Shown here piece after piece: positions 1 to 64,000 of a DNA stretch of 64,000 nt. The position numbers and the translations under genes were made by a program. The stretch spans positions 2,046,001-2,110,000 of the forward strand of contig NZ_CP027707.1 in the NCBI RefSeq assembly GCF_003850345.1, read 5' to 3'. The stretch is from Pseudomonas chlororaphis subsp. piscium (GTDB lineage Bacteria > Pseudomonadota > Gammaproteobacteria > Pseudomonadales > Pseudomonadaceae). Below the pieces are notes generated by a model that saw nothing but the letters and a program-made list of their open reading frames with translations, was not told where the DNA came from and searched no databases. Position 1 is the first letter of the stretch. Each line of letters starts with the position of its first letter.

Positions 1-142
1 GTACGGAGCAGGTCAACATGCGGGGCGGATCAGCCATCGGAGGAGCGCGGCTGGCGATTGTAGTCCCCTCAAGGATTTGCTCCTAGTGGGGATGTCGGGG
101 ATGAGCAGATTGGCGACAGGCTGAGAGGGGGGTGAAGATTGG
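1..142. other. Window edge without a recognisable gene
   Basis: No convincing coding region is visible. The short reading frames that run through here also run through the REP repeat at 143-207 and look accidental. It is probably the tail of an intergenic region whose other gene lies outside the window. Confidence 0.4.
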
Positions 143-207
143 CTATCGCGGGCAAGCCTCGCTCCTACAGGTCGGCATCTTGTAGGAGCGAGGCTTGCCC
201 GCGATAG
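143..207. repeat. REP-type inverted repeat pair (GGCTTGCCC class)
   Basis: Two 27-base arms, 143-169 and 181-207, are exact reverse complements separated by 11 bases. The core is TGTAGGAGCGAGGCTTGC. It sits just after the stop codon of the ATP-grasp gene. The same core recurs at 5182, 6515, 31302 and 47050, so it is a dispersed intergenic REP/REPIN element of the Pseudomonas kind. Confidence 0.9.
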
Positions 208-220
208 GTTTTGCCGTGGA

Positions 221-1207
221 TCAGCCTTCCACCGCCGGGATATGGCCGAACAGGTCCTGGGCAAATTGCACGCGCTGCTCGACGGTTTCGCTGATACCGC
301 GGGCTTTCAGCTCTGCCAGGTGCGCTTCGACCGCATGGGTGCGCTGGGTCAGGCCGCAGTCGTTGGCGATCTGGATGTTCAGGCCGGGGCGGGCGTTGAG
401 CTCGAGGATCAGCGGGCCCTTTTCCTGGTCCAGCACCATGTCGACCCCGATGTAGCCCAGGCCGCACAGCTCGTAACAGCCGGCCGCCAGCTTCATGAAG
501 CCGTCCCAGTAGGGCAGTTGCACGCCGTCCACCGCATTGGTGGTGTCCGGGTGCTTGGCGATGATGTTGTTCAGCCAGGTGCCGCGCAGGGTCAGGCCGG
601 TGGCCAGGTCGACACCGACACCGATGGCGCCCTGGTGCAGGTTGGCCTTGCCGCCGGACTGGCGGGTCGGCAGGCGCAGCATGGCCATCACCGGGTAGCC
701 CATGAGTACGATGATGCGGATGTCCGGCACGCCTTCGTAGCTGATGCTCTTGAAGATCTGGTCCGGGGTCACCCGGTATTCGATCAGCGCCCGGTCGCGG
801 TGGCCGCCCAGGGAATAGAGGCCGGTGAGGATGCTGGAGATATGGTGCTCGATTTCTTCATGACTGATGATCTTTCCCGACACCGTGCGATAGCGACCCT
901 CGAAACGGTCGGCGATCACGATGATGCCGTCGCCGCCGGCGCCCTGGGCCGGCTTGATCACGAAGTCGTTGCGCCCGCCGATGATCTCGCCGAGCTTGTC
1001 GATTTCCTTCTCGGTGGAGATCACGCCGTACAGTTCCGGCACATGGATGCCGGCCTTGATCGCGCGTTCCTTGGTGATGATCTTGTCGTCGACGATCGGG
1101 TACAGGCTGCGCTTGTTGTACTTGAGCACGTAGTCCGCGTTACGCCGATTGATCCCCATGATGCCCCGGGCTTCCAGGGCCTTCCAGGTCTTCCACAGGC
1201 CGAACAT
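221..1207 (-). CDS. RimK-related alpha-L-glutamate ligase-like ATP-grasp protein
   Basis: A 328-residue ATP-grasp protein of the RimK-related ligase family, expected to form an amide or peptide bond at the cost of ATP. The nucleotide-binding strand with IKPAQGAGGDG lies at about residues 84-94. The metal-binding ELNARPGLN lies at 269-277 and includes the conserved Glu and Asn. No signal peptide is seen, so it should be cytoplasmic. It is the last gene of a three-gene minus-strand operon: its ATG shares one base with the TAA of the 7TM gene (TAATG), which suggests translational coupling. The substrate is unknown. Family literature predicts peptide tagging or modification together with the two upstream partners. 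Confidence 0.85.
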   Translation of the reverse strand: MFGLWKTWKALEARGIMGINRRNADYVLKYNKRSLYPIVDDKIITKERAIKAGIHVPELYGVISTEKEIDKLGEIIGGRNDFVIKPAQGAGGDGIIVIADRFEGRYRTVSGKIISHEEIEHHISSILTGLYSLGGHRDRALIEYRVTPDQIFKSISYEGVPDIRIIVLMGYPVMAMLRLPTRQSGGKANLHQGAIGVGVDLATGLTLRGTWLNNIIAKHPDTTNAVDGVQLPYWDGFMKLAAGCYELCGLGYIGVDMVLDQEKGPLILELNARPGLNIQIANDCGLTQRTHAVEAHLAELKARGISETVEQRVQFAQDLFGHIPAVEG

Positions 1208-2739
1208 TACGAATCAGCCTTGACGAAGGCTTTGAAACGCATGAGCTCGGTCAGGCGGTAGCCGCGGTAGCGACCCATCGCCAGCATGAAGCCCACCAGG
1301 ATCAGCAGCATCGCCGGGAAGGTGAAGACGAAGTAGATCAGCTCCGGCACGCTCATGATCAGGTGGGCCAGGGAGGCGGCGAACAGCGTGCCAATGGCGA
1401 CTTTCATCGCATGGCCGGCGCCACGTTCTTCCCAGGTGATCGACAGGCGTTCGATGGTCATGGTCAGGATCACCATCGGGAACAGGGCGACCGACAGGCC
1501 GCGTTCCAGGCCGAGCTTGTGGCTGAACAGGCTGATGGCGGCGATCAGCACCACGACGAAGGTCAGTACCACCGACAGCCTCGGCAGCATCTGCAGCTTC
1601 AGGTGTTCCAGGTAGGACCTGAGCGACAGCCCGAGCGCGGTGATCACCGTGAACAGCACGATGCCGAAGCCCAGCTGGGTTTCGCGGAAGGCCAGGGCGA
1701 TCAGCACCGGGGTGAAGGTACCCAGGGTCTGCAGGCCGATCAGGTTGCGCAGCACCAGGATCACCAGCACGCCGATCGGGATCATCACCATGATCATGAA
1801 GGTCTGCTGGGTCTGCAGCGGCAGGCCGTACAGCGAGTATTCGAGGAAGTTGGCGTCGGTGTTCTCGTCGGTCAGCTTGGCCAGGCGAATGGCGTTCATT
1901 TCGCTGTTGTTCAGGCTGAAGGTGACGGTGGCTTTCTTGCCGCCATCGACGGTGATCAGGTTGTCGTCACCGATCCACCACAGCAGGCGGTCGCTGGGCA
2001 GGCCCTGTTCGCCGGTTTCCGGGTTGAAGTACAGCCAGTCGGTACCGTTGAAGCTGCGCAGCCACAGTTCCGGGGCCTGTGGCTGGTCGGCCATCAGGCG
2101 GATGGTATGGACCTTCTCCATCGGTACGTGGGCGATGGATAGCAGCAGGTCGACGATCTTGGCCTTGTTCGCTGGCGACGGATCGCCCGCCAGGAGCATC
2201 TTGGCGTTGTCGTCGCTACTGTTGTTGACCCGCTTGATGGCTTCGCTGATGAAGGTCTCGACGTCGGCCGAGTGCTGGCGGATCGGCGCGAGCAGGGCTT
2301 CGGCGGCGATCTTTTCCGGGCCTTCGACGGCGATGCTGTCGCGGAAGGTCGGGCCCTTGATCTTGGCTTTTTCCGCGGTGTAGCGCTTGGTCAGGACCAG
2401 GCGGTAGTAGAGGGTCTGGTTGCCCTTGGCGCGGCGTGCCGACCAGGTGACCTTGCGGTTGCCGTCGACGCGGTTCACCGCCACCCCGTAGTTATTGGAG
2501 ATGAAGCTCTCGTTCAGGCTGACGTAGTCGCGGCTCAATGGCGGCACGAACATCTGGATCTTGATCGGGTCTTTGGCGTTGGCGACGAATTCGACCTTGG
2601 CGTCGATGTTCCACAAGTCGTCGGTGGCGTCTTCGGTCACCGGGATGCCGAGCACGAAAATCTGATAGGCCGTGACCGAAATGCCCAGCACCACCAGGAT
2701 GGCGATCAGCATTTTCAGATGGAGGGTAAGAGAGCGCAT
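1207..2739 (-). CDS. Inactive transglutaminase-like 7TM membrane protein (UUP1 family)
   Basis: A 510-residue membrane protein. One N-terminal membrane segment (about residues 10-30) is followed by a roughly 280-residue soluble domain that should face the periplasm. From about residue 310 there is a block of six or seven hydrophobic helices. This matches the family described as seven helices fused to an inactive transglutaminase. The gene lies between the retropepsin-like gene (5-base gap) and the ATP-grasp gene (one-base overlap), so the three are almost certainly co-transcribed. It probably links the periplasmic peptidase-like partner to the cytoplasmic ligase; that role is inference. Confidence 0.8.
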   Translation of the reverse strand: MRSLTLHLKMLIAILVVLGISVTAYQIFVLGIPVTEDATDDLWNIDAKVEFVANAKDPIKIQMFVPPLSRDYVSLNESFISNNYGVAVNRVDGNRKVTWSARRAKGNQTLYYRLVLTKRYTAEKAKIKGPTFRDSIAVEGPEKIAAEALLAPIRQHSADVETFISEAIKRVNNSSDDNAKMLLAGDPSPANKAKIVDLLLSIAHVPMEKVHTIRLMADQPQAPELWLRSFNGTDWLYFNPETGEQGLPSDRLLWWIGDDNLITVDGGKKATVTFSLNNSEMNAIRLAKLTDENTDANFLEYSLYGLPLQTQQTFMIMVMIPIGVLVILVLRNLIGLQTLGTFTPVLIALAFRETQLGFGIVLFTVITALGLSLRSYLEHLKLQMLPRLSVVLTFVVVLIAAISLFSHKLGLERGLSVALFPMVILTMTIERLSITWEERGAGHAMKVAIGTLFAASLAHLIMSVPELIYFVFTFPAMLLILVGFMLAMGRYRGYRLTELMRFKAFVKADS

Positions 2740-2744
2740 TGGAA

Positions 2745-3287
2745 TTACTCTGCGGTATGAGCGTCGGTGGCGCAGGCAGGTTTGCCAGCAGCGTATTTAA
2801 GACTGGGGTCGACCAGTGCGTCGAAGCGCTTGAGTGCTTCGGAGCCGATCAAGAGCGGGTATTGGAATGCACTGCGGTCGGTCAAGTTCACTTCTATGCT
2901 GCGCAGGGCTCCGCCCATGCAGATATCCAGCTCGATGACCGGGCGCGCGGTGTACTTCTTGTTGTTTTCCTCATCGGGGTCGTAGTCGCCAGCGCGGCGC
3001 TTGATCTTGCTGACGCGGGCCAGCGGACGTTCGATGGGGTGGGAATGGGCGGCGTCGATGGCCAGGTAGAAGCGTACCCAGGATTCGCCATTGCGCTTGA
3101 AGCGCTTGATGTCGCGGGCGCTGAGGGAGGCGGTCTTGGCGCCGGTGTCGAGCTTGGCGGCGACTTCCAGGTCGATCCCGGACAGTCTGGCGTATTCATT
3201 CAGACCGTAAACGGTCTTGCCAGCGGCGGCACTCAGGCCCGGCAGGCCGAGCAGGCAGAACAGTATGGAGAAGGCCTTGAGTCTCAT
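2745..3287 (-). CDS. Secreted retropepsin-like peptidase (annotated as ATP-dependent zinc protease, RimB-like)
   Basis: A 180-residue protein with a clear signal peptide (about residues 1-22, ending LSAAA). The retropepsin-type motif D47-T-G-A is visible within KLDTGAKTASLSARD. Family members are often labelled ATP-dependent Zn protease, but the fold is that of an aspartic peptidase and it is related to RimB. The start at 3287 is chosen because it begins the signal peptide directly; a longer frame starts at 3344 but adds only unlikely sequence. It is the first gene of the operon with the 7TM protein and the ATP-grasp ligase. Its substrate is unknown. Confidence 0.8.
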   Translation of the reverse strand: MRLKAFSILFCLLGLPGLSAAAGKTVYGLNEYARLSGIDLEVAAKLDTGAKTASLSARDIKRFKRNGESWVRFYLAIDAAHSHPIERPLARVSKIKRRAGDYDPDEENNKKYTARPVIELDICMGGALRSIEVNLTDRSAFQYPLLIGSEALKRFDALVDPSLKYAAGKPACATDAHTAE

Positions 3288-3471
3288 AGATCCTGGTGCG
3301 TTGCATGGGTTCTTCAGTTCAAGGCGACTGGCATTGCTGCGCAAGCTCCCTCGTGTGCTGCCTTATTAATATGACAGGCAAATGCGGGCGGCATTCTAGC
3401 ATGCTGGTTTTATGGCGCCAGCGGAGGGGCGGGGGCTTTTGTGCCGGTTTGGTGCAAAGGGTTATTAGACG

Positions 3472-3483
3472 ATTGTCGACAAT
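3472..3483. promoter_or_regulatory. Palindromic operator candidate upstream of the propionate GntR gene
   Basis: ATTGTCGACAAT is a perfect 12-base palindrome. A second copy of its core, GTGTCGACAAT, lies at 3546-3556 and abuts the GntR start codon at 3557. TTGTnnACAA palindromes are typical sites for FCD-type GntR repressors. The pair therefore probably mediates autoregulation of the regulator and control of the prp operon. Confidence 0.6.
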
Positions 3484-3545
3484 ATCTATTTTTCCTTTGA
3501 CTGCATGAGCTGTATTGGCTAGTTTTTGTCGCATTGATTTTCAAG

Positions 3546-3556
3546 GTGTCGACAAT
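3546..3556. promoter_or_regulatory. Second copy of the TGTCGACAAT operator, abutting the start codon
   Basis: GTGTCGACAAT repeats the core of the site at 3472-3483, 74 bases further on, and ends directly before the ATG of the GntR gene. A repressor bound to both sites would cover the promoter and the start codon. Confidence 0.5.
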
Positions 3557-4279
3557 ATGCTGGATCAGCTCGATCCCCCCGCCGTGACGCAGGACGATTC
3601 GGAAACCTTGTCCGAAAACGTCTTCAGACGCATTCAGGCGGCCATCGTCAAGGGCGAGATCGCCCCGGGCAGCAAGATTTCCGAGCCGGAACTGGCGCGC
3701 ACCTACGGCATCAGCCGCGGCCCGCTGCGCGAGGCGATCCACCGCCTGGAAGGCCAGCGCCTGCTGGTGCGGGTGCCCCATGTCGGGGCGCGGGTGGTGT
3801 CCCTGAGCCATGCCGAGCTGATCGAGCTTTATGAAATCCGCGAGTCCCTGGAAGGCATGGCCTGCCGCCTGGCCGCCGAGCGCATGACCAACGAGGAAAT
3901 CGACGAGTTGCGCCGGGTCCTCGATACCCACGAGCGTGACGCGGCGTTCCAGGCCGGTGTCGGCTACTACCAGCAGGAAGGCGATTTCGACTTTCATTAC
4001 CGGATCATCCAGGGCGCCGGCAACCGCACCCTCACGCAGATGCTCTGCGGCGAGCTGTACCAACTGGTGCGCATGTACCGCATCCAGTTTTCCGCCACGC
4101 CCAACCGCCCGCACCAGGCGTTCGCCGAGCACCACCGGATTCTCGATGCCATTGCCGATCGCGACGGCGAACTGGCCGAGTTGTTGATGCGCCGTCACAT
4201 CGGCGCTTCCAAACGCAACATTGCCCGTCATTACCAGGACGGCGCCAAGCAGACAGCCACTCCACGAGGTGAGTCATGA
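3557..4279 (+). CDS. GntR-family (FCD) transcriptional regulator of the 2-methylcitrate operon
   Basis: A 240-residue regulator. The winged helix-turn-helix (about residues 15-85) contains the helix [19 protein letters not shown]. An all-helical FCD ligand-binding domain follows. The start at 3557 fits family length and sits against an operator copy; the frame is open up to 3515. The stop overlaps the prpB start (ATGA), so the regulator is the first cistron of the prp operon. In Pseudomonas the methylcitrate cluster usually has a GntR regulator here instead of the sigma-54-dependent PrpR of enterics. 2-Methylcitrate or a related intermediate is a likely effector, which is inference. Confidence 0.88.
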
Positions 4280-5172
4280 GTTCCAACAACAAGAGCACTC
4301 CAGGCCAGCGCTTCCGCGATGCGGTCGCCAGCGAACGACCTTTGCAGGTGGTCGGCGCCATCAATGCCAACCATGCGCTGCTGGCCAAGCGCGCCGGGTT
4401 CAAGGCGATCTACCTGTCCGGTGGCGGGGTGGCGGCCGGCTCCCTCGGCGTGCCGGACCTGGGCATCACCGGGCTCGACGACGTGCTGACCGACGTGCGC
4501 CGCATCACCGACGTCTGCGACCTGCCGCTGCTGGTGGACGTGGACACCGGTTTCGGTTCGTCGGCGTTCAACGTGGCGCGCACCGTCAAGTCGATGATCA
4601 AGTTCGGCGCGGCGGCGATTCACATCGAGGACCAGGTCGGCGCCAAGCGCTGCGGCCACCGTCCGAACAAAGAGATCGTTTCCCAGCAGGAAATGGTCGA
4701 CCGCATCAAGGCCGCGGTGGATGCCCGCACCGACGACAGCTTCGTGATCATGGCCCGTACCGACGCCCTGGCGGTGGAGGGGCTGGAGTCGGCCCTGGAC
4801 CGCGCCGCCGCCTGCATCGAGGCCGGCGCCGACATGGTGTTCCCGGAAGCCATCACTGAGCTGGAGATGTACAAGATCTTCGCCAGCCGGGTGAAAGCGC
4901 CGATCCTGGCCAACATCACCGAGTTCGGTGCCACGCCGCTGTACACCACCGAACAACTGAAATCCGTGGATGTTTCCCTGGTGCTGTACCCACTGTCGGC
5001 GTTCCGCGCCATGAACAAGGCGGCGGAAAACGTCTACACCGCGATCCGTCGCGATGGCACCCAGCAGAACGTGATCGATACCATGCAGACCCGCATGGAG
5101 CTGTACGACCGCATCGACTACCACACCTTCGAGCAGAAGCTCGATGCGCTGTTCGCCCAGAAGAAAAGCTGA
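4276..5172 (+). CDS. prpB: 2-Methylisocitrate lyase
   Basis: A 298-residue member of the isocitrate lyase/PEP mutase superfamily, which splits 2-methylisocitrate into pyruvate and succinate, the last step of propionate oxidation. The catalytic signature KRCGH is at residues 124-128 (Cys126 is the expected catalytic base). The metal-binding VDVDTG is at 88-92. The ATG overlaps the stop codon of the GntR gene by four bases. It is followed by an intergenic stretch carrying a REP repeat before prpC. Confidence 0.96.
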
Positions 5173-5181
5173 ACCAACCTT

Positions 5182-5282
5182 TGTAGGAGCGAGGCTTGCC
5201 CGCGATGGACGTTAACGATAACGCGCAGCCCCTGATACACCGGGGTGGGCCGATCAGCGTCGCGAGCCGCTTCGTTCCTGCG
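5182..5282. repeat. REP-type repeat between prpB and prpC
   Basis: A well-conserved REP core (TGTAGGAGCGAGGCTTGC) lies at 5182-5208. A degenerate inverted partner (CGCGAGCCGCTTCGTTCC) lies near 5260-5280. The second arm has drifted, so this pair is decaying. It lies inside the prp operon and could affect RNA stability between cistrons. Confidence 0.7.
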
Positions 5283-5348
5283 GTGTCGGGGTGAGTCCCG
5301 ACCCATGAAGTTGCCGATTCCCTAACAAATTCAAGATTGGAGAGAGCA

Positions 5349-6476
5349 ATGGCCGAAGCAAAAGTATTGAGTGGCGCTGGCCTGCGTGGCCAGGTGGCCG
5401 GACAGACTGCCTTGTCGACCGTGGGCCAGGCCGGTGCCGGGTTGACCTACCGGGGTTACGACGTCCGCGAACTGGCGGCCGACGCGCAGTTCGAGGAAGT
5501 GGCCTACCTGCTGCTGTACGGCGAGCTGCCGACCCAGGCGCAACTGGACGCCTACGCCCAGAAGCTGAGCAAGCTGCGCGACCTGCCGCAGGCGCTGAAA
5601 GAAGTGCTGGAGCGCATTCCGGCCGACGCCCATCCGATGGATGTGATGCGCACCGGCTGCTCGTTCCTCGGCAATATCGAGCCGGAACAGGATTTCTCCC
5701 AGCAGCGCGACGTCACCGACCGCCTGCTGGCCGCGTTCCCGGCGATCATGTGCTACTGGTACCGCTTCAGCCACGACGGCAAGCGCATCGACTGCGTGAC
5801 CGACGAGCCGTGCATCGGTAGCCACTTCCTGCACCTGCTGCACGACAAGAAGCCGAGCGAGCTGCACGTCAAGGTGATGAACGTGTCGCTGATCCTCTAC
5901 GCCGAGCACGAGTTCAACGCTTCGACCTTCACCGCCCGGGTCTGTGCCTCGACCCTGTCCGACCTGTTCTCCTGCGTCACCGCGGCCATCGGTTCGCTGC
6001 GCGGCCCGCTGCACGGCGGCGCTAACGAGGCGGCGATGGAGATGATCGAGCGTTTTTCTTCGCCGGAAGAGGCGATCAAGGGCACCCTCGGCATGCTCGA
6101 GCGCAAGGACAAGATCATGGGCTTCGGCCATGCGATCTACAAAGACAACGACCCGCGCAACGAGGTGATCAAGGGTTGGTCGAAAAAGCTCGCCGATGAA
6201 GTGGGCGACAAGGTGTTGTTCCCGGTTTCCGAAGCCATCGACAAGACCATGTGGGAGCAGAAGAAGCTGTTCCCCAACGCCGACTTCTACCATGCCTCGG
6301 CGTACCACTTCATGGGCATCCCGACCAAGCTGTTCACCCCGATCTTCGTCTGCTCGCGCCTGACCGGCTGGGCGGCCCACGTGTTCGAACAGCGCGCCAA
6401 CAACCGCATCATTCGTCCAAGCGCCGAGTACGTCGGCGTCGAACAGCGCAAGTTCGTGCCAATCGAACGTCGCTGA
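5349..6476 (+). CDS. prpC: 2-Methylcitrate synthase
   Basis: A 375-residue citrate synthase-family enzyme that condenses propionyl-CoA with oxaloacetate to 2-methylcitrate. The active-site histidines are visible at H222 (PLHGGANE) and H261 (GFGHAIYK), with H187 in AEHEFNAST. The ATG at 5349 is preferred because GGAGAGAG lies directly upstream; the TTG at 5337 would place that ribosome-binding site inside the gene. It is third in the prp operon and separated from acnD by 186 bases that hold a REP pair. Confidence 0.95.
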   Translation: MAEAKVLSGAGLRGQVAGQTALSTVGQAGAGLTYRGYDVRELAADAQFEEVAYLLLYGELPTQAQLDAYAQKLSKLRDLPQALKEVLERIPADAHPMDVMRTGCSFLGNIEPEQDFSQQRDVTDRLLAAFPAIMCYWYRFSHDGKRIDCVTDEPCIGSHFLHLLHDKKPSELHVKVMNVSLILYAEHEFNASTFTARVCASTLSDLFSCVTAAIGSLRGPLHGGANEAAMEMIERFSSPEEAIKGTLGMLERKDKIMGFGHAIYKDNDPRNEVIKGWSKKLADEVGDKVLFPVSEAIDKTMWEQKKLFPNADFYHASAYHFMGIPTKLFTPIFVCSRLTGWAAHVFEQRANNRIIRPSAEYVGVEQRKFVPIERR

Positions 6477-6514
6477 ATGGTGGCTGCCTGAACGCCCTGG
6501 CTAAACCCGGAGCC

Positions 6515-6608
6515 CTGTAGGAGCAAGGCTTGCCCGCGAAGACGGACTGACATTCAACATCGATGTCGACCGTCAAACCGCTATCGCGAGCAAGCTTCGC
6601 TCCTACCG
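6515..6608. repeat. REP-type inverted repeat pair between prpC and acnD
   Basis: TGTAGGAGCAAGGCTTGCCC at about 6516-6535 faces GCGAGCAAGCTTCGCTCC at about 6586-6603. The two arms are of slightly different subtypes, one with GGCTTGCCC and one with AGCTTGCTC. It lies inside the operon, between two co-oriented genes. Confidence 0.8.
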
Positions 6609-6662
6609 GAGAGCGGTTTCAGCAGCACCACCTTTTGCAATCACCGTGACCGAGTCCTGACG

Positions 6663-9257
6663 ATGAACACAGAATTTCGTAAACCGTTACCCGGTACCCG
6701 ACTGGACTACTTTGACACCCGCGCGGCCGTCGAGGCGATCCAGCCCGGCGCCTACGACACCCTGCCGTACACCTCGCGCGTGCTCGCGGAAAACCTGGTG
6801 CGTCGTTGCGATCCGGCGACCCTGACCGATTCCCTGAAGCAACTGATCGAGCGCAAGCGCGATCTCGACTTCCCGTGGTTTCCGGCCCGCGTGGTGTGCC
6901 ACGATATTCTTGGCCAGACCGCCCTGGTGGATTTGGCTGGCCTGCGCGATGCCATCGCCGACCAGGGCGGCGACCCAGCCCAGGTCAACCCGGTGGTGCC
7001 GACCCAGTTGATCGTCGACCACTCGCTGGCGGTGGAATGCGGCGGCTTCGACCCGGATGCGTTCGCCAAGAACCGCGCCGTGGAAGACCGGCGCAACGAA
7101 GACCGTTTCCACTTCATCAACTGGACCAAGAAAGCCTTCAAGAACGTCGACGTGATCCCGCCGGGTAACGGCATCATGCACCAGATCAACCTGGAGAAAA
7201 TGTCGCCGGTGATCCAGGCGCGCGATGGCGTAGCCTTTCCCGATACCTGCGTTGGCACCGACAGCCACACCCCGCACGTGGATGCCCTGGGCGTGATCGC
7301 CATCGGCGTCGGCGGCCTGGAAGCCGAAAGCGTGATGCTCGGCCGGGCGTCCTGGATGCGCCTGCCGGAAATCGTCGGCGTCGAGCTGACCGGCAAGCTG
7401 CAACCGGGCATCACCGCCACCGATATGGTGCTGGCGCTGACCGAGTTCCTGCGCAAGCAGAAGGTGGTGGGCGCTTACCTGGAGTTCTTCGGCGCAGGCG
7501 CCGCGGCGCTGACCCTGGGCGACCGCGCGACCATCTCCAACATGGCCCCGGAATACGGTGCCACCGCGGCGATGTTCTACATCGACCAGCAAACCATCGA
7601 CTACCTCAAGCTCACCGGCCGTGAAGACGAGCAAGTGCAACTGGTCGAGACCTATGCCAAGCAGGCCGGCCTGTGGGCCGACAGCCTGAAAGGTGCGCAG
7701 TACGAGCGCGGCTTGCAGTTCGACCTGTCCTCGGTGGTGCGCAACATGGCGGGCCCGAGCAACCCCCACGCCCGGGTGGCGACCAGCGACCTGGCGGCCA
7801 AGGGCATCGCCGGCCAGTGGGAAGAGGTGCCGGGGCAAATGCCCGATGGTGCGGTGATCATCGCGGCCATCACCAGTTGCACCAACACCAGCAACCCGCG
7901 CAACGTGATTGCCGCCGGCCTGCTGGCGCGCAATGCCAACAAGCTCGGCCTGACCCGCAAACCCTGGGTCAAGTCGTCGCTGGCGCCGGGTTCCAAGACG
8001 GTGGCCATGTACCTGGACGAAGCCGGCCTGACCCACGAGCTGGAGCAATTGGGCTTTGGCGTCGTGGCTTTCGCCTGCACCACCTGCAACGGCATGTCCG
8101 GCGCGCTGGACCCGGTGATCCAGAAAGAGATCATCGACCGCGACCTGTATGCCACCGCGGTGCTGTCGGGCAACCGCAACTTCGACGGGCGCATCCACCC
8201 CTATGCCAAGCAGGCGTTCCTCGCTTCGCCGCCGCTGGTGGTGGCCTATGCGATTGCCGGGACCATCCGCTTCGACATCGAGAAGGACGTGCTGGGCCTG
8301 GACGCTAATGGCAAGGAAATCCGCCTCAAGGACATCTGGCCGAGCGACGAAGAGATCGACGCGGTGGTCAAGGCTTCGGTGAAGCCCGAGCAGTTCCGCA
8401 AGGTGTACATCCCGATGTTCGCCATTCATGAAGACACCGGGCCCAAGGTCGAGCCGTTGTACGACTGGCGCGAGATGAGCACCTACATCCGTCGTCCGCC
8501 GTACTGGGAAGGCGCCCTGGCCGGCGCGCGCAGCCTGACCGGCATGCGTCCGCTGGCGGTGCTGCCGGACAACATCACTACCGATCACCTGTCGCCGTCC
8601 AACGCCATCATGCTCGACAGCGCGGCGGGCGAGTACCTGGCGAAAATGGGCCTGCCGGAAGAGGATTTCAACTCTTACGCGACCCACCGGGGCGACCATC
8701 TGACCGCGCAGCGCGCGACCTTCGCCAACCCGAAACTGTTCAACGAAATGGTCCAGGAAGGCGGCAAGGTCACGCAGGGTTCGCTGGCACGGATCGAGCC
8801 GGAAGGCCAGGTCACCCGGATGTGGGAAGCCATCGAGACCTATATGCAGCGCAAGCAGCCGCTGATCATCATCGCCGGTGCCGACTACGGCCAGGGTTCG
8901 TCCCGTGACTGGGCGGCCAAGGGCGTGCGCCTGGCCGGGGTGGAAGCCATCGCCGCCGAAGGCTTCGAACGTATCCACCGCACCAACCTGGTGGGCATGG
9001 GCGTGCTGCCGCTGGAGTTCAAGCCGGGCACCGACCGCAAGACCCTGGGCATCGACGGTACCGAAACCTTCGATGTGGTGGGCGAGCGCAAGCCGCGCGC
9101 CACCCTGACCCTGGTGATCCAGCGCAAGAACGGCGAGCGCATCGAGGTGCCGGTGACCTGCCGCCTCGACACCGCCGAAGAGGTGTCGATCTACGAAGCG
9201 GGCGGCGTGTTGCAGCGCTTTGCCCAGGACTTCCTCGAATCGGCTGTCGCCAGTTAA
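6663..9257 (+). CDS. acnD: Fe/S-dependent 2-methylcitrate dehydratase AcnD
   Basis: An 864-residue aconitase-superfamily enzyme. The three cluster-binding cysteines are visible: C406 in ITSCTNTSNPRN, and C472 and C475 in FACTTCNGMSG. With PrpF it dehydrates 2-methylcitrate to 2-methylaconitate. Its length and its placement next to prpF separate it from the housekeeping aconitases AcnA and AcnB. It starts with ATG at 6663, 186 bases after prpC, and is followed by prpF. Confidence 0.95.
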   Translation: MNTEFRKPLPGTRLDYFDTRAAVEAIQPGAYDTLPYTSRVLAENLVRRCDPATLTDSLKQLIERKRDLDFPWFPARVVCHDILGQTALVDLAGLRDAIADQGGDPAQVNPVVPTQLIVDHSLAVECGGFDPDAFAKNRAVEDRRNEDRFHFINWTKKAFKNVDVIPPGNGIMHQINLEKMSPVIQARDGVAFPDTCVGTDSHTPHVDALGVIAIGVGGLEAESVMLGRASWMRLPEIVGVELTGKLQPGITATDMVLALTEFLRKQKVVGAYLEFFGAGAAALTLGDRATISNMAPEYGATAAMFYIDQQTIDYLKLTGREDEQVQLVETYAKQAGLWADSLKGAQYERGLQFDLSSVVRNMAGPSNPHARVATSDLAAKGIAGQWEEVPGQMPDGAVIIAAITSCTNTSNPRNVIAAGLLARNANKLGLTRKPWVKSSLAPGSKTVAMYLDEAGLTHELEQLGFGVVAFACTTCNGMSGALDPVIQKEIIDRDLYATAVLSGNRNFDGRIHPYAKQAFLASPPLVVAYAIAGTIRFDIEKDVLGLDANGKEIRLKDIWPSDEEIDAVVKASVKPEQFRKVYIPMFAIHEDTGPKVEPLYDWREMSTYIRRPPYWEGALAGARSLTGMRPLAVLPDNITTDHLSPSNAIMLDSAAGEYLAKMGLPEEDFNSYATHRGDHLTAQRATFANPKLFNEMVQEGGKVTQGSLARIEPEGQVTRMWEAIETYMQRKQPLIIIAGADYGQGSSRDWAAKGVRLAGVEAIAAEGFERIHRTNLVGMGVLPLEFKPGTDRKTLGIDGTETFDVVGERKPRATLTLVIQRKNGERIEVPVTCRLDTAEEVSIYEAGGVLQRFAQDFLESAVAS

Positions 9258-9317
9258 GTGACGTACCGGGGGCGGGCCGCAAGGCGCCGCCCTCGGTCTT
9301 TATCAGGACCGAAATTC

Positions 9318-10508
9318 ATGGCTTTCGTAGCGCAAATCAAGATTCCCGCCACCTACATGCGTGGCGGCACCAGCAAGGGCGTGTTCTTCAGCCTGCAAGA
9401 CCTGCCCGAGGCGGCGCAGCTGCCGGGCGCGGCCCGCGATGCGTTGCTGTTGCGGGTGATCGGCAGCCCCGACCCGTACGACAAGCAGATCGACGGCATG
9501 GGCGGCGCCACGTCCAGCACCAGCAAGACGGTGATCCTGTCGAAAAGCATCAAGCCCGGTCACGACGTGGATTACCTGTTTGGCCAGGTGTCTATCGACA
9601 AGCCTTTTGTCGATTGGAGCGGCAACTGCGGCAACCTGTCGGCGGCGGTCGGTTCCTTCGCCATCAGCAGCGGCCTGGTGGATGCCGAGCGCATCCCGCA
9701 GAACGGCGTGGCGGTGGTGCGTATCTGGCAGGCCAATATCGGCAAGACCATCATCGCCCATGTGCCGATGACCAACGGCGCGGTGCAGGAAACCGGTGAT
9801 TTCGAACTGGATGGCGTGACCTTCCCGGCGGCCGAGGTGCAGCTGGAGTTCATGGATCCGGCAGCCGAGGAGGAGGGCGCCGGTGGCTCGATGTTCTCCA
9901 CCGGTAATCTGGTGGACGACCTGGAGGTGCCGGGCGTCGGGACTTTCAAGGCCACCATGATCAATGCAGGGATCCCGACCATCTTCATCAATGCCCGCGA
10001 CATCGGCTACAGCGGTACCGAGCTGCAGGGCGATATCAATGGCGACCCCAAGGCGCTGGCGATGTTCGAGACCATCCGCGCCCACGGCGCGCTGCGCATG
10101 GGGCTGATCCAGCACCTGGACGAAGCGGCCAAGCGCCAGCACACGCCCAAGGTTGCCTTTGTCGCGCCGCCCGCGGACTACCAGGCTTCCAGCGGCAAGG
10201 CGGTGAAGGTTGCGGATGTCGATCTGCTGGTGCGCGCATTGTCCATGGGCAAGCTGCACCACGCGATGATGGGCACCGCCGCGGTGGCCATCGGCACGGC
10301 GGCGGCGATCCCCGGGACCCTGGTCAACCTGGCGGCCGGCGGCGGTGAGCGCAGCGCGGTGCGTTTCGGTCACCCGTCGGGGACCTTGCGCGTCGGCGCC
10401 GAAGCCGTGCAGGACAACGGCGAATGGAGCGTGACCAAGGCCATCATGAGCCGCAGCGCACGGGTCTTGATGGAAGGCTGGGTGCGTGTGCCTGGCGACG
10501 CTTTCTAA
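9318..10508 (+). CDS. prpF: 2-Methylaconitate cis-trans isomerase PrpF
   Basis: A 396-residue protein of the PrpF family, which has a diaminopimelate epimerase-like fold. The N-terminal motif MRGGTSKGVFF is typical. It isomerises the 2-methylaconitate made by AcnD so that aconitase can continue the cycle. The ATG at 9318 is chosen because it begins the conserved N-terminus; the frame is open back to 9258 with arginine-rich, unlikely sequence. It belongs to the prp operon between acnD and prpD. Confidence 0.94.
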   Translation: MAFVAQIKIPATYMRGGTSKGVFFSLQDLPEAAQLPGAARDALLLRVIGSPDPYDKQIDGMGGATSSTSKTVILSKSIKPGHDVDYLFGQVSIDKPFVDWSGNCGNLSAAVGSFAISSGLVDAERIPQNGVAVVRIWQANIGKTIIAHVPMTNGAVQETGDFELDGVTFPAAEVQLEFMDPAAEEEGAGGSMFSTGNLVDDLEVPGVGTFKATMINAGIPTIFINARDIGYSGTELQGDINGDPKALAMFETIRAHGALRMGLIQHLDEAAKRQHTPKVAFVAPPADYQASSGKAVKVADVDLLVRALSMGKLHHAMMGTAAVAIGTAAAIPGTLVNLAAGGGERSAVRFGHPSGTLRVGAEAVQDNGEWSVTKAIMSRSARVLMEGWVRVPGDAF

Positions 10509-10641
10509 GGAAAAACCGCTACCTGTAGGGGACCGCCGGCCGGCGCTTCTACAGGGGGCGGATAAAATAAATAGACATAACCCGATCAGCCTGACCTTGA
10601 GGATGCAACCCACACCTAACCCTTGATGGAGTGAACTGCCC

Positions 10642-12126
10642 GTGAGCGCCAACGTTGATCTGAACGAACGCCCCGATTACGACCAGGTCCTGCAGGACAT
10701 CGCCGATTACGTTCTGAACTACCGGATCGAGTCCCACGAGGCTCTGGATACCGCCCGCAACTGTCTGATGGACACCCTCGGCTGCGGCCTGCTGGCCCTG
10801 CGCTTTCCCGAGTGCACCAAGCACCTGGGGCCCATGGTCGAGGGCACGGTCGTACCCTTTGGCGCACGAGTGCCGGGCACCAGTTTTCGCCTGGACCCGG
10901 TCAAGGCAGCCTGGGATATCGGCTGCATCGTCCGTTGGCTGGACTACAACGACACCTGGCTCGCCGCTGAGTGGGGCCATCCTTCCGACAACCTCGGCGG
11001 CATCCTCGCCGTGGCCGATCACCTGTCGCAAAAACGCGTGGCCAACGGCGAGGCGCCGCTGACCATGCGCGTGGTGCTCGAGGCCATGATCATGGCCCAT
11101 GAGATCCAGGGGGTGATTGCCCTGGAAAACTCCTTCAACCGGGTCGGCCTCGACCATGTCCTGCTGGTGAAAGTCGCCTCGACCGCGGTCACCGCCAAGC
11201 TGATGGGGGCCAACCGCGAACAGCTGCTGGCGGCGCTGTCCCATGCCTTTGTCGATGGCCAGGCGCTGCGTACCTACCGTCATGCGCCGAACGCTGGTTC
11301 GCGCAAGTCCTGGGCGGCGGGGGACGCCTCCAGCCGTGGCGTGCGCCTGGCGGATATCGCCCTGCGTGGCGAGATGGGCATTCCGGGAGTGCTGAGCGCG
11401 CCGCAGTGGGGTTTCTACGATGTGCTGTTCAGCCACACCAACAAGGACCTGGCGCTCAAGCCCGAAGACAAGCGCCGCTTCAGCCTGTCGCAGCAGTACG
11501 GCAGCTATGTGATGGAAAACGTGCTGTTCAAGATCAGCTTCCCGGCCGAGTTCCATGCGCAGACCGCCTGCGAGGCCGCGGTGACCCTGCATCCACAGGT
11601 CAAGGATCGCCTGGACCAGATCGACAGGATCGTCATCACCACCCATGAGTCGGCGATCCGTATCATTTCCAAGGTCGGCCCGCTGGCCAACGCCGCTGAC
11701 CGCGACCACTGCATCCAGTACATGACCGCCGTGCCGCTGGCGTTCGGCAACCTGGTGGCCGAGCACTATGAAGACGACTTCCATGCCGCCCACCCGATCA
11801 TCGATCAGTTGCGCGAGAAGATGCAGGTCGTCGAGGAGCCGCGCTACACCCGCGAATACCTGGAGGCCGACAAGCGCTCCATCGCCAATGCGCTACAGGT
11901 GTTTTTCAAGGACGGCTCGAGCACCGAGCAGGTGGTGGTGGAATACCCGATCGGCCATCGCCGACGTCGTGCCGAAGGCATTCCGCTGCTGGAGGACAAG
12001 TTCAAGGCCAACCTGGTCACCCGCTTCACGGCCCAGCGTTCGGCGCAGATCTTTGCCCTGTGCAAGGACCAGGCGCGACTGGAAGCTACGGCGGTGCACC
12101 GGTTCGTGGATCTGTTGGTGATCTGA
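10642..12126 (+). CDS. prpD: 2-Methylcitrate dehydratase PrpD
   Basis: A 494-residue MmgE/PrpD-family enzyme, the iron-independent dehydratase for 2-methylcitrate. It starts with GTG at 10642, 133 bases after prpF, preceded by GATGGAGTGA. Having both acnD/prpF and prpD in one operon is the usual arrangement in Pseudomonas, where PrpD may be partly redundant or act on another stereoisomer. It is the last gene of the operon and is followed by a REP pair. Confidence 0.94.
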
Positions 12127-12147
12127 GGGCAGGGTGGACCGTTGGTC

Positions 12148-12214
12148 CGATCGCGACAAGCTCGCTCCTACAAGATCTTGTAAACCCTGTAGGTGCGAGC
12201 TTGCTCGCAATAGC
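12148..12214. repeat. REP-type inverted repeat between prpD and ppsR
   Basis: GATCGCGACAAGCTCGCTCC at about 12149-12168 faces GGTGCGAGCTTGCTCGCAA at about 12192-12210, with a few mismatches. It is the AGCTTGCTC subtype and lies between two convergent genes. Confidence 0.75.
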
Positions 12215-12234
12215 CTTCTATTGGTCAGATAGCG

Positions 12235-13053
12235 CTACTTGAAGCGCCGTTCGACGCCTTTTTCCACCAGGATCTTCGCCGAGATCTCTTCCACCGAGAA
12301 ATGGGTGGAGTTGATGTGCGGAATGTTCTCGCGGCGGAACAGGTTTTCCACCTCGCGCACTTCGAACTCGCACTGGGCATAGCTCGAATAACGGCTGTTG
12401 GGCTTGCGCTCGTTACGGATGGCGGTAAGCCGGTCGGGGTCGATGGTCAGGCCGAACAGCTTGTGCTGGTGGGCGCGCAGGGCGGTCGGCAGCTGCAGGC
12501 GTTCCATGTCGTCTTCGGTCAGCGGGTAGTTGGCGGCGCGGATGCCGAACTGCATGGCCATGTACAGGCAGGTCGGGGTCTTGCCGCAGCGCGACACGCC
12601 GACCAGGATCAGGTCGGCCTTGTCGTAGTAGTGGGTACGGGCGCCGTCGTCGTTGTCGAGGGCGAAGTTCACCGCCTCGATCCGCTCCATATAGTTGGAG
12701 TTGCCGCCAATGGAATGGGACTTGCCGACCGAATACGACGAGTGCTCGCTCAATTCCAGCTCCAGGGGGGCGAGGAAGGTCGAGAAAATGTCGATCATGA
12801 AACCATTGGACGTCGCGAGGATCTCACGGATGTCCTGATTGACGATGGTGTCGAAGATAATCGGGCGAAATCCGTCCTTTTCGGCGGCGATGTTGATTTG
12901 TTGTACCATGGCCCGCGCTTTATCTACGCTGTCGATGTACGGCCGCGTGAGTTTGCTGAAGGTAATGTTTTCGAACTGCGCCAGGAGGCTCTGGCCGAGG
13001 GTTTCAGCGGTGATGCCGGTACCGTCGGAGATAAAGAAAGCAGATCGTTTCAT
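12235..13053 (-). CDS. ppsR: PEP synthase regulatory protein (bifunctional kinase/pyrophosphorylase)
   Basis: A 272-residue DUF299-family protein, expected to inactivate PEP synthase by ADP-dependent phosphorylation and to reactivate it by phosphorolysis. The P-loop GVSRCGKT is at residues 152-159. The start at 13053 gives the conserved [14 protein letters not shown]-terminus; upstream in-frame codons to 13119 add no conserved sequence. It is divergent from ppsA, its target, and the two share a 174-base promoter region. This fits a dedicated regulator-target pair. Confidence 0.93.
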
Positions 13054-13227
13054 TTGCACCTTGGGCCTTAAGCTAGTGACGAATCTTGGATATGATAGGC
13101 GCGATTTGCCGGCCTCCAATGGCCCGCATTCTCACTTATTTTCCAGGTCCAGGCCATACAGCTGGCAAGCGCTCCCCCGAGCAGCCGGCTTCTGAGCTTT
13201 TCCAACACAGTTAGTGGAGAGATCACC

Positions 13228-15603
13228 TTGGTAGAGTACGTAGTTTCCCTCGATAAGCTCGGCGTCCATGATGTAGAGCATGTGGGGGGCAAGAACGCAT
13301 CCCTGGGCGAGATGATCAGTAACCTTGCAGGCGCCGGTGTATCGGTCCCTGGAGGCTTTGCCACGACGGCTCAAGCCTATCGTGATTTTCTCGAATTGAG
13401 CGGTCTTAACGACCAGATCCACGCCGCGCTCGACGCCCTGGACGTCGATGACGTGAATGCCCTGGCCAAGACCGGTGCCCAGATCCGTCAATGGATCATG
13501 GAAGCTGAGTTTCCCGAGCAACTGAATAGCGAAATCCGCACCGCGTTCGCCAAGCTGTCCGCGGGCAACCCTGACATGGCCGTGGCCGTGCGTTCCTCGG
13601 CCACAGCCGAAGACCTGCCGGACGCCTCCTTCGCCGGCCAGCAGGAAACCTTCCTCAATATCCGTGGCGTCGAGAACGTCATTCGCGCCGCCAAGGAAGT
13701 CTTCGCTTCCCTGTTCAACGATCGCGCCATTTCCTACCGCGTGCACCAGGGCTTCGACCACAAGCTGGTCGCCCTGTCTGCCGGCGTGCAGCGCATGGTG
13801 CGTTCGGAAACCGGTACCGCCGGCGTAATGTTCACCCTCGACACCGAGTCGGGTTTCCGTGACGTGGTGTTCATCACCGGCGCCTACGGCCTGGGTGAAA
13901 CCGTCGTTCAAGGTGCGGTGAACCCGGACGAGTTCTACGTTCACAAGGGCACCCTGCAAGCCGGTCGCCCGGCCATCCTGCGCCGCAACCTGGGCAGCAA
14001 GGCGATCAAGATGATCTACGGCGACGAGGCCAAGGCCGGTCGCTCGGTCAAGACCGTCGACGTCGACAAGGCCGATCGCGCGCGTTTCTGCCTGACCGAC
14101 GCCGAAGTCAGCGAACTGGCCAAGCAGGCGATGATCATCGAGAAGCACTACAAGTGCCCGATGGACATCGAGTGGGCCAAAGACGGCGACGACGGCAAGC
14201 TGTACATCGTCCAGGCCCGTCCGGAAACCGTGAAGAGCCGCACCCAGGCCAACGTCATGGAACGTTACCTGTTGAAGGAAACCGGCACCGTGCTGGTGGA
14301 AGGTCGCGCCATCGGCCAGCGCATCGGCGCCGGTAAGGTGCGGATCATCAAGGACGTGTCGGAGATGGACAAGGTCCAGGCCGGCGACGTGCTGGTGTCC
14401 GACATGACCGACCCGGACTGGGAACCGGTGATGAAGCGTGCGAGCGCCATCGTCACCAACCGTGGCGGTCGTACCTGCCATGCCGCGATCATCGCTCGCG
14501 AGCTGGGTATTCCAGCGGTTGTCGGTTGTGGCAACGCTACCCAGCTGTTGAAAGATGGCCAGGGCGTGACCGTATCCTGCGCTGAAGGCGACACCGGTTT
14601 CATCTTCGAAGGTGAACTGGGCTTCGACGTGAAGAAAAACTCCGTCGACGCCATGCCGGAGCTGCCGTTCAAGATCATGATGAACGTCGGCAACCCGGAC
14701 CGTGCCTTCGACTTCGCCCAGTTGCCGAACGCCGGTGTGGGCCTGGCCCGCCTGGAATTCATCATCAACCGCATGATCGGCGTGCACCCCAAGGCGCTGC
14801 TGAACTACGCTGGCCTGCCCCATGAAATCAAGGACAGCGTCGACAAGCGTATCGCCGGTTACAACGATCCGGTCGGTTTCTATGTCGACAAGCTGGTTGA
14901 AGGCATCAGCACCCTGGCCGCGGCCTTCTGGCCGAAAAAAGTCATCGTGCGTCTGTCGGACTTCAAGTCCAACGAATACGCCAACCTGATCGGTGGCAAG
15001 CTCTACGAGCCGGAAGAAGAAAACCCGATGCTGGGCTTCCGCGGTGCTTCGCGTTACATCAGCGAATCCTTCCGTGACTGCTTCGAACTCGAGTGCCGCG
15101 CCCTCAAGCGTGTGCGCAACGACATGGGCCTGACCAACGTCGAGATCATGGTGCCGTTCGTCCGTACCCTGGGCGAAGCCAGCCAGGTGGTGGATCTGCT
15201 GGCCGAAAACGGTCTCAAGCGCGGTGAAAACGGCCTGCGCGTGATCATGATGTGCGAGCTGCCTTCCAACGCGATCCTGGCCGAAGAGTTCCTCGAGTTC
15301 TTCGACGGCTTCTCCATCGGTTCCAACGACCTGACCCAGCTGACCCTGGGCCTGGACCGCGATTCGGGCATCATCGCGCACCTGTTCGACGAGCGTAATC
15401 CGGCGGTCAAGAAGCTGCTGGCCAACGCCATCGCCGCCTGCAACAAGGCTGGCAAATACATCGGTATTTGCGGCCAGGGCCCGTCCGACCACCCGGACCT
15501 GGCCAAGTGGCTGATGGAACAGGGCATCGAAAGCGTCTCGCTGAACCCGGATTCCGTACTGGAAACCTGGTTCTTCCTGGCCGAGGGGCAGGGTGCGGTC
15601 TAA
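13228..15603 (+). CDS. ppsA: Phosphoenolpyruvate synthase
   Basis: A 791-residue enzyme converting pyruvate, ATP and water to PEP, AMP and phosphate; it is needed for growth on three-carbon compounds such as the pyruvate released by the neighbouring methylcitrate pathway. The N-terminal ATP-binding domain is followed by the phosphohistidine motif GGRTCHAAI with H418, then the C-terminal PEP-binding barrel with [11 protein letters not shown]. It starts with TTG at 13228 (preceded by GGAGAG), giving the N-terminus [12 protein letters not shown]. Two hairpins that could end transcription follow the gene. Confidence 0.96.
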
Positions 15604-15613
15604 GCGGAATGAG

Positions 15614-15650
15614 GCACCGGCCAGCCTTCGGGCTGGCCGGTGCTTTGAGA
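15614..15650 (+). terminator. Terminator-like hairpin after ppsA
   Basis: A perfect 13-bp stem (15614-15626 with 15631-15643) closed by a TTCG tetraloop, followed by CTTTGAG. The T tract is weak, but the hairpin is very stable and sits 11 bases after the stop codon. Confidence 0.75.
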
Positions 15651-15658
15651 TTCAAGTA

Positions 15659-15690
15659 GGGCGGGCTCCATCTGGATGCCGCCCTTTTTT
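15659..15690 (+). terminator. Second intrinsic terminator after ppsA
   Basis: GGGCGG (15659-15664) pairs with CCGCCC (15679-15684) and is followed at once by six T. It ends 13 bases before the start of the hydrolase gene, so it may act as an attenuator between ppsA and the next gene. Confidence 0.7.
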
Positions 15691-15703
15691 GTGCAAGAGC
15701 ATT

Positions 15704-16693
15704 ATGCAAAGCAGCAGCAACCTATTTCCCGTCGCCTTGATCAGTGCCGAACGTCGAGGCGACCTGAGTGAAGACGTCTACCGCCTGAAGCCCGGCAACA
15801 GCCCGGATGCCTCGGTCGAGCTGGCCGTCACCCGCCTGGGGATGGCGGACGAGCCCGAATCCCGTGGCGTGCCGGTGATCCTGCTGCACGGCAGCTTCTC
15901 CAACCGGCGTTTCTGGTATTCGCCCAAGGGCATCGGCCTGGGCGCGTATCTGGCACGCATGGGCTTCGATGTATGGATCCCCGAGATGCGCGGTCACGGT
16001 CTGTCGCGACGCAATGCCGACTACCGCAAGAATCGCGTCGCCGACTATGCGCAATACGATCTGCCCGCCATCGGTGCCTTCGTGCGGGAACAAAGCGGCC
16101 AGGTTCCGCACTGGGTCGGCCATTCCCTGGGTGGCATTACCCTGGCGGCGGCCTTGGGCGGCCAGTATCTGGGAGAGCCGGCAGTGGCGTCGGCGGCGCT
16201 GTTTGGTTGTCAGGTCAGCCGCACCTATTGGCCATTGAAAATCCCGGCGGTGGAATGGGGCGGTCGTTTCATTCTCAAGCGTTTTGCCCAGTTGTCCGGC
16301 TCGCGACTCAAGCGCGGCCCTGAAGACGAGCCCATTGGCCTGGCCCTGGAAGGCATGCGTTGGTACGGGCTGTTCGGGCGTTTCGGAGATGGGCAGAAGG
16401 ACTGGTGGGCCGGTTTGTCCGATGTTTCGCTGCCGGTATTGGCAGTGAGCGCGGCCGGTGATCACCAAGATCCGACCTGGGCCTGCCGCAAGTTGTTTGA
16501 CCAGTTGAGTTCCGAGCACAAACAGTTTGTCTGTCTGGGGCGCGAACAAGGGTTCAGCGGCAATTTCGGCCACGTCGAGATGCTGGTAAGCAAGGCAGCC
16601 CAGGCCGAAGTCTGGCCTTTGGTGGCGCGTTGGTTGAAGGATCAGCAGAGCCCGTTGTTGGCGTCGGGCACCGAACTGGCTGCCGCGAGTTGA
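15704..16693 (+). CDS. Alpha/beta-hydrolase fold protein
   Basis: A 329-residue alpha/beta hydrolase. The nucleophile elbow GHSLGG has S141. An HGSF oxyanion motif lies upstream, and a C-terminal His is seen in NFGHVEM. The start at 15704 follows two terminators; the open frame extends to 15593, but that part overlaps the end of ppsA. The substrate is unknown. The same neighbour of ppsA is found in other Pseudomonas. A lipase or esterase role is likely. Confidence 0.8.
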   Translation: MQSSSNLFPVALISAERRGDLSEDVYRLKPGNSPDASVELAVTRLGMADEPESRGVPVILLHGSFSNRRFWYSPKGIGLGAYLARMGFDVWIPEMRGHGLSRRNADYRKNRVADYAQYDLPAIGAFVREQSGQVPHWVGHSLGGITLAAALGGQYLGEPAVASAALFGCQVSRTYWPLKIPAVEWGGRFILKRFAQLSGSRLKRGPEDEPIGLALEGMRWYGLFGRFGDGQKDWWAGLSDVSLPVLAVSAAGDHQDPTWACRKLFDQLSSEHKQFVCLGREQGFSGNFGHVEMLVSKAAQAEVWPLVARWLKDQQSPLLASGTELAAAS

Positions 16694-16956
16694 GTTCGAA
16701 GGCTCTGACAGGGGCATTTCGTTTCGGTGCGCTTGCGGCTAAGATATGACGAATTTTGCGGTTCTGGTCACATTCGGTCGCCGGTCAGGCATTCTGTCCG
16801 TGCCGCCGAGCCTGCTGAAATTGGCGTATGGTGGTCGCATGAGGGGTGAGGGCTGGCTGAAATATTAAACATTCGCCGTCTGCCCTCGTATCACTCAGCA
16901 TGAACCCTGCGAATTCCGACACCGCGACGTGTTCTTTCCATTACAGGAGTTTCTCG

Positions 16957-17448
16957 ATGAATCATTACCTCACTCCCGACCTGTGCGATGCCTACCCGGA
17001 CCTGGTACAGGTGGTTGAACCGATGTTCAGCAATTTCGGTGGCCGCGACTCCTTCGGCGGCGAAATCGTGACCATCAAATGCTTCGAAGATAACTCGCTG
17101 GTCAAGGAACAGGTCGAGCTCAAGGGCCATGGCAAGGTACTGGTGGTCGACGGTGGCGGCTCCCTGCGTCGCGCGCTGCTGGGCGACATGCTGGCCGAGA
17201 AGGCCGCCAAGAACGGTTGGGAAGGGCTGGTGATCTACGGCTGCATCCGTGACGTCGATGTCATCGCGCAAACCGACCTGGGCGTGCAGGCGCTGGCCAG
17301 CCACCCGATGAAAACCGACAAGCGCGGCATTGGCGATCTCAACGTGGTGGTGACTTTTGCCGGGGTGACGTTCCGTCCGGGCGAATATGTCTATGCCGAC
17401 AACAATGGCGTGATCGTTTCGCCAAGCCCGCTGAAAATGCCTGAATAA
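16957..17448 (+). CDS. rraA: RraA-family protein (RNase E regulator / HMG aldolase-like)
   Basis: A 163-residue RraA-fold protein. The conserved [17 protein letters not shown] and IYGCIRDVD segments are visible. Members either inhibit RNase E or act as 4-hydroxy-4-methyl-2-oxoglutarate / oxaloacetate aldolases. The G-G...R-D residues shared by the aldolases are present, so sequence alone does not decide. The start at 16957 follows ACAGGAG; the in-frame ATG at 16900 lacks such a site. It lies 25 bases before the cmaX start. Confidence 0.85.
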
Positions 17449-17473
17449 GCAGTCGACCAAGCAAGGGATGAGG

Positions 17474-18469
17474 ATGTTCGAGGAAGACAACGCGCAATGG
17501 GGGCTGGTACATGCCCTGGTGCTGGACGGTAAAGGTGGTGCGCGTGCGATTGCCCGAACTGAACTGGACGACCTGCAACTGCAAGCCCATGAGAGCCTCT
17601 GGCTGCATTGGGATCGCAGTCATCCGCAAACCCAGACCTGGCTGCGTAAATCCAGTGGTCTGAGCGAGTTCAGCTGTGACCTCCTACTCGAAGAAAACAC
17701 CCGGCCGCGCCTGTTGGCGCTGCCGGATTCCGAGTTCCTGCTGTTTTTACGCGGCATCAACCTCAACCCCGGCGCGGAGCCGGAAGACATGGTTTCGGTA
17801 CGCATCTTCGGTTCGGCCCAGCGAGTGATCTCTCTGCGCCTGCGACCATTGCGCGCGACCGATGAGCTGCTGGTGCAACTGGGCGAGGGCAAGGGACCGA
17901 AAACCGCCTCCGAACTCATCCTTTATATGGCTGAGTACCTGACCCATAAGGTGCAGGACCTGGTCAGCGACCTGTCGGAAGTGGTCGATGCCGAGGAAGA
18001 AAAACTGGATGCCGACGAACGGTATACCCCCGAGCACAGCAACATTCTGCAGATTCGTCGACGGGCTGCCGGACTCAAGCGTTTCCTCGCTCCGCAGCGG
18101 GATATTTTTGGTCAGCTCAGCCGCATCAGGCTGCCTTGGTTCGCCGATGACGATGGCGATTACTGGAACGAATTGAACAACAGCCTGACCCGCTACCTGG
18201 AAGAGCTTGAGTTGACCCGAGAGCGCGTGGGGCTTGTGCTGGAGGCCGAAGACCGACGCCTGAGCGTACGCATGAACCGCATCATGTTTCGCTTCGGGAT
18301 CATCACCGGGATCTTTCTGCCGATGAGTTTTCTGGCCGGCTTGCTGGGGATCAACGTGGGAGGCATTCCGCTTTCCAGCAGCCCCTACGGGTTTCTGGTG
18401 GCCTGCCTGTTGATGGTGCTGGTGGCGCTGGGACAATGGTGGTTATTCCGACGTTTGCGCTGGGTCTGA
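17474..18469 (+). CDS. cmaX: CorA/ZntB-family transporter CmaX
   Basis: A 331-residue CorA-superfamily protein: a large cytoplasmic N-terminal domain, a coiled helix, and two C-terminal membrane segments joined by the signature GINVGG. GIN in place of GMN is typical of the ZntB branch, so zinc or another divalent cation is plausible. The ATG at 17474 is preferred to that at 17468 because AAGGGA lies five bases upstream. It is the first gene of the cmaX-crfX-cmpX group, which in P. aeruginosa is linked to envelope stress and to SigX. Confidence 0.88.
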   Translation: MFEEDNAQWGLVHALVLDGKGGARAIARTELDDLQLQAHESLWLHWDRSHPQTQTWLRKSSGLSEFSCDLLLEENTRPRLLALPDSEFLLFLRGINLNPGAEPEDMVSVRIFGSAQRVISLRLRPLRATDELLVQLGEGKGPKTASELILYMAEYLTHKVQDLVSDLSEVVDAEEEKLDADERYTPEHSNILQIRRRAAGLKRFLAPQRDIFGQLSRIRLPWFADDDGDYWNELNNSLTRYLEELELTRERVGLVLEAEDRRLSVRMNRIMFRFGIITGIFLPMSFLAGLLGINVGGIPLSSSPYGFLVACLLMVLVALGQWWLFRRLRWV

Positions 18470-18532
18470 TCATGAACTATGTGACCCGAGGAATTTTGAT
18501 CGCGTCTTTCACAGACATATCGAGAGGTGCGT

Positions 18533-18778
18533 ATGCACGATCCGTTTGAACAGTCGTTACGTGACATGCTCAAGGCCACACCGTCCACCCGGGACGACGA
18601 TGCGTGCCTGGGCCGCGTGCTGAAAACCGCCAACCGGCAGGTGGGGGCGGGGGATCTGTTCAGCCTGCTCGGCCGCTGGTTGCCGGCGCTGATGATTGCT
18701 CTGAATAACGGATCGGCCCATATCTCGCCGGTTTCCCGTCGTAAACCTACTGCTCGCACTGCTGATAAGGCTGATTGA
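18533..18778 (+). CDS. crfX: Small protein CrfX (CfrX)
   Basis: An 81-residue protein recognised by its place between cmaX and cmpX and by the N-terminus MHDPFEQSLRDML. The start at 18533 follows GAGAGG. One moderately hydrophobic stretch (LFSLLGRWLPALMIAL) is present. The molecular function is not established. Its TGA ends two bases before the cmpX start, so translation is probably coupled. Confidence 0.82.
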   Translation: MHDPFEQSLRDMLKATPSTRDDDACLGRVLKTANRQVGAGDLFSLLGRWLPALMIALNNGSAHISPVSRRKPTARTADKAD

Positions 18779-18780
18779 AT

Positions 18781-19605
18781 ATGGAACTTGATCTCTGGAC
18801 TCAGAGCCTCGTCACTGCGATGACTGCGTTGTGGACCAAGGTAGCGAACTTCATTCCCAACCTGTTTGGCGCGCTGGTCGTGCTGCTGCTGGGTTTCGTG
18901 GTCGCCAAGCTGCTTGATACCCTGCTTTCGAAATTGCTCGCCAAGCTGGGCCTGGACCGCTTGATGGGCGGTACCGGTTTGACCAAACTGCTGTCCCGTG
19001 CGGGCCTGCAGGTGCCGATTTCTACCTTGATCGGTAAAATCGTGTATTGGTTCGTATTACTGATTTTTCTGGTTTCTGCTGCAGAATCCCTTGGCCTGGA
19101 GCGGGTTTCGGCTACGCTCGACATGCTGGCGCTGTATGTACCGAAGGTTTTCGGGGCCGCGCTGGTGCTGTTGGTGGGGGTATTGCTGGCGCAACTGGCC
19201 AATGGGCTGGTGCGTGGAGCGGCCGAAGGGGTCGGTCTGGATTACGCCAGTGGCCTGGGGCGAATCGCCCAGGGGCTGGTGATCATCATCAGTATTTCCG
19301 TTGCGATCAGTCAGTTGGAGGTCAAAACCGACCTGCTCAACCATGTGATCGTGATCGTTTTGATTACCGTTGGTCTGGCTGTTGCCTTGGCCATGGGGTT
19401 GGGAAGCCGGGATATTGCCGGTCAGATTCTTGCGGGAATCTATGTGCGTGAGCTGTATCAGGTTGGGCAACAAGTGCGAATTGGCGAGGTCGAAGGGCAG
19501 ATCGAGGAGATCGGCACGGTTAAGACTACACTGCTGACCGATGAGGGCGAGCTGGTCTCTCTCTCCAATCGGATCCTGCTGGAACAGCATGTAAGTAGCC
19601 GCTAA
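18781..19605 (+). CDS. cmpX: MscS-type mechanosensitive channel-like protein CmpX
   Basis: A 274-residue inner-membrane protein with five or so hydrophobic helices and a short C-terminal MscS-like beta domain (VGQQVRIGEVEGQIEEIG). The ATG at 18781 is two bases after crfX; an upstream TTG at 18775 is less likely. In P. aeruginosa CmpX is tied to membrane fluidity and to SigX activity, and it is directly followed here by sigX. Confidence 0.88.
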   Translation: MELDLWTQSLVTAMTALWTKVANFIPNLFGALVVLLLGFVVAKLLDTLLSKLLAKLGLDRLMGGTGLTKLLSRAGLQVPISTLIGKIVYWFVLLIFLVSAAESLGLERVSATLDMLALYVPKVFGAALVLLVGVLLAQLANGLVRGAAEGVGLDYASGLGRIAQGLVIIISISVAISQLEVKTDLLNHVIVIVLITVGLAVALAMGLGSRDIAGQILAGIYVRELYQVGQQVRIGEVEGQIEEIGTVKTTLLTDEGELVSLSNRILLEQHVSSR

Positions 19606-19693
19606 CCCGGCAAACCCTGCTAATGTATGCCGCCGCAAAATGCCCTTGTCTGGGCTGCGGTGGACATTGACCTGACTGTCGGCCCGACTCGTT

Positions 19694-20284
19694 TTGAATA
19701 AAGCCCAATCGCTATCCACGCGCTATGACCCCCGTGAGCTCTCTGACGAGGAGTTGGTTGCGCGCTCGCACACGGAGCTGTTTCACGTAACGCGTGCGTA
19801 TGAAGAGTTGATGCGACGCTATCAGCGAACCCTCTTCAACGTTTGTGCACGTTATTTAGGGAACGATCGTGATGCTGATGATGTCTGTCAGGAGGTGATG
19901 TTGAAGGTGCTGTATGGCCTGAAGAACTTCGAGGGGAAATCGAAGTTCAAGACATGGCTCTATAGCATCACGTACAACGAATGCATCACGCAGTATCGGA
20001 AAGAACGGCGCAAGCGTCGCTTGATGGATGCGTTAAGTCTTGATCCCCTCGAGGAAGCGTCTGAAGATAAGGCGCCGAAACCTGAGGAAAAGGGCGGACT
20101 TGACCGCTGGTTGGTGCATGTGAACCCGATTGATCGGGAAATTCTGGTGCTACGATTTGTCGCAGAGCTGGAGTTCCAGGAGATCGCAGACATCATGCAC
20201 ATGGGTTTGAGTGCTACGAAAATGCGGTACAAGCGTGCGCTTGATAAATTGCGTGAGAAATTTGCAGGCATTGCTGAAACTTAG
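19694..20284 (+). CDS. sigX: ECF sigma factor SigX
   Basis: A 196-residue extracytoplasmic-function sigma factor. Region 2 includes DRDADDVCQEVMLKVLYGL and FKTWLYSITYNEC. Region 4 includes ADIMHMGLSATKMRYKRALDKL. It starts with TTG at 19694. SigX drives oprF and fatty-acid/membrane genes in Pseudomonas. No anti-sigma gene follows, which is normal for this factor; oprF is next. The gene is somewhat less GC-rich than its neighbours. Confidence 0.95.
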   Translation: MNKAQSLSTRYDPRELSDEELVARSHTELFHVTRAYEELMRRYQRTLFNVCARYLGNDRDADDVCQEVMLKVLYGLKNFEGKSKFKTWLYSITYNECITQYRKERRKRRLMDALSLDPLEEASEDKAPKPEEKGGLDRWLVHVNPIDREILVLRFVAELEFQEIADIMHMGLSATKMRYKRALDKLREKFAGIAET

Positions 20285-20300
20285 TTCGGCGCAAATATCT

Positions 20301-20332
20301 CTTACGTCTAGGTAAGTTCTGATAGACTTACC
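20301..20332. promoter_or_regulatory. Overlapping inverted repeats in the sigX-oprF intergenic region
   Basis: GGTAAGT (20311-20317) pairs with ACTTACC (20326-20332). The same GTAAG can instead pair with CTTAC at 20301-20305. Two competing stems therefore share one arm. The stretch lies 60-90 bases before oprF, where SigX-dependent and vegetative promoters are expected. It could be a regulator site or part of the sigX transcript end. Confidence 0.4.
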
Positions 20333-20391
20333 GCCGAGTTGTCCCCCGGTATGTGGGACTGCTTTACAATCACCAGATGGGGATTTAACGG

Positions 20392-21378
20392 ATGAAACTG
20401 AAAAACACCTTGGGCATTGCCATTGGTTCTATTGTTGCCGTGACTTCGTTCGGCGTTCTGGCGCAAGGCCAAGGCGCGGTCGAGGGTGAACTGTTTTACA
20501 AAAAACAGTACAACGACAGCGTTAAGCACATCGAAGACGGCTTCAACCCAGGCGCTCGCATCGGCTACTTCCTGACCGATGACCTGTCGTTGGACCTGAA
20601 CTACGACAAAACCAACCACACCCGTTCGAACGACGGCACTGGCAACCAGAAGATCAAAGGTGACACCGGCAGCCTGCTGGCTACCTACCACTTCGGTCAA
20701 GCTGGCGTGGACTCCCTGCGTCCATACGTTTCGGGTGGTTTCGGTCACCAGAGCCGTACCAACGTCCTGGCTGACGGCCACAGCGGTCGCGACCAGTCGA
20801 CCCTGGCTATCATCGGTACCGGCGTTAAGTACTACTTCACCGACAACCTGTTCGCTCGTGCCGGCGTTGAAGCCGACTACGCAATGGACAACGGCAAGTG
20901 GGACTACTCCGCTCTGGTTGGTCTGGGTGTGAACTTCGGCGGCAACGCTGGCAAGGTTGCTCCAGCTCCTGCTCCAGTTCCAGAGCCAACTCCAGAACCA
21001 GAAGCTCCGGTTGCTGAAGTTGTTCGTGTTGAGCTGGACGTGAAGTTCGACTTCGACAAGTCGGTCGTTAAGCCTAACAGCTACGCTGACATCAAGAACC
21101 TCGCTGACTTCATGAAGCAGTACCCACAAACCACCACCGTTGTTGAAGGTCACACTGACTCCGTCGGTCCTGACGCTTACAACCAGAAACTGTCTGAGCG
21201 TCGTGCAAACGCCGTTAAGCAAGTTCTGACCAGCCAGTACGGTGTTGAGTCGAGCCGCGTTCAATCCGTTGGTTACGGTGAGTCCCGCCCAGTTGCTGAC
21301 AACGCAACTGAAGCTGGCCGCGCTGTAAACCGTCGCGTAGAAGCGCAGGTTGAAGCACAAGCTCAACAAGCTCAGTAA
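20392..21378 (+). CDS. oprF: Major outer-membrane porin OprF (OmpA family)
   Basis: A 328-residue protein: signal peptide about 1-24 (cut after VLA), an eight-stranded barrel domain to about residue 180, a Pro/Ala-rich linker (about 183-205), and a C-terminal OmpA peptidoglycan-binding domain with VEGHTDSVGPDAYNQKLSERR. It is the general porin and wall-anchoring protein. No cysteine occurs in the whole protein, unlike P. aeruginosa OprF, whose linker region has four. It is preceded by sigX and followed by a strong terminator. Confidence 0.97.
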   Translation: MKLKNTLGIAIGSIVAVTSFGVLAQGQGAVEGELFYKKQYNDSVKHIEDGFNPGARIGYFLTDDLSLDLNYDKTNHTRSNDGTGNQKIKGDTGSLLATYHFGQAGVDSLRPYVSGGFGHQSRTNVLADGHSGRDQSTLAIIGTGVKYYFTDNLFARAGVEADYAMDNGKWDYSALVGLGVNFGGNAGKVAPAPAPVPEPTPEPEAPVAEVVRVELDVKFDFDKSVVKPNSYADIKNLADFMKQYPQTTTVVEGHTDSVGPDAYNQKLSERRANAVKQVLTSQYGVESSRVQSVGYGESRPVADNATEAGRAVNRRVEAQVEAQAQQAQ

Positions 21379-21397
21379 TCTGTAGCTTGCAGCTTTG

Positions 21398-21423
21398 AAA
21401 AACCCGGCCTAGGCCGGGTTTTT
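21398..21423. terminator. Bidirectional terminator between oprF and cobA
   Basis: A long palindrome (arms AACCCGGCCT and AGGCCGGGTT, 21401-21420) flanked by A-rich sequence on the left and T-rich on the right, between convergent genes. It can end transcription from both sides. Confidence 0.9.
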
Positions 21424-21455
21424 CTTTGCCTGCGATTTGATGAAAAGGCCTGGAG

Positions 21456-22217
21456 TCAGGCCGAGAGTGCTGCCGCCAGGGCCGCCTCGGAAAGGGCTGG
21501 CAGTTGTGCGCCGCAAGCGGCCACCTCTCCGACGACCAGGATGGCCGGGCTTTTCAGTTGGAAGGCGTGGGCATCGTCCTGCATGGCCTGCAGATCGCTC
21601 CGGCACAGGCGCTGCTCGGGCAGGGACGCGTTTTCAATCATGGCCACCGGGGTATGCGGCGCCAGGCCGCCAGCGATCAGCTGTTCGCGTATCTCGCCCA
21701 GTTTGGCCACTCCCATATAGATCACCAGCGTCGTACCGCTTTGCGCCAGAGCCTGCCAATTCAGGCTGCTGTCGTCCTGGGTATGGGCCGTCAGCAGGGT
21801 GACGCCACGGGCGACACCGCGCAGGGTCAGCGGGATCCCGCACTGGGTAGCCCCCGCCAGGCCGGCGGTGATGCCGTTCACCAGCTCCACCTCGACACCA
21901 CGTTCCTGCAGCCACTGCGCTTCTTCACCGCCACGGCCGAAGATGCACGGATCGCCGCCCTTGAGGCGTACCACGCACTTGCCATGACGGGCGTAGCGCA
22001 GCATCAGCCGGTGAATGAACGCCTGGGGCGTCGAACGACAGCCACCGCGTTTACCTACGGCAATGACCCGTGCCCGGGGGCAGTGCTCCAGCACCGCCGG
22101 ATTCACCAGGTCGTCGATCAGCACCACATCGGCGTCGCCCAGGGCTCGCACGGCCTTGAGGGTCAGCAGTTCAGGATCGCCAGGGCCCGCACCCACCAGC
22201 CAGACTTTTGCGCTCAT
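21456..22217 (-). CDS. cobA: Uroporphyrinogen-III C-methyltransferase (SUMT)
   Basis: A 253-residue SUMT enzyme making precorrin-2 from uroporphyrinogen III with SAM. The conserved VGAGPGDPELLTLKA is near the N-terminus, and GDPCIFGRGGEEA and the hexapeptide-like GITAG region follow. It is the last gene of the nirB-nirD-nitrate reductase-cobA operon (10-base gap), where it supplies the siroheme path needed by nitrite reductase. Confidence 0.93.
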   Translation of the reverse strand: MSAKVWLVGAGPGDPELLTLKAVRALGDADVVLIDDLVNPAVLEHCPRARVIAVGKRGGCRSTPQAFIHRLMLRYARHGKCVVRLKGGDPCIFGRGGEEAQWLQERGVEVELVNGITAGLAGATQCGIPLTLRGVARGVTLLTAHTQDDSSLNWQALAQSGTTLVIYMGVAKLGEIREQLIAGGLAPHTPVAMIENASLPEQRLCRSDLQAMQDDAHAFQLKSPAILVVGEVAACGAQLPALSEAALAAALSA

Positions 22218-22227
22218 ATTCGTTTCC

Positions 22228-24945
22228 TCACAGGGGGATTGCGACGGGCTGTGCCGAGCTGGCCAGCAGACGTTTGATTTCGGGGACGCAGGAGCCGCAT
22301 TGAGTGCCGCAGCCCAGTTCCTGTTTCAGGCCATTGAGGTCCAGGCCGCGGGAGATCCCGGCGCAGACCGCGTTCTGGCTGACGTTCTTGCAGTTGCACA
22401 AGGTCTTGCCACTCACGGCGATCAACCCGGCCGCCCCTGGCGGTGCGCTCATTGGCGCCAGCAGCCAGCGGCGCAGTTGCTCATCGGCCTTGCCCTCCAG
22501 CCACAGGTTCTGCAGCCAGTGCTGGGCCAGGGTTTCACCGGCCAGGCGAATGGCGGTGATCCGTCCCTGTTCGATGCGTACCCGCTTGCCGATGGAGCGC
22601 CGTGGATCGTCATAGGCCAGCACCGGGCCTTCGTTGAGCCCCAGCAACTGGTCGATGTCCTTGAGCAGCTGTGGTGCCGGCGCCTCGGCGTTGGCCACCC
22701 GCAGCAGCAGGGCCGGGCGTTCGCGACCGGCCAGGCTCAGGCTGACGTAGGCGAAGTTTTCGCAGAGCGGACGCAGAGCTTCGAAGTGCCGCTGCACGTC
22801 GCCTTCGATCAGGGCGAACAGCTGCCACGGCAGCTGCACCGGCTCCAGGCGTACACCGCTGTGCTTGAGTTCCGGCTGCTTGGACAGTGGGTCGAATGCT
22901 GGTTGGGTCACGGCATTGACGCCACCCTTGAGAAACCGATCGCCCCAATGCATCGGCAGAAAAGCCTGGCCCGGACGCACGCTGTCGTCGTCCGCCACGG
23001 CGACTATCACGCTGCCGCGACGGCTTTTCAGCGACACCAGGTCACCCGCTTGCAGGTTCTGCCGCCGCAGCTCGTCCGGGTGCAGGCTGAGGACGGCTTC
23101 GCTGACATGCCCAAACAGCTGGGCCGCGGTGCCGGTGCGGCTCATGCCGTGCCATTGATCTCGCAGGCGGCCGGTGATCAGGGTCAGGGGGAAACGTGCA
23201 TCACGCTGTTCCTTGGCCGCGCGATACGGGTCGCTGACGAACTGTGCCCGCCCGCTGGCGGTGGGGAAGCGGCCGTCAACGTACAGCCGCGGTGTCCCTT
23301 GTTCGGCGCCGGCGGGGAAGGGCCATTGCTGCGGGCCCAGTTGGTCGATCAGCGCGTGACTGATGCCGGAAAGGTCCAGGTCGCGGCCGCGGGTCAGCAG
23401 TTTGTATTCATCGAACAGCTGGGCAGGCGTATCCAGGGCGAACAGGCTGGGTTGTTGCGGGCGCAGGCGCTGTTCCAGGCGCCGGGCAAAGTCCAGGGTG
23501 ATGGCCCAGTCCGGACGTGCTTCGCCTGGAGCGGCCACGGCGCGACGCACATGGGAGATGCGCCGTTCCGAGTTGGTCACGCTGCCTTCCTTCTCGCCCC
23601 AGCTGGCGGCGGGCAGCAGCAGGTCGGCAAAGGCCGCGGTCTCGGTGGTGCGGAAGGCTTCCTGCAGGACCACGAACGGGCAATTCAGCAAGGCTTCCCG
23701 CACCGCGTTCTGGTCAGGCAACGACTGTGCCGGGTTGGTGCAGGCGATCCACAGTGCCTTGATCTTGCCGCCGCGCAGCTGTTCGAACAGCTCGATCGCG
23801 GTCAGGCCGGGGTTGGCCGGCAATTGCTCGACGCCCCAATAGGCCGCGACCTCAGCCCGATGCTCCGGGTTGGCGGCGTCCCGGTGCCCCGGCAGCAGGT
23901 TCGACAGGCTGCCGGTTTCCCGGCCACCCATGGCATTCGGCTGGCCGGTGAGGGAGAAAGGGCCAGCCCCGGGGCGACCGATCTGCCCGGTGGCCAGGTG
24001 CAGGTTGATCAGCGCGCTGTTTTTCGCGCTGCCAGCACTGGACTGGTTCAGCCCCATGCACCACAGCGACAGGAAGCTCGGCGCGGTGCCGACCCATTCG
24101 GCGCACTGGCGCAACTGCTCGACGCTGATGCCGCACAGCTGCGCGACCATGTGCGGGCTGTAGTCGTGGACCAGGTTCTTCAGCTCGGCCAGGCCTTCGG
24201 TGTGCGCCTGGATGAAGTCGCGATCGATCCAATCCTGCCACAGCAGCAGATGCAGGATGCCGTGGAACAGCGCGACATCGGTGCCGGGCAGGATCGCCAG
24301 GTGCAGGTCGGCCAGGTCGCAAGTGTCGGTGCGCCGTGGGTCGATGACGATCACCTTCATCTGCGGGCGCAGGCGTTTGGCCTGTTCCAGGCGGCGGAAC
24401 AGCACCGGATGGGCGTAGGCCATGTTGCTGCCGACGATCATCACGCAGTCGCTCAGTTCGAGGTCTTCGTAGTTGCAGGGTGGGGCGTCGGCGCCCAGGC
24501 TGCGTTTATAGCCGACCACCGCCGAAGACATGCACAGCCGCGAATTGCTGTCGATGTTGTTGGTGCCCACCAGGGCCCGGGCCAGCTTATTGAAGGTGTA
24601 GTAGTCCTCGGTGAGCAATTGCCCGGAGATATAGAAGGCCACGCTGTCCGGGCCGTGTTCGGCGATGGTTTCGGCAAATAGGTTGGCCGCATGCTCCAGC
24701 GCGGTGTCCCAGTCGGTGCGGCTGCGGGCCAGGGCCTTGCCCAGGCGCAATTCCGGGTACAGGGCGCGGGCCGCGAGGTCGCCGGTCAGGTGCAGGGTGG
24801 AACCCTTGCTGCACAGTTTGCCGTGATTGGCCGGGTGGCTCGGGTCGCCACTGACGCCGAGGATGCGTTCGCCGTCGTGCTCGATCAGCACGCCACAGCC
24901 AACGCCGCAGTAACAGCAGGTCGAGGCGGTCGTTTGGTGGTTCAT
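22228..24945 (-). CDS. nasC: Assimilatory nitrate reductase catalytic subunit (molybdopterin, with C-terminal 2Fe-2S domain)
   Basis: A 905-residue molybdopterin oxidoreductase reducing nitrate to nitrite in the cytoplasm. The N-terminal 4Fe-4S cysteines are C10, C13, C17 and C45. No twin-arginine signal is present, as expected for an assimilatory enzyme. The last 55 residues form a BFD-like 2Fe-2S domain with the pattern CNCKNV...CGTQCGSC. Its ATG overlaps the nirD stop by one base. No separate electron-transfer subunit gene is seen nearby, so a ferredoxin or flavodoxin, or an unlinked reductase, is presumably the donor. The symbol varies (nasA, nasB or nasC) between species. Confidence 0.92.
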   Translation of the reverse strand: MNHQTTASTCCYCGVGCGVLIEHDGERILGVSGDPSHPANHGKLCSKGSTLHLTGDLAARALYPELRLGKALARSRTDWDTALEHAANLFAETIAEHGPDSVAFYISGQLLTEDYYTFNKLARALVGTNNIDSNSRLCMSSAVVGYKRSLGADAPPCNYEDLELSDCVMIVGSNMAYAHPVLFRRLEQAKRLRPQMKVIVIDPRRTDTCDLADLHLAILPGTDVALFHGILHLLLWQDWIDRDFIQAHTEGLAELKNLVHDYSPHMVAQLCGISVEQLRQCAEWVGTAPSFLSLWCMGLNQSSAGSAKNSALINLHLATGQIGRPGAGPFSLTGQPNAMGGRETGSLSNLLPGHRDAANPEHRAEVAAYWGVEQLPANPGLTAIELFEQLRGGKIKALWIACTNPAQSLPDQNAVREALLNCPFVVLQEAFRTTETAAFADLLLPAASWGEKEGSVTNSERRISHVRRAVAAPGEARPDWAITLDFARRLEQRLRPQQPSLFALDTPAQLFDEYKLLTRGRDLDLSGISHALIDQLGPQQWPFPAGAEQGTPRLYVDGRFPTASGRAQFVSDPYRAAKEQRDARFPLTLITGRLRDQWHGMSRTGTAAQLFGHVSEAVLSLHPDELRRQNLQAGDLVSLKSRRGSVIVAVADDDSVRPGQAFLPMHWGDRFLKGGVNAVTQPAFDPLSKQPELKHSGVRLEPVQLPWQLFALIEGDVQRHFEALRPLCENFAYVSLSLAGRERPALLLRVANAEAPAPQLLKDIDQLLGLNEGPVLAYDDPRRSIGKRVRIEQGRITAIRLAGETLAQHWLQNLWLEGKADEQLRRWLLAPMSAPPGAAGLIAVSGKTLCNCKNVSQNAVCAGISRGLDLNGLKQELGCGTQCGSCVPEIKRLLASSAQPVAIPL

Positions 24946-25262
24946 CAGCCGGCATCCCGCAGGGCCAGCAGCACGCGGCCGTTTTCCACCCGCGCCAGAT
25001 GGTGGTGGGCGCAGCCGATATCCGGTGCCTGCGCCTCGCCGGACTCCAGGTCGATCTGCCAGTTGTGCAGCGGGCAGGCGACCTTCTTGCCGTAGATCAG
25101 CCCCTGGGACAGCGGCCCGCCCTTGTGCGGGCAGCGGTCGTCGAGGGCGAAGACCTCGTCGTCGCTGGTGCGAAAGATCGCGATGTCGCCCTTGGGGCCG
25201 TTGACGATGCGCGAGCCCAGGGCGTTGATTTCGTCCAGGGCGCAGATATCCAGCCAGTTCAT
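24945..25262 (-). CDS. nirD: Nitrite reductase small subunit NirD
   Basis: A 105-residue Rieske-fold protein, the small subunit of NADH-nitrite reductase. Both Rieske ligand pairs are present: C44-P-H46 and C63-P-L-H66. The E. coli homologue lacks these ligands, so this copy may carry a 2Fe-2S cluster. The start codon overlaps the nirB stop (ATGA) and the stop overlaps the start of the nitrate reductase gene by one base, so the operon is tightly coupled. Confidence 0.92.
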   Translation of the reverse strand: MNWLDICALDEINALGSRIVNGPKGDIAIFRTSDDEVFALDDRCPHKGGPLSQGLIYGKKVACPLHNWQIDLESGEAQAPDIGCAHHHLARVENGRVLLALRDAG

Positions 25263-27712
25263 GGCTGCACCTCCAGCTGCTTGACGCGGATCGGCTCGAA
25301 CTCTTTTTTCAGCTGCGGCTGTTCCAGGCGCTCCTTCCAAGGGTCCTGTTCGAAGGACAGGGCGAATTGCAGGCGCTCGTTGAGGGCCTTGCGCCGCTGT
25401 GGGTCTTCGATGATGGCTTGCTTGATATGCGCCATGCCGACCCGTTGCAAGTAGTGCACGGTGCGCTCCAGGTAGAAGGCTTCCTCGCGGTACAGCTGCA
25501 GGAAAGCACCGTTGTATTCGCGCACCTCGTCGGCGGTTTTCAGTTTGACGAAGAACTCCGCGACCTCGGTCTTGATCCCGCCATTGCCACCGATGTACAT
25601 CTCCCAGCCCGAGTCGACGCCGATGATGCCGACGTCCTTGATCCCGGCCTCGGCGCAGTTGCGCGGGCAGCCGGAGACCGCCAGCTTGACCTTGTGCGGC
25701 GACCACATGTTGAACAGGTCGTGTTCCAGTTCGATGCCCAGCTGGGTGGAGTTCTGCGTGCCGAAGCGGCAGAACTCGCTGCCGACGCAGGTTTTCACGG
25801 TGCGGATGGACTTGCCGTAGGCATGGCCGGAGGGCATGTCCAGGTCCTTCCAGACCCCGGGCAGGTCCTGCTTCTTGATACCCAGAAGGTCGATGCGCTG
25901 GCCGCCGGTGACCTTGACCATCGGTACCTGGTACTTGTCCGCCACGTCGGCGATGCGCCGCAGTTCGGAAGGCGTGGTGACGCCGCCCCACATCCGCGGC
26001 ACCACCGAATAGGTGCCGTCTTTCTGGATATTGGCGTGGGCCCGTTCGTTGATCAGGCGCGATTGCGGATCGTCCTTGGCCTCGCCCGGCCAGGTGGAGA
26101 TCAGGTAGTAGTTCAGCGCCGGGCGGCAGGTGGCGCAGCCGTTGGGCGTGCGCCAGTTCAGGTAGCTCATGGCGCCAGCTATGGTCAGCAGGTGCTGTTC
26201 GCGGATCGCTTGGCGGATCTGCCCGTGGTTGAGGTCGCTGCAGCCGCAGATGGCCTTCTCGCTTTTCGGCTTGACGTCGGCCGCGCCGCCCACGGTGTTG
26301 ATCAGGATCTGTTCCACCAGGCCGGCACAGGAACCGCAGGAGCTGGCGGCCTTGGTGTGCTTCTTGACCTCGTCGACGCTGAACAGGCCATGCTCCTGGA
26401 TCGCCTTGACAATGGTGCCTTTGCACACGCCGTTGCAGCCGCAGACTTCGGCGCTGTCGGCCATGCTCATAGCCTTGTCCTGGCCCTGGTGGCCGACGTC
26501 GCCCAAGGCGTTCTCGCCGAACATCAGGTGGTCGCGGATCTCGCCGATGGCGTGGTTCTCGCGGATCTGCCGGAAGTACCAGCCGCCGTCGGCGGTGTCG
26601 CCGTACAGGCAGGCGCCGACCAGGACGTCATCCTTGATCACCAGCTTCTTGTACACGCCGCCGATGGGGTCGGAGAGGGTGATGGTCTCGGTGCCTTCGC
26701 CGCCCATGAAGTCGCCGGCGGAGAACAGGTCGATACCGGTGACTTTCAACTTGGTCGAGGTCACCGAGCCCTGGTAGCGGGCGAAGCCCAGTTGCGCCAG
26801 GTGGTTGGCGCAGACCTTGGCCTGCTCGAACAGCGGCGCCACCAGGCCGTAGGCGATACCACGGTGGCTGGCGCATTCGCCAATGGCGTAGATGCGCGGG
26901 TCGTAGGTCTGCAGGGTGTCGTTGACCAGGATCCCGCGGCTGCAAGGCAGGCCGGCTTTTTCCGCCAGCTCGGTATTGGGCCGGATGCCCGCGGCCATTA
27001 CCACCAGGTCGGCGGGGATGATGTCGCCGTTCTTGAACTGCACCGAGCCGACCCGGCCATTGCCCGCGTCGTGCAGGGCCTGGGTCTGTTCGCTCAGGCG
27101 GAATTTCAGGCCACGGCTTTCCAGGGCGGTTTGCAGCAGCTGGCCGCTGGTCTTGTCCAGCTGGCGCTCCAGCAGCCATTCGCCGATGTGCACCACGGTC
27201 ACGTCCATGCCACGCAGCATCAGGCCGTTGGCGGCTTCCAGGCCGAGCAGGCCGCCGCCGATGACCGCCGCGTGCTTGTGGGTCTTGGCGGTGTCAATCA
27301 TCGCCTGGGTGTCGGCGATATCTCGGTAGCCGATCACGCCCTGCAGGTCGTTGCCGGGAATCGGCAGGATGAACGGGGTCGAGCCGGTGGCGATCAGCAG
27401 GCGGTCGTACTCGGCTTCGCTGCCGTCTTCGGCGATCACCCGGCGCTTGACCCGGTCGATCTGCACCACCTTACGGTTGAGCAGCAGCTTGATGTTGTTG
27501 TCCAGGTACCAGCTCAGGTCGTTGAGTACGATCTCTTCGAAAGTCTGTTCGCCGGCCAGTACGGGGGAGAGCAGGATGCGGTTGTAGTTGGTGTGGGGTT
27601 CCGCGCCAAAGACTGTGATGTCGTACAGCTCATTGCTCAGCTTGAGCAGCTCTTCCAGGGTGCGAACCCCGGCCATGCCGTTGCCGATCATCACCAGTTT
27701 GAGTTTCTTCAT
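25259..27712 (-). CDS. nirB: NAD(P)H-nitrite reductase large subunit NirB
   Basis: An 817-residue siroheme enzyme reducing nitrite to ammonium. N-terminal FAD/NAD domains (VMIGNGMAGVRTLEEL) are followed by two BFD-like Cys-rich segments. The siroheme/4Fe-4S ligands are C642-x5-C648 and C682-x3-C686. The ATG at 27712 begins the conserved MKKLKLVMIGNGMAG. The longer frame upstream runs through the leader RNA and is not translated sequence. It is the first gene of the operon and lies behind a sigma-54 promoter and an antitermination leader. Confidence 0.95.
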   Translation of the reverse strand: MKKLKLVMIGNGMAGVRTLEELLKLSNELYDITVFGAEPHTNYNRILLSPVLAGEQTFEEIVLNDLSWYLDNNIKLLLNRKVVQIDRVKRRVIAEDGSEAEYDRLLIATGSTPFILPIPGNDLQGVIGYRDIADTQAMIDTAKTHKHAAVIGGGLLGLEAANGLMLRGMDVTVVHIGEWLLERQLDKTSGQLLQTALESRGLKFRLSEQTQALHDAGNGRVGSVQFKNGDIIPADLVVMAAGIRPNTELAEKAGLPCSRGILVNDTLQTYDPRIYAIGECASHRGIAYGLVAPLFEQAKVCANHLAQLGFARYQGSVTSTKLKVTGIDLFSAGDFMGGEGTETITLSDPIGGVYKKLVIKDDVLVGACLYGDTADGGWYFRQIRENHAIGEIRDHLMFGENALGDVGHQGQDKAMSMADSAEVCGCNGVCKGTIVKAIQEHGLFSVDEVKKHTKAASSCGSCAGLVEQILINTVGGAADVKPKSEKAICGCSDLNHGQIRQAIREQHLLTIAGAMSYLNWRTPNGCATCRPALNYYLISTWPGEAKDDPQSRLINERAHANIQKDGTYSVVPRMWGGVTTPSELRRIADVADKYQVPMVKVTGGQRIDLLGIKKQDLPGVWKDLDMPSGHAYGKSIRTVKTCVGSEFCRFGTQNSTQLGIELEHDLFNMWSPHKVKLAVSGCPRNCAEAGIKDVGIIGVDSGWEMYIGGNGGIKTEVAEFFVKLKTADEVREYNGAFLQLYREEAFYLERTVHYLQRVGMAHIKQAIIEDPQRRKALNERLQFALSFEQDPWKERLEQPQLKKEFEPIRVKQLEVQP

Positions 27713-27774
27713 TTCGCTCTCCGCGTAGACAGGCCGTCGGGCATGCCGGGCCTGGCTCGATAAAGGTTGCGCAA

Positions 27775-27861
27775 ACAAAAAAGGCGTCCCGCCAGTTGCC
27801 TGGCAGGACGCCTTTGTCCGGTCCCGTTCTCTCGGGAAAACCCATCCTTCGTCGTTGAAGG
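27775..27861 (-). promoter_or_regulatory. NasT (ANTAR) antitermination leader of nirB: tandem hexaloop hairpins plus terminator
   Basis: Three short hairpins with six-base loops follow one another on the minus strand. The first is 27861-27846 (5-bp stem, loop AACGAC). The second is 27837-27822 (5-bp stem, loop AGAGAA). The third is 27819-27806 (4-bp stem, loop AAAGGC). Every loop has A at position 1 and G at position 4, the mark of ANTAR-bound RNA. A 15-bp terminator stem with GCAA loop (27814-27781) and a T run follow; it shares 27806-27814 with the third hairpin, so the two cannot form together. NasT, encoded at 31397-31972, is the expected ligand. Confidence 0.88.
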
Positions 27862-27891
27862 CCGGGTCGTATGTGCTGTTGGGAGAGTTAA

Positions 27892-27907
27892 TGCAGTGGT
27901 TGTGCCA
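27892..27907 (-). promoter_or_regulatory. Sigma-54 (-24/-12) promoter of nirB
   Basis: On the minus strand TTGGCACAACCACTGCATT gives GG (27906-27905) and GC (27894-27893) separated by exactly ten bases. This matches the TGGCAC-N5-TTGC consensus well. Transcription should start near 27881, about 20 bases before the first hexaloop hairpin. Confidence 0.8.
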
Positions 27908-28010
27908 AGTTCCGCCAATGGCGGTTTTAGCGGGGCTGAAAGCCTGTCTCAGGCCTGGGAGGAGGATTTTCTGCACCGATTCAAAGCGTCTTGCCCGTTT
28001 CTGGAGCAAC

Positions 28011-28160
28011 CTGTAGCCGCTGCCGAGCCCCGGCGAGGCTGCGATCGGGGCGCAGCCCCGTAAACCTGCCAGCTCGGTGTGCCTGACCTGCACGGTCGTT
28101 TGGATTGGCGCCCGCTATGCGGTCGAGCGCAGCCTCGCTGGGGCTCGACAGCGGCTACAG
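28011..28160. repeat. Long inverted repeat element (GTAGCCGCTGCC class)
   Basis: CTGTAGCCGCTGCCGAGC at the left end faces GCTCGACAGCGGCTACAG at the right end, with inner copies of GAGGCTGCGATCG and CGAGCGCAGCCTC. The same outer sequence recurs at 42390, 59003 and 61344. It is a second dispersed intergenic repeat family, distinct from the TGTAGGAGCGAG class. It fills the space between the nirB promoter region and the end of the kinase gene. Confidence 0.8.
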
Positions 28161-28174
28161 GGTTACGGGTGCTA

Positions 28175-29845
28175 TCAGTGATGCAGGAACAGGTACAGCA
28201 ACAGCAGGTTGAGCAACAGCGAGACCAGCGCCAGGGTGCGCCAGACCTTCAAGGGCTCGCGTTCCAGCAGCGGCCTGGGGCGCACGCTGAGGCTGCGGCG
28301 TTCGCCCTGTTCCAGCACCAGCAACCACTCTTCGGCGGTTTCATAACGCTGGGCCGGATCGGCCTGTACCGCGCGCTCCAGGCTCTCTTCGAGCCAGTCC
28401 GGCAGGTCCGGGCGATAACGGCTGGCGCTGACCGGGGTGGTGAAGCGCGGGCGCTGGAAGGCTTCGATTTCGCCGTAGGGAAAATGCCCGGTCAGCAAGT
28501 GGTAGAGGGTCACGCCCACTGCGTACAGGTCCTGCCGCGGTGTCGGCGCCACGCCGCTGAAAGCCTCTGGGGCGATATAGCTCGGGGTGCCGGGCAGCAG
28601 GTGCGCCTGGTCCTCGGACAAGCCGGGGCAATAGGCCAGGCCGAAGTCCAGCAGGCGCAGCTCGCCGTCGTCCCCGAGCAGCAGGTTGTCCGGCTTGATG
28701 TCGCGGTGCAGGATCTGCCGGCGGTGCAGCAGACCCACGGCCCGCAGCAGACGCTCGGCCAGGTCCTGCCACTGCGCCAGCGGCAAGGGGCCATGTTGTC
28801 GCAGATAATCGGCCAGGGTCTGCCCCGGGTATTCGCGCATCACGTAATACAGATGCTGGCGGGCGGTCGCGGCATGCACTTCGGGAAAGTGCCGGCCGGC
28901 CACCCGACGCAGGAACCACTCCTCTGACAGCAGCGATTGCCCGGCCTGGTGATCGTCGTGCAGATGGCCGGGCAGGGTTTTCAGCAGCCAGGGTTGTTGT
29001 TGCGCATCGAGCACGCGGTACAGCAGGGATTGCTGGCTCTGCCCGACCACCTCGGCGACCTGCCAGCCTTCGAAGTGCTGGCCCGGCTTGAGAGCCGGCG
29101 GCAGTGGCCATTGCTGCAAGTGAATCAGGGCATCGCCGATGGAGCTTTCGCCCAGGGCCTCGACCCGCACCAGCAGGGCGCTGGCATTGTCCTGGCTGCC
29201 GGCCAGGTGCGCGGCGCTGACCAGGGTCTGCACCGCACTGTCGAGGTCGGGCTGGTCGCGCAGGATCGCGGCGATGGCGGTGTCGCCCAGGGTGGCCCAG
29301 ACCCCGTCGCTGAGCATCAGGAAACTTTCGTTTTCCCGCAGCTCGCCATCGAGGAAGTCCACCACCAGATGCTGGTCCAGGCCCAAGGCACGCTTGAGCA
29401 CGTGCTGCATGCCGGGCTGGTCCCAGACGTGATCGTCGCTGATCCGTTGCAACTGATCGGCGTGCCAGCGATAGACCCGGCAATCGCCGACATGGGCCAG
29501 GGTAAAACGTCGGCCGCGCAGCACCAGGGCGCTGACGGTAGTCAGCAGCGGCTGGCCGCCGCCGTTGGCCTGCAACCAGCGATTCTGTGCCAGCAGCAGG
29601 CGCTCCAGGGCTTGGGCCACGGCCCAGGTTTCCGGGGTGGCGTAGTAGTCCAGTGCCAGTGCCTGCAAGGTCGAGCGCGCGGCCAGGCCGCCGTCGGCGC
29701 ATTGGCTGACGCCGTCGGCGATGGCAAACAGCAGGCCCTTGCTGGCGGCCAGGGTCGGCGCCGGAGTGACCAGGCGCAAGGCGTCCTGGTTTTCCGTGCG
29801 CGGCCCGATGGCGCTGGCCTGGGCGTGGCTCAGTCGCAGGCTCAT
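28175..29845 (-). CDS. PP2C phosphatase-Ser/Thr protein kinase fusion with C-terminal membrane anchor
   Basis: A 556-residue two-enzyme protein. Residues 1 to about 235 form a PP2C-type phosphatase with its metal motifs (ENQD, ADGVS, HVGDCR, LSDGVW, SQDNAS). A Hanks-type kinase follows, with catalytic HRDIKPDN at 380-387, DFG, and GTPSYIAPE in the activation segment. The C-terminus is a membrane helix (LALVSLLLNLLLLYLF). The glycine-rich loop looks divergent (VVGQSQQS), but a Lys in LLKTL is kept. The gene starts seven bases after the nitrate transporter stop, so both lie in one operon. Its targets are unknown. Confidence 0.9.
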   Translation of the reverse strand: MSLRLSHAQASAIGPRTENQDALRLVTPAPTLAASKGLLFAIADGVSQCADGGLAARSTLQALALDYYATPETWAVAQALERLLLAQNRWLQANGGGQPLLTTVSALVLRGRRFTLAHVGDCRVYRWHADQLQRISDDHVWDQPGMQHVLKRALGLDQHLVVDFLDGELRENESFLMLSDGVWATLGDTAIAAILRDQPDLDSAVQTLVSAAHLAGSQDNASALLVRVEALGESSIGDALIHLQQWPLPPALKPGQHFEGWQVAEVVGQSQQSLLYRVLDAQQQPWLLKTLPGHLHDDHQAGQSLLSEEWFLRRVAGRHFPEVHAATARQHLYYVMREYPGQTLADYLRQHGPLPLAQWQDLAERLLRAVGLLHRRQILHRDIKPDNLLLGDDGELRLLDFGLAYCPGLSEDQAHLLPGTPSYIAPEAFSGVAPTPRQDLYAVGVTLYHLLTGHFPYGEIEAFQRPRFTTPVSASRYRPDLPDWLEESLERAVQADPAQRYETAEEWLLVLEQGERRSLSVRPRPLLEREPLKVWRTLALVSLLLNLLLLYLFLHH

Positions 29846-29852
29846 GGGCTGC

Positions 29853-31064
29853 TCAGACCCGCGCCGCGGTGACGGCAGCGGAGCCCCAGGTGGTCCGCCA
29901 GCGGCGTTTCACTCCGTGCAGGCCGAACCAGGCCAGCACGCCCAGGCTGGCGAACAGCCACAGGGCCAGTTGATAGCTGCCGGTGCTTTGCTTGATCGCG
30001 CCCATGCCCGCGGCCAGGGCGAAACCGCCAATGCCGCCGGCCATGCCGATCAGCCCGGTCATCACCCCGATCTCGCGGCGGAAACGTTGGGGCACCAGTT
30101 GGAACACCGCGCCGTTACCGGCACCCAGGCCGAGCATGGTGCACACGAACAGGGCCAGGGCCGCGTAGGAGCTTGGCAGGTTGAAACCGACCGCGGCGAT
30201 GCACACCGCCGCGACGCTGTACATCACCAGCAGGGTGCGAATGCCGCCGAAACGATCGGCCAGGGCGCCGCCCAGCGGCCGCATCAGGCTGCCACCGAAC
30301 ACGCAGGCGGCGGTGTAGTAGCCGGCGGTGACCGGGCTCAGGCCGTACTGGTCGTTGAAGTAGCCGGGCAGGGCGCTGGCCAGGCCGATGAAGCCGCCGA
30401 AGGTCACGCTGTAGAAGAACATGAACCACCAGCTGTCGCGGTCGCCCAGGGCCTTGAAGTAGTCGGCCATGGATTTGGCCTTGGGCCGTTCCGGGGCGTT
30501 CTTGGCCAGCCAGGCGAACAGCACCAGGGTCAGGACCAACGGGATCAGGGCGAAGCCGAACACGTTGCTCCAGCCGAAGGCGCCGGCCAGCAAGGGGGCG
30601 AACAGGGCCGCGAATACCGTGCCAGAGTTGCCGGCCCCGGCGATGCCCATCGCCTTGCCCTGGTGCTGTGGCGGATACCATTGCGAAGCCAGCGGCAGGG
30701 CCACGGCGAACGAGGCGCCGGCCATGCCCAGGAACAGCCCCAGCAGCAAGGCCTGTTCATAGCTGTGGATGCCCAGCTTCCAGGCGCAGAACAGCGCGCC
30801 GATGACAATCACCTGGCCGATCAGCCCGGCGGTCTTGGGCGACAGGCGATCGGCCAGCAGGCCCATGGCGAAGCGTAGCACCGCGCCGGCCAGGATCGGC
30901 GTGGCCACCATCAGCCCGCGCTGCTGGGTGGTCAGTTGCAGGTCGGCGGCGATCTGCACGGCCAGCGGGCCAAGCAGGTACCAGACCATGAAGCTCAGGT
31001 CGAAGTAGAGGAAGGCCGCGAACAATGTCGGGGTGTGGCCGGATTTCCAGAAGCTTGAATTCAT
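29853..31064 (-). CDS. nasA: Nitrate/nitrite transporter (NarK/NasA, MFS)
   Basis: A 403-residue major facilitator protein with about twelve hydrophobic segments and the NarK-type glycine-rich signatures (GLGAGNGAVFQLVP, GMAGGIGGFALA). It should import nitrate for the reductases encoded downstream. The start at 31064 follows GAGG. It is first in an operon with the phosphatase-kinase gene and has its own sigma-54 promoter and NasT-type leader. Confidence 0.93.
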   Translation of the reverse strand: MNSSFWKSGHTPTLFAAFLYFDLSFMVWYLLGPLAVQIAADLQLTTQQRGLMVATPILAGAVLRFAMGLLADRLSPKTAGLIGQVIVIGALFCAWKLGIHSYEQALLLGLFLGMAGASFAVALPLASQWYPPQHQGKAMGIAGAGNSGTVFAALFAPLLAGAFGWSNVFGFALIPLVLTLVLFAWLAKNAPERPKAKSMADYFKALGDRDSWWFMFFYSVTFGGFIGLASALPGYFNDQYGLSPVTAGYYTAACVFGGSLMRPLGGALADRFGGIRTLLVMYSVAAVCIAAVGFNLPSSYAALALFVCTMLGLGAGNGAVFQLVPQRFRREIGVMTGLIGMAGGIGGFALAAGMGAIKQSTGSYQLALWLFASLGVLAWFGLHGVKRRWRTTWGSAAVTAARV

Positions 31065-31164
31065 CGCGCACCTCAGCTGTTAAGAATCTCGAAAGGAGTC
31101 ATGAGCTTTTGCGTGGGGCGCCATTACGGCCGCTCCACCGGCCCCGGGCTGTGGGGCCAAAACG

Positions 31165-31247
31165 AAAAAACGCCGCAACCCGTTTCGCTAGGGCGAGAAG
31201 GGTGTGCGACGTCTTTGTCGTAGGTGGGGCAACCGCCGTTGGTTACC
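31165..31247 (-). promoter_or_regulatory. NasT (ANTAR) antitermination leader of the nitrate transporter gene
   Basis: The first hairpin, 31247-31228, has a 7-bp stem and loop AACGGC. The second, 31220-31207, has stem CGAC/GTCG and loop AAAGAC. Both loops have A1 and G4. The terminator stem (31211-31205 with 31177-31171, extended inside) ends in six T at 31170-31165 and overlaps the second hairpin at 31207-31211. NasT binding to the tandem hairpins should let RNA polymerase pass. Confidence 0.88.
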
Positions 31248-31262
31248 TGTGTCGATTACATA

Positions 31263-31276
31263 GCCAGATTTGTGCC
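31263..31276 (-). promoter_or_regulatory. Sigma-54 (-24/-12) promoter of the nitrate transporter operon
   Basis: TTGGCACAAATCTGGCTA on the minus strand has GG (31276-31275) and GC (31264-31263) ten bases apart. The -12 element is TGGC in place of TTGC. The predicted start is near 31252, just before the first hexaloop hairpin. Confidence 0.75.
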
Positions 31277-31301
31277 AAGAGTTGCAGTCCCGGTGTTCCT
31301 G

Positions 31302-31371
31302 ATCGCGGGCAAGCCTCGCTCCTACAGAAGAAGATTGTGAGTTTCCGTAGGAGCGAGGCTTGCCCGCGATG
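31302..31371. repeat. REP-type inverted repeat pair between nasA and nasT
   Basis: ATCGCGGGCAAGCCTCGCTC near the left end is the exact reverse of GAGCGAGGCTTGCCCGCGAT at the right end, with a 19-base spacer. It lies between the nasT stop and the nasA sigma-54 promoter. Confidence 0.9.
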
Positions 31372-31396
31372 GGGCCCGCACCGGCACCGCGAGCTT

Positions 31397-31972
31397 TCAG
31401 CCCAGCAACTCGCTCATGGCGATGATCTGTTCCGCCACCTGGATCAGCTTCTGCTGCCGGCTCATGGCCTGGCGGCGCATCAGGGTGTAGGCCTGTTCTT
31501 CGTTGCAGTCTTTCATCTTCATCAACAGGCCCTTGGCCAGCTCGATGCGCTTGCGCTCGGCCAACTGCTGGTCGCGGGCCTGCAGTTGCGCGCGCAGGGC
31601 CTGGTCGCTCTCGAAGCGGGCCATGGCCACATCGAGAATGGGTTGCAGGCGCTGGGCCTGGATGCCTTCGACTATGTAGGCACTGACCCCGGACTTGATG
31701 GCGTGGCGCATCACGTCGGGGTCGTGCTCGTCGGTGAACATCACGATTGGCCGTGGCTGGTCGCGGCTGACCAATACCACTTGCTCCATCACATCGCGGC
31801 TCGGTGACTCGGTATCGATCAGGATCACGTCCGGACGCACCGTTTCGACGCGCGTCGGCAGGTCGATGGTCAGGCCCGACTCGTCGATCACCTCGAAACC
31901 GGCTTCCATCAGGGCCGCCTTGAGCCGACCGACCTTCTTGGCGGTGTCGTTGATCAGCAGGATACGCAACAT
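31397..31972 (-). CDS. nasT: ANTAR-domain nitrate antiterminator NasT
   Basis: A 191-residue response-regulator-like protein. A receiver domain (1 to about 120, with D53 in LIDTES) is followed by a coiled linker and a C-terminal ANTAR RNA-binding domain (about 128-185, RKRIELAKGLLMKMKDCNEEQAY). In related bacteria NasT binds tandem hexaloop RNA hairpins and prevents termination in nitrate-assimilation leaders when NasS releases it. It lies 15 bases after nasS in the same operon. Three fitting leader RNAs are found in this window. Confidence 0.94.
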   Translation of the reverse strand: MLRILLINDTAKKVGRLKAALMEAGFEVIDESGLTIDLPTRVETVRPDVILIDTESPSRDVMEQVVLVSRDQPRPIVMFTDEHDPDVMRHAIKSGVSAYIVEGIQAQRLQPILDVAMARFESDQALRAQLQARDQQLAERKRIELAKGLLMKMKDCNEEQAYTLMRRQAMSRQQKLIQVAEQIIAMSELLG

Positions 31973-31987
31973 GGTCTCGGGCTCCTG

Positions 31988-33199
31988 TCAGCGGCTGGCG
32001 AGAAGAGGGGAGCTGTCGCTCATGGCGTGCAGCGGGAAGCTGCGGGCATAGGCGGCCGGGTCCGAACCGTCCCACCGCTTGCCGTCGATCAACTGGCTGC
32101 TGCGCATGTCCTGGCCCCAGGACGCGACACCGACGGCGGTGGCGGCTTCACGATAGAGCTCGAGTTGCTGCACCTGGCGCGCGATGCCCAGGTAGTCCGG
32201 GTCTTCGCGCAGCAAGCCCCAGCGGCGGAACTGGGTCATGAACCACATGCCGTCGGACAGATACGGCAGGTTGACCGCGCCTTCATTATGAAAGCGTAGC
32301 GCGTGCGGGTCCTGCCAGCGGTTGCCGAGGCCGTCGGCATACTCGCCGAGCAGACGCGGCTCGATGCAGTCCAGCGGTGCATCGAGGTAGTCGCTGGCGC
32401 TCAGCAGTTGCGCGGTGCTCTGGCGGTTCTCGCGGCTCTGCTCGATGAAGCGGCTGGCCTCGAGGATCGCCATGACCAAGGCCCGCGCGGTGTTCGGGTA
32501 CTGCTCGACGAAGGCGCGGGTGCAGCCGAGGACTTTTTCCGGGTGGTCGGGCCAGATCGCCTGGCTGGTGGCCAGGGTGAAGCCCAGGTCCTGGTTCACC
32601 GCGCTGGCGCTCCAGGGCTCGCCCACGCAAAAGCCGTCGATGCGCCCGGCCTGCAGGTGCGCGACCATTTGCGGCGGCGGCACCACCACGCTGTCGACAT
32701 CCTGCAACGGGTGGATGCCCTGGGCGGCCAGCCAGTAATACAGCCACATGGCGTGGGTGCCGGTGGGGAAGGTCTGGGCGAAGGTCAGCCTTGCCCGGCT
32801 TTGGTGCACATGCCGATGAAGCGCTTCAGGACTGGTCACGTTCAGGGCCTGCAGTTCCCGCGAGAGGTTGATGCTCTGGCCGTTCTGGTTCAGGCCCATC
32901 AGCACCGCCATGTCGCTGGCGTTGACCCCGCCGATGCCCAGGTGCACGGCGTAGATCAGACCGTACAGGCTGTGGGCGGCATCCAGCTCGCCACTCACCA
33001 GCTTGTCCCGCAGGTTGGCCCAGGACGCCTGGCGCTTGAGGTTCAGGGTCAGGCCGTAAGGCTGGGCGAAGCCCTGGGTGGCGGCGACCACCACCGAGGC
33101 GCAGTCGCTCAAGGCCATGAAGCCGAGGTTGATCGCGGTCTTTTCCGGGGCATCGCTGCCGTTGACCCAGGCCAGCGGGCTGACGGGGTGTTCATTCAT
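31988..33199 (-). CDS. nasS: Nitrate/nitrite sensor NasS (NrtA-like)
   Basis: A 403-residue protein of the nitrate-binding NrtA/NasS family, without a signal peptide, so it acts in the cytoplasm. It sequesters NasT until nitrate or nitrite binds. The start at 33199 is chosen for the N-terminus MNEHPVSPLAWVNGSDAPEK and a GGAGG ten bases upstream. The longer open frame to 33367 runs through the leader RNA. It is co-transcribed with nasT. Confidence 0.93.
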   Translation of the reverse strand: MNEHPVSPLAWVNGSDAPEKTAINLGFMALSDCASVVVAATQGFAQPYGLTLNLKRQASWANLRDKLVSGELDAAHSLYGLIYAVHLGIGGVNASDMAVLMGLNQNGQSINLSRELQALNVTSPEALHRHVHQSRARLTFAQTFPTGTHAMWLYYWLAAQGIHPLQDVDSVVVPPPQMVAHLQAGRIDGFCVGEPWSASAVNQDLGFTLATSQAIWPDHPEKVLGCTRAFVEQYPNTARALVMAILEASRFIEQSRENRQSTAQLLSASDYLDAPLDCIEPRLLGEYADGLGNRWQDPHALRFHNEGAVNLPYLSDGMWFMTQFRRWGLLREDPDYLGIARQVQQLELYREAATAVGVASWGQDMRSSQLIDGKRWDGSDPAAYARSFPLHAMSDSSPLLASR

Positions 33200-33212
33200 G
33201 GGGTGGCGTCCT

Positions 33213-33250
33213 CCATAAAAAAGCGGCCATAAAAAGCTTCCATAAAAAAA
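33213..33250 (-). repeat. Triplicated U-rich TTTTTATGG motif in the nasS leader
   Basis: On the minus strand T7ATGG, T5ATGG and T6ATGG follow one another with a 13-15 base period between the leader terminator and the nasS ribosome-binding site. The first T run belongs to the terminator. The ATG at the first copy opens a 15-codon frame whose TGA overlaps the nasS ATG. No Shine-Dalgarno sequence precedes it, so translation is doubtful. Confidence 0.5.
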
Positions 33251-33329
33251 CGTCGCACCCGCACGCCAGGCAGAGCCGGCGGGGTAACGACGCCTTTGTC
33301 TTTCGACCCACGCCGCCATTGGCCTGGGT
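33244..33329 (-). promoter_or_regulatory. NasT (ANTAR) antitermination leader of nasS-nasT itself
   Basis: The first hairpin, 33329-33306, has a 9-bp stem with one mismatch and loop AATGGC. The second, 33300-33289, has stem GAC/GTC and loop AAAGGC, the same loop as in the nirB leader. A terminator (33292-33288 with 33255-33251 plus inner pairs) with seven T follows and overlaps the second hairpin. The arrangement implies that NasT stimulates its own synthesis. Confidence 0.82.
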
Positions 33330-33347
33330 GCTGATGCCGGTTGTGGT

Positions 33348-33361
33348 GCAAGGCATATGCC
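33348..33361 (-). promoter_or_regulatory. Sigma-54 (-24/-12) promoter of nasS-nasT
   Basis: TGGCATATGCCTTGCACC on the minus strand gives GG (33361-33360) and GC (33349-33348) ten bases apart and an intact TTGCA -12 box. Transcription is expected near 33336, a few bases before the first hairpin. Confidence 0.75.
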
Positions 33362-33411
33362 ATTCACCGCTGATTTCGCCGCGTGCCTCGCCTGCGAGCC
33401 CCATGCCCGGC

Positions 33412-33417
33412 TATAAT
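33412..33417 (+). promoter_or_regulatory. Probable -10 box of pyrD
   Basis: A perfect TATAAT lies 39 bases before the pyrD ATG, in the region divergent from nasS. No clear -35 box is visible. Confidence 0.5.
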
Positions 33418-33455
33418 CGCCGCCTCATTTCGCCGCCACCGAGTCAAGCCCGCCC

Positions 33456-34475
33456 ATGTATACCCTGGCCCGCCAGCTGTTGTTCAAACTCTCCCCGGAA
33501 ACCTCCCATGATCTGTCCCTGGACCTGATCGGTGCGGGCGGGCGTTTGGGCCTCAATGGCTTGCTGTGCAAGGCGCCGGCGCAGATGCCGGTGAAGGTCA
33601 TGGGCCTGGACTTCCCGAACCCGGTCGGCCTCGCGGCTGGCCTGGACAAGAACGGTGCGGCCATCGACGGTTTTGCCCAATTGGGTTTCGGTTTCGTCGA
33701 AATCGGCACCATCACCCCGCGTCCACAGCCGGGCAACCCCAAGCCACGGATCTTCCGCCTGCCGGAAGCCGAAGCCATCATCAACCGCATGGGCTTCAAC
33801 AACCTGGGCGTCGATCAGTTGCTGGCCCGGGTGGCGGCCGCCAAGTACAAGGGCGTGCTGGGGATCAACATCGGCAAGAACTTCGACACCCCAGTCGAGC
33901 GCGCGGTGGATGACTACCTGATCTGCCTGGACAAGGTGTATGCCCATGCCAGCTACGTGACGGTCAACGTCAGTTCGCCCAACACCCCGGGCCTGCGCAG
34001 CCTGCAGTTCGGCGAGTCGCTCAAGCAGCTGCTCGGCGCCCTCAGCCAGCGTCAGCAGGAGCTGGCGGTGCAGCATGGCAAGCGGGTACCGCTGGCGATC
34101 AAGATCGCCCCGGACATGACCGACGAAGAAACCGCCGAAGTGGCGCGGGCCCTGATCGAGACCGGGATGGATGCGGTCATCGCCACCAACACCACCCTGA
34201 GCCGTGTCGGTGTCGAAGGCATGGAGCATGGTGACGAGGCGGGCGGCCTGTCCGGCGCGCCGGTGCGCGACAAGAGCACCCACGCCGTGAAGGTGCTGGC
34301 GGGCGAGCTGGCCGGGCGTTTGCCGATCATCGCGGTGGGCGGTATCACCGAAGGCAAGCATGCGGCGGAAAAGATCGCCGCCGGCGCCAGCCTGGTGCAG
34401 TTGTATTCGGGCTTCATCTACAAGGGCCCGGCGCTGATTCGCGAATCGGTGGACGCGATCGCGGCGTTGCGCTGA
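33456..34475 (+). CDS. pyrD: Dihydroorotate dehydrogenase (quinone), class 2
   Basis: A 339-residue flavoprotein oxidising dihydroorotate to orotate with ubiquinone in pyrimidine synthesis. The N-terminal amphipathic helix of class 2 enzymes ([19 protein letters not shown]) contacts the membrane. FMN-binding and catalytic stretches seen include [22 protein letters not shown] (with the class 2 catalytic Ser) and AVGGI. It stands alone between the nas genes and rmf. Confidence 0.96.
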
Positions 34476-34492
34476 GTTTTTGCGCGGCCAAT

Positions 34493-34516
34493 AAAAAGGG
34501 CTCCTGAAAGGAGCCC
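34493..34516 (-). terminator. Intrinsic terminator of rmf
   Basis: GGGCTCC (34498-34504) and GGAGCCC (34510-34516) form a 7-bp stem. On the minus strand it is followed by five T (34497-34493), so it ends the rmf transcript about 90 bases after the stop codon. Confidence 0.8.
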
Positions 34517-34602
34517 CTGGGCCGCAGCCCGCCGTCCGGATGGGACGTGCGTGGTTAAGTCGTTACGTATTCAGATTTTGGTGTCGGAATGTGTGCCCTG
34601 TT

Positions 34603-34818
34603 TTAGCCGACGGCGTGAAGTTCGTTGAGTCTGTGGATTCCCGCAGTGCCGGTCATACCGTCCCAGTTGTCGCCGCGTCCTTCGCGCCAGCCATTGATCC
34701 AGGCTTGGCGTACCGACGGTAGAGTAAATGGGCAAAGCTCACGGGACTTGCCATGAACGCCATACTGATATCCGCGCAAAAATGCTCTTTCCAACGGATC
34801 ACGCTTAAGTCTTCTCAT
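34603..34818 (-). CDS. rmf: Ribosome modulation factor
   Basis: A 71-residue basic protein of the Rmf family, with the conserved MRRLKRDPLERAFLRGYQYG N-terminus and WINGWREGRGD. It dimerises 70S ribosomes into inactive 100S particles in stationary phase. It lies convergent to pyrD, as in other Pseudomonas. Confidence 0.95.
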   Translation of the reverse strand: MRRLKRDPLERAFLRGYQYGVHGKSRELCPFTLPSVRQAWINGWREGRGDNWDGMTGTAGIHRLNELHAVG

Positions 34819-34848
34819 AGGGTGTTTCCCTCACTTGTTGACTGTCTT

Positions 34849-34989
34849 ATGTCCCGTCGACCTCGTTTGAGGCCGGGCAGAATGCTTCTGCCGTTGGTGC
34901 TCGCTGCCGGCGTCGCGAGCGTGGCGTTGGCGTCATTGCGGCGCCAACCTGAGTTGATTTCTAACCAATGCGTCACAACGTGGGAATGA
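34849..34989 (+). CDS. Possible 46-residue small membrane protein, doubtful
   Basis: A short frame divergent from rmf encodes an Arg-rich N-terminus, one hydrophobic segment (MLLPLVLAAGVASVALASL) and a polar tail. The in-frame ATG at 34753 would overlap rmf. No family is recognised and no clear ribosome-binding site is seen. A terminator-like hairpin 37 bases after the stop is mild support. Confidence 0.28.
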   Translation: MSRRPRLRPGRMLLPLVLAAGVASVALASLRRQPELISNQCVTTWE

Positions 34990-35374
34990 TCGTTTTGTCA
35001 TAAGGACGTAACGATAATGATGTTGAGGCCATAAGAACGGCCTGTTTTTCATCGGGTCAATCAGGCAAACCTCGCTCTGATCAGCCTCTTACTGGATGAT
35101 GGGCTTAATGCTTTAGTGAGAATTCCATCCCGTTGCACTCAGGTATTATTCGATGAAAGGTCGAGTTATGACCTTTTGTTTCACTGACTTTATTATCTGC
35201 CCCGGCATCTAAGCTCTTTTGACCCCAGTGGTCACCGCTAGCGGCGAGCTGAACAGCAGGGGCGGGACGGCACAGATTCGTGCCACGCGAGCGCTCTTCA
35301 AGAAAAGCGCTTGATTGAAAACCGGGCGGACGATGCGTTGTCCGTTCACTTATTGCTAAAGGCCCTGAACTCCC
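34990..35374. other. AT-richer intergenic region before rlmL with two terminator-like hairpins
   Basis: No gene is recognised in these 385 bases. AGGCC/GGCCT followed by GTTTTT (35026-35049) and AAAGGTC/GACCTTT followed by TGTTT (35156-35180) look like weak intrinsic terminators on the plus strand. A small RNA ending at one of them is possible but unproven. Confidence 0.35.
35026..35049 (+). terminator. Weak terminator-like hairpin
   Basis: A five-bp stem (AGGCC 35026-35030 with GGCCT 35039-35043) followed by GTTTTT. It may end a short transcript from the region divergent to rmf. Confidence 0.4.
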
Positions 35375-37645
35375 ATGTCGGATCGCTACGAACTCTTCCT
35401 CACCTGTCCCAAAGGCCTTGAAGGCCTGCTCATCGAGGAAGCCGCCGGGCTTGGCCTTGAAGACGCGCGCGAACATACCTCGGCCGTGCGCGGCATGGCC
35501 GACATGGAGACCGCCTACCGTCTGTGCCTCTGGTCGCGTCTGGCCAACCGGGTACTGCTGGTGCTCAAGCGCTTCCCGATGAAGGACGCCGAAGACCTCT
35601 ATCACGGCGTGCACGACGTCGACTGGCAGGACCACATGCTGGCGGACGGCACCCTGGCGGTGGAGTTCAGCGGCCATGGCTCGGGCATTGACAACACCCA
35701 CTTCGGCGCCTTGAAGGTCAAGGATGCCATCGTCGACCGGCTGCGCACGCCGACCGGCGAGCGTCCGTCCATCGACAAGCTCAACCCGGACCTGCGCATT
35801 CACCTGCGCCTGGACCGCGGCGAAGCCATCCTTTCCCTCGACCTGTCCGGCCACAGCCTGCACCAGCGCGGCTATCGCCTGCAGCAGGGCGCGGCGCCGC
35901 TGAAGGAAAACCTCGCGGCGGCGATCCTGATCCGTTCCGGCTGGCCACGCATCGCGGCCAATGGCGGCGCCCTGGCCGACCCGATGTGCGGCGTGGGCAC
36001 CTTCCTGGTCGAGGCGGCGATGATCGCCGCCGACATCGCCCCCAACCTCAAGCGCGAGCAATGGGGCTTCACCGCCTGGCTCGGTCACGTCCCGGCCCTG
36101 TGGCGCAAGCTGCACGAAGAAGCCCAGGCACGGGCCCAGGCCGGCCTGGCCAAGCCGCCGCTGTGGATTCGCGGTTATGAAGCCGACCCGCGGCTGATCC
36201 AGCCAGGGCGCAACAACGTCGAGCGCGCCGGCCTCAGTGAGTGGATCAAGATCTACCAGGGCGAAGTGGCGACCTTCGAGCCGCGCCCCGACCAGAACCA
36301 GAAAGGCCTGGTGATCAGCAACCCGCCCTACGGCGAGCGCCTGGGTGACGAAGCCAGCCTGCTGTATCTCTACCAGAACCTGGGCGAGCGCCTGCGTCAG
36401 GCCTGTCTGGGTTGGGAGGCGGCGGTGTTCACCGGCGCGCCGGACCTGGGCAAGCGCATGGGCATCCGCAGCCACAAGCAGTATTCGTTCTGGAACGGCG
36501 CCTTGCCGTGCAAGCTGCTGCTGATCAAGGTGCAGCCGGATCAGTTCGTCACCGGCGAGCGTCGTACTCCTGAACAACGGCAGATCGAGCGCGAACAGGC
36601 CGAGGCCGACAAAGCGCCGCTGGTTCCGCAGGAGCGCCAGTACAACAAGAACGGCAACCCGATCAAACCGGTGCCAGCTCCAGCCCCCGTGGTCGAGCAG
36701 GCGCGCCTGAGCGAAGGCGGGCAGATGTTCGCCAACCGCCTGCAGAAGAACCTCAAGTTGCTGGGCAAGTGGGCCAAGCGCGAAGGCATCGAGTGCTATC
36801 GCGTCTACGATGCCGACATGCCGGAATACTCCCTGGCCATCGACCTGTACCACGACTGGGTGCACGTGCAGGAATACGCCGCGCCGAAATCCATCGACCC
36901 GGAAAAAGCCCAGGCCCGTCTGTTCGATGCCCTGGCGGCCATTCCGCAGGCGTTGAACGTCGACAAGAACCGGGTGGTGATCAAGCGTCGCGAGCGCCAG
37001 AGCGGCACCAAGCAGTACGAACGCCAGAGCGCCCAGGGCAAGTTCACCGAGGTCAGCGAAGGCGGCGTGAAGCTGCTGGTCAACCTCACCGACTATCTTG
37101 ACACCGGGCTGTTCCTCGACCACCGGCCGATGCGCCTGCGGATTCAGAAAGAAGCCGCCGGCAAGCGTTTCCTCAACCTGTTCTGCTACACCGCCACCGC
37201 CAGTGTGCACGCGGCCAAGGGCGGGGCGCGCAGCACCACCAGCGTCGACCTGTCGAAAACCTATCTGGACTGGGCGCGGCGCAACCTGTCGCTCAACGGT
37301 TTCTCCGACAAGAACCGTCTGGAGCAGGGCGATGTCATGGCCTGGCTGGAGACTTGCCGCGATGAGTTCGACCTGATCTTCATCGATCCGCCGACCTTCT
37401 CCAACTCCAAGCGCATGGAAGGGGTGTTCGACGTGCAGCGTGACCACGTGCAACTGCTCGACCTGGCCATGGCCCGGTTGGCCAGCGGTGGCGTGCTGTA
37501 TTTCTCCAACAACTTCCGCAAGTTCCAGCTCGAGGAAAACCTGGCGGCACGTTACACCGTCGAGGAGATTACCGCCAAGACCATCGACCCGGATTTTGCC
37601 CGTAACGGCAAGATCCACCGGGCCTGGAAAATCACCGCCCGCTGA
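35375..37645 (+). CDS. rlmL: 23S rRNA methyltransferase RlmKL (m2G2445 and m7G2069)
   Basis: A 756-residue fusion of two methyltransferases. A THUMP domain and the RlmL half contain DPMCGVGTFLVEAAMIA and the NPPYGERLG catalytic motif. After a linker near residue 400 comes the RlmK half, with a Rossmann fold and DLIFIDPPTFSNSKRM. It modifies domain V and IV guanines of 23S rRNA. It starts with ATG at 35375 and stands alone. Confidence 0.94.
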   Translation: MSDRYELFLTCPKGLEGLLIEEAAGLGLEDAREHTSAVRGMADMETAYRLCLWSRLANRVLLVLKRFPMKDAEDLYHGVHDVDWQDHMLADGTLAVEFSGHGSGIDNTHFGALKVKDAIVDRLRTPTGERPSIDKLNPDLRIHLRLDRGEAILSLDLSGHSLHQRGYRLQQGAAPLKENLAAAILIRSGWPRIAANGGALADPMCGVGTFLVEAAMIAADIAPNLKREQWGFTAWLGHVPALWRKLHEEAQARAQAGLAKPPLWIRGYEADPRLIQPGRNNVERAGLSEWIKIYQGEVATFEPRPDQNQKGLVISNPPYGERLGDEASLLYLYQNLGERLRQACLGWEAAVFTGAPDLGKRMGIRSHKQYSFWNGALPCKLLLIKVQPDQFVTGERRTPEQRQIEREQAEADKAPLVPQERQYNKNGNPIKPVPAPAPVVEQARLSEGGQMFANRLQKNLKLLGKWAKREGIECYRVYDADMPEYSLAIDLYHDWVHVQEYAAPKSIDPEKAQARLFDALAAIPQALNVDKNRVVIKRRERQSGTKQYERQSAQGKFTEVSEGGVKLLVNLTDYLDTGLFLDHRPMRLRIQKEAAGKRFLNLFCYTATASVHAAKGGARSTTSVDLSKTYLDWARRNLSLNGFSDKNRLEQGDVMAWLETCRDEFDLIFIDPPTFSNSKRMEGVFDVQRDHVQLLDLAMARLASGGVLYFSNNFRKFQLEENLAARYTVEEITAKTIDPDFARNGKIHRAWKITAR

Positions 37646-37772
37646 AGCTCGATTGGATCCACAGAGCCTTGATTTTCAAGGCTCTTTGCTCTAGCCAAAT
37701 TAGTGGCTAATAGCTATAACTCAATGCAAGCCCATGTGACGCTCACGTTCGCTGGCGTTATGAGTTCTGCTT

Positions 37773-40172
37773 ATGTCGTTGCACTCGGTACGCCCGAAAA
37801 TCTTGGGCTTCATCAGCGAAGACGTGTCGGCCTGGCTGGTCGCGTTACTGGTATTGCTGTTTGGCTGTGTATTGACCGGGCTGCTGGCCTGGTCGACCCT
37901 CAATCTGTATCAGCAGCAGTTGCGCCAACGCTTCCAGTTGTTGGCCAGCGAACGTTATAGCCGCATCGAAGAGCGCTTCGAAGATCAGGAGCAGCGCCTG
38001 GATGGTCTCAAGCGCTTCTTCATCAATTCCGGCGAGGTCTCGCGCCAGGACTTCGACGGCTACACCAAACCTCTCTTGCATCGCACCCAGGCCTACGCCT
38101 GGGCGCCGCGCGTCAGTGGTACCGAGCGTGCATCGTTCGAGCGCATGGCGCAGGAACAGGGGGCGCCGAATTATTTCATTGCCGACCTGAATGCCGAGGG
38201 CAAGCTGCAGCGAGCTGTCGAGCGCGATGAGTACATCCCGGTGCTCTACAGCCAGACCCAAAGCCCGCTGGGCTCGCCCCTGGGGTTCGACCTGCTGGCC
38301 CAGCCGATGCGTCGCGACACCCTCGAGCGGGCGCGGTTGCGCGGCGGCGTGGCGGTTTCGCAGCCGGTGCGCTTGGTGGGGGTCGAGCCTTCCTATGCGC
38401 GCGGCATCATCCTCGCGAGCCCCGTCAGCCTGCGCGCCGATGTGGCCATGTCGACTCCCGAGCCTTACGGTTATGTGATCGCGGTGATCAGCATGCGCCA
38501 ACTGGTGGTCGATGGCCTGCCCGAGCAGAGTCAGGACAACCTGTTCGTGCAGATCATCGACCTGTCGACCGCCGAGTCGTACGGCAAGCTCTATGAGTCG
38601 AGCAACGGCCCGGGGGACAGCCCGCTGGCGGTGAGCCGGGTGCTGAGCCTGGCCGACCATGATTACCGGGTGAACATCCGCCCCAGCGCGTTGTTTCTCC
38701 AGGCCAACCATTCTTCGGTGTCCAGCCAGGTGATCCTCGGCACTCTGCTGAGTCTGCTGCTCAGTGCCTTGCTGTATGTCCTGGTCAGCCAGCGGCAGCG
38801 GGCGCTGCGGCTGGTGGAACAGCGCACCGAAGAGCTGCGGGTCAGGGAGCAGGAGTTGCGCGGCACCCATGGGCAACTGCGCAGCGTGCTCAATGCGGCG
38901 ACCCAGGTGGCGATCATCGCCACGGACCTGCGCGGCGTGATCAGCACCTTCAATGCCGGGGCCGAACGCATGCTCGGCTATAAGAGCGCCGAGGTAGTGG
39001 GCCATCTGACCCTGGAAAGCCTGCATCTGCCCGCGGAGCTGAATGTGCGTGCGCAGGCGCTCAGCCAGCGTTACGACCGGCAGATCCCGATGTGCCAGGC
39101 GATGCTGGTGGACGGTTCCGAAGAAAGTGGCGATGAAACCCGCGAGTGGACCCTGGTGCGCCAGGATGGCAGCCATCTGGTGGTGAACATGCTGGCCACC
39201 CCGGTACTGGACGATCACGGGCTATGGGTCGGGCACCTGGCCATCTGCATCGACATCACCGAGCGCAAGCGGGTCCATGAGGCGCTGGCGGCCCGCGATC
39301 GCCTGCTGAAAAAACTCAGTGCCCATGTGCCTGGCGGTATCTACCAGTTCCAGGTGGATGTCCAAGGCCATGCCAGTTTCCCTTACGTCAGTGACGGCAT
39401 CCGCGATATTTACGAGATCGAGCCGCAACAGCTGCAGTTGGACGCCGAGCCGGTGTTCGAGCGTATTCACCCCGGCGATGTGGCCAGGGTGCGTACCTCG
39501 ATCTGGACATCGGCAAAGAGACTCAGCCCCTGGCGCGAGGAATACCGGGTGCAGCTACCGCAACGCGGCCTGCGCTGGGTGCGCGGCGAGGCGACCCCGG
39601 AAAGGCTGGCAGGGGGCGGGGTGCTGTGGCATGGCTATCTGTCGGACATCTCCGACCTCAAGCGGGTCGAGGAAGAGTTGCGGGCCCTGTCGGTCACCGA
39701 CTCGCTGACTGGTATCCACAACCGCCGCTATTTCCAGGAGCGCCTGCAGACCGAAATGGCGCGGGTCGAGCGCGGGGTGGGCAATCTGGCGGTGATCATG
39801 CTGGATATCGATCACTTCAAGCGGATCAACGACCAGCATGGGCATGCCATCGGCGACATGGTGCTGCGCGGTGTCTGTGAGCGCATCAGCCTTCGTCTGC
39901 GGCGCACGGATGTGTTTTGCCGGTTGGGCGGCGAAGAGTTCATGGTGCTGTGCCCGGATACCGATGGCCGGCAGGCCTATGTCCTGGCCGAGGAGCTGTG
40001 GCGTGGGCTGCGCAGTTCGCCGATCGATGGCGTGGGCGTTGTCACGGCCAGTTTCGGCATCGCCAGCTGGCGGGAGCACGAAGGGGCCGACGGGCTGTTG
40101 CTGCGGGCGGATTCCGGGGTCTATGCGGCCAAGCAGGCAGGGCGCGACCGGGTCGAGGCCGAGATGGTTTGA
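37773..40172 (+). CDS. Membrane diguanylate cyclase with CHASE, PAS and GGDEF domains
   Basis: A 799-residue signalling protein. One N-terminal membrane segment (about 20-45), a periplasmic CHASE-type sensor domain and a second membrane segment (about 325-348) are followed by PAS modules (about 370-510 and 515-630) and a C-terminal GGDEF domain. The active site is GGEEF at 719-723. The inhibitory I-site RRTD is at 710-713, so an active, feedback-inhibited cyclase is expected. No EAL domain is present. The signal sensed is unknown. It is convergent with dacB. Confidence 0.92.
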   Translation: MSLHSVRPKILGFISEDVSAWLVALLVLLFGCVLTGLLAWSTLNLYQQQLRQRFQLLASERYSRIEERFEDQEQRLDGLKRFFINSGEVSRQDFDGYTKPLLHRTQAYAWAPRVSGTERASFERMAQEQGAPNYFIADLNAEGKLQRAVERDEYIPVLYSQTQSPLGSPLGFDLLAQPMRRDTLERARLRGGVAVSQPVRLVGVEPSYARGIILASPVSLRADVAMSTPEPYGYVIAVISMRQLVVDGLPEQSQDNLFVQIIDLSTAESYGKLYESSNGPGDSPLAVSRVLSLADHDYRVNIRPSALFLQANHSSVSSQVILGTLLSLLLSALLYVLVSQRQRALRLVEQRTEELRVREQELRGTHGQLRSVLNAATQVAIIATDLRGVISTFNAGAERMLGYKSAEVVGHLTLESLHLPAELNVRAQALSQRYDRQIPMCQAMLVDGSEESGDETREWTLVRQDGSHLVVNMLATPVLDDHGLWVGHLAICIDITERKRVHEALAARDRLLKKLSAHVPGGIYQFQVDVQGHASFPYVSDGIRDIYEIEPQQLQLDAEPVFERIHPGDVARVRTSIWTSAKRLSPWREEYRVQLPQRGLRWVRGEATPERLAGGGVLWHGYLSDISDLKRVEEELRALSVTDSLTGIHNRRYFQERLQTEMARVERGVGNLAVIMLDIDHFKRINDQHGHAIGDMVLRGVCERISLRLRRTDVFCRLGGEEFMVLCPDTDGRQAYVLAEELWRGLRSSPIDGVGVVTASFGIASWREHEGADGLLLRADSGVYAAKQAGRDRVEAEMV

Positions 40173-40223
40173 GGCGGGAGAGGGCAGAGGCGCGGGGTTG
40201 CCGCGCCATCTGCGAGTGACGGC

Positions 40224-41684
40224 TTACAGGGTCGAGGCGGTGTCTGCCAGTTTCGGCTGGCGATACAGATCCAGCAGCACCTGATCGAGCACCGAGGACG
40301 CGCCCCAGGGCTTCGGATCGTTGAGGATCGCCACCACGGCCCAGGTGTTGCCGTTGCTGTCGCGGCTGTAGCCGGCGATGGCGCGCACGGTGTTCAGGGT
40401 CCCGGTCTTCACGTGGGCTTCACCGGACATCGCGGTGCGCTTCAGGCGCTTGCGCATGGTGCCGTCCATGCCGGCGATCGGCATCGAGCTGATGAACTCC
40501 GCCGAGTACGGGCTTCTCCAGGCCGCTTGCAGCATGGAGGCCATTTCCCGGGCGCTGACCCGTTCGGCGCGGGACAGGCCCGAACCGTTCTCCATCACCA
40601 GATGCGGCGCGGTGATGCCTTTCTTGGCCAGCCACTGACGCACCACACGTTGCGCCGCCTTGGCATCGTCGCCATCGGCTTCGGTGCGGTATTGCGCGCC
40701 GAGGCTGAGGAACAACTGCTGGGCCATGGTGTTGTTACTGTATTTGTTGATGTCGCGGATGATTTCCGCCAGGTCCGGCGAGAAGGCCCGGGCCAGCACC
40801 TTGGCGCTGGCTGGAACGGCGGCCAGGCGGTCCTTGCCCTGGATGCTGCCGCCCAGTTCCTTCCAGATGGCGCGTACGGCGCCGGCGGTGTAGGTCGCGT
40901 GGTCGAGCAGCGACAGGTAGGTCTGGGAGCTGCAGCCGTCGCCCAACTGGCCGTTGACGGTCACGGTCACGCCGCCGTCCGCCTGCGGGACCGGGTTATA
41001 GCGAACGTTGCCGGTGCACTGTTTGCCGCCGATGGCCTTGACCTGATTGTCGATGCGAATGCTGGCAATCGGCGGTTCGACGGAAATCAGCACCTTGCCC
41101 GAGTCATTGCGCGCCACGAAGCGCAGGGCCTTGAGGTTGACCAGCAGCGAGTCGGGCTTGACCAGGAACGGCTTGTTCTCGTCATTGCCGTCGTCGTTGA
41201 ACTGCGGCAGTTGCGGTTGCACGAAGAAGTTGCGGTCCAGCACCAGGTCGCCGGTCACTTGCTGCACGCCGTTGGCCCGCAGGTCGCGCATCAGCAACCA
41301 GAGTTTTTCCATGTTCAGCTTGGGGTCGCCGCCGCCCTTGAGGTACAGGTTGCCGTTGAGGATGCCGCCGCTCAGGGTGCCGTCGGTGTAGAACTCGGTT
41401 TTCCACTGGTGGGTCGGGCCGAGCATTTCCAGGGCGGCGTAGGTGGTGACCAGTTTCATGGTGGAGGCCGGGTTGACCGACACGTCGGCGTTGTAGACCG
41501 TGGCCGTACCCGGGCCGTTGAGCGGAATCATCACCAGCGACAGGGCGTTGTCTTGCAGTTTGCTGGCCTTGAGGGCCTGCTGAACCTTGGGCGAAAGGGT
41601 GGTGTTGACGGGGGCGGCGGAAACAGAAATGGCCAGGGGCAGAAGAAGACCGGCAAGAAAAAGTGGACGCAAAGATTTGATCAT
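40224..41684 (-). CDS. dacB: D-alanyl-D-alanine carboxypeptidase/endopeptidase (PBP4)
   Basis: A 486-residue periplasmic penicillin-binding protein of the S13 family. A signal peptide occupies about 1-24. The active-site motifs are S74-T-M-K77, SNN (in KYSNNTMAQQL) and KTG (HVKTGTLNTVRAIAGY). It trims or cleaves peptidoglycan cross-links. The start at 41684 begins the signal peptide; the longer frame to 41777 does not. In Pseudomonas loss of DacB can raise ampC expression, which is family knowledge, not visible here. Confidence 0.94.
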   Translation of the reverse strand: MIKSLRPLFLAGLLLPLAISVSAAPVNTTLSPKVQQALKASKLQDNALSLVMIPLNGPGTATVYNADVSVNPASTMKLVTTYAALEMLGPTHQWKTEFYTDGTLSGGILNGNLYLKGGGDPKLNMEKLWLLMRDLRANGVQQVTGDLVLDRNFFVQPQLPQFNDDGNDENKPFLVKPDSLLVNLKALRFVARNDSGKVLISVEPPIASIRIDNQVKAIGGKQCTGNVRYNPVPQADGGVTVTVNGQLGDGCSSQTYLSLLDHATYTAGAVRAIWKELGGSIQGKDRLAAVPASAKVLARAFSPDLAEIIRDINKYSNNTMAQQLFLSLGAQYRTEADGDDAKAAQRVVRQWLAKKGITAPHLVMENGSGLSRAERVSAREMASMLQAAWRSPYSAEFISSMPIAGMDGTMRKRLKRTAMSGEAHVKTGTLNTVRAIAGYSRDSNGNTWAVVAILNDPKPWGASSVLDQVLLDLYRQPKLADTASTL

Positions 41685-41917
41685 GTGAAGTAAAACCCTA
41701 CAGCCGAGGGGAGAAAAGACGAGGGCATGACGATAAATTCCCTCAGTGGTCACGAAAGTGTCGGCATTATGCCCCAAGGTATAGCGGCTTGTGCCGTGCC
41801 GCGGCGAGCTAATCCGCTATTTTTTTCCCAATGGCAGGCTGAAGCCCTCATAGAGTCAGGCAATCGGTTGCTTAAACTGGTAAAGTGCCGCCCGATATTA
41901 CTTATGAGGATTGTTCC

Positions 41918-42262
41918 ATGGCCACTAACCGTTCCCGCCGTCTGCGCAAAAAACTGTGCGTAGATGAATTTCAGGAGCTGGGTTTTGAGCTGAACCTGGA
42001 TTTCAAAGAAGATCTGGCCGAAGAGGCTATTGACGCTTTCCTCGACGCGTTCCTGAAAGAAGCGATGGAAGCCAACGGCCTCGGCTATGTTGGTGGCGAT
42101 GACTTCGGCCTGGTTTGCCTGAGCAAACGCGGTTCGGTCAGCGAAGAGCAACGTGCCAAGGTCGAAGCCTGGCTCAAGGCCCGCACCGAGCTGACCAGCG
42201 TAGAAGTCAGCCCGCTGCTGGACGTCTGGTACCCGGAAAACTCGATCAATCCGGTAGCCTGA
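41918..42262 (+). CDS. yggL: YggL family 50S ribosome-binding protein
   Basis: A 114-residue DUF469 protein with the typical N-terminus ATNRSRRLRKKLCVDEFQE. It is reported to bind the 50S subunit in related bacteria. The ATG at 41918 follows GAGGA; the frame is open to 41885. It is monocistronic, and a GC-rich hairpin follows the gene. Confidence 0.9.
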   Translation: MATNRSRRLRKKLCVDEFQELGFELNLDFKEDLAEEAIDAFLDAFLKEAMEANGLGYVGGDDFGLVCLSKRGSVSEEQRAKVEAWLKARTELTSVEVSPLLDVWYPENSINPVA

Positions 42263-42268
42263 TGTGCT

Positions 42269-42298
42269 GAGTCGGTGGCCCGTCCGGGCTGCCGACTC
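42269..42298 (+). terminator. Terminator-like hairpin after yggL
   Basis: GAGTCGG (42269-42275) pairs with CCGACTC (42292-42298), with a further GC-rich inner stem. There is no T run, so termination may be partial or Rho-assisted. Confidence 0.45.
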
Positions 42299-42389
42299 AC
42301 GGCTGTCGCTGTACAGCCTTTATCTGTTTATTCCCCACAGAACCTTTATATGCCTCGGGCCTGTTTCCCGGGATTTCGCGTGGGCGGGT

Positions 42390-42490
42390 TGTAGCCGCTG
42401 CCGTAGGCTGCGATAAGCCCGAAGGGCTTCGGCGATCTTGAGACCTTGCGCGCCCTTCGGTCGCGATCGCGGCCTGCGGCAGCGGCTACA
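42390..42490. repeat. Long inverted repeat element (GTAGCCGCTGCC class)
   Basis: TGTAGCCGCTGCCGTAGG at the left faces CCTGCGGCAGCGGCTACA at the right. The interior has a second imperfect stem around AGCCCGAAGGGCTT. It ends a few bases before the stop codon of the BenE-type gene, and could act as its terminator or stabiliser. Confidence 0.85.
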
Positions 42491-42493
42491 GGC

Positions 42494-43684
42494 TCATTCC
42501 TGGTTCCAGTTCAGGATCACCAGGGTCAGCACGCCGGCCACTATTCCCCAGAATGCCGAGCCGACGGAAAACAGGGTCAGGCCCGAGGCGGTCACCATAA
42601 AGGTGATCAGTGCCGCCTCGCGTTCCTTCACCTGGCTCATGGCGATGCTCAGGCCGTTGATGATCGAGCCGAACAGCGCCAGGGCGGCGATCGACAGCAC
42701 CAGCTCCTTGGGCAGTGCCGCGAACAAGGCCGCCAGGGTGGCGCCGAAGATCCCGGCAATGCCGTAGAAAATCCCGCACCAGACTGCCGCGGTGTAGCGT
42801 TTGTTGCGGTCCTCGTGGGCATGAGGGCCAGTGCAGATCGCCGCGCTGATGGCCGCCAGGTTGATGCCGTGGGAGCCGAACGGCGCCAGCAGCAGGGAGG
42901 CGATACCGGTGGTGGTGACCAGTGGCGAGGCCGGGACGTTGTAGCCGTCGGCGCGCAGCACCGCGACCCCGGGCATGTTTTGCGAGGTCATGGCCACCAC
43001 GAACAGCGGGATGCCGATGCTGATGGTCGCCGCCAGGGAGAAGTGCGGGGTGGTCCAGACCGGCGTGGCGACTTCCAGGTGAAATTCGCTGAAGTCCAGC
43101 AGGCCCATCACCCCGGCCAGCGCGGTGCCGATCAGCAGCGCGGCGAGCACCGCGTAGCGTGGCGACAGGCGCTTGACCAGCAAATAGCTGAAGAACATGC
43201 CCAGCACCAGGCCGGTGCGGTGCTGCGCCGCGACGAAGATCTCGCTGCCGATCTTGAACAGGATGCCCGCCAGCAGCGCCGCGGCGAGGGAGGCCGGAAT
43301 GCGCTTGACCAGGCGTTCGAAGCTGCCGGTCAGGCCACAGATGGTCACCAGCACCGCGCAGGTGATATAGGCGCCGATGGCTTCGCCGTAGCTCACGCCG
43401 GACAGGCTGGTGATCAGCAGCGCGGCGCCGGGGGTCGACCAGGCGACGGTGATCGGGGTGCGGTAACGCAAGGACAGGCCGATGCTGCACACGGCCATGC
43501 CGATGGAGATGGCCCAGATCCAGGAGGAAATCTGCCCGCTGGTCAGCCCCGCGGCTTGTCCGGCCTGGAACATCAGCACCAGGGAGCTGGTGTAGCCGGT
43601 CATCATGGCGATGAAGCCGGCGACTACGGCCGAGGGCGAAGTATCGGCCAGGGGGCGTAACGGCGCGAGGGAGGCGTCGGACAT
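42494..43684 (-). CDS. BenE-family proton symporter (annotated benzoate transporter; purine link possible)
   Basis: A 396-residue membrane protein with 11-12 hydrophobic segments of the BenE (benzoate/H+ symporter) family, with conserved GLTSGQISSWIWAISIGMA near the N-terminus. The start at 43684 begins MSDASLAPLRP. No aromatic-degradation gene is nearby. Instead it is divergent from a GntR gene and next to guanine and xanthine oxidation genes, so a purine or related substrate should be considered. That assignment is inference from context. Confidence 0.8.
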   Translation of the reverse strand: MSDASLAPLRPLADTSPSAVVAGFIAMMTGYTSSLVLMFQAGQAAGLTSGQISSWIWAISIGMAVCSIGLSLRYRTPITVAWSTPGAALLITSLSGVSYGEAIGAYITCAVLVTICGLTGSFERLVKRIPASLAAALLAGILFKIGSEIFVAAQHRTGLVLGMFFSYLLVKRLSPRYAVLAALLIGTALAGVMGLLDFSEFHLEVATPVWTTPHFSLAATISIGIPLFVVAMTSQNMPGVAVLRADGYNVPASPLVTTTGIASLLLAPFGSHGINLAAISAAICTGPHAHEDRNKRYTAAVWCGIFYGIAGIFGATLAALFAALPKELVLSIAALALFGSIINGLSIAMSQVKEREAALITFMVTASGLTLFSVGSAFWGIVAGVLTLVILNWNQE

Positions 43685-43879
43685 GGAGCACTGTTCCTTG
43701 TTCTGATGAAGATATCTGCCACCCGAAAGCCCGGCGCAGGGGCGTTGGGTGACGAAAGCAGGGGCCAAGCCTAAACGTAAAAGTAACTATTCATTGCAAT
43801 ACAGCCAGGGCGGCAAATGGCCGTACAGTCGTTGTCACAGCCTGTGGACCATACAGTTATTGCGAATAAACCCTATGGG

Positions 43880-43900
43880 TTGTGTACAATGTGCCATTGT
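43880..43900. promoter_or_regulatory. Overlapping palindromes: candidate GntR operator
   Basis: TTGTGTACAA (43880-43889) has TTGT/ACAA arms, the same form as the TTGTCGACAA site upstream of prpB. It overlaps ACAATG-TGC-CATTGT (43886-43900), a perfect 6-bp inverted repeat. The sites lie in the 299-base divergent region between the BenE-type gene and the GntR gene. Confidence 0.45.
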
Positions 43901-43983
43901 TTTTACGCGATACTTGTCAGCGACCCACTGTGCCGTATTACAGTCACGGTCAATTCGCCGCAGTTCTCCCGACTCGAGTGCCC

Positions 43984-44748
43984 ATGAACGAACAGTTGCA
44001 ACCCCTCAAGAAACAACCGCGAGCAGGCAAGGCCGGTCGCAGCGGGACCCAGGACGATATTGTCTACGCGCATATCTTCGAGGCCATCCTCGAACAGCGC
44101 CTGGCGCCCGGCACCAAGTTGAGCGAAGAGGCGCTGGGGGAAATTTTCGGGGTCAGCCGTACCATCATTCGTCGTGCGCTGTCGCGCCTGGCCCATGAAG
44201 GCGTGGTGCTGCTGCGACCCAATCGCGGTGCGGTCGTGGCCAGCCCGAGTGTCGAAGAAGCCCGCCAGGTGTTCATGGCGCGCCGGCTGGTGGAGCGGGC
44301 GATCACCGAGCTGGCGGTGCAGCACGCCACGGCCGAGCAGCTTGCCGAGCTGCGGCAGATGGTCAATGACGAGCGCGACAGTTTCTCCCGTGGCGATCGC
44401 GGCGCCGGTATCCGTCTGTCGGGCGAGTTCCACCTGAAGCTCGCCGAAGCGGCGAAGAATGCCCCGCTGATCAGCTTCCAGCGCAGCCTGGTATCCCAGA
44501 CCTCGCTGATCATCGCCCAGTACGAAAGCGGCAACCGCTCGCACTGTTCCTACGATGAGCACACCCAGCTGATCGACGCTATCGAGGCCCGTGACGCGGA
44601 GCTGGCGGTGACCCTGATGATGCATCACATGGATCATATCGACAGCAAGCTCAACCTCGACGAAGAAAGCGCCTCGGACGACCTGCACGCGGTGTTCTCG
44701 CACCTGCTGCAAACCAAGAAGCCGGGCCGCTCTCCCGCCAAGCTCTGA
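43984..44748 (+). CDS. GntR-family (FCD) transcriptional regulator, purine cluster
   Basis: A 254-residue regulator. After a basic N-terminal tail, the winged helix domain (about 20-95) has GEIFGVSRTIIRRALSRLAHEG, followed by an FCD effector domain. The ATG at 43984 gives MNEQLQPLKKQPR; the frame is open to 43882. It is convergent with guaD through a shared terminator and divergent from the BenE-type transporter. It is therefore a good candidate to control one or both sides. Confidence 0.88.
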   Translation: MNEQLQPLKKQPRAGKAGRSGTQDDIVYAHIFEAILEQRLAPGTKLSEEALGEIFGVSRTIIRRALSRLAHEGVVLLRPNRGAVVASPSVEEARQVFMARRLVERAITELAVQHATAEQLAELRQMVNDERDSFSRGDRGAGIRLSGEFHLKLAEAAKNAPLISFQRSLVSQTSLIIAQYESGNRSHCSYDEHTQLIDAIEARDAELAVTLMMHHMDHIDSKLNLDEESASDDLHAVFSHLLQTKKPGRSPAKL

Positions 44749-44787
44749 GACATCGCAGCGGGCCCGCGATGACGGCCTGAAGGGCAC

Positions 44788-44827
44788 AAAAAATCCCCCG
44801 GAATCCAAGGATCACGGGGGATTTTTT
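44788..44827. terminator. Bidirectional terminator between the GntR gene and guaD
   Basis: AAAAAATCCCCC (44788-44799) and GGGGGATTTTTT (44816-44827) are exact inverted repeats. Each strand ends in a T run, so transcription from both convergent genes can stop here. Confidence 0.9.
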
Positions 44828-44841
44828 ATGCCTGGGAAAAC

Positions 44842-46146
44842 TTAGCGCTGGTGCACCAGATTGCCCGCGGCATAGGTCTGCGCCACGGTGCGGTCGTCGC
44901 CCAGGGTCATCAGGACGAACAGCGTCTCGGCGATGCTCTTGGACTGTTTCAGGCGATAGCTCAGCAGCGGCGTGGCGTTGTAGTCGAGCACCAGGAAGTC
45001 GGCGTCGGTGCCCGGCTGCAGGGTGCCGATCCGCTCTTCCAGGCGCAGTGCGCGGGCGCCGCCGAGGGTGGCCAGATACAGCGACTTGAACGGGCTCAGG
45101 CGCGCGCCCTGCAGCTGCATGACCTTGTAGGCTTCGTTCAGGGTCTGCAGCAGCGAGAAGCTGGTGCCACCGCCGACGTCGGTACCCAGGCCGACATTCA
45201 GCTTGTGCTTCTCGGCCATCGGCAGGTTGAACAGGCCGCTGCCGAGGAACAGGTTCGAGGTCGGGCAGAAGGCCACGGCCGAACCGGTCTGCGCCAGGCG
45301 CGCGCATTCGTCGTCGCACAGGTGCACGCCGTGGGCGAACACCGAGCGCTCACCCAGCAACTGGTAGTGGTCGTACACATCCAGGTAGCCCTTGCGCTCC
45401 GGGAACAGCTCCTTGACCCATTCGACTTCCTGCAGGTTCTCGCTGATGTGGGTCTGCATGTACAGGTCGGGGTATTCACCGAGCAGTTGCCCGGCCAGGG
45501 TCAGTTGTTCCGGGGTGCTGGTCGGGGCGAAACGCGGCGTCACCGCGTAGTGCAGGCGACCCTTGCCGTGCCAGCGCTCGATCAGCGCCTTGCTTTCCAG
45601 GTAGCTGGATTCGGCGGTGTCGGTCAGGTAGTCGGGAGCGTTGCGGTCCATCATCACCTTGCCGGCGATCATCCGCAGGTCGAGCTTCTCGGCCGCTGCG
45701 AAAAAGGCGTTCACCGATTGCGGGTGCACGCTGCCGAAGACCAGGGCGGTGGTGGTGCCGTTGCGCAGCAGCTCCTTGATGAAAATCTCCGCCACTTCCT
45801 CGGCATGGGCCTGGTCGGCGAACTGGCTTTCACAAGGGAAGGTGTAAGTGTTGAGCCAGTCCAGCAACTGCTCGCCGTAGGCGCCGACCATGCCGGTCTG
45901 CGGCAGGTGGATATGGGTGTCGATAAAGCCTGGGGTGATCAGCGCATCCTGGTAGTGAGTGACCTCGGTATCGGCGGGCAAACTGGCGAGCAATTCGCTG
46001 GCGTGGCCAAGGGCACTGATCTGGCCGTTGTCGACCACCAGCAGGCCATCCTCGAAATACTCGTAGGAGGCTTCGATGCCGACCTCGGCGGGGTCGGCGA
46101 TGCTGTGCAGGATGGCGGCACGGTAGGCTTTGCGAGTCAGAGGCAT
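44842..46146 (-). CDS. guaD: Guanine deaminase
   Basis: A 434-residue amidohydrolase converting guanine to xanthine and ammonia. Metal ligands are visible in GFIDTHIHLPQTGM (HxH), in QTHISENLQEV and HGVHLCDDE, and in the Asp of GTDVGGGTSFS. It is the last gene of the minus-strand xdhA-xdhB-xdhC-guaD group, 24 bases after xdhC, feeding its product to xanthine dehydrogenase. Confidence 0.95.
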   Translation of the reverse strand: MPLTRKAYRAAILHSIADPAEVGIEASYEYFEDGLLVVDNGQISALGHASELLASLPADTEVTHYQDALITPGFIDTHIHLPQTGMVGAYGEQLLDWLNTYTFPCESQFADQAHAEEVAEIFIKELLRNGTTTALVFGSVHPQSVNAFFAAAEKLDLRMIAGKVMMDRNAPDYLTDTAESSYLESKALIERWHGKGRLHYAVTPRFAPTSTPEQLTLAGQLLGEYPDLYMQTHISENLQEVEWVKELFPERKGYLDVYDHYQLLGERSVFAHGVHLCDDECARLAQTGSAVAFCPTSNLFLGSGLFNLPMAEKHKLNVGLGTDVGGGTSFSLLQTLNEAYKVMQLQGARLSPFKSLYLATLGGARALRLEERIGTLQPGTDADFLVLDYNATPLLSYRLKQSKSIAETLFVLMTLGDDRTVAQTYAAGNLVHQR

Positions 46147-46170
46147 GAGGCAGTCTCGGTTCGTGGCTTT

Positions 46171-47013
46171 TTAATGGGCGGCATGGCTGCGGCGCGAGGC
46201 CGGCAGCAGTTTGGCAATGGGTTCGGCGCGGACGCTGTGCTGGCCGAAATTGGCGTTATAGGTGGCGATGATTTCGCCGGCGATGGAGATGGCGATTTCC
46301 ACAGGCAGCTTGCCTTTGACTTCGCCCAGCCCCATCGGGCAGCGCATGCGTTGCAGCAGGCTGTTGTCGAAGCCGCGTTCGCGCAGGCGGTGTTCGAACT
46401 TCACCCGTTTGGTTTTCGAGCCGATCAGGCCGAAGTAGGCGAAGTCGTTGCGCTTGAGAATCGCGGCGGTGAGCTCCAGGTCGAGCTGGTGATTATGGGT
46501 CATGACGATGCAGTAGCTGCCGGCGGGCAGGTCGTCGATTTCATCGACGGGCTCTTCGCTGACGATCTTGCGCACGCCCTGGGGGATCTGTTCGGGGAAC
46601 TCCTGTTCCCGCGAGTCGATCCAGCGCACCTTGCACGGCAGGCTGGCCAGCAGCGGCACCAGGGCGCGGCCGACATGGCCGGCGCCGAACACCGCAATCT
46701 GCGCCTGGACCTGGCCCATGGGTTCGAACAGCAACACCGTCACGCCGCCGCAGCACTGGCCGAGGCTGGCGCCCAGGCTGAAGCGCTCCAGATGGGTGTC
46801 CTGCTTGCCGCTGGCGAGCATCTCGCGGGCGATCTGCATGGCCTTGTATTCCAGGTGGCCGCCGCCGATGGTGTCGAAACTCTGGGTGGCGCTGATGACC
46901 ATTTTCGAGCCGGCATTGCGTGGCGTCGAACCCAGCTCTTCGATGATGGTCACCAGCACGCAGGGTTCACCGCGGGTTTGCAGGTCGGCGAGGGCGCTGA
47001 TCCAGTTGTACAT
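46171..47013 (-). CDS. xdhC: Xanthine dehydrogenase accessory protein XdhC
   Basis: A 280-residue XdhC/CoxI-family protein that delivers and sulfurates the molybdenum cofactor of xanthine dehydrogenase. The conserved EELGSTPRNAGSKMVIS is near the N-terminus, and the Rossmann part has YFGLIGSKTKRVKF. It is separated from xdhB by 115 bases containing a REP pair, the only large gap in this gene set. Confidence 0.93.
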   Translation of the reverse strand: MYNWISALADLQTRGEPCVLVTIIEELGSTPRNAGSKMVISATQSFDTIGGGHLEYKAMQIAREMLASGKQDTHLERFSLGASLGQCCGGVTVLLFEPMGQVQAQIAVFGAGHVGRALVPLLASLPCKVRWIDSREQEFPEQIPQGVRKIVSEEPVDEIDDLPAGSYCIVMTHNHQLDLELTAAILKRNDFAYFGLIGSKTKRVKFEHRLRERGFDNSLLQRMRCPMGLGEVKGKLPVEIAISIAGEIIATYNANFGQHSVRAEPIAKLLPASRRSHAAH

Positions 47014-47049
47014 GTTTCACCTCAACATCGCTGTTGTCTGTTCGGCCGT

Positions 47050-47115
47050 CATCGCGGGCAAGCCTCACTCCCACATATCTGCACGGGTCTGTAGGAGCGA
47101 GGCTTGCCCGCGATG
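47050..47115. repeat. REP-type inverted repeat pair between xdhB and xdhC
   Basis: ATCGCGGGCAAGCCTCACTC on the left faces GAGCGAGGCTTGCCCGCGAT on the right, with a few changes in the left arm. It is of the GGCTTGCCC class and lies within an operon. Confidence 0.88.
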
Positions 47116-47128
47116 GGCGCACCTCGTT

Positions 47129-49520
47129 CTAGAGCGGCGCCAGTTCAGACTCGGCCTCGACGGCCTTGGTCACCTTCAGCTGGCGCATCTGCTCGCAGCC
47201 CCACAACACCCGCTCCGGCGTGGCTGGCGCGTCGATCCTTGGCTGGTGCCGGTAATCGCCAAGGCTGGCCACGGCGTCCTTGATCGCGCACCAGACGGCG
47301 ATGCCGAGCATGAACGGCGGCTCGCCCACGGCCTTGGAGTGGAACACCGTGTCTTCCGGATTCTTGCGGTTTTCCACCAGCTTGACCCGCAGGTCCAGCG
47401 GCATGTCGGCCACCGCGGGAATCTTGTAGCTGGCCGGGCCGTTGGTCATCAGCTTGCCCTTGGCGTTCCACACCAGTTCTTCCATGGTCAGCCAGCCCAT
47501 GCCCTGGATAAAGCCGCCTTCCACCTGGCCGATGTCGATGGCCGGGTTCAGCGAGGCGCCGACGTCATGCAGGATGTCGGTGCGCAGCATCTTGTACTCG
47601 CCGGTCAGGGTGTCGACTATCACCTCGGCGCAGGCGGCGCCGTAGGCGTAGTAGTAGAACGGCCGGCCACGGGCCTGGGCACGGTCGTAGTAGATTTTTG
47701 GGGTCTTGTAGAAGCCGGTGCTGGACAGCGAGACCTGGGCGAAATAGGCCTGCTGGATCAGTTCCTCGAAACTCAGGATCTGGTCGCGGACCCGCACATG
47801 GCCGTTGTGGAATTCCACATCTTCCTCGCTGACCTTGTACTGCCGGGCGGCAAACTCCACCAGGCGTTTCTTGATGATTTCCGCTGCGTTCTGCGCAGCC
47901 TTGCCGTTCAGGTCGGCACCGCTGGAAGCGGCGGTCGGCGAGGTGTTGGGCACCTTGTCGGTGTTGGTCGCGGTGATCTGCACCCGATCGATTTCCACCT
48001 GGAACACCTCGGCCACTACCTGCGCCACCTTGGTGTTCAGGCCCTGGCCCATTTCCGTGCCACCGTGGTTGAGGTGGATGCTGCCGTCGGTGTAGACGTG
48101 CACCAGCGCGCCGGCCTGGTTGAGGAAGCTGGCAGTGAAGGAAATGCCGAATTTCACCGGGGTCAGCGCCAGGCCCTTTTTCAGGATCGGGCTGTTGGCG
48201 TTGTAGCGGCGAATCGTTTCGCGGCGCTCGGCGTACTGGCTGCTGGCTTCCAGTTCGGCGGTCATTTCTTCGAGCATGTTGTGCTCGACGGTCTGGTAGT
48301 AGTGGGTGATGTTGCGTTCGGTCTTGCCGTAGTAGTTGGCCTTGCGCACGGCCAGCGGGTCGAGGGCGAGATGGCGGGCGATGGCGTCCATCACTTCCTC
48401 GATGGCGACCATGCCTTGCGGGCCACCGAAGCCGCGGTAGGCGGTGTTCGACGCGGTGTTGGTCTTGCAGCGATGGCCGTTGATGGTGGCGTCGCCCAGG
48501 TAGTACGAGTTGTCGGCGTGGAACATCGCCCGGTCGACGATCGAGGCCGACAGGTCCGGCGAGCAACCGCAGTTGCCGGCCAGCTCCAGCTGGATGCCAT
48601 GCAGGCGCCCGGTGCTGTCGAAGCCGACGTCGTACTCGATATAGAAGGGGTGGCGTTTGCCGGTCATCAGCATGTCTTCGACCCGCGGCAGGCGCATCTT
48701 GGTCGGCTGGCCGGTGAGGTGCGCGATCACCGCGCACAGGCATGCCGGGCTGGCGGCCTGGGTTTCCTTGCCGCCGAAACCACCGCCCATGCGGCGCATG
48801 TCGACTACGATCTTGTTCATCGACACGTCCAGCACCTCGGCCACCAGCTTCTGCACTTCGGTGGGGTTCTGGGTCGAGCAGTAGACGATCATGCCGCCGT
48901 CTTCGGTGGGCATCACCGAGGAGATCTGGGTCTCCAGGTAGAAGTGTTCCTGGCCGCCGATGTGCAGGGTGCCCTGGATACGATGCTCGGCGCTGGCCAG
49001 GGCCTTGGCCGAGTCACCGCGCTGGTGAGTGTGGCTGTCGAGGACGAAGTGGCGCTTGCGCAGGGCTTCGACCACGTCCAGCACCGGCTCCAGGTCCTCG
49101 TATTCGATGACCGCGGCCATGGCCGCCTTGCGCGCGGTTTCCAGGTCGCGGGCGGCCACGGCCAGCACCGGCTGACCGACGAACTGCACATCGTCGATGG
49201 CCAGCAGCGGGTCGCCGGGCAGCAGCGGGCCGATGTCTTTCAGCCCCGGGATGTCCTTGTGAGTGATGACGATGCGCACGCCGTCGAAGGCGTAGCAGGG
49301 CGCGGTGTCGATGCTGAGGATCTTCGCGTGGGCCCGGTCCGAGAGGCGCGCATACACATGCAACTGGTTGGGGAATTCCAGCCGGTCATCGATGTACACC
49401 GCTTCGCCGGACACGTGCTTGACGGCGCTGTCGTGCTTGACGCTGCGTCCGACGCCGGTGGCCAGGTCCTGCTGAAACAGGGCGCTCAGTTCGGCTTGGG
49501 TCTTCTCGACTTTGTGATGA

Positions 49521-49528
<8 letters not shown>
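47129..49528 (-). CDS. xdhB: Xanthine dehydrogenase molybdenum-binding subunit XdhB
   Basis: A 799-residue molybdopterin subunit oxidising hypoxanthine and xanthine to urate. The conserved MGGGFGGKETQAA and NTAYRGFGGPQGM (Arg of the substrate pocket) are present, as is the C-terminal catalytic-Glu region KAVGEPPFMLG. It starts eight bases inside xdhA, so the two subunits are translationally coupled. Confidence 0.95.
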
Positions 49529-50975
<1,447 letters not shown>

Positions 50976-51032
50976 GGAAGGCCTCGCAGACTCATTATTG
51001 TTGTTAACCGACTGGGGCCGAATTTAGTCATG

Positions 51033-51078
51033 TCTGACTTTTCGGTCAATGAATTTCTGACTTAAGGGTCAGGAAATT
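51033..51078. promoter_or_regulatory. Tandem 23-bp direct repeat upstream of xdhA (candidate operator)
   Basis: Two adjacent 23-base units, 51033-51055 and 51056-51078, share 17 of 23 positions and begin TCTGACTT, continue with GGTCA and end AATT. Each unit contains an inverted TGAC...GTCA. The pair lies between the divergent xdhA and GntR genes, a typical position for a regulator binding site. Confidence 0.55.
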
Positions 51079-51243
51079 GCTTTTTGCCGATCAACAAGCG
51101 CTTTCAAACAGTATTGACCCTCCCGGGCCGCAGTGCTTTTTGCTTATTCCGTGCCAAATTCAGGCTCTTGGGCACTCCGCGATGAGGTAGCAATTGCGCT
51201 ACACTGCGCCGCTTGTACCGATCTAAGAGTTTGAAGGAAAACC

Positions 51244-51903
51244 ATGACGTTCAAGGCGCCGGACAGCCTCGCCGAGCAAATCGCTCACCACCTCGCCGAA
51301 CGCATCATTCGCGGCGAGCTCAAGCCTGGGGAGCGGATTCAGGAACAGAAGGTCACGCTGGCCCTCAACGTCAGCCGCGGCTCGGTCCGCGAGGCCCTGC
51401 TGATCCTCGAGCGCCGTCACCTGATCGCGATCCTGCCGCGTCGCGGCGCCCATGTGACCGAACTCACCCCGCACAAGGTGCAGAGCCTGTGCACCCTGAT
51501 GAGCGAGCTGTACATCCTGCTGGGCAACTCGGTGGCCAACGGCTGGGAACTGCAGGCCGACATGGCGCCATTCCTGCAGATCCAGCAACGGCTGATCGCC
51601 GCCTACGAGCGCCAGGACATCCGCAGCTTCGTCGAAGACAGCTTCAACGTGATGCGCGCCGCCTATCCGTTTGCCGACAACCCGTACCTGCAGGAAACCG
51701 TCGAGAACCTGCAGCCGGCGATGAGCCGTGCCTATTTCCTGGCCTTGGAGCAGCGCAAGGCGGAAATGAGCGAATTCCTCGACCTGTTCGAGCAACTGCT
51801 GGCCGCCGTGCTGGCCCGTGACCTGCCGACCATCCGCCTGGTGCTGACGGCCTATGCCCGGCGCAGTTGCGATCTGGTAGTCGCTGCCTTGACGGTTGCC
51901 TGA
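51244..51903 (+). CDS. GntR-family transcriptional regulator upstream of smc
   Basis: A 219-residue regulator. The winged helix (about residues 5-70) contains LALNVSRGSVREALLILERRH, followed by a helical FCD-like effector domain. It starts at 51244 after GAAGGA. It is divergent from the xdh operon and ends two bases before the smc start, so it may serve purine catabolism while being co-transcribed with smc. The same GntR-smc order occurs in P. aeruginosa. Confidence 0.88.
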   Translation: MTFKAPDSLAEQIAHHLAERIIRGELKPGERIQEQKVTLALNVSRGSVREALLILERRHLIAILPRRGAHVTELTPHKVQSLCTLMSELYILLGNSVANGWELQADMAPFLQIQQRLIAAYERQDIRSFVEDSFNVMRAAYPFADNPYLQETVENLQPAMSRAYFLALEQRKAEMSEFLDLFEQLLAAVLARDLPTIRLVLTAYARRSCDLVVAALTVA

Positions 51904-51905
51904 GC

Positions 51906-54900
51906 GTGCGGCTCAAGTGCATCAAGCTGGCGGGGTTCAAATCCTTCGTCGACCCGACCACGGTGAACTTCCCCAGTAACATGGCGGCGGTGGTCGGGCC
52001 CAATGGTTGCGGCAAGTCGAACATCATCGACGCCGTGCGTTGGGTGATGGGCGAGAGCTCGGCCAAGAACCTGCGCGGCGAGTCGATGACCGACGTCATC
52101 TTCAACGGCTCCACCAGCCGCAAGCCGGTAAGCCAGGCCAGCATCGAGCTGGTCTTCGACAACTCCGACGGCACCCTGATCGGCGAGTACGCGGCCTACG
52201 CGGAAATCTCCATCCGCCGCAAGGTTACCCGCGACAGCCAGAACAGCTATTTCCTCAACGGCACCAAGTGCCGCCGTCGCGACATTACCGATATCTTCCT
52301 CGGTACCGGCCTGGGGCCACGCAGCTACTCGATCATCGAGCAGGGCATGATCTCCAAGCTGATCGAAGCCAAGCCGGAAGACCTGCGCAACTTCATCGAA
52401 GAAGCGGCGGGGATTTCCAAGTACAAGGAGCGCCGCCGGGAAACCGAAAACCGCATCCGCCGTACTCACGAAAACCTGGCGCGCCTGACCGACCTGCGCG
52501 AAGAGCTGGAGCGCCAGCTCGAACGCCTGCATCGCCAGGCCCAGGCTGCCGAGAAGTACCAGGAATACAAAGCCGAGGAGCGTCAGCTCAAGGCCCAGCT
52601 GTCGGCACTGCGCTGGCAGGAGCTTAACGAGCAGGTCGGGCAGCGCGAATCGATCATCGGCAACCAGGAAGTCGGCTTCGAAGCCCTGGTGGCGGAGCAA
52701 CGCAATGCCGATGCTGCTATCGAGCGCTTGCGTGACGGGCACCATGAACTGTCCGAGCGCTTCAATCTGGTGCAGGGGCGCTTCTATTCGGTCGGCGGCG
52801 ATATCGCCCGGGTCGAGCAGAGCATCCAGCACGGCCAACAGCGTTTGCGCCAGTTGCAGGACGACCTGCGCGAGGCCGAGCGCGCGCGCCTGGAAACCGA
52901 ATCCCACCTGGGTCACGACCGTACCTTGCTTGCCACCCTCGGCGAAGAGCTGGAAATGCTCGAGCCCGAGCAGGAAGTCAGCAGCGCCGCCGCCGAAGAG
53001 GCTGCCGCGGCCCTGGAAGAAGCCGAAACCACCATGCACGGCTGGCAGGAGCAGTGGGACGGATTCAACCTCAAGTCCGCCGAGCCGCGGCGCCAGGCCG
53101 AGGTGCAGCAGTCGCGTATCCAGCAGCTCGAAGGCAGCATGGAGCGTCTGGGCGAGCGCCAGCGGCGTCTGGTGGAGGAGCGTGCGTTGCTGGCCGCCGA
53201 TCCGGAAGACGCGGCAATCCTCGAACTCAACGAACAACTCGCGGCCAGCGAAGCGACCCTGGAAGACTTGCAGGCCAGCGAAGACGGTCAGGTCGAACGC
53301 CTGGAACAGTTGCGTCAGGAGCTGCATCAGGCGACTCAGGCCCAGCAGCAGGCCCAGGGCGAACTACAGCGTCTCAATGGTCGCCTGGCTTCGCTGGAGG
53401 CCTTGCAGCAGGCGGCGCTCAATCCGGGGACCGGCGCGGCGGAGTGGCTGCGCGAGCAACAGCTGGCCGAGCGTCCGCGTCTGGCCGAAGGCTTGAAGGT
53501 CGAGGCGGGTTGGGAGCTGGCGGTGGAAACCGTGCTCGGCGCCGACCTGCAAGCGGTGCTGGTCGACGACTTTGCCGGGTTCGACCTGGCCGGGTTCGAG
53601 CAGGGCGACCTGCGCCTGCTCCAGCTGGCGGGCGAGGGCGCGCGGATACCCGGCAGCCTGTTGGACAAGGTCGATGCCCAGGTCGATCTGGCGCCCTGGC
53701 TGGGCCAGGTCAAGCCGGTGGAAAGCCTTGAGCAGGCCCTGGCTCTGCGTGGCCAATTGGCGGCCGGTGAGAGCCTGATCAGCCGCGACGGTTTCTGGGT
53801 CGGCCGGCATTTTCTGCGGGTGCGTCGTGCCAGCGAAGCGGAAAGCGGCATGCTCGCGCGCAACCAGGAAATCGAGCAGCTGAGCCAGGAGCGCGACGAG
53901 CGCGAAGCCAGCGTGGAAGACCTGGAAACCCACTTGCAGAACCTGCGTGCCCAGCAGCGGCAGCAGGAGAACGGTCGCGAACACCTGCGCCGCCTGCTGC
54001 AGGACGAGGCTCGTCAGCAGGGTGAATTGAAAGCCAAGCTTTCCGCCGGCAAGGCCAAGGCCGAGCAACTGGCCCTGCGCCGTACCCGCCTGGATGAAGA
54101 AGTGGCGGAGCTGGGCGAGCAGCGCGCCGTGGAACACGAGCAGGTGGGCGAAGCCCGTCTGCAACTGCAGGAAGCCCTCGACAGCATGGCCCTGGACACC
54201 GAGCAGCGCGAATTGCTGCTGGCCCAGCGCGACAGTTTGCGCGAGCGCCTGGACCGGGTGCGCCAGGAGGCGCGCCAGCACAAGGATCACGCTCACCAGT
54301 TGGCGGTACGCCTGGGTTCGCTCAAGGCCCAGCACGACTCCACCCGTCAGGCCCTGGAACGCCTGGAGCTGCAATCGGAGCGTCTGACGGAGAAGCGCGA
54401 ACAGCTCAGCCTGAACCTGGAGGAGGGCGCCGCACCGCTGGAAGAGCTGCGCCTGAAGCTCGAGGAATTGCTGGAAAAACGCATGACCGTCGACGTCGAG
54501 CTCAAGAGCGCGCAGATCGCCATGGAAGATGCCGACCGCGAATTGCGCGACGCGGAAAAACGTCGGACCCAGGCCGAGCAGCAATCGCAATTGATCCGTG
54601 GCCAGCTCGAACAGCAGCGTATGGAGTGGCAGGCCTTGAGCGTGCGCCGCAAGACCTTGCAGGACCAATTGCTGGAAGACGGCTACGACTTGCAGGGCGT
54701 GCTCGCCACGCTGACCGAACAGGCCAGCGAGAAAGAAGCCGAGGAAGAACTCGAGCGGATTGCCGCGCGCATTCAGCGCCTGGGGGCGATCAACCTCGCG
54801 GCCATCGATGAGTACCAGCAGCAGTCCGAGCGCAAGCGTTATCTGGATGCCCAGGACGCCGATCTGGTGGAAGCCCTGGAAACCCTGGAAAACGTGATTC

Positions 54901-55394
54901 GCAAGATCGACAAGGAAACCCGTAATCGTTTCAAGGATACCTTTGATCAGATTAACGGCGGTTTACAGGCGCTCTTTCCAAAAGTTTTCGGTGGCGGCAG
55001 CGCTTATTTGGAACTGACGGGCGAAGATCTACTCGATACAGGGGTAACGATCATGGCGCGTCCGCCAGGGAAGAAGAACAGCACCATTCATTTGTTGTCC
55101 GGTGGTGAGAAAGCATTGACGGCCCTGGCGCTGGTATTTGCCATCTTCAAGTTGAACCCGGCGCCGTTCTGCATGCTCGACGAAGTTGACGCCCCGCTGG
55201 ATGACGCTAACGTTGGACGCTACGCAAGGCTGGTTAAAGAGATGTCGCAGACGGTGCAGTTCATCTATATCACCCACAACAAGATCGCCATGGAAATGGC
55301 CGATCAATTGATGGGCGTGACGATGCACGAGCCCGGCTGTTCGCGCCTGGTAGCGGTGGATGTCGAGGAGGCGATGGCGATGGTGGACGCCTGA
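51906..55394 (+). CDS. smc: Chromosome segregation protein SMC
   Basis: A 1162-residue condensin ATPase. The Walker A GPNGCGKS is at residues 31-38. A long coiled coil is interrupted by a hinge (about 510-640). The C-terminal ABC signature LSGGEK is at about 1064-1069, followed by the Walker B region FCMLDEVDAPLDDANV. The GTG start at 51906 gives VRLKCIKLAGFKSF; the longer frame from 51867 overlaps the GntR gene. It compacts and helps segregate the chromosome together with ScpA and ScpB, which are not encoded here. Confidence 0.95.
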   Translation: MRLKCIKLAGFKSFVDPTTVNFPSNMAAVVGPNGCGKSNIIDAVRWVMGESSAKNLRGESMTDVIFNGSTSRKPVSQASIELVFDNSDGTLIGEYAAYAEISIRRKVTRDSQNSYFLNGTKCRRRDITDIFLGTGLGPRSYSIIEQGMISKLIEAKPEDLRNFIEEAAGISKYKERRRETENRIRRTHENLARLTDLREELERQLERLHRQAQAAEKYQEYKAEERQLKAQLSALRWQELNEQVGQRESIIGNQEVGFEALVAEQRNADAAIERLRDGHHELSERFNLVQGRFYSVGGDIARVEQSIQHGQQRLRQLQDDLREAERARLETESHLGHDRTLLATLGEELEMLEPEQEVSSAAAEEAAAALEEAETTMHGWQEQWDGFNLKSAEPRRQAEVQQSRIQQLEGSMERLGERQRRLVEERALLAADPEDAAILELNEQLAASEATLEDLQASEDGQVERLEQLRQELHQATQAQQQAQGELQRLNGRLASLEALQQAALNPGTGAAEWLREQQLAERPRLAEGLKVEAGWELAVETVLGADLQAVLVDDFAGFDLAGFEQGDLRLLQLAGEGARIPGSLLDKVDAQVDLAPWLGQVKPVESLEQALALRGQLAAGESLISRDGFWVGRHFLRVRRASEAESGMLARNQEIEQLSQERDEREASVEDLETHLQNLRAQQRQQENGREHLRRLLQDEARQQGELKAKLSAGKAKAEQLALRRTRLDEEVAELGEQRAVEHEQVGEARLQLQEALDSMALDTEQRELLLAQRDSLRERLDRVRQEARQHKDHAHQLAVRLGSLKAQHDSTRQALERLELQSERLTEKREQLSLNLEEGAAPLEELRLKLEELLEKRMTVDVELKSAQIAMEDADRELRDAEKRRTQAEQQSQLIRGQLEQQRMEWQALSVRRKTLQDQLLEDGYDLQGVLATLTEQASEKEAEEELERIAARIQRLGAINLAAIDEYQQQSERKRYLDAQDADLVEALETLENVIRKIDKETRNRFKDTFDQINGGLQALFPKVFGGGSAYLELTGEDLLDTGVTIMARPPGKKNSTIHLLSGGEKALTALALVFAIFKLNPAPFCMLDEVDAPLDDANVGRYARLVKEMSQTVQFIYITHNKIAMEMADQLMGVTMHEPGCSRLVAVDVEEAMAMVDA

Positions 55395-55655
55395 TATCCG
55401 GGCGACCAAAGCCGGTATGTAAGTGACAAGTAAGAGGTTTTTACCTGTGCCGAGTACTGGCTGATCGACATATTGAATGAAGCCGTTGCGACAGACGGTG
55501 TAAAGTTGTCTTTGGTCGTGCTAGTTTAATGTCAATTTTTCCTATACGTGGGCAAAACGCCAGTCAGAACATAGAGTTGGCGCCACGTTTTAAAGCGGTT
55601 TGCAGTTTGCTAAACCTCTTATTTTTCAGCATTTTTCATAGAGGCACGGGATTAC

Positions 55656-56504
55656 ATGGAAATCGGTCTGCGCGAGTGGCTGATCGTCATCGGCATCATT
55701 GTCATTGCCGGTATTCTTTTTGATGGCTGGCGCCGTATGCGCGGCGGCAAAGGAAAGTTGAAATTCCGTCTGGATCGTAGCCTGTCCAACCTGCCGGACG
55801 ACGACAGCAGTGCCGAACTGCTGGGCCCGCCCCGCGTGCTGGATACCCATAAGGAACCGCAACTCGATGAGCACGACCTGCCGTCGATGAGCGCGCCAGT
55901 GCGCGAGCCGCGTGAATCCGGTTCCAAGCGTGGCAAGCGTGCCAGCGAGCCACAGCAGGGCGACCTGAACCTCAACCTGGATCTGGACGGCGGCCCGAGC
56001 TTCAGCAGCCGTGACGACGACTTCCCGGATGAAACCAAGGCTTCCGGTTACGCCGACAAGGACCAGCCGCAAGCCGAAGAAGTGCTGGTGATCAGCGTGA
56101 TCTGCCGTGACTCCGGCGGCTTCAAGGGCCCGGCGCTGTTGCAGAACATCCTGGAAAGCGGCCTGCGTTTTGGCGAGATGGATATTTTCCACCGTCACGA
56201 AAGCATGGCCGGCAATGGCGAAGTACTGTTCTCCATGGCCAACGCGGTCAAGCCAGGCGTGTTCGACCTGGACGACATCGACCACTTCAGCACCCCGGCC
56301 GTGAGCTTCTTCCTCGGCCTGCCAGGCCCGCGTCATCCGAAGCAGGCTTTCGACGTGATGGTGGCCGCGGCGCGCAAGCTGTCCCAGGAACTGAACGGCG
56401 AACTGAAGGACGACCAGCGCAGCGTGCTGACCGCCCAGACCATCGAACACTACCGTCAGCGCATCGTCGAATTCGAGCGTCGCGCCCTGACCCAGAAGCG
56501 CTGA
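55656..56504 (+). CDS. zipA: Cell division protein ZipA
   Basis: A 282-residue divisome protein. An N-terminal membrane anchor (about 5-24, [18 protein letters not shown]) is followed by a charged, flexible linker and a C-terminal FtsZ-binding domain (from about residue 140, [17 protein letters not shown]). It tethers FtsZ to the inner membrane. It lies between smc and ligA, as in P. aeruginosa. Confidence 0.95.
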
Positions 56505-56508
56505 GCGC

Positions 56509-56562
56509 TTCGCGAGCCAGCCGCTCCGGCATAACCCTTGGCCTGCCGGAGCAGGCTCGCGA
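56509..56562. repeat. REP-like inverted repeat after zipA
   Basis: CGCGAGCCAGCCGCTCCGGC on the left pairs with GCCGGAGCAGGCTCGCG on the right. The sequence differs from the two main repeat classes of the window but has the same hairpin design. Confidence 0.6.
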
Positions 56563-56592
56563 CAGGGTCGCAAGACCCTCCAGACAAATATT

Positions 56593-56619
56593 GAGCAGCC
56601 TAGGCTGCTCTTTTGCTTT
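56593..56619 (+). terminator. Intrinsic terminator between zipA and ligA
   Basis: GAGCAGCC-TA-GGCTGCTC is a perfect palindrome followed by TTTTGCTTTTT. It ends 13 bases before the ligA ATG, so it could also attenuate transcription into ligA. Confidence 0.75.
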
Positions 56620-56623
56620 TTGA

Positions 56624-58999
<2,376 letters not shown>

Positions 59000-59002
59000 C
59001 CC

Positions 59003-59103
59003 TGTAGCCGCTGCCGAAGGCTGCGCAAGGTCCGCAGGACCTTCTGCGCCTGGCGGCGCAACGCCTGCTACGCGGTCGATCGCAGCCTGCGGCAGCGGCT
59101 ACA
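59003..59103. repeat. Long inverted repeat element (GTAGCCGCTGCC class)
   Basis: TGTAGCCGCTGCCGAAGGCT on the left faces AGCCTGCGGCAGCGGCTACA on the right, with the inner hairpin AGGTCCGCAGGACCTT. It begins directly after the ligA stop codon. Confidence 0.88.
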
Positions 59104-59119
59104 TGGAATCGCATTCCTC

Positions 59120-59206
59120 TGTAGGAGCGAGCTTGCTCGCGAAAAATCTCCCGGCTTGCACAGCAGGCGGCAGGGAAATCGCTTCGCGAGCAAGCTCGCT
59201 CCTACA
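59120..59206. repeat. REP-type inverted repeat pair (AGCTTGCTC class)
   Basis: Two 24-base arms, 59120-59143 and 59183-59206, are exact reverse complements, with core TGTAGGAGCGAGCTTGCTCG. It lies directly beside the other-class element at 59003-59103, so two repeat families sit in tandem after ligA. Confidence 0.92.
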
Positions 59207-59288
59207 GAAAAGCGGATCACCATCTAGGCGATGGAACAATAGTCCCGTCCCCATGATCTAGTCTTGGCAAGCCCAGGGAGAGATCGCC

Positions 59289-60455
59289 ATGTACCGCTTT
59301 TTCGAGCAGCTCAGTTCCCGTATCGCCGCGCCCTTTGTCCGCGAGAACAGCCGCAACAGCAAAGTCTGGCCGTGTCGCTGCGGGCAGTCGCTGTTCTTTC
59401 GCAATAGTCAGTGCCTGGCCTGTTCGGCGGCCTTGGGTTATCAGCCTGAGCAGAGTCGCCTGTCGTCGCTGCAGCCGGGGTCGGAGGTCGATACCTGGCT
59501 GCTGGATGTCGACCCGCAGGCGGGGCTGTTCCGGCGCTGCGACAACCTCGATACCCCGGCGGCCTGTAACTGGCTGCTGCCGGCTTATGGCGCCGACACC
59601 TTGTGTGTGGCGTGCCGGCTGAACCGGACCATTCCCGATCTTGGCGTACCGGAAAATCCCGAACGCTGGCGCAAGGTGGAAATCGCCAAGCGCCGTCTGG
59701 TGGCGCAACTGGTGAGCCTGGGGTTGCCGCTGATCGCCAAGACCGAGGATGAAGCGGCTGGCCTGGCTTTCGATTTCCTCGGTGTCGATCGGCAGGGTAA
59801 GGCGCCGATGACCGGCCACGCCAACGGCCTGATCACCCTCGACATCAAGGAAGCCGATGACGCCTATCGCGAGCAGGTGCGGGTACAGATGCGCGAACCC
59901 TATCGCACCTTGCTCGGCCACTTCCGGCATGAGGTGGGGCATTACTACTGGGACCGCCTGATCGCCAACAGCCATTGGCTGGAACCCTGTCGCGCACTGT
60001 TCGGCGACGAGCGTGCGAGCTACGCCGAGGCCCTGGACCGGCATTATCAACAGGGCGCGCCGAACGATTGGTCGCAGGCCTACGTCAGCGCCTACGCCAC
60101 CATGCACCCCTGGGAAGACTGGGCGGAAACCTGGGCCCATTACCTGCACATGATGGACGCGGTCGATACCGCGTTGGGCTTCGGCATGAGTGCCCGGGAA
60201 ATGGACTTCGACTACCAGCCGTTCCCACTCGATACTCTGTATGACCCACAGCACCCAGGCGGCCCGGCGTTCCTCTCTTTCGTCAACGCCTGGATCGAAC
60301 TGGCGGGCATGCTCAACGAATTGTCACGCAGCATGGGCCAGCCGGACTTCTATCCCTTCATCCTGCCACCGGCAGTAATCGCCAAGCTGCACTTCATCCA
60401 CCTGGTGATCCAGCAAGCCGGCGGCAAGGCCGACGAAGTGCTCGAACAAGCCTGA
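59289..60455 (+). CDS. Putative zinc-ribbon metallopeptidase
   Basis: A 388-residue protein. The N-terminus carries zinc-ribbon cysteines (CRCGQSLFFRNSQCLAC), with a further CVAC later. The catalytic-type motif H214-E-V-G-H218 starts the helix HEVGHYYWDRL, and a downstream Glu is likely in PWEDWAETWAHYLH. It matches the family usually named putative zinc-binding metallopeptidase. No signal peptide is seen. The substrate is unknown. It stands alone between repeats. Confidence 0.82.
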   Translation: MYRFFEQLSSRIAAPFVRENSRNSKVWPCRCGQSLFFRNSQCLACSAALGYQPEQSRLSSLQPGSEVDTWLLDVDPQAGLFRRCDNLDTPAACNWLLPAYGADTLCVACRLNRTIPDLGVPENPERWRKVEIAKRRLVAQLVSLGLPLIAKTEDEAAGLAFDFLGVDRQGKAPMTGHANGLITLDIKEADDAYREQVRVQMREPYRTLLGHFRHEVGHYYWDRLIANSHWLEPCRALFGDERASYAEALDRHYQQGAPNDWSQAYVSAYATMHPWEDWAETWAHYLHMMDAVDTALGFGMSAREMDFDYQPFPLDTLYDPQHPGGPAFLSFVNAWIELAGMLNELSRSMGQPDFYPFILPPAVIAKLHFIHLVIQQAGGKADEVLEQA

Positions 60456-60471
60456 CACCGCCAACTGCTTC

Positions 60472-60559
60472 TGTAGGAGCGAAGCTTGCTCGCGATGCAG
60501 GCGACTCGGTCCGGCAGAAGACCGCGGCGATGCTATCGCGAGCAAGCTTCGCTCCTACC
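60472..60559. repeat. REP-type inverted repeat pair (AGCTTGCTC class)
   Basis: CTGTAGGAGCGAAGCTTGCT faces AGCAAGCTTCGCTCCTACC across a 40-base spacer. It lies between the ends of two convergent genes. Confidence 0.88.
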
Positions 60560-60567
60560 AGGGGCGG

Positions 60568-60954
60568 TCAGCGAGCTGTGCGCACGCCATCGAGCAGCGC
60601 ATCAACCGCCGCGCGAGCCATCTCCACGGAATGCACCATGGACCAGATCAACCCGCGTTCGATGCCGCTGCCCTGTTCGGTGATTTCATCCGAGACTTCT
60701 TCGGCGCATTTGAGCAGCAGCGAAACATGCATCAAGGCTTCTTCGGCATTTACCCCGGCCTGCACCGCGAACAGCGGGCGCTGCTGGGCGTCGCGCAGGC
60801 CGAACGGCTGGCTGCGGGTTTCTTTGAGCTGTGTGAGCAGTGGTTGCTTCTGGTCGTTGAGCGACAGGAGCAGGGAGATATTCGCCGCATCCAGTTCAGG
60901 ATCGCGTAGTCGGCGCGGGGTAGTGAGTGGCGGATCGGGGACGAGCTTTTTCAT
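60568..60954 (-). CDS. DUF6124/DUF3077-like small protein of unknown function
   Basis: A 128-residue protein that resembles a family frequent in Pseudomonas, with the start MKKLVPDPPLTTPR and a C-terminal half of helices (VNAEEALMHVSLLLKCAEEV and a long HSVEMARAAVDALL). No enzyme motif or membrane segment is visible. The ATG at 60954 follows AGGTACCC. The frame stays open upstream to 61206, but that part is a structured leader whose reading is probably incidental. Function unknown. Confidence 0.72.
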   Translation of the reverse strand: MKKLVPDPPLTTPRRLRDPELDAANISLLLSLNDQKQPLLTQLKETRSQPFGLRDAQQRPLFAVQAGVNAEEALMHVSLLLKCAEEVSDEITEQGSGIERGLIWSMVHSVEMARAAVDALLDGVRTAR

Positions 60955-61204
60955 GTGGGTACCTACGACTCTCTGAAAGATGAAAGCCGCCAATCTCGCT
61001 TCCACACGAGAGGGTGGCAGCCATGCGTGGGTGTGGAAGACCGGGGAGTCCTTGGTACCCAAAACCCGGCGCACCCGAAGGTGCCCCACGCATGGTCGCC
61101 ATAACACGGACCTGCGGACGCAAAACGTCAGCAGTCGCTGTTGAGCGCTGTACCAATGACTTTTCCAGACTTCCACATCCGGGTCGTTGAAACTGCAACG
61201 ACCC
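60955..61204 (-). promoter_or_regulatory. Structured leader RNA upstream of the DUF6124-like gene
   Basis: Four pairings can be seen on the minus-strand transcript: a 9-bp 5' hairpin (61204-61196 with 61189-61181); an 11-bp stem (61095-61085 with 61031-61021) that encloses two small hairpins; a 9-bp stem (61039-61031 with 61007-60999); and a 7-bp pairing of GGGTACC (61060-61054) with the Shine-Dalgarno region GGTACCC (60963-60957). The second and third stems share base 61031 and interlock, so they should exclude each other. This is the layout of a translational switch; the ligand is unknown. Confidence 0.5.
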
Positions 61205-61343
61205 ACGCAGACTGCCCGATCAAATTCAGGGGTACAACCGGCCCAAAGGCGTTCCAGAGTTTCTAGGAAACCCCTTACAAAACAAAGCGAAAAATCGACT
61301 GCCGGCTCGCCGCAAAACTGCCATTCAGCTCATGCGTGGTCCC

Positions 61344-61478
61344 CTGTAGCCGCTGCCGCAGGCTGCGATCGACTGCGAAGCAGTCGCCAGCCATTTGATT
61401 GCGCGCCACCGAAACACGGTGTCACCCGCGATTGCGGCCGCTACGCGACCGAGCACAGCCTGCGGCAGCGGCTACAGG
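61344..61478. repeat. Long inverted repeat element (GTAGCCGCTGCC class)
   Basis: TGTAGCCGCTGCCGCAGGCT faces AGCCTGCGGCAGCGGCTACA as exact reverse complements at the two ends. The interior has the further hairpin GACTGCGAAGCAGTC. Confidence 0.9.
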
Positions 61479-61617
61479 AATCGGCGACTGGGCGGGGGAG
61501 AGGGGTAATGATCCAAGTACTTGAAGCTGTTCAGATTTTTTAATCTTTACGGAGCGGTTGTAACTTCGCCGCAGATAGGTACAATGGCGCGGCTCGCCGT
61601 CAGGTGAGCGTCGTTAT

Positions 61618-61727
61618 GGTGACCCCATTGGTCCCCTCGCAACGATCAGCCGTGAACCCGGTCAGGCCTGGAAGGGAGCAGCCGCAGCGGTGACATTGTG
61701 TGCCGGGGTGTGGCTGGTGGGGTTGCC
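61618..61727 (+). ncRNA. ffs: 4.5S RNA (bacterial small signal recognition particle RNA)
   Basis: The stretch GGTCAGGCCTGGAAGGGAGC (tetraloop and symmetric internal loop that bind Ffh) followed by AGCCGCAGCGG and TGTGCCGGGGTGTGGCTGG matches the 4.5S RNA apical domain. The 5' end GGTGACCCCATTGG pairs with the 3' end. The exact ends are estimated from this closing stem. As in P. aeruginosa, the gene lies downstream of ligA. Confidence 0.92.
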
Positions 61728-61988
61728 TCCATAACGCCCAAGCGATTTGTAGTCGCCCCTCTGTTTATATCCCTCTTTCGTTCTTTTGTAGCAACGCACG
61801 ATATTGATGATCTGCGTTTACTCTCCGTTCTGATATTTTTACTCCTTCATTACCTGTTAAGCCTTTCATGGCCCTTTGCCTTGCTTCCCTTCCTGCTATT
61901 GGGGAGAATCCTCGCCGCTTTGATACGCAATTTGTGTCATGGCATGGATGTTGTTACGGAAGTTATTCAAAAGGGTAGGGAGAAGGGC

Positions 61989-62477
61989 GTGAAGAAATTA
62001 TTTAAGTGGGTAGGCATCATCTTTGGTTGCCTGGTGGTTATCGGGATGGTTTCCAACGCAATGAAGTCTCCTGAGCAAAAGCAAGCCGAAGCTGCGGCGC
62101 TTGAGCAGCATCGTGTAGAGCAGGCTGCTGCTGAAAAGGCTAAGGTAGTCGCTGAATTGGCGGCGATGCCTGTCGTAACTGCCTCTGCTATTGCCTCGGC
62201 TTATGATGCAAACACGGTCGCGGCTGACCAGCAGTTCAAGGGTAAGAAGTTCAAGGTGTCGGGCACTGTTGCAGATATCAACACCAACTTCATGGGGCAG
62301 CCTTATGTAACGTTGCGCGGTGGTGTGAATCAGTTCATGGAGCCGCAATTTGCCTTTGAAAAGTCTGATGCTGAGCAGTTGGTCAGTCTCAAAAAAGGTT
62401 CGAAGGTTATCTTGCTTTGCACAGGTAAAGGCGATGTGGCGAAAGTCCCGATGTCGGATTCTTGCTCGCTGCTCTGA
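61989..62477 (+). CDS. Membrane-anchored OB-fold protein (tRNA_anti-like)
   Basis: A 162-residue protein: one N-terminal hydrophobic segment (LFKWVGIIFGCLVVIGMV), a charged Ala/Glu/Lys coiled helix (about 30-65), then an OB-fold-like domain with GKKFKVSGTVADINTNF and PYVTLRG. The GTG at 61989 is chosen for the GGGAGAAGGG just upstream. The frame is open back to 61698 with a very hydrophobic stretch, so a longer protein is not excluded. The base composition is clearly lower in GC than the neighbours, suggesting transfer. Confidence 0.65.
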   Translation: MKKLFKWVGIIFGCLVVIGMVSNAMKSPEQKQAEAAALEQHRVEQAAAEKAKVVAELAAMPVVTASAIASAYDANTVAADQQFKGKKFKVSGTVADINTNFMGQPYVTLRGGVNQFMEPQFAFEKSDAEQLVSLKKGSKVILLCTGKGDVAKVPMSDSCSLL

Positions 62478-62499
62478 TTTATTTAACAGGCTCCATAAG

Positions 62500-62532
62500 A
62501 AGGGGGGGTCATTAAAAATGGACCCCTTTTTT
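62500..62532 (+). terminator. Intrinsic terminator after the OB-fold gene
   Basis: GGGGTC (62505-62510) and GACCCC (62521-62526) form a stem, extendable by G-T pairs, followed by six T. Confidence 0.85.
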
Positions 62533-62632
62533 GCATTCGGCCTTTGCTCATTCTGTATTTGACGGAAAAACGTCAGTCGACGTCTATCCAGGTCAACATT
62601 ACAAGGGTGTATTCAAAGCCCAGTCGCTCGTT

Positions 62633-63499
62633 TCATTTTCCCAATCGCTCCTGCAACAACTGCGCAAACGCGTCCCGTGCGGTGTAGCGTTCTATTTCCT
62701 TGTTCCAGACAAAACGAATGTCGATCGGTTGCAGGTCGGCGAAGCGGTGGCGCGTCAGGTCCGCGGACAGGGTGTAGCGGTCGAGCACGCCTTCCGGGGC
62801 CAGGGTCATGCCGGCGCCGGCGCTGACGCAGTTGATGATGGTGCCCCAGCTGGCGTAGCCGATGATGGTCGCGGTCACGTCGTGAGCGTTCAGCCAGTGC
62901 TCCAGGGCGCGGCGGTAAGGGCAGCCGCCGGGCCACATGAACAGGGTCTGGTCTTGCAGGTCTCGTGGGTTCAGTACGGGTGCGGCGTCGGCGCTGGCGA
63001 CCAGCACCAGGGGCTCGCTGTAGAGGGCGGTGCGCTCCAGTTTTGGGTGGGGCGTGTCGACTGCAACCAGCGCGCCGTCGATCCGGTGGTGTTGCAGCTC
63101 TTCGAACAGTTGCGACCAGGTGCCAGTTACCAACTCCAGGGTGACCTGGGGAAAGCGCTGGTGGAATTCCGCCAGCAGCGGCGGCAGGCGTCCGCCGGCA
63201 CAGGATTCGATGGCGCCGATGCGCAGGATGCCGCTGGGTTCGGCCTGGCGATCGACGGCGCGTTTGGCCTCGTCCACCAGGGCCAGGATGCGCTCGCTGT
63301 AACCCAGAAAGATCTCCCCATCCGGACTGATTTTCAGCCCGCGACCCACGCGGATAAACAGATTGGTGCCCAGTTCGCCTTCCAGTTGCTTGAGGCGGTT
63401 GGTGATGTTGGAGGGCACGCAATGCAGTTGTTCCGCCGCCCGGGCAATGCTGCCGGTGCGGGCGACCGCTTTCACCATCTTCAGCTGGCTCAGTTCCAT
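62633..63499 (-). CDS. LysR-family transcriptional regulator
   Basis: A 288-residue LysR regulator. The N-terminal helix-turn-helix spans about residues 1-60 (TGSIARAAEQLHCVPSNITNRLKQLE), followed by a periplasmic-binding-protein-like effector domain. It is divergent from the EamA-type transporter gene across a short gap, so it most likely controls that transporter; the effector is unknown. It is of the type often annotated near DMT exporters. Confidence 0.9.
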   Translation of the reverse strand: MELSQLKMVKAVARTGSIARAAEQLHCVPSNITNRLKQLEGELGTNLFIRVGRGLKISPDGEIFLGYSERILALVDEAKRAVDRQAEPSGILRIGAIESCAGGRLPPLLAEFHQRFPQVTLELVTGTWSQLFEELQHHRIDGALVAVDTPHPKLERTALYSEPLVLVASADAAPVLNPRDLQDQTLFMWPGGCPYRRALEHWLNAHDVTATIIGYASWGTIINCVSAGAGMTLAPEGVLDRYTLSADLTRHRFADLQPIDIRFVWNKEIERYTARDAFAQLLQERLGK

Positions 63500-63601
63500 T
63501 GCTCATTTCCAGTGAGGTCTGGTCTCAGTATCCGTTAATTGTGGTGAGTTGTGGTGGGCGAGAGACTGAAGACCTTCCTTGTGCTGCTGAGTGTCTGTCC
63601 C

Positions 63602-64000
63602 TTGAACATCTCACCTGCGTTGAAACTGGTCCTGGCGACCGCCGCGGTCATTCTGTGTTGGGCCTATTCCCCGGTGGGTATCCACATCGGTCTGGAGGGT
63701 TACGAGCCTGGCCATCTGGCGTTGCTGCGCTTTCTGATCGCCTCGCTGTTCATGGGGGCCATCGCCCTGGTGAAAAGAATCGCCCTGCCACGCTGGCGCG
63801 ATCTGCCCTGGTTGCTGGTGCTGGGCTTTTTTGCCATCACCCTGCATCACATCAGCCTCAACTATGGCCAGCAGGGGTTGAGCGCGGGGGCGTCCAGTGT
63901 GCTGGCGCAGTCCGCGCCGATCTTCAGCACCCTGATTGCGTTTTTCTGGTTGAGGGAGCCAGTCAGCAGCTGGCGCTGGGGTTGTGTCGGGCTGGGGTTG
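63602..64000 (+). CDS. EamA/DMT-family transporter, cut by the window end
   Basis: An open frame running off the window, with hydrophobic segments typical of a ten-helix drug/metabolite exporter (LKLVLATAAVILCWAYSPVG, LALLRFLIASLFMGAIALV, and the EamA-like QQGLSAGASSVLAQSAPIFS). The start is uncertain: TTG at 63602 gives the best N-terminus, while GTG codons at 63551 and 63581 are in frame. It is divergent from the LysR gene. Confidence 0.78.
   Translation, partial: MNISPALKLVLATAAVILCWAYSPVGIHIGLEGYEPGHLALLRFLIASLFMGAIALVKRIALPRWRDLPWLLVLGFFAITLHHISLNYGQQGLSAGASSVLAQSAPIFSTLIAFFWLREPVSSWRWGCVGLGL

Follow-up and report, generated by a model that had tools for sequence, protein, structure and literature searches.

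A proposed double gate of NtrC/sigma-54 initiation and NasT antitermination at three nitrate assimilation leaders of Pseudomonas chlororaphis, the leader of nasST among them

In the 64,000-nucleotide stretch of Pseudomonas chlororaphis subsp. piscium DNA analysed here (the window), the genes for nitrate uptake, reduction and sensing are all read from the minus strand. Which signals must be integrated for their expression, and does the regulator that reads these signals also stand under its own control? The genes concerned are the following:

31988..33199, minus strand: nasS, nitrate sensor (NMT1_2, NrtA-like; domain search)
31397..31972, minus strand: nasT, with a receiver-like and an ANTAR domain (ANTAR 60.8 bits)
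29853..31064, minus strand: NarK-type nitrate/nitrite MFS transporter, nasA of Pseudomonas usage (TIGR00886)
28175..29845, minus strand: PP2C phosphatase - Ser/Thr kinase fusion gene that follows the transporter, without a leader of its own
25259..27712, minus strand: nirB, nitrite reductase large subunit (TIGR02374, 941.5 bits)
22228..24945, minus strand: molybdopterin oxidoreductase, taken to be the assimilatory nitrate reductase encoded in the nirB operon (domain search)
21456..22217, minus strand: cobA, uroporphyrinogen-III C-methyltransferase (domain and family search)

The first two genes form a NasS-NasT system, in which an NrtA-like sensor lies beside a receiver-ANTAR protein. The receiver domain of NasT scores 29.8 bits, marginally below the cut-off of 30.2, and the solved chains closest to the protein are 1s8n, 6wsh, 1qo0 (AmiR) and 4akk (nitrate regulatory protein). 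In the whole genome no ANTAR protein other than NasT passes the Pfam cut-off. The transporter reaches 311.4 bits with TIGR00886, minutely below the cut-off of 311.7, and no NCBIfam model scores above its cut-off on the molybdopterin oxidoreductase.

The initial annotation had described one fixed layout ahead of nirB, the transporter and nasS, consisting of a -24/-12 element whose GG and GC are separated by exactly ten bases, two or three hairpins with six-base loops carrying A1 and G4, and a terminator with a T-run, which overlaps the last hairpin. Our reading confirms this layout and its coordinates, including the ten-base spacing ahead of all three genes and every loop with its A1 and G4. 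The transporter and nasS leaders have two hexaloop hairpins each and the nirB leader has three:

33347..33363, minus strand: sigma-54 -24/-12 element of nasS, ATGGCATATGCCTTGCA (sequence read)
33306..33329, minus strand: nasS hairpin P1, loop AATGGC (fold)
33289..33300, minus strand: nasS hairpin P2, loop AAAGGC, stem GAC/GTC (fold)
33244..33297, minus strand: nasS terminator, T-run 33244-33250, its 5' arm including the P2 loop and 3' arm
31262..31278, minus strand: sigma-54 element of the transporter, TTGGCACAAATCTGGCT (sequence read)
31228..31247, minus strand: transporter hairpin P1, loop AACGGC (fold)
31207..31220, minus strand: transporter hairpin P2, loop AAAGAC (fold)
31165..31216, minus strand: transporter terminator, T-run 31165-31170, overlapping P2
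27892..27908, minus strand: sigma-54 element of nirB, TTGGCACAACCACTGCA (sequence read)
27839..27868, minus strand: nirB hairpin H1, loop AACGAC (fold)
27822..27837, minus strand: nirB hairpin H2, loop AGAGAA, nearly invariant (fold and alignment)
27806..27819, minus strand: nirB hairpin P2, loop AAAGGC (fold and alignment)
27777..27815, minus strand: nirB terminator, T-run 27777-27782, overlapping P2

The sequence features expected of an ANTAR dual-hexaloop leader, namely neighbouring A1/G4 hexaloop hairpins, an intrinsic terminator overlapping the second of them and an ANTAR protein encoded in the genome, are found together here, and the GG and GC spaced ten bases apart are those of a sigma-54 promoter. 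A search of the 64 kb for this layout (sigma-54 site, last-hairpin core and T-run), using a pattern composed only after these leaders had been seen, returns the three leaders and nothing more. A looser whole-genome pattern gave 28 matches against 26 in the reversed control, missed nirB, and was dropped since the control did about equally well. The transcript start was assumed to lie 11 bases beyond the -12 GC. Folding from there through the last hairpin gives the hexaloop hairpins alone in all three leaders; when the folding is extended to the T-run, the earlier hairpins are kept and the last one is converted into the terminator. The minimum free energy fold of a longer nasS segment, which begins 16 bases before the assumed start and ends 14 bases beyond the T-run, contains neither P1 nor the terminator, and was set aside in favour of the fold from the assumed start, in which both are visible.

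Two of the leaders are already Rfam RNAs, and the uncatalogued part is the nasS leader. The nirB leader is a full match to P11 (RF00625) at 27783-27919, with 122 bits for a gathering cut-off of 70, and it precedes the same genes as the NalA/P11 leader of nirBD-PA1779-cobA in P. aeruginosa and P. putida, for which NasT antitermination is reported in a review (PMC12830290, citing Romeo 2012 and Nie 2024) that presents NalA as a NasT target initiated by NtrC and sigma-54. Between the two we see no essential difference, and what is described here from the sequence is the set of three nirB hexaloops. The transporter leader matches narK RNA (RF03032) in full at 31206-31276, with 78.9 bits for a gathering cut-off of 43.2; Rfam types this family as Cis-reg, we read it as a NasT attenuator, and the terminator lies beyond the 72-position match. 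On the nasS leader the same model yields 33.9 bits (E 0.0011), below that cut-off, which is nonetheless the second-best place among the matches listed for the genome. Beyond the initial annotation lie the Rfam membership of two leaders, the finding of the nasS gate in only part of the genus, and the self-control of NasT that this gate would bring about.

Among relatives, the transporter gate is kept at 69 of 70 loci and the nirB gate at 45 of 46. A layout-like pattern at most 300 bases from the gene is found at the same fractions of these loci and at 61 of 80 nasS loci; it is absent within that distance ahead of the control genes nasT (0/80), kinase (0/69) and cobA (0/52), and appears in 2 of 7,940 first-order shuffles, the six genes being summed. 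In the nirB leader, A1 and G4 of all three hexaloops are invariant in 45 of 45 sequences, and 9 of the 11 pairs of H1 are changed on both sides in the 45-sequence set. Counting only sequences with a T-run, the window's own included, the three bases of the P2 3' arm are all paired in the terminator in 62/63 nasS, 69/70 transporter and 45/46 nirB leaders. Architecture, conservation, compensatory change and the mutual exclusion of P2 and terminator are what the sequence itself shows.

The nasS leader calls for closer discussion. It is conserved, being present at 63 of 80 fetched nasS loci, with a match at its place in 91 of the 127 nasT-bearing genomes of the genus and, in a draw across the family, at 30 of 53 nasT copies. 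The nasST gate has undergone at least four state changes in the tree, and the P. putida-group loci covered here are without it. NasT might not read this leader, which would then be a simple attenuator or terminator or a copy in decay; NasT would target the nirB and transporter leaders only and nasST would be set by NtrC alone. Speaking for this alternative, no match at the nasS-leader place was found in the other 36 nasT-bearing genomes of the genus. Outside the family, a sigma-54-like site precedes nasT at 11 of 13 loci and our scan detected no tandem hexaloops with terminator there. Several relatives, moreover, have a G at P2 loop position 1 (L119 and L137-L140), which makes A1 not absolute. 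Against it stands the pattern of change within the leader, for P1 is altered on both sides at 8 of 9 pairs in 60 sequences and its loop keeps A1 and G4 in 56 of them (4 lack them), and in the aligned P2 loops A1 and G4 are invariant in 60/60, position 3 being free to vary; a bare terminator requires neither the compensation nor the loop invariance. The covariation score of the structure is 0.266 against 0.104 +/- 0.010 in shuffles, none of the 500 reaching it, and slid versions of the structure score at most 0.093, RNAalifold unaided recovering only the three P2 pairs. Finally, in three of three genomes with duplicated nasST the leader is kept on both copies (six of six). We consider the plain attenuator improbable.

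R1, a model trained solely on nasS leaders, finds 71 further places at E<=1 in 81 sources, of which 37 are transporter leaders, 27 nirB leaders and 6 elsewhere; the weak places L144-L148 and L150 were discarded for want of a sigma-54 site. One R1 place (L075) precedes an exported NasS-like gene. R1 performs poorly on the transporter and nirB leaders of the window, which receive 11.7 and 12.5 bits where a single chance-like place receives 11.8. Genome-wide the nasS leader alone is prominent, the next place having 22.5 bits and E 0.048 (150 of 5,575 candidates scored).

As to initiation, 77 of 80 loci have a sigma-54 site of at least 9/12 within 300 bases of nasS, and only 8.6% of shuffles do. 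In Table 4 of PMC7214821, deletion of ntrB or ntrC in P. aeruginosa PA14 lowers nasS 121- and 91-fold, nasT 93- and 83-fold, nasA 16- and 650-fold, and nirB 50- and 137-fold, respectively. These data, together with the narrow range of distances between sigma-54 site and hairpins in relatives, render very unlikely the view that the elements are real but driven by a sigma-70 promoter, a view that draws on the P. putida KT2440 rpoN mutant, where nasA is still induced 12.4-fold and nirB 5.2-fold under nitrogen limitation (PMC7801951). Because of this residual induction, RpoN dependence may not be strict in KT2440. No sigma-70-like site was found in 27600-33600, which carries little weight since shuffles average 0.6. 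The NtrC-site scan gave a mean best match of 8.9 of 12 at nirB against 7.6 in shuffles, without a single clear site; at the transporter it did no better than shuffles, and at nasS its signal falls within the divergent gene 33456-34475.

The leaders might also be nitrate riboswitches or trans-acting sRNAs, as Rfam files P11 as a gene annotated sRNA and P11 is discussed as a P. aeruginosa sRNA (PMC12080996). Each leader lies, however, immediately upstream of its gene and carries a terminator, the alignments suggest no conserved core besides the hexaloops, and NasT-NalA antitermination is reported at nirBD (PMC12830290). The riboswitch reading was considered and then dropped, and we find this alternative as a whole scarcely credible.

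The model we propose, which would combine two signals at each of three separate transcription units, nasST included, is in our judgement very probably correct as far as sequence and literature can tell. Under nitrogen shortage, phosphorylated NtrC and sigma-54 would initiate a short leader RNA at each unit. Without nitrate, NasT would be held by NasS and the terminator would fold, leaving only RNAs of ~87-105 nt. In the presence of nitrate or nitrite, NasT would be released from NasS and would bind the A1/G4 hexaloops as they emerge; the bound protein would keep P2 folded, thereby withholding its 3' arm from the terminator and allowing the polymerase to continue. Since nasST is one of the three gated units, active NasT would cause more NasT and more of its inhibitor NasS to be made; NasT would feed back positively on its own level, and the NasS produced alongside would temper the effect. 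The release of NasT by nitrate, its action at the nirBD leader and the NtrBC dependence of the transcripts have been reported in relatives; we infer that NasT acts likewise at the transporter and nasS leaders and in this way regulates its own synthesis. The single NtrC/RpoN plus NasT gate over uptake, reduction and sensing that the initial annotation had suggested is the best reading of the locus, NasT being the sole ANTAR protein above cut-off and the NalA and PA14 literature agreeing with it.

A more speculative and rather doubtful extension joins two ideas. The nasST leader could be a self-amplifying, possibly switch-like nitrate memory, in which freed NasT antiterminates nasST, NasT and NasS rise together, and the response is sharpened or delayed; lineages would have repeatedly cut out the loop and kept the promoter and target gates, and the genus would then offer a natural comparison between versions with the loop and versions without it. 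At nirB, H1 and H2, spaced 22-25 bases apart like the hairpin pair of the other leaders, might load NasT and pass it to P2, 17-18 bases further, so that nitrite reductase would require more NasT than uptake and sensing and the cell would sense and import first and reduce later.

The proposed regulon unites P11, narK RNA and one uncatalogued leader under NasT. It suggests that a nitrate regulator operon sits behind the gate it controls. A pathway by which soil and rhizosphere bacteria obtain nitrogen would then be expected to show feedback, and close relatives lacking this one gate only are ready natural controls.

Known systems share parts of this arrangement. The nasF leader read by NasR in Klebsiella and the eut leaders read by EutV (PMC3369931, PMC8934654) likewise have tandem A1/G4 hexaloops with P2 overlapping an intrinsic terminator, whereas here the reader is NasT with a separate sensor NasS, the promoter is sigma-54-like and nirB adds a third hexaloop. 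In Paracoccus denitrificans, too, the nasTS regulator operon depends on NtrC, and NasT reads the leader of a structural gene; in the part of that report consulted (PMC5424462) hairpins are described for nasA only, whereas here nasST has a set of its own. In the ami operon (amiEBCRS), the gene of the ANTAR protein AmiR can likewise be expressed from behind an ANTAR-read attenuator (PMC3795266); AmiR is encoded distally within the operon it targets, whereas nasST is a regulator operon with a separate leader dedicated to it.

The host genome is one contig of 7.07 Mb, and the nearest relative of its NasS is found in a P. chlororaphis record (97%). On the - strand the genes follow in the order nasS, nasT, NarK-type transporter (nasA of Pseudomonas usage), PP2C-kinase fusion, nirB, nirD (called by eye), a molybdopterin oxidoreductase that we interpret as the assimilatory nitrate reductase, and cobA. 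Three leaders, located 5' of nasS, the transporter and nirB, share one build: a GG-N10-GC sigma-54 element, then hairpins whose six-base loops carry A and G at positions 1 and 4 (A1/G4), then a terminator. The scan of the entire 64-kb window for this layout gives three matches, exactly the three leaders. The analysis confirms the shared architecture of sigma-54 element, A1/G4 hexaloops and overlapping terminator described in the initial annotation. The 80 related nasS loci show no such layout 5' of nasT (0/80), of cobA (0/52) or of the PP2C phosphatase-Ser/Thr kinase fusion (0/69, the fetched loci in which a relative is present), a gene at 28175-29845, 3' of the nitrate transporter, that is without a leader of its own in the window as well.

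Between nasT and the transporter promoter, a long inverted repeat at 31301-31370 consists of GATCGCGGGCAAGCCTCGCTCCTAC and its near-complement, which we take to resemble a Pseudomonas REP pair. Three successive T-runs at 33200-33250, each followed by ATGG, separate the terminator stem of the nasS leader from the start codon; the related locus L001 likewise has three T-runs before nasS, the letters after two of them being different. The window also contains:

34837-34968, - strand, rmf RNA (Rfam RF01755, 117 bits)
61010-61106, - strand, C4 antisense RNA (Rfam RF01695, 69 bits)
61626-61722, SRP RNA, near the C4 antisense RNA

This C4 antisense RNA may be the sign of a prophage remnant.

The nirB leader is the Rfam P11 RNA (122 bits for a cut-off of 70) and the transporter leader the Rfam narK RNA (78.9 bits for a cut-off of 43.2). 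The nasS leader is the second-best narK RNA place listed genome-wide among the 150 of 1,790 first-look candidates that were scored; at 33.9 bits it is under the 43.2 cut-off and hence does not qualify for the narK RNA family. Built like the other two, it makes a third leader, which is uncatalogued.

When transcription is assumed to start 11 bases past the -12 GC, each leader RNA that stops after the last hairpin folds into the hexaloop hairpins alone, and the RNA folded to the T-run keeps the earlier hairpins while the last one is absorbed into the terminator. Counting the window and every sequence whose T-run is correctly positioned, all three bases in the 3' arm of the last hairpin are paired within the terminator in 62/63 nasS, 69/70 transporter and 45/46 nirB leaders. 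The nasS exception is L052 (P. caricapapayae), with an insertion inside the terminator; L045, which has the hairpin core and no such T-run, is outside the count. The L052 insertion (about 160 bases, in 9720-10000) splits the terminator between flanks that are still leader-like, and the distance from core to nasS is 244 bases versus 84-85 in L053 and L058.

In 60 aligned nasS leaders, the stem of the first hairpin (P1) shows two-sided changes in 8/9 pairs. The structure scores 0.266 against 0.104 +/- 0.010 for shuffles, none of 500 being as high, a control that kinship among the sequences can inflate; slid structures score at most 0.093. A1/G4 is present in 56/60 P1 loops and in all 60 loops of the last hairpin (P2), where position 3 varies (A 22, T 24, C 13, G 1). 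Against the structure counts RNAalifold, which by itself returns three P2 pairs only, and against a strict A1 count sister genera in which G can be the first P2 loop base (L119, L137-L140).

The nasS leader is present in 63 of the 80 loci, which were chosen as best by identity and are hence skewed toward near relatives; 62 were recognised by the P2-core pattern, including L070 and L074 with a poor P1, and L052 by a covariance model trained on nasS leaders only. In the even draws, absence means no match by this model at E<=0.01. The genus draw comprises 149 genomes; nasT is present in 127, and in 91 of these a match lies 1.1-1.7 kb ahead of it on the same strand, with none in the other 36; three further matches fall just past nasT and nine elsewhere, two of these among the 22 nasT-less genomes (E 0.001 and 0.004). 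The family draw of 79 genomes holds 53 nasT copies in 50 genomes, 30 of them with a match: four genera are complete (5/5, 9/9, 4/4, 2/2), the window's genus has 6/7 and another 4/7, and five have none (0/6, 0/3, 0/7, 0/2, 0/1). Three genomes carry two nasST operons, with a match at all six copies. G269/L119, scored absent, carries a decayed leader, the T-run and the A1 of P2 both being lost. Beyond the family, the analysis covered 13 of the 16 nasT loci retrieved; a sigma-54-like site stands 55-262 bases 5' of nasT in 11/13, and the same scan finds tandem hexaloops with a terminator in 0/13.

In a NasS+NasT tree with 80 rows, one for the window and 79 for related loci, built by a quick method with no bootstrap and rooted for drawing only, the 16 leaderless rows require six state changes, at least four by well-supported branches. 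The tree is silent on direction; our reading is a single origin in the family followed by repeated loss. The P. putida group forms a single clade of eight such rows, all with a transporter leader, and in L028 (P. psychrophila) the leader is gone and the sigma-54 site still stands 53 bases before nasS. Where the gene is within reach, the transporter leader is retained in 69/70 loci and the nirB leader in 45/46. In L033 (Pseudomonas sp. Irchel 3E20), the sigma-54 site is kept 206 bases ahead of nasS, with REP-like sequence, judged by eye, in the leader's place.

The covariance model trained on nasS leaders, run over 1.63 Mb at E<=1, matches 71 other places, each with a weak individual score: 37 transporter leaders, 27 nirB leaders, six elsewhere and one in L075, preceding an exported NasS-like (NrtA-like) gene. 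In family genomes the model also led to leaders built alike, one of them, in L151, 5' of a gene for an exported NrtA-like protein accompanied by an ABC permease (Pfam). These two genes (L151 1077-2440, L075 4980-5270), each preceded by a sigma-54 site, tandem hexaloops and a terminator of its own, would, from their sequence, represent a further type of NasT target. Such a leader also precedes the stand-alone cobA of L152 and L153 (family genomes; Pfam for L153), which belong to one sister genus where cobA has its own sigma-54 site and hexaloops and the count for nasST is 0/7.

The nirB leader has three hexaloops (H1, H2, P2), A1 and G4 being invariant in each of 45 sequences (44 loci and the window). 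H1 shows two-sided change in 9/11 pairs, its two middle outer pairs being unpaired in 26-27/45 sequences; H2 and P2 are near-invariant and uninformative for pairing either way. Neighbouring loops lie 22-25 bases apart in H1-H2 and 17-18 apart in H2-P2 (40 pattern-read rows), compared with 22-31 in P1-P2 of the transporter leader (23 or 24 in 55/69). Since, in the EutV model, the protein contacts the hexaloops in succession and 20 added linker bases abolish action (PMC8934654), a NasT relay along the nirB hexaloops is thinkable by analogy. In L011, L015 and L019 the P1-P2 linker of the nasS leader is longer by 12-15 bases, a natural test of the limit on linker length.

NasT is the sole protein above the ANTAR cut-off genome-wide (61.6 bits, the next 14.1). 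This and data from relatives support the proposal that NtrC/sigma-54 and NasT form a double gate over uptake, reduction and sensing. In published work, nitrate parts NasS from NasT in Paracoccus, where NasT binds the nasA leader (PMC3795266); in relatives the nirBD leader is read by NasT and initiated by NtrC and sigma-54 (review PMC12830290); P. putida does not grow on nitrate after nasT deletion (PMC7261876); and nasS, nasT, nasA and nirB are down 16- to 650-fold in ntrB and ntrC deletions of PA14 (PMC7214821). P. putida rpoN mutant data (PMC7801951) argue against strict RpoN dependence, and a scan for NtrC sites establishes none ahead of the three leaders. PMC3369931 lists, in general terms, ANTAR matches 5' of genes for nitrate transporters and nitrite reductases; in the open literature searched we recognised no prior description of the nasST leader, an earlier one being possible, and none combining 'narK RNA' and 'ANTAR'. 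In conclusion, the leaders belong to a known kind, of which the nasST leader is a new member, and its interest lies in its patchy retention and in the putative autogenous loop by which NasT would antiterminate its own operon.
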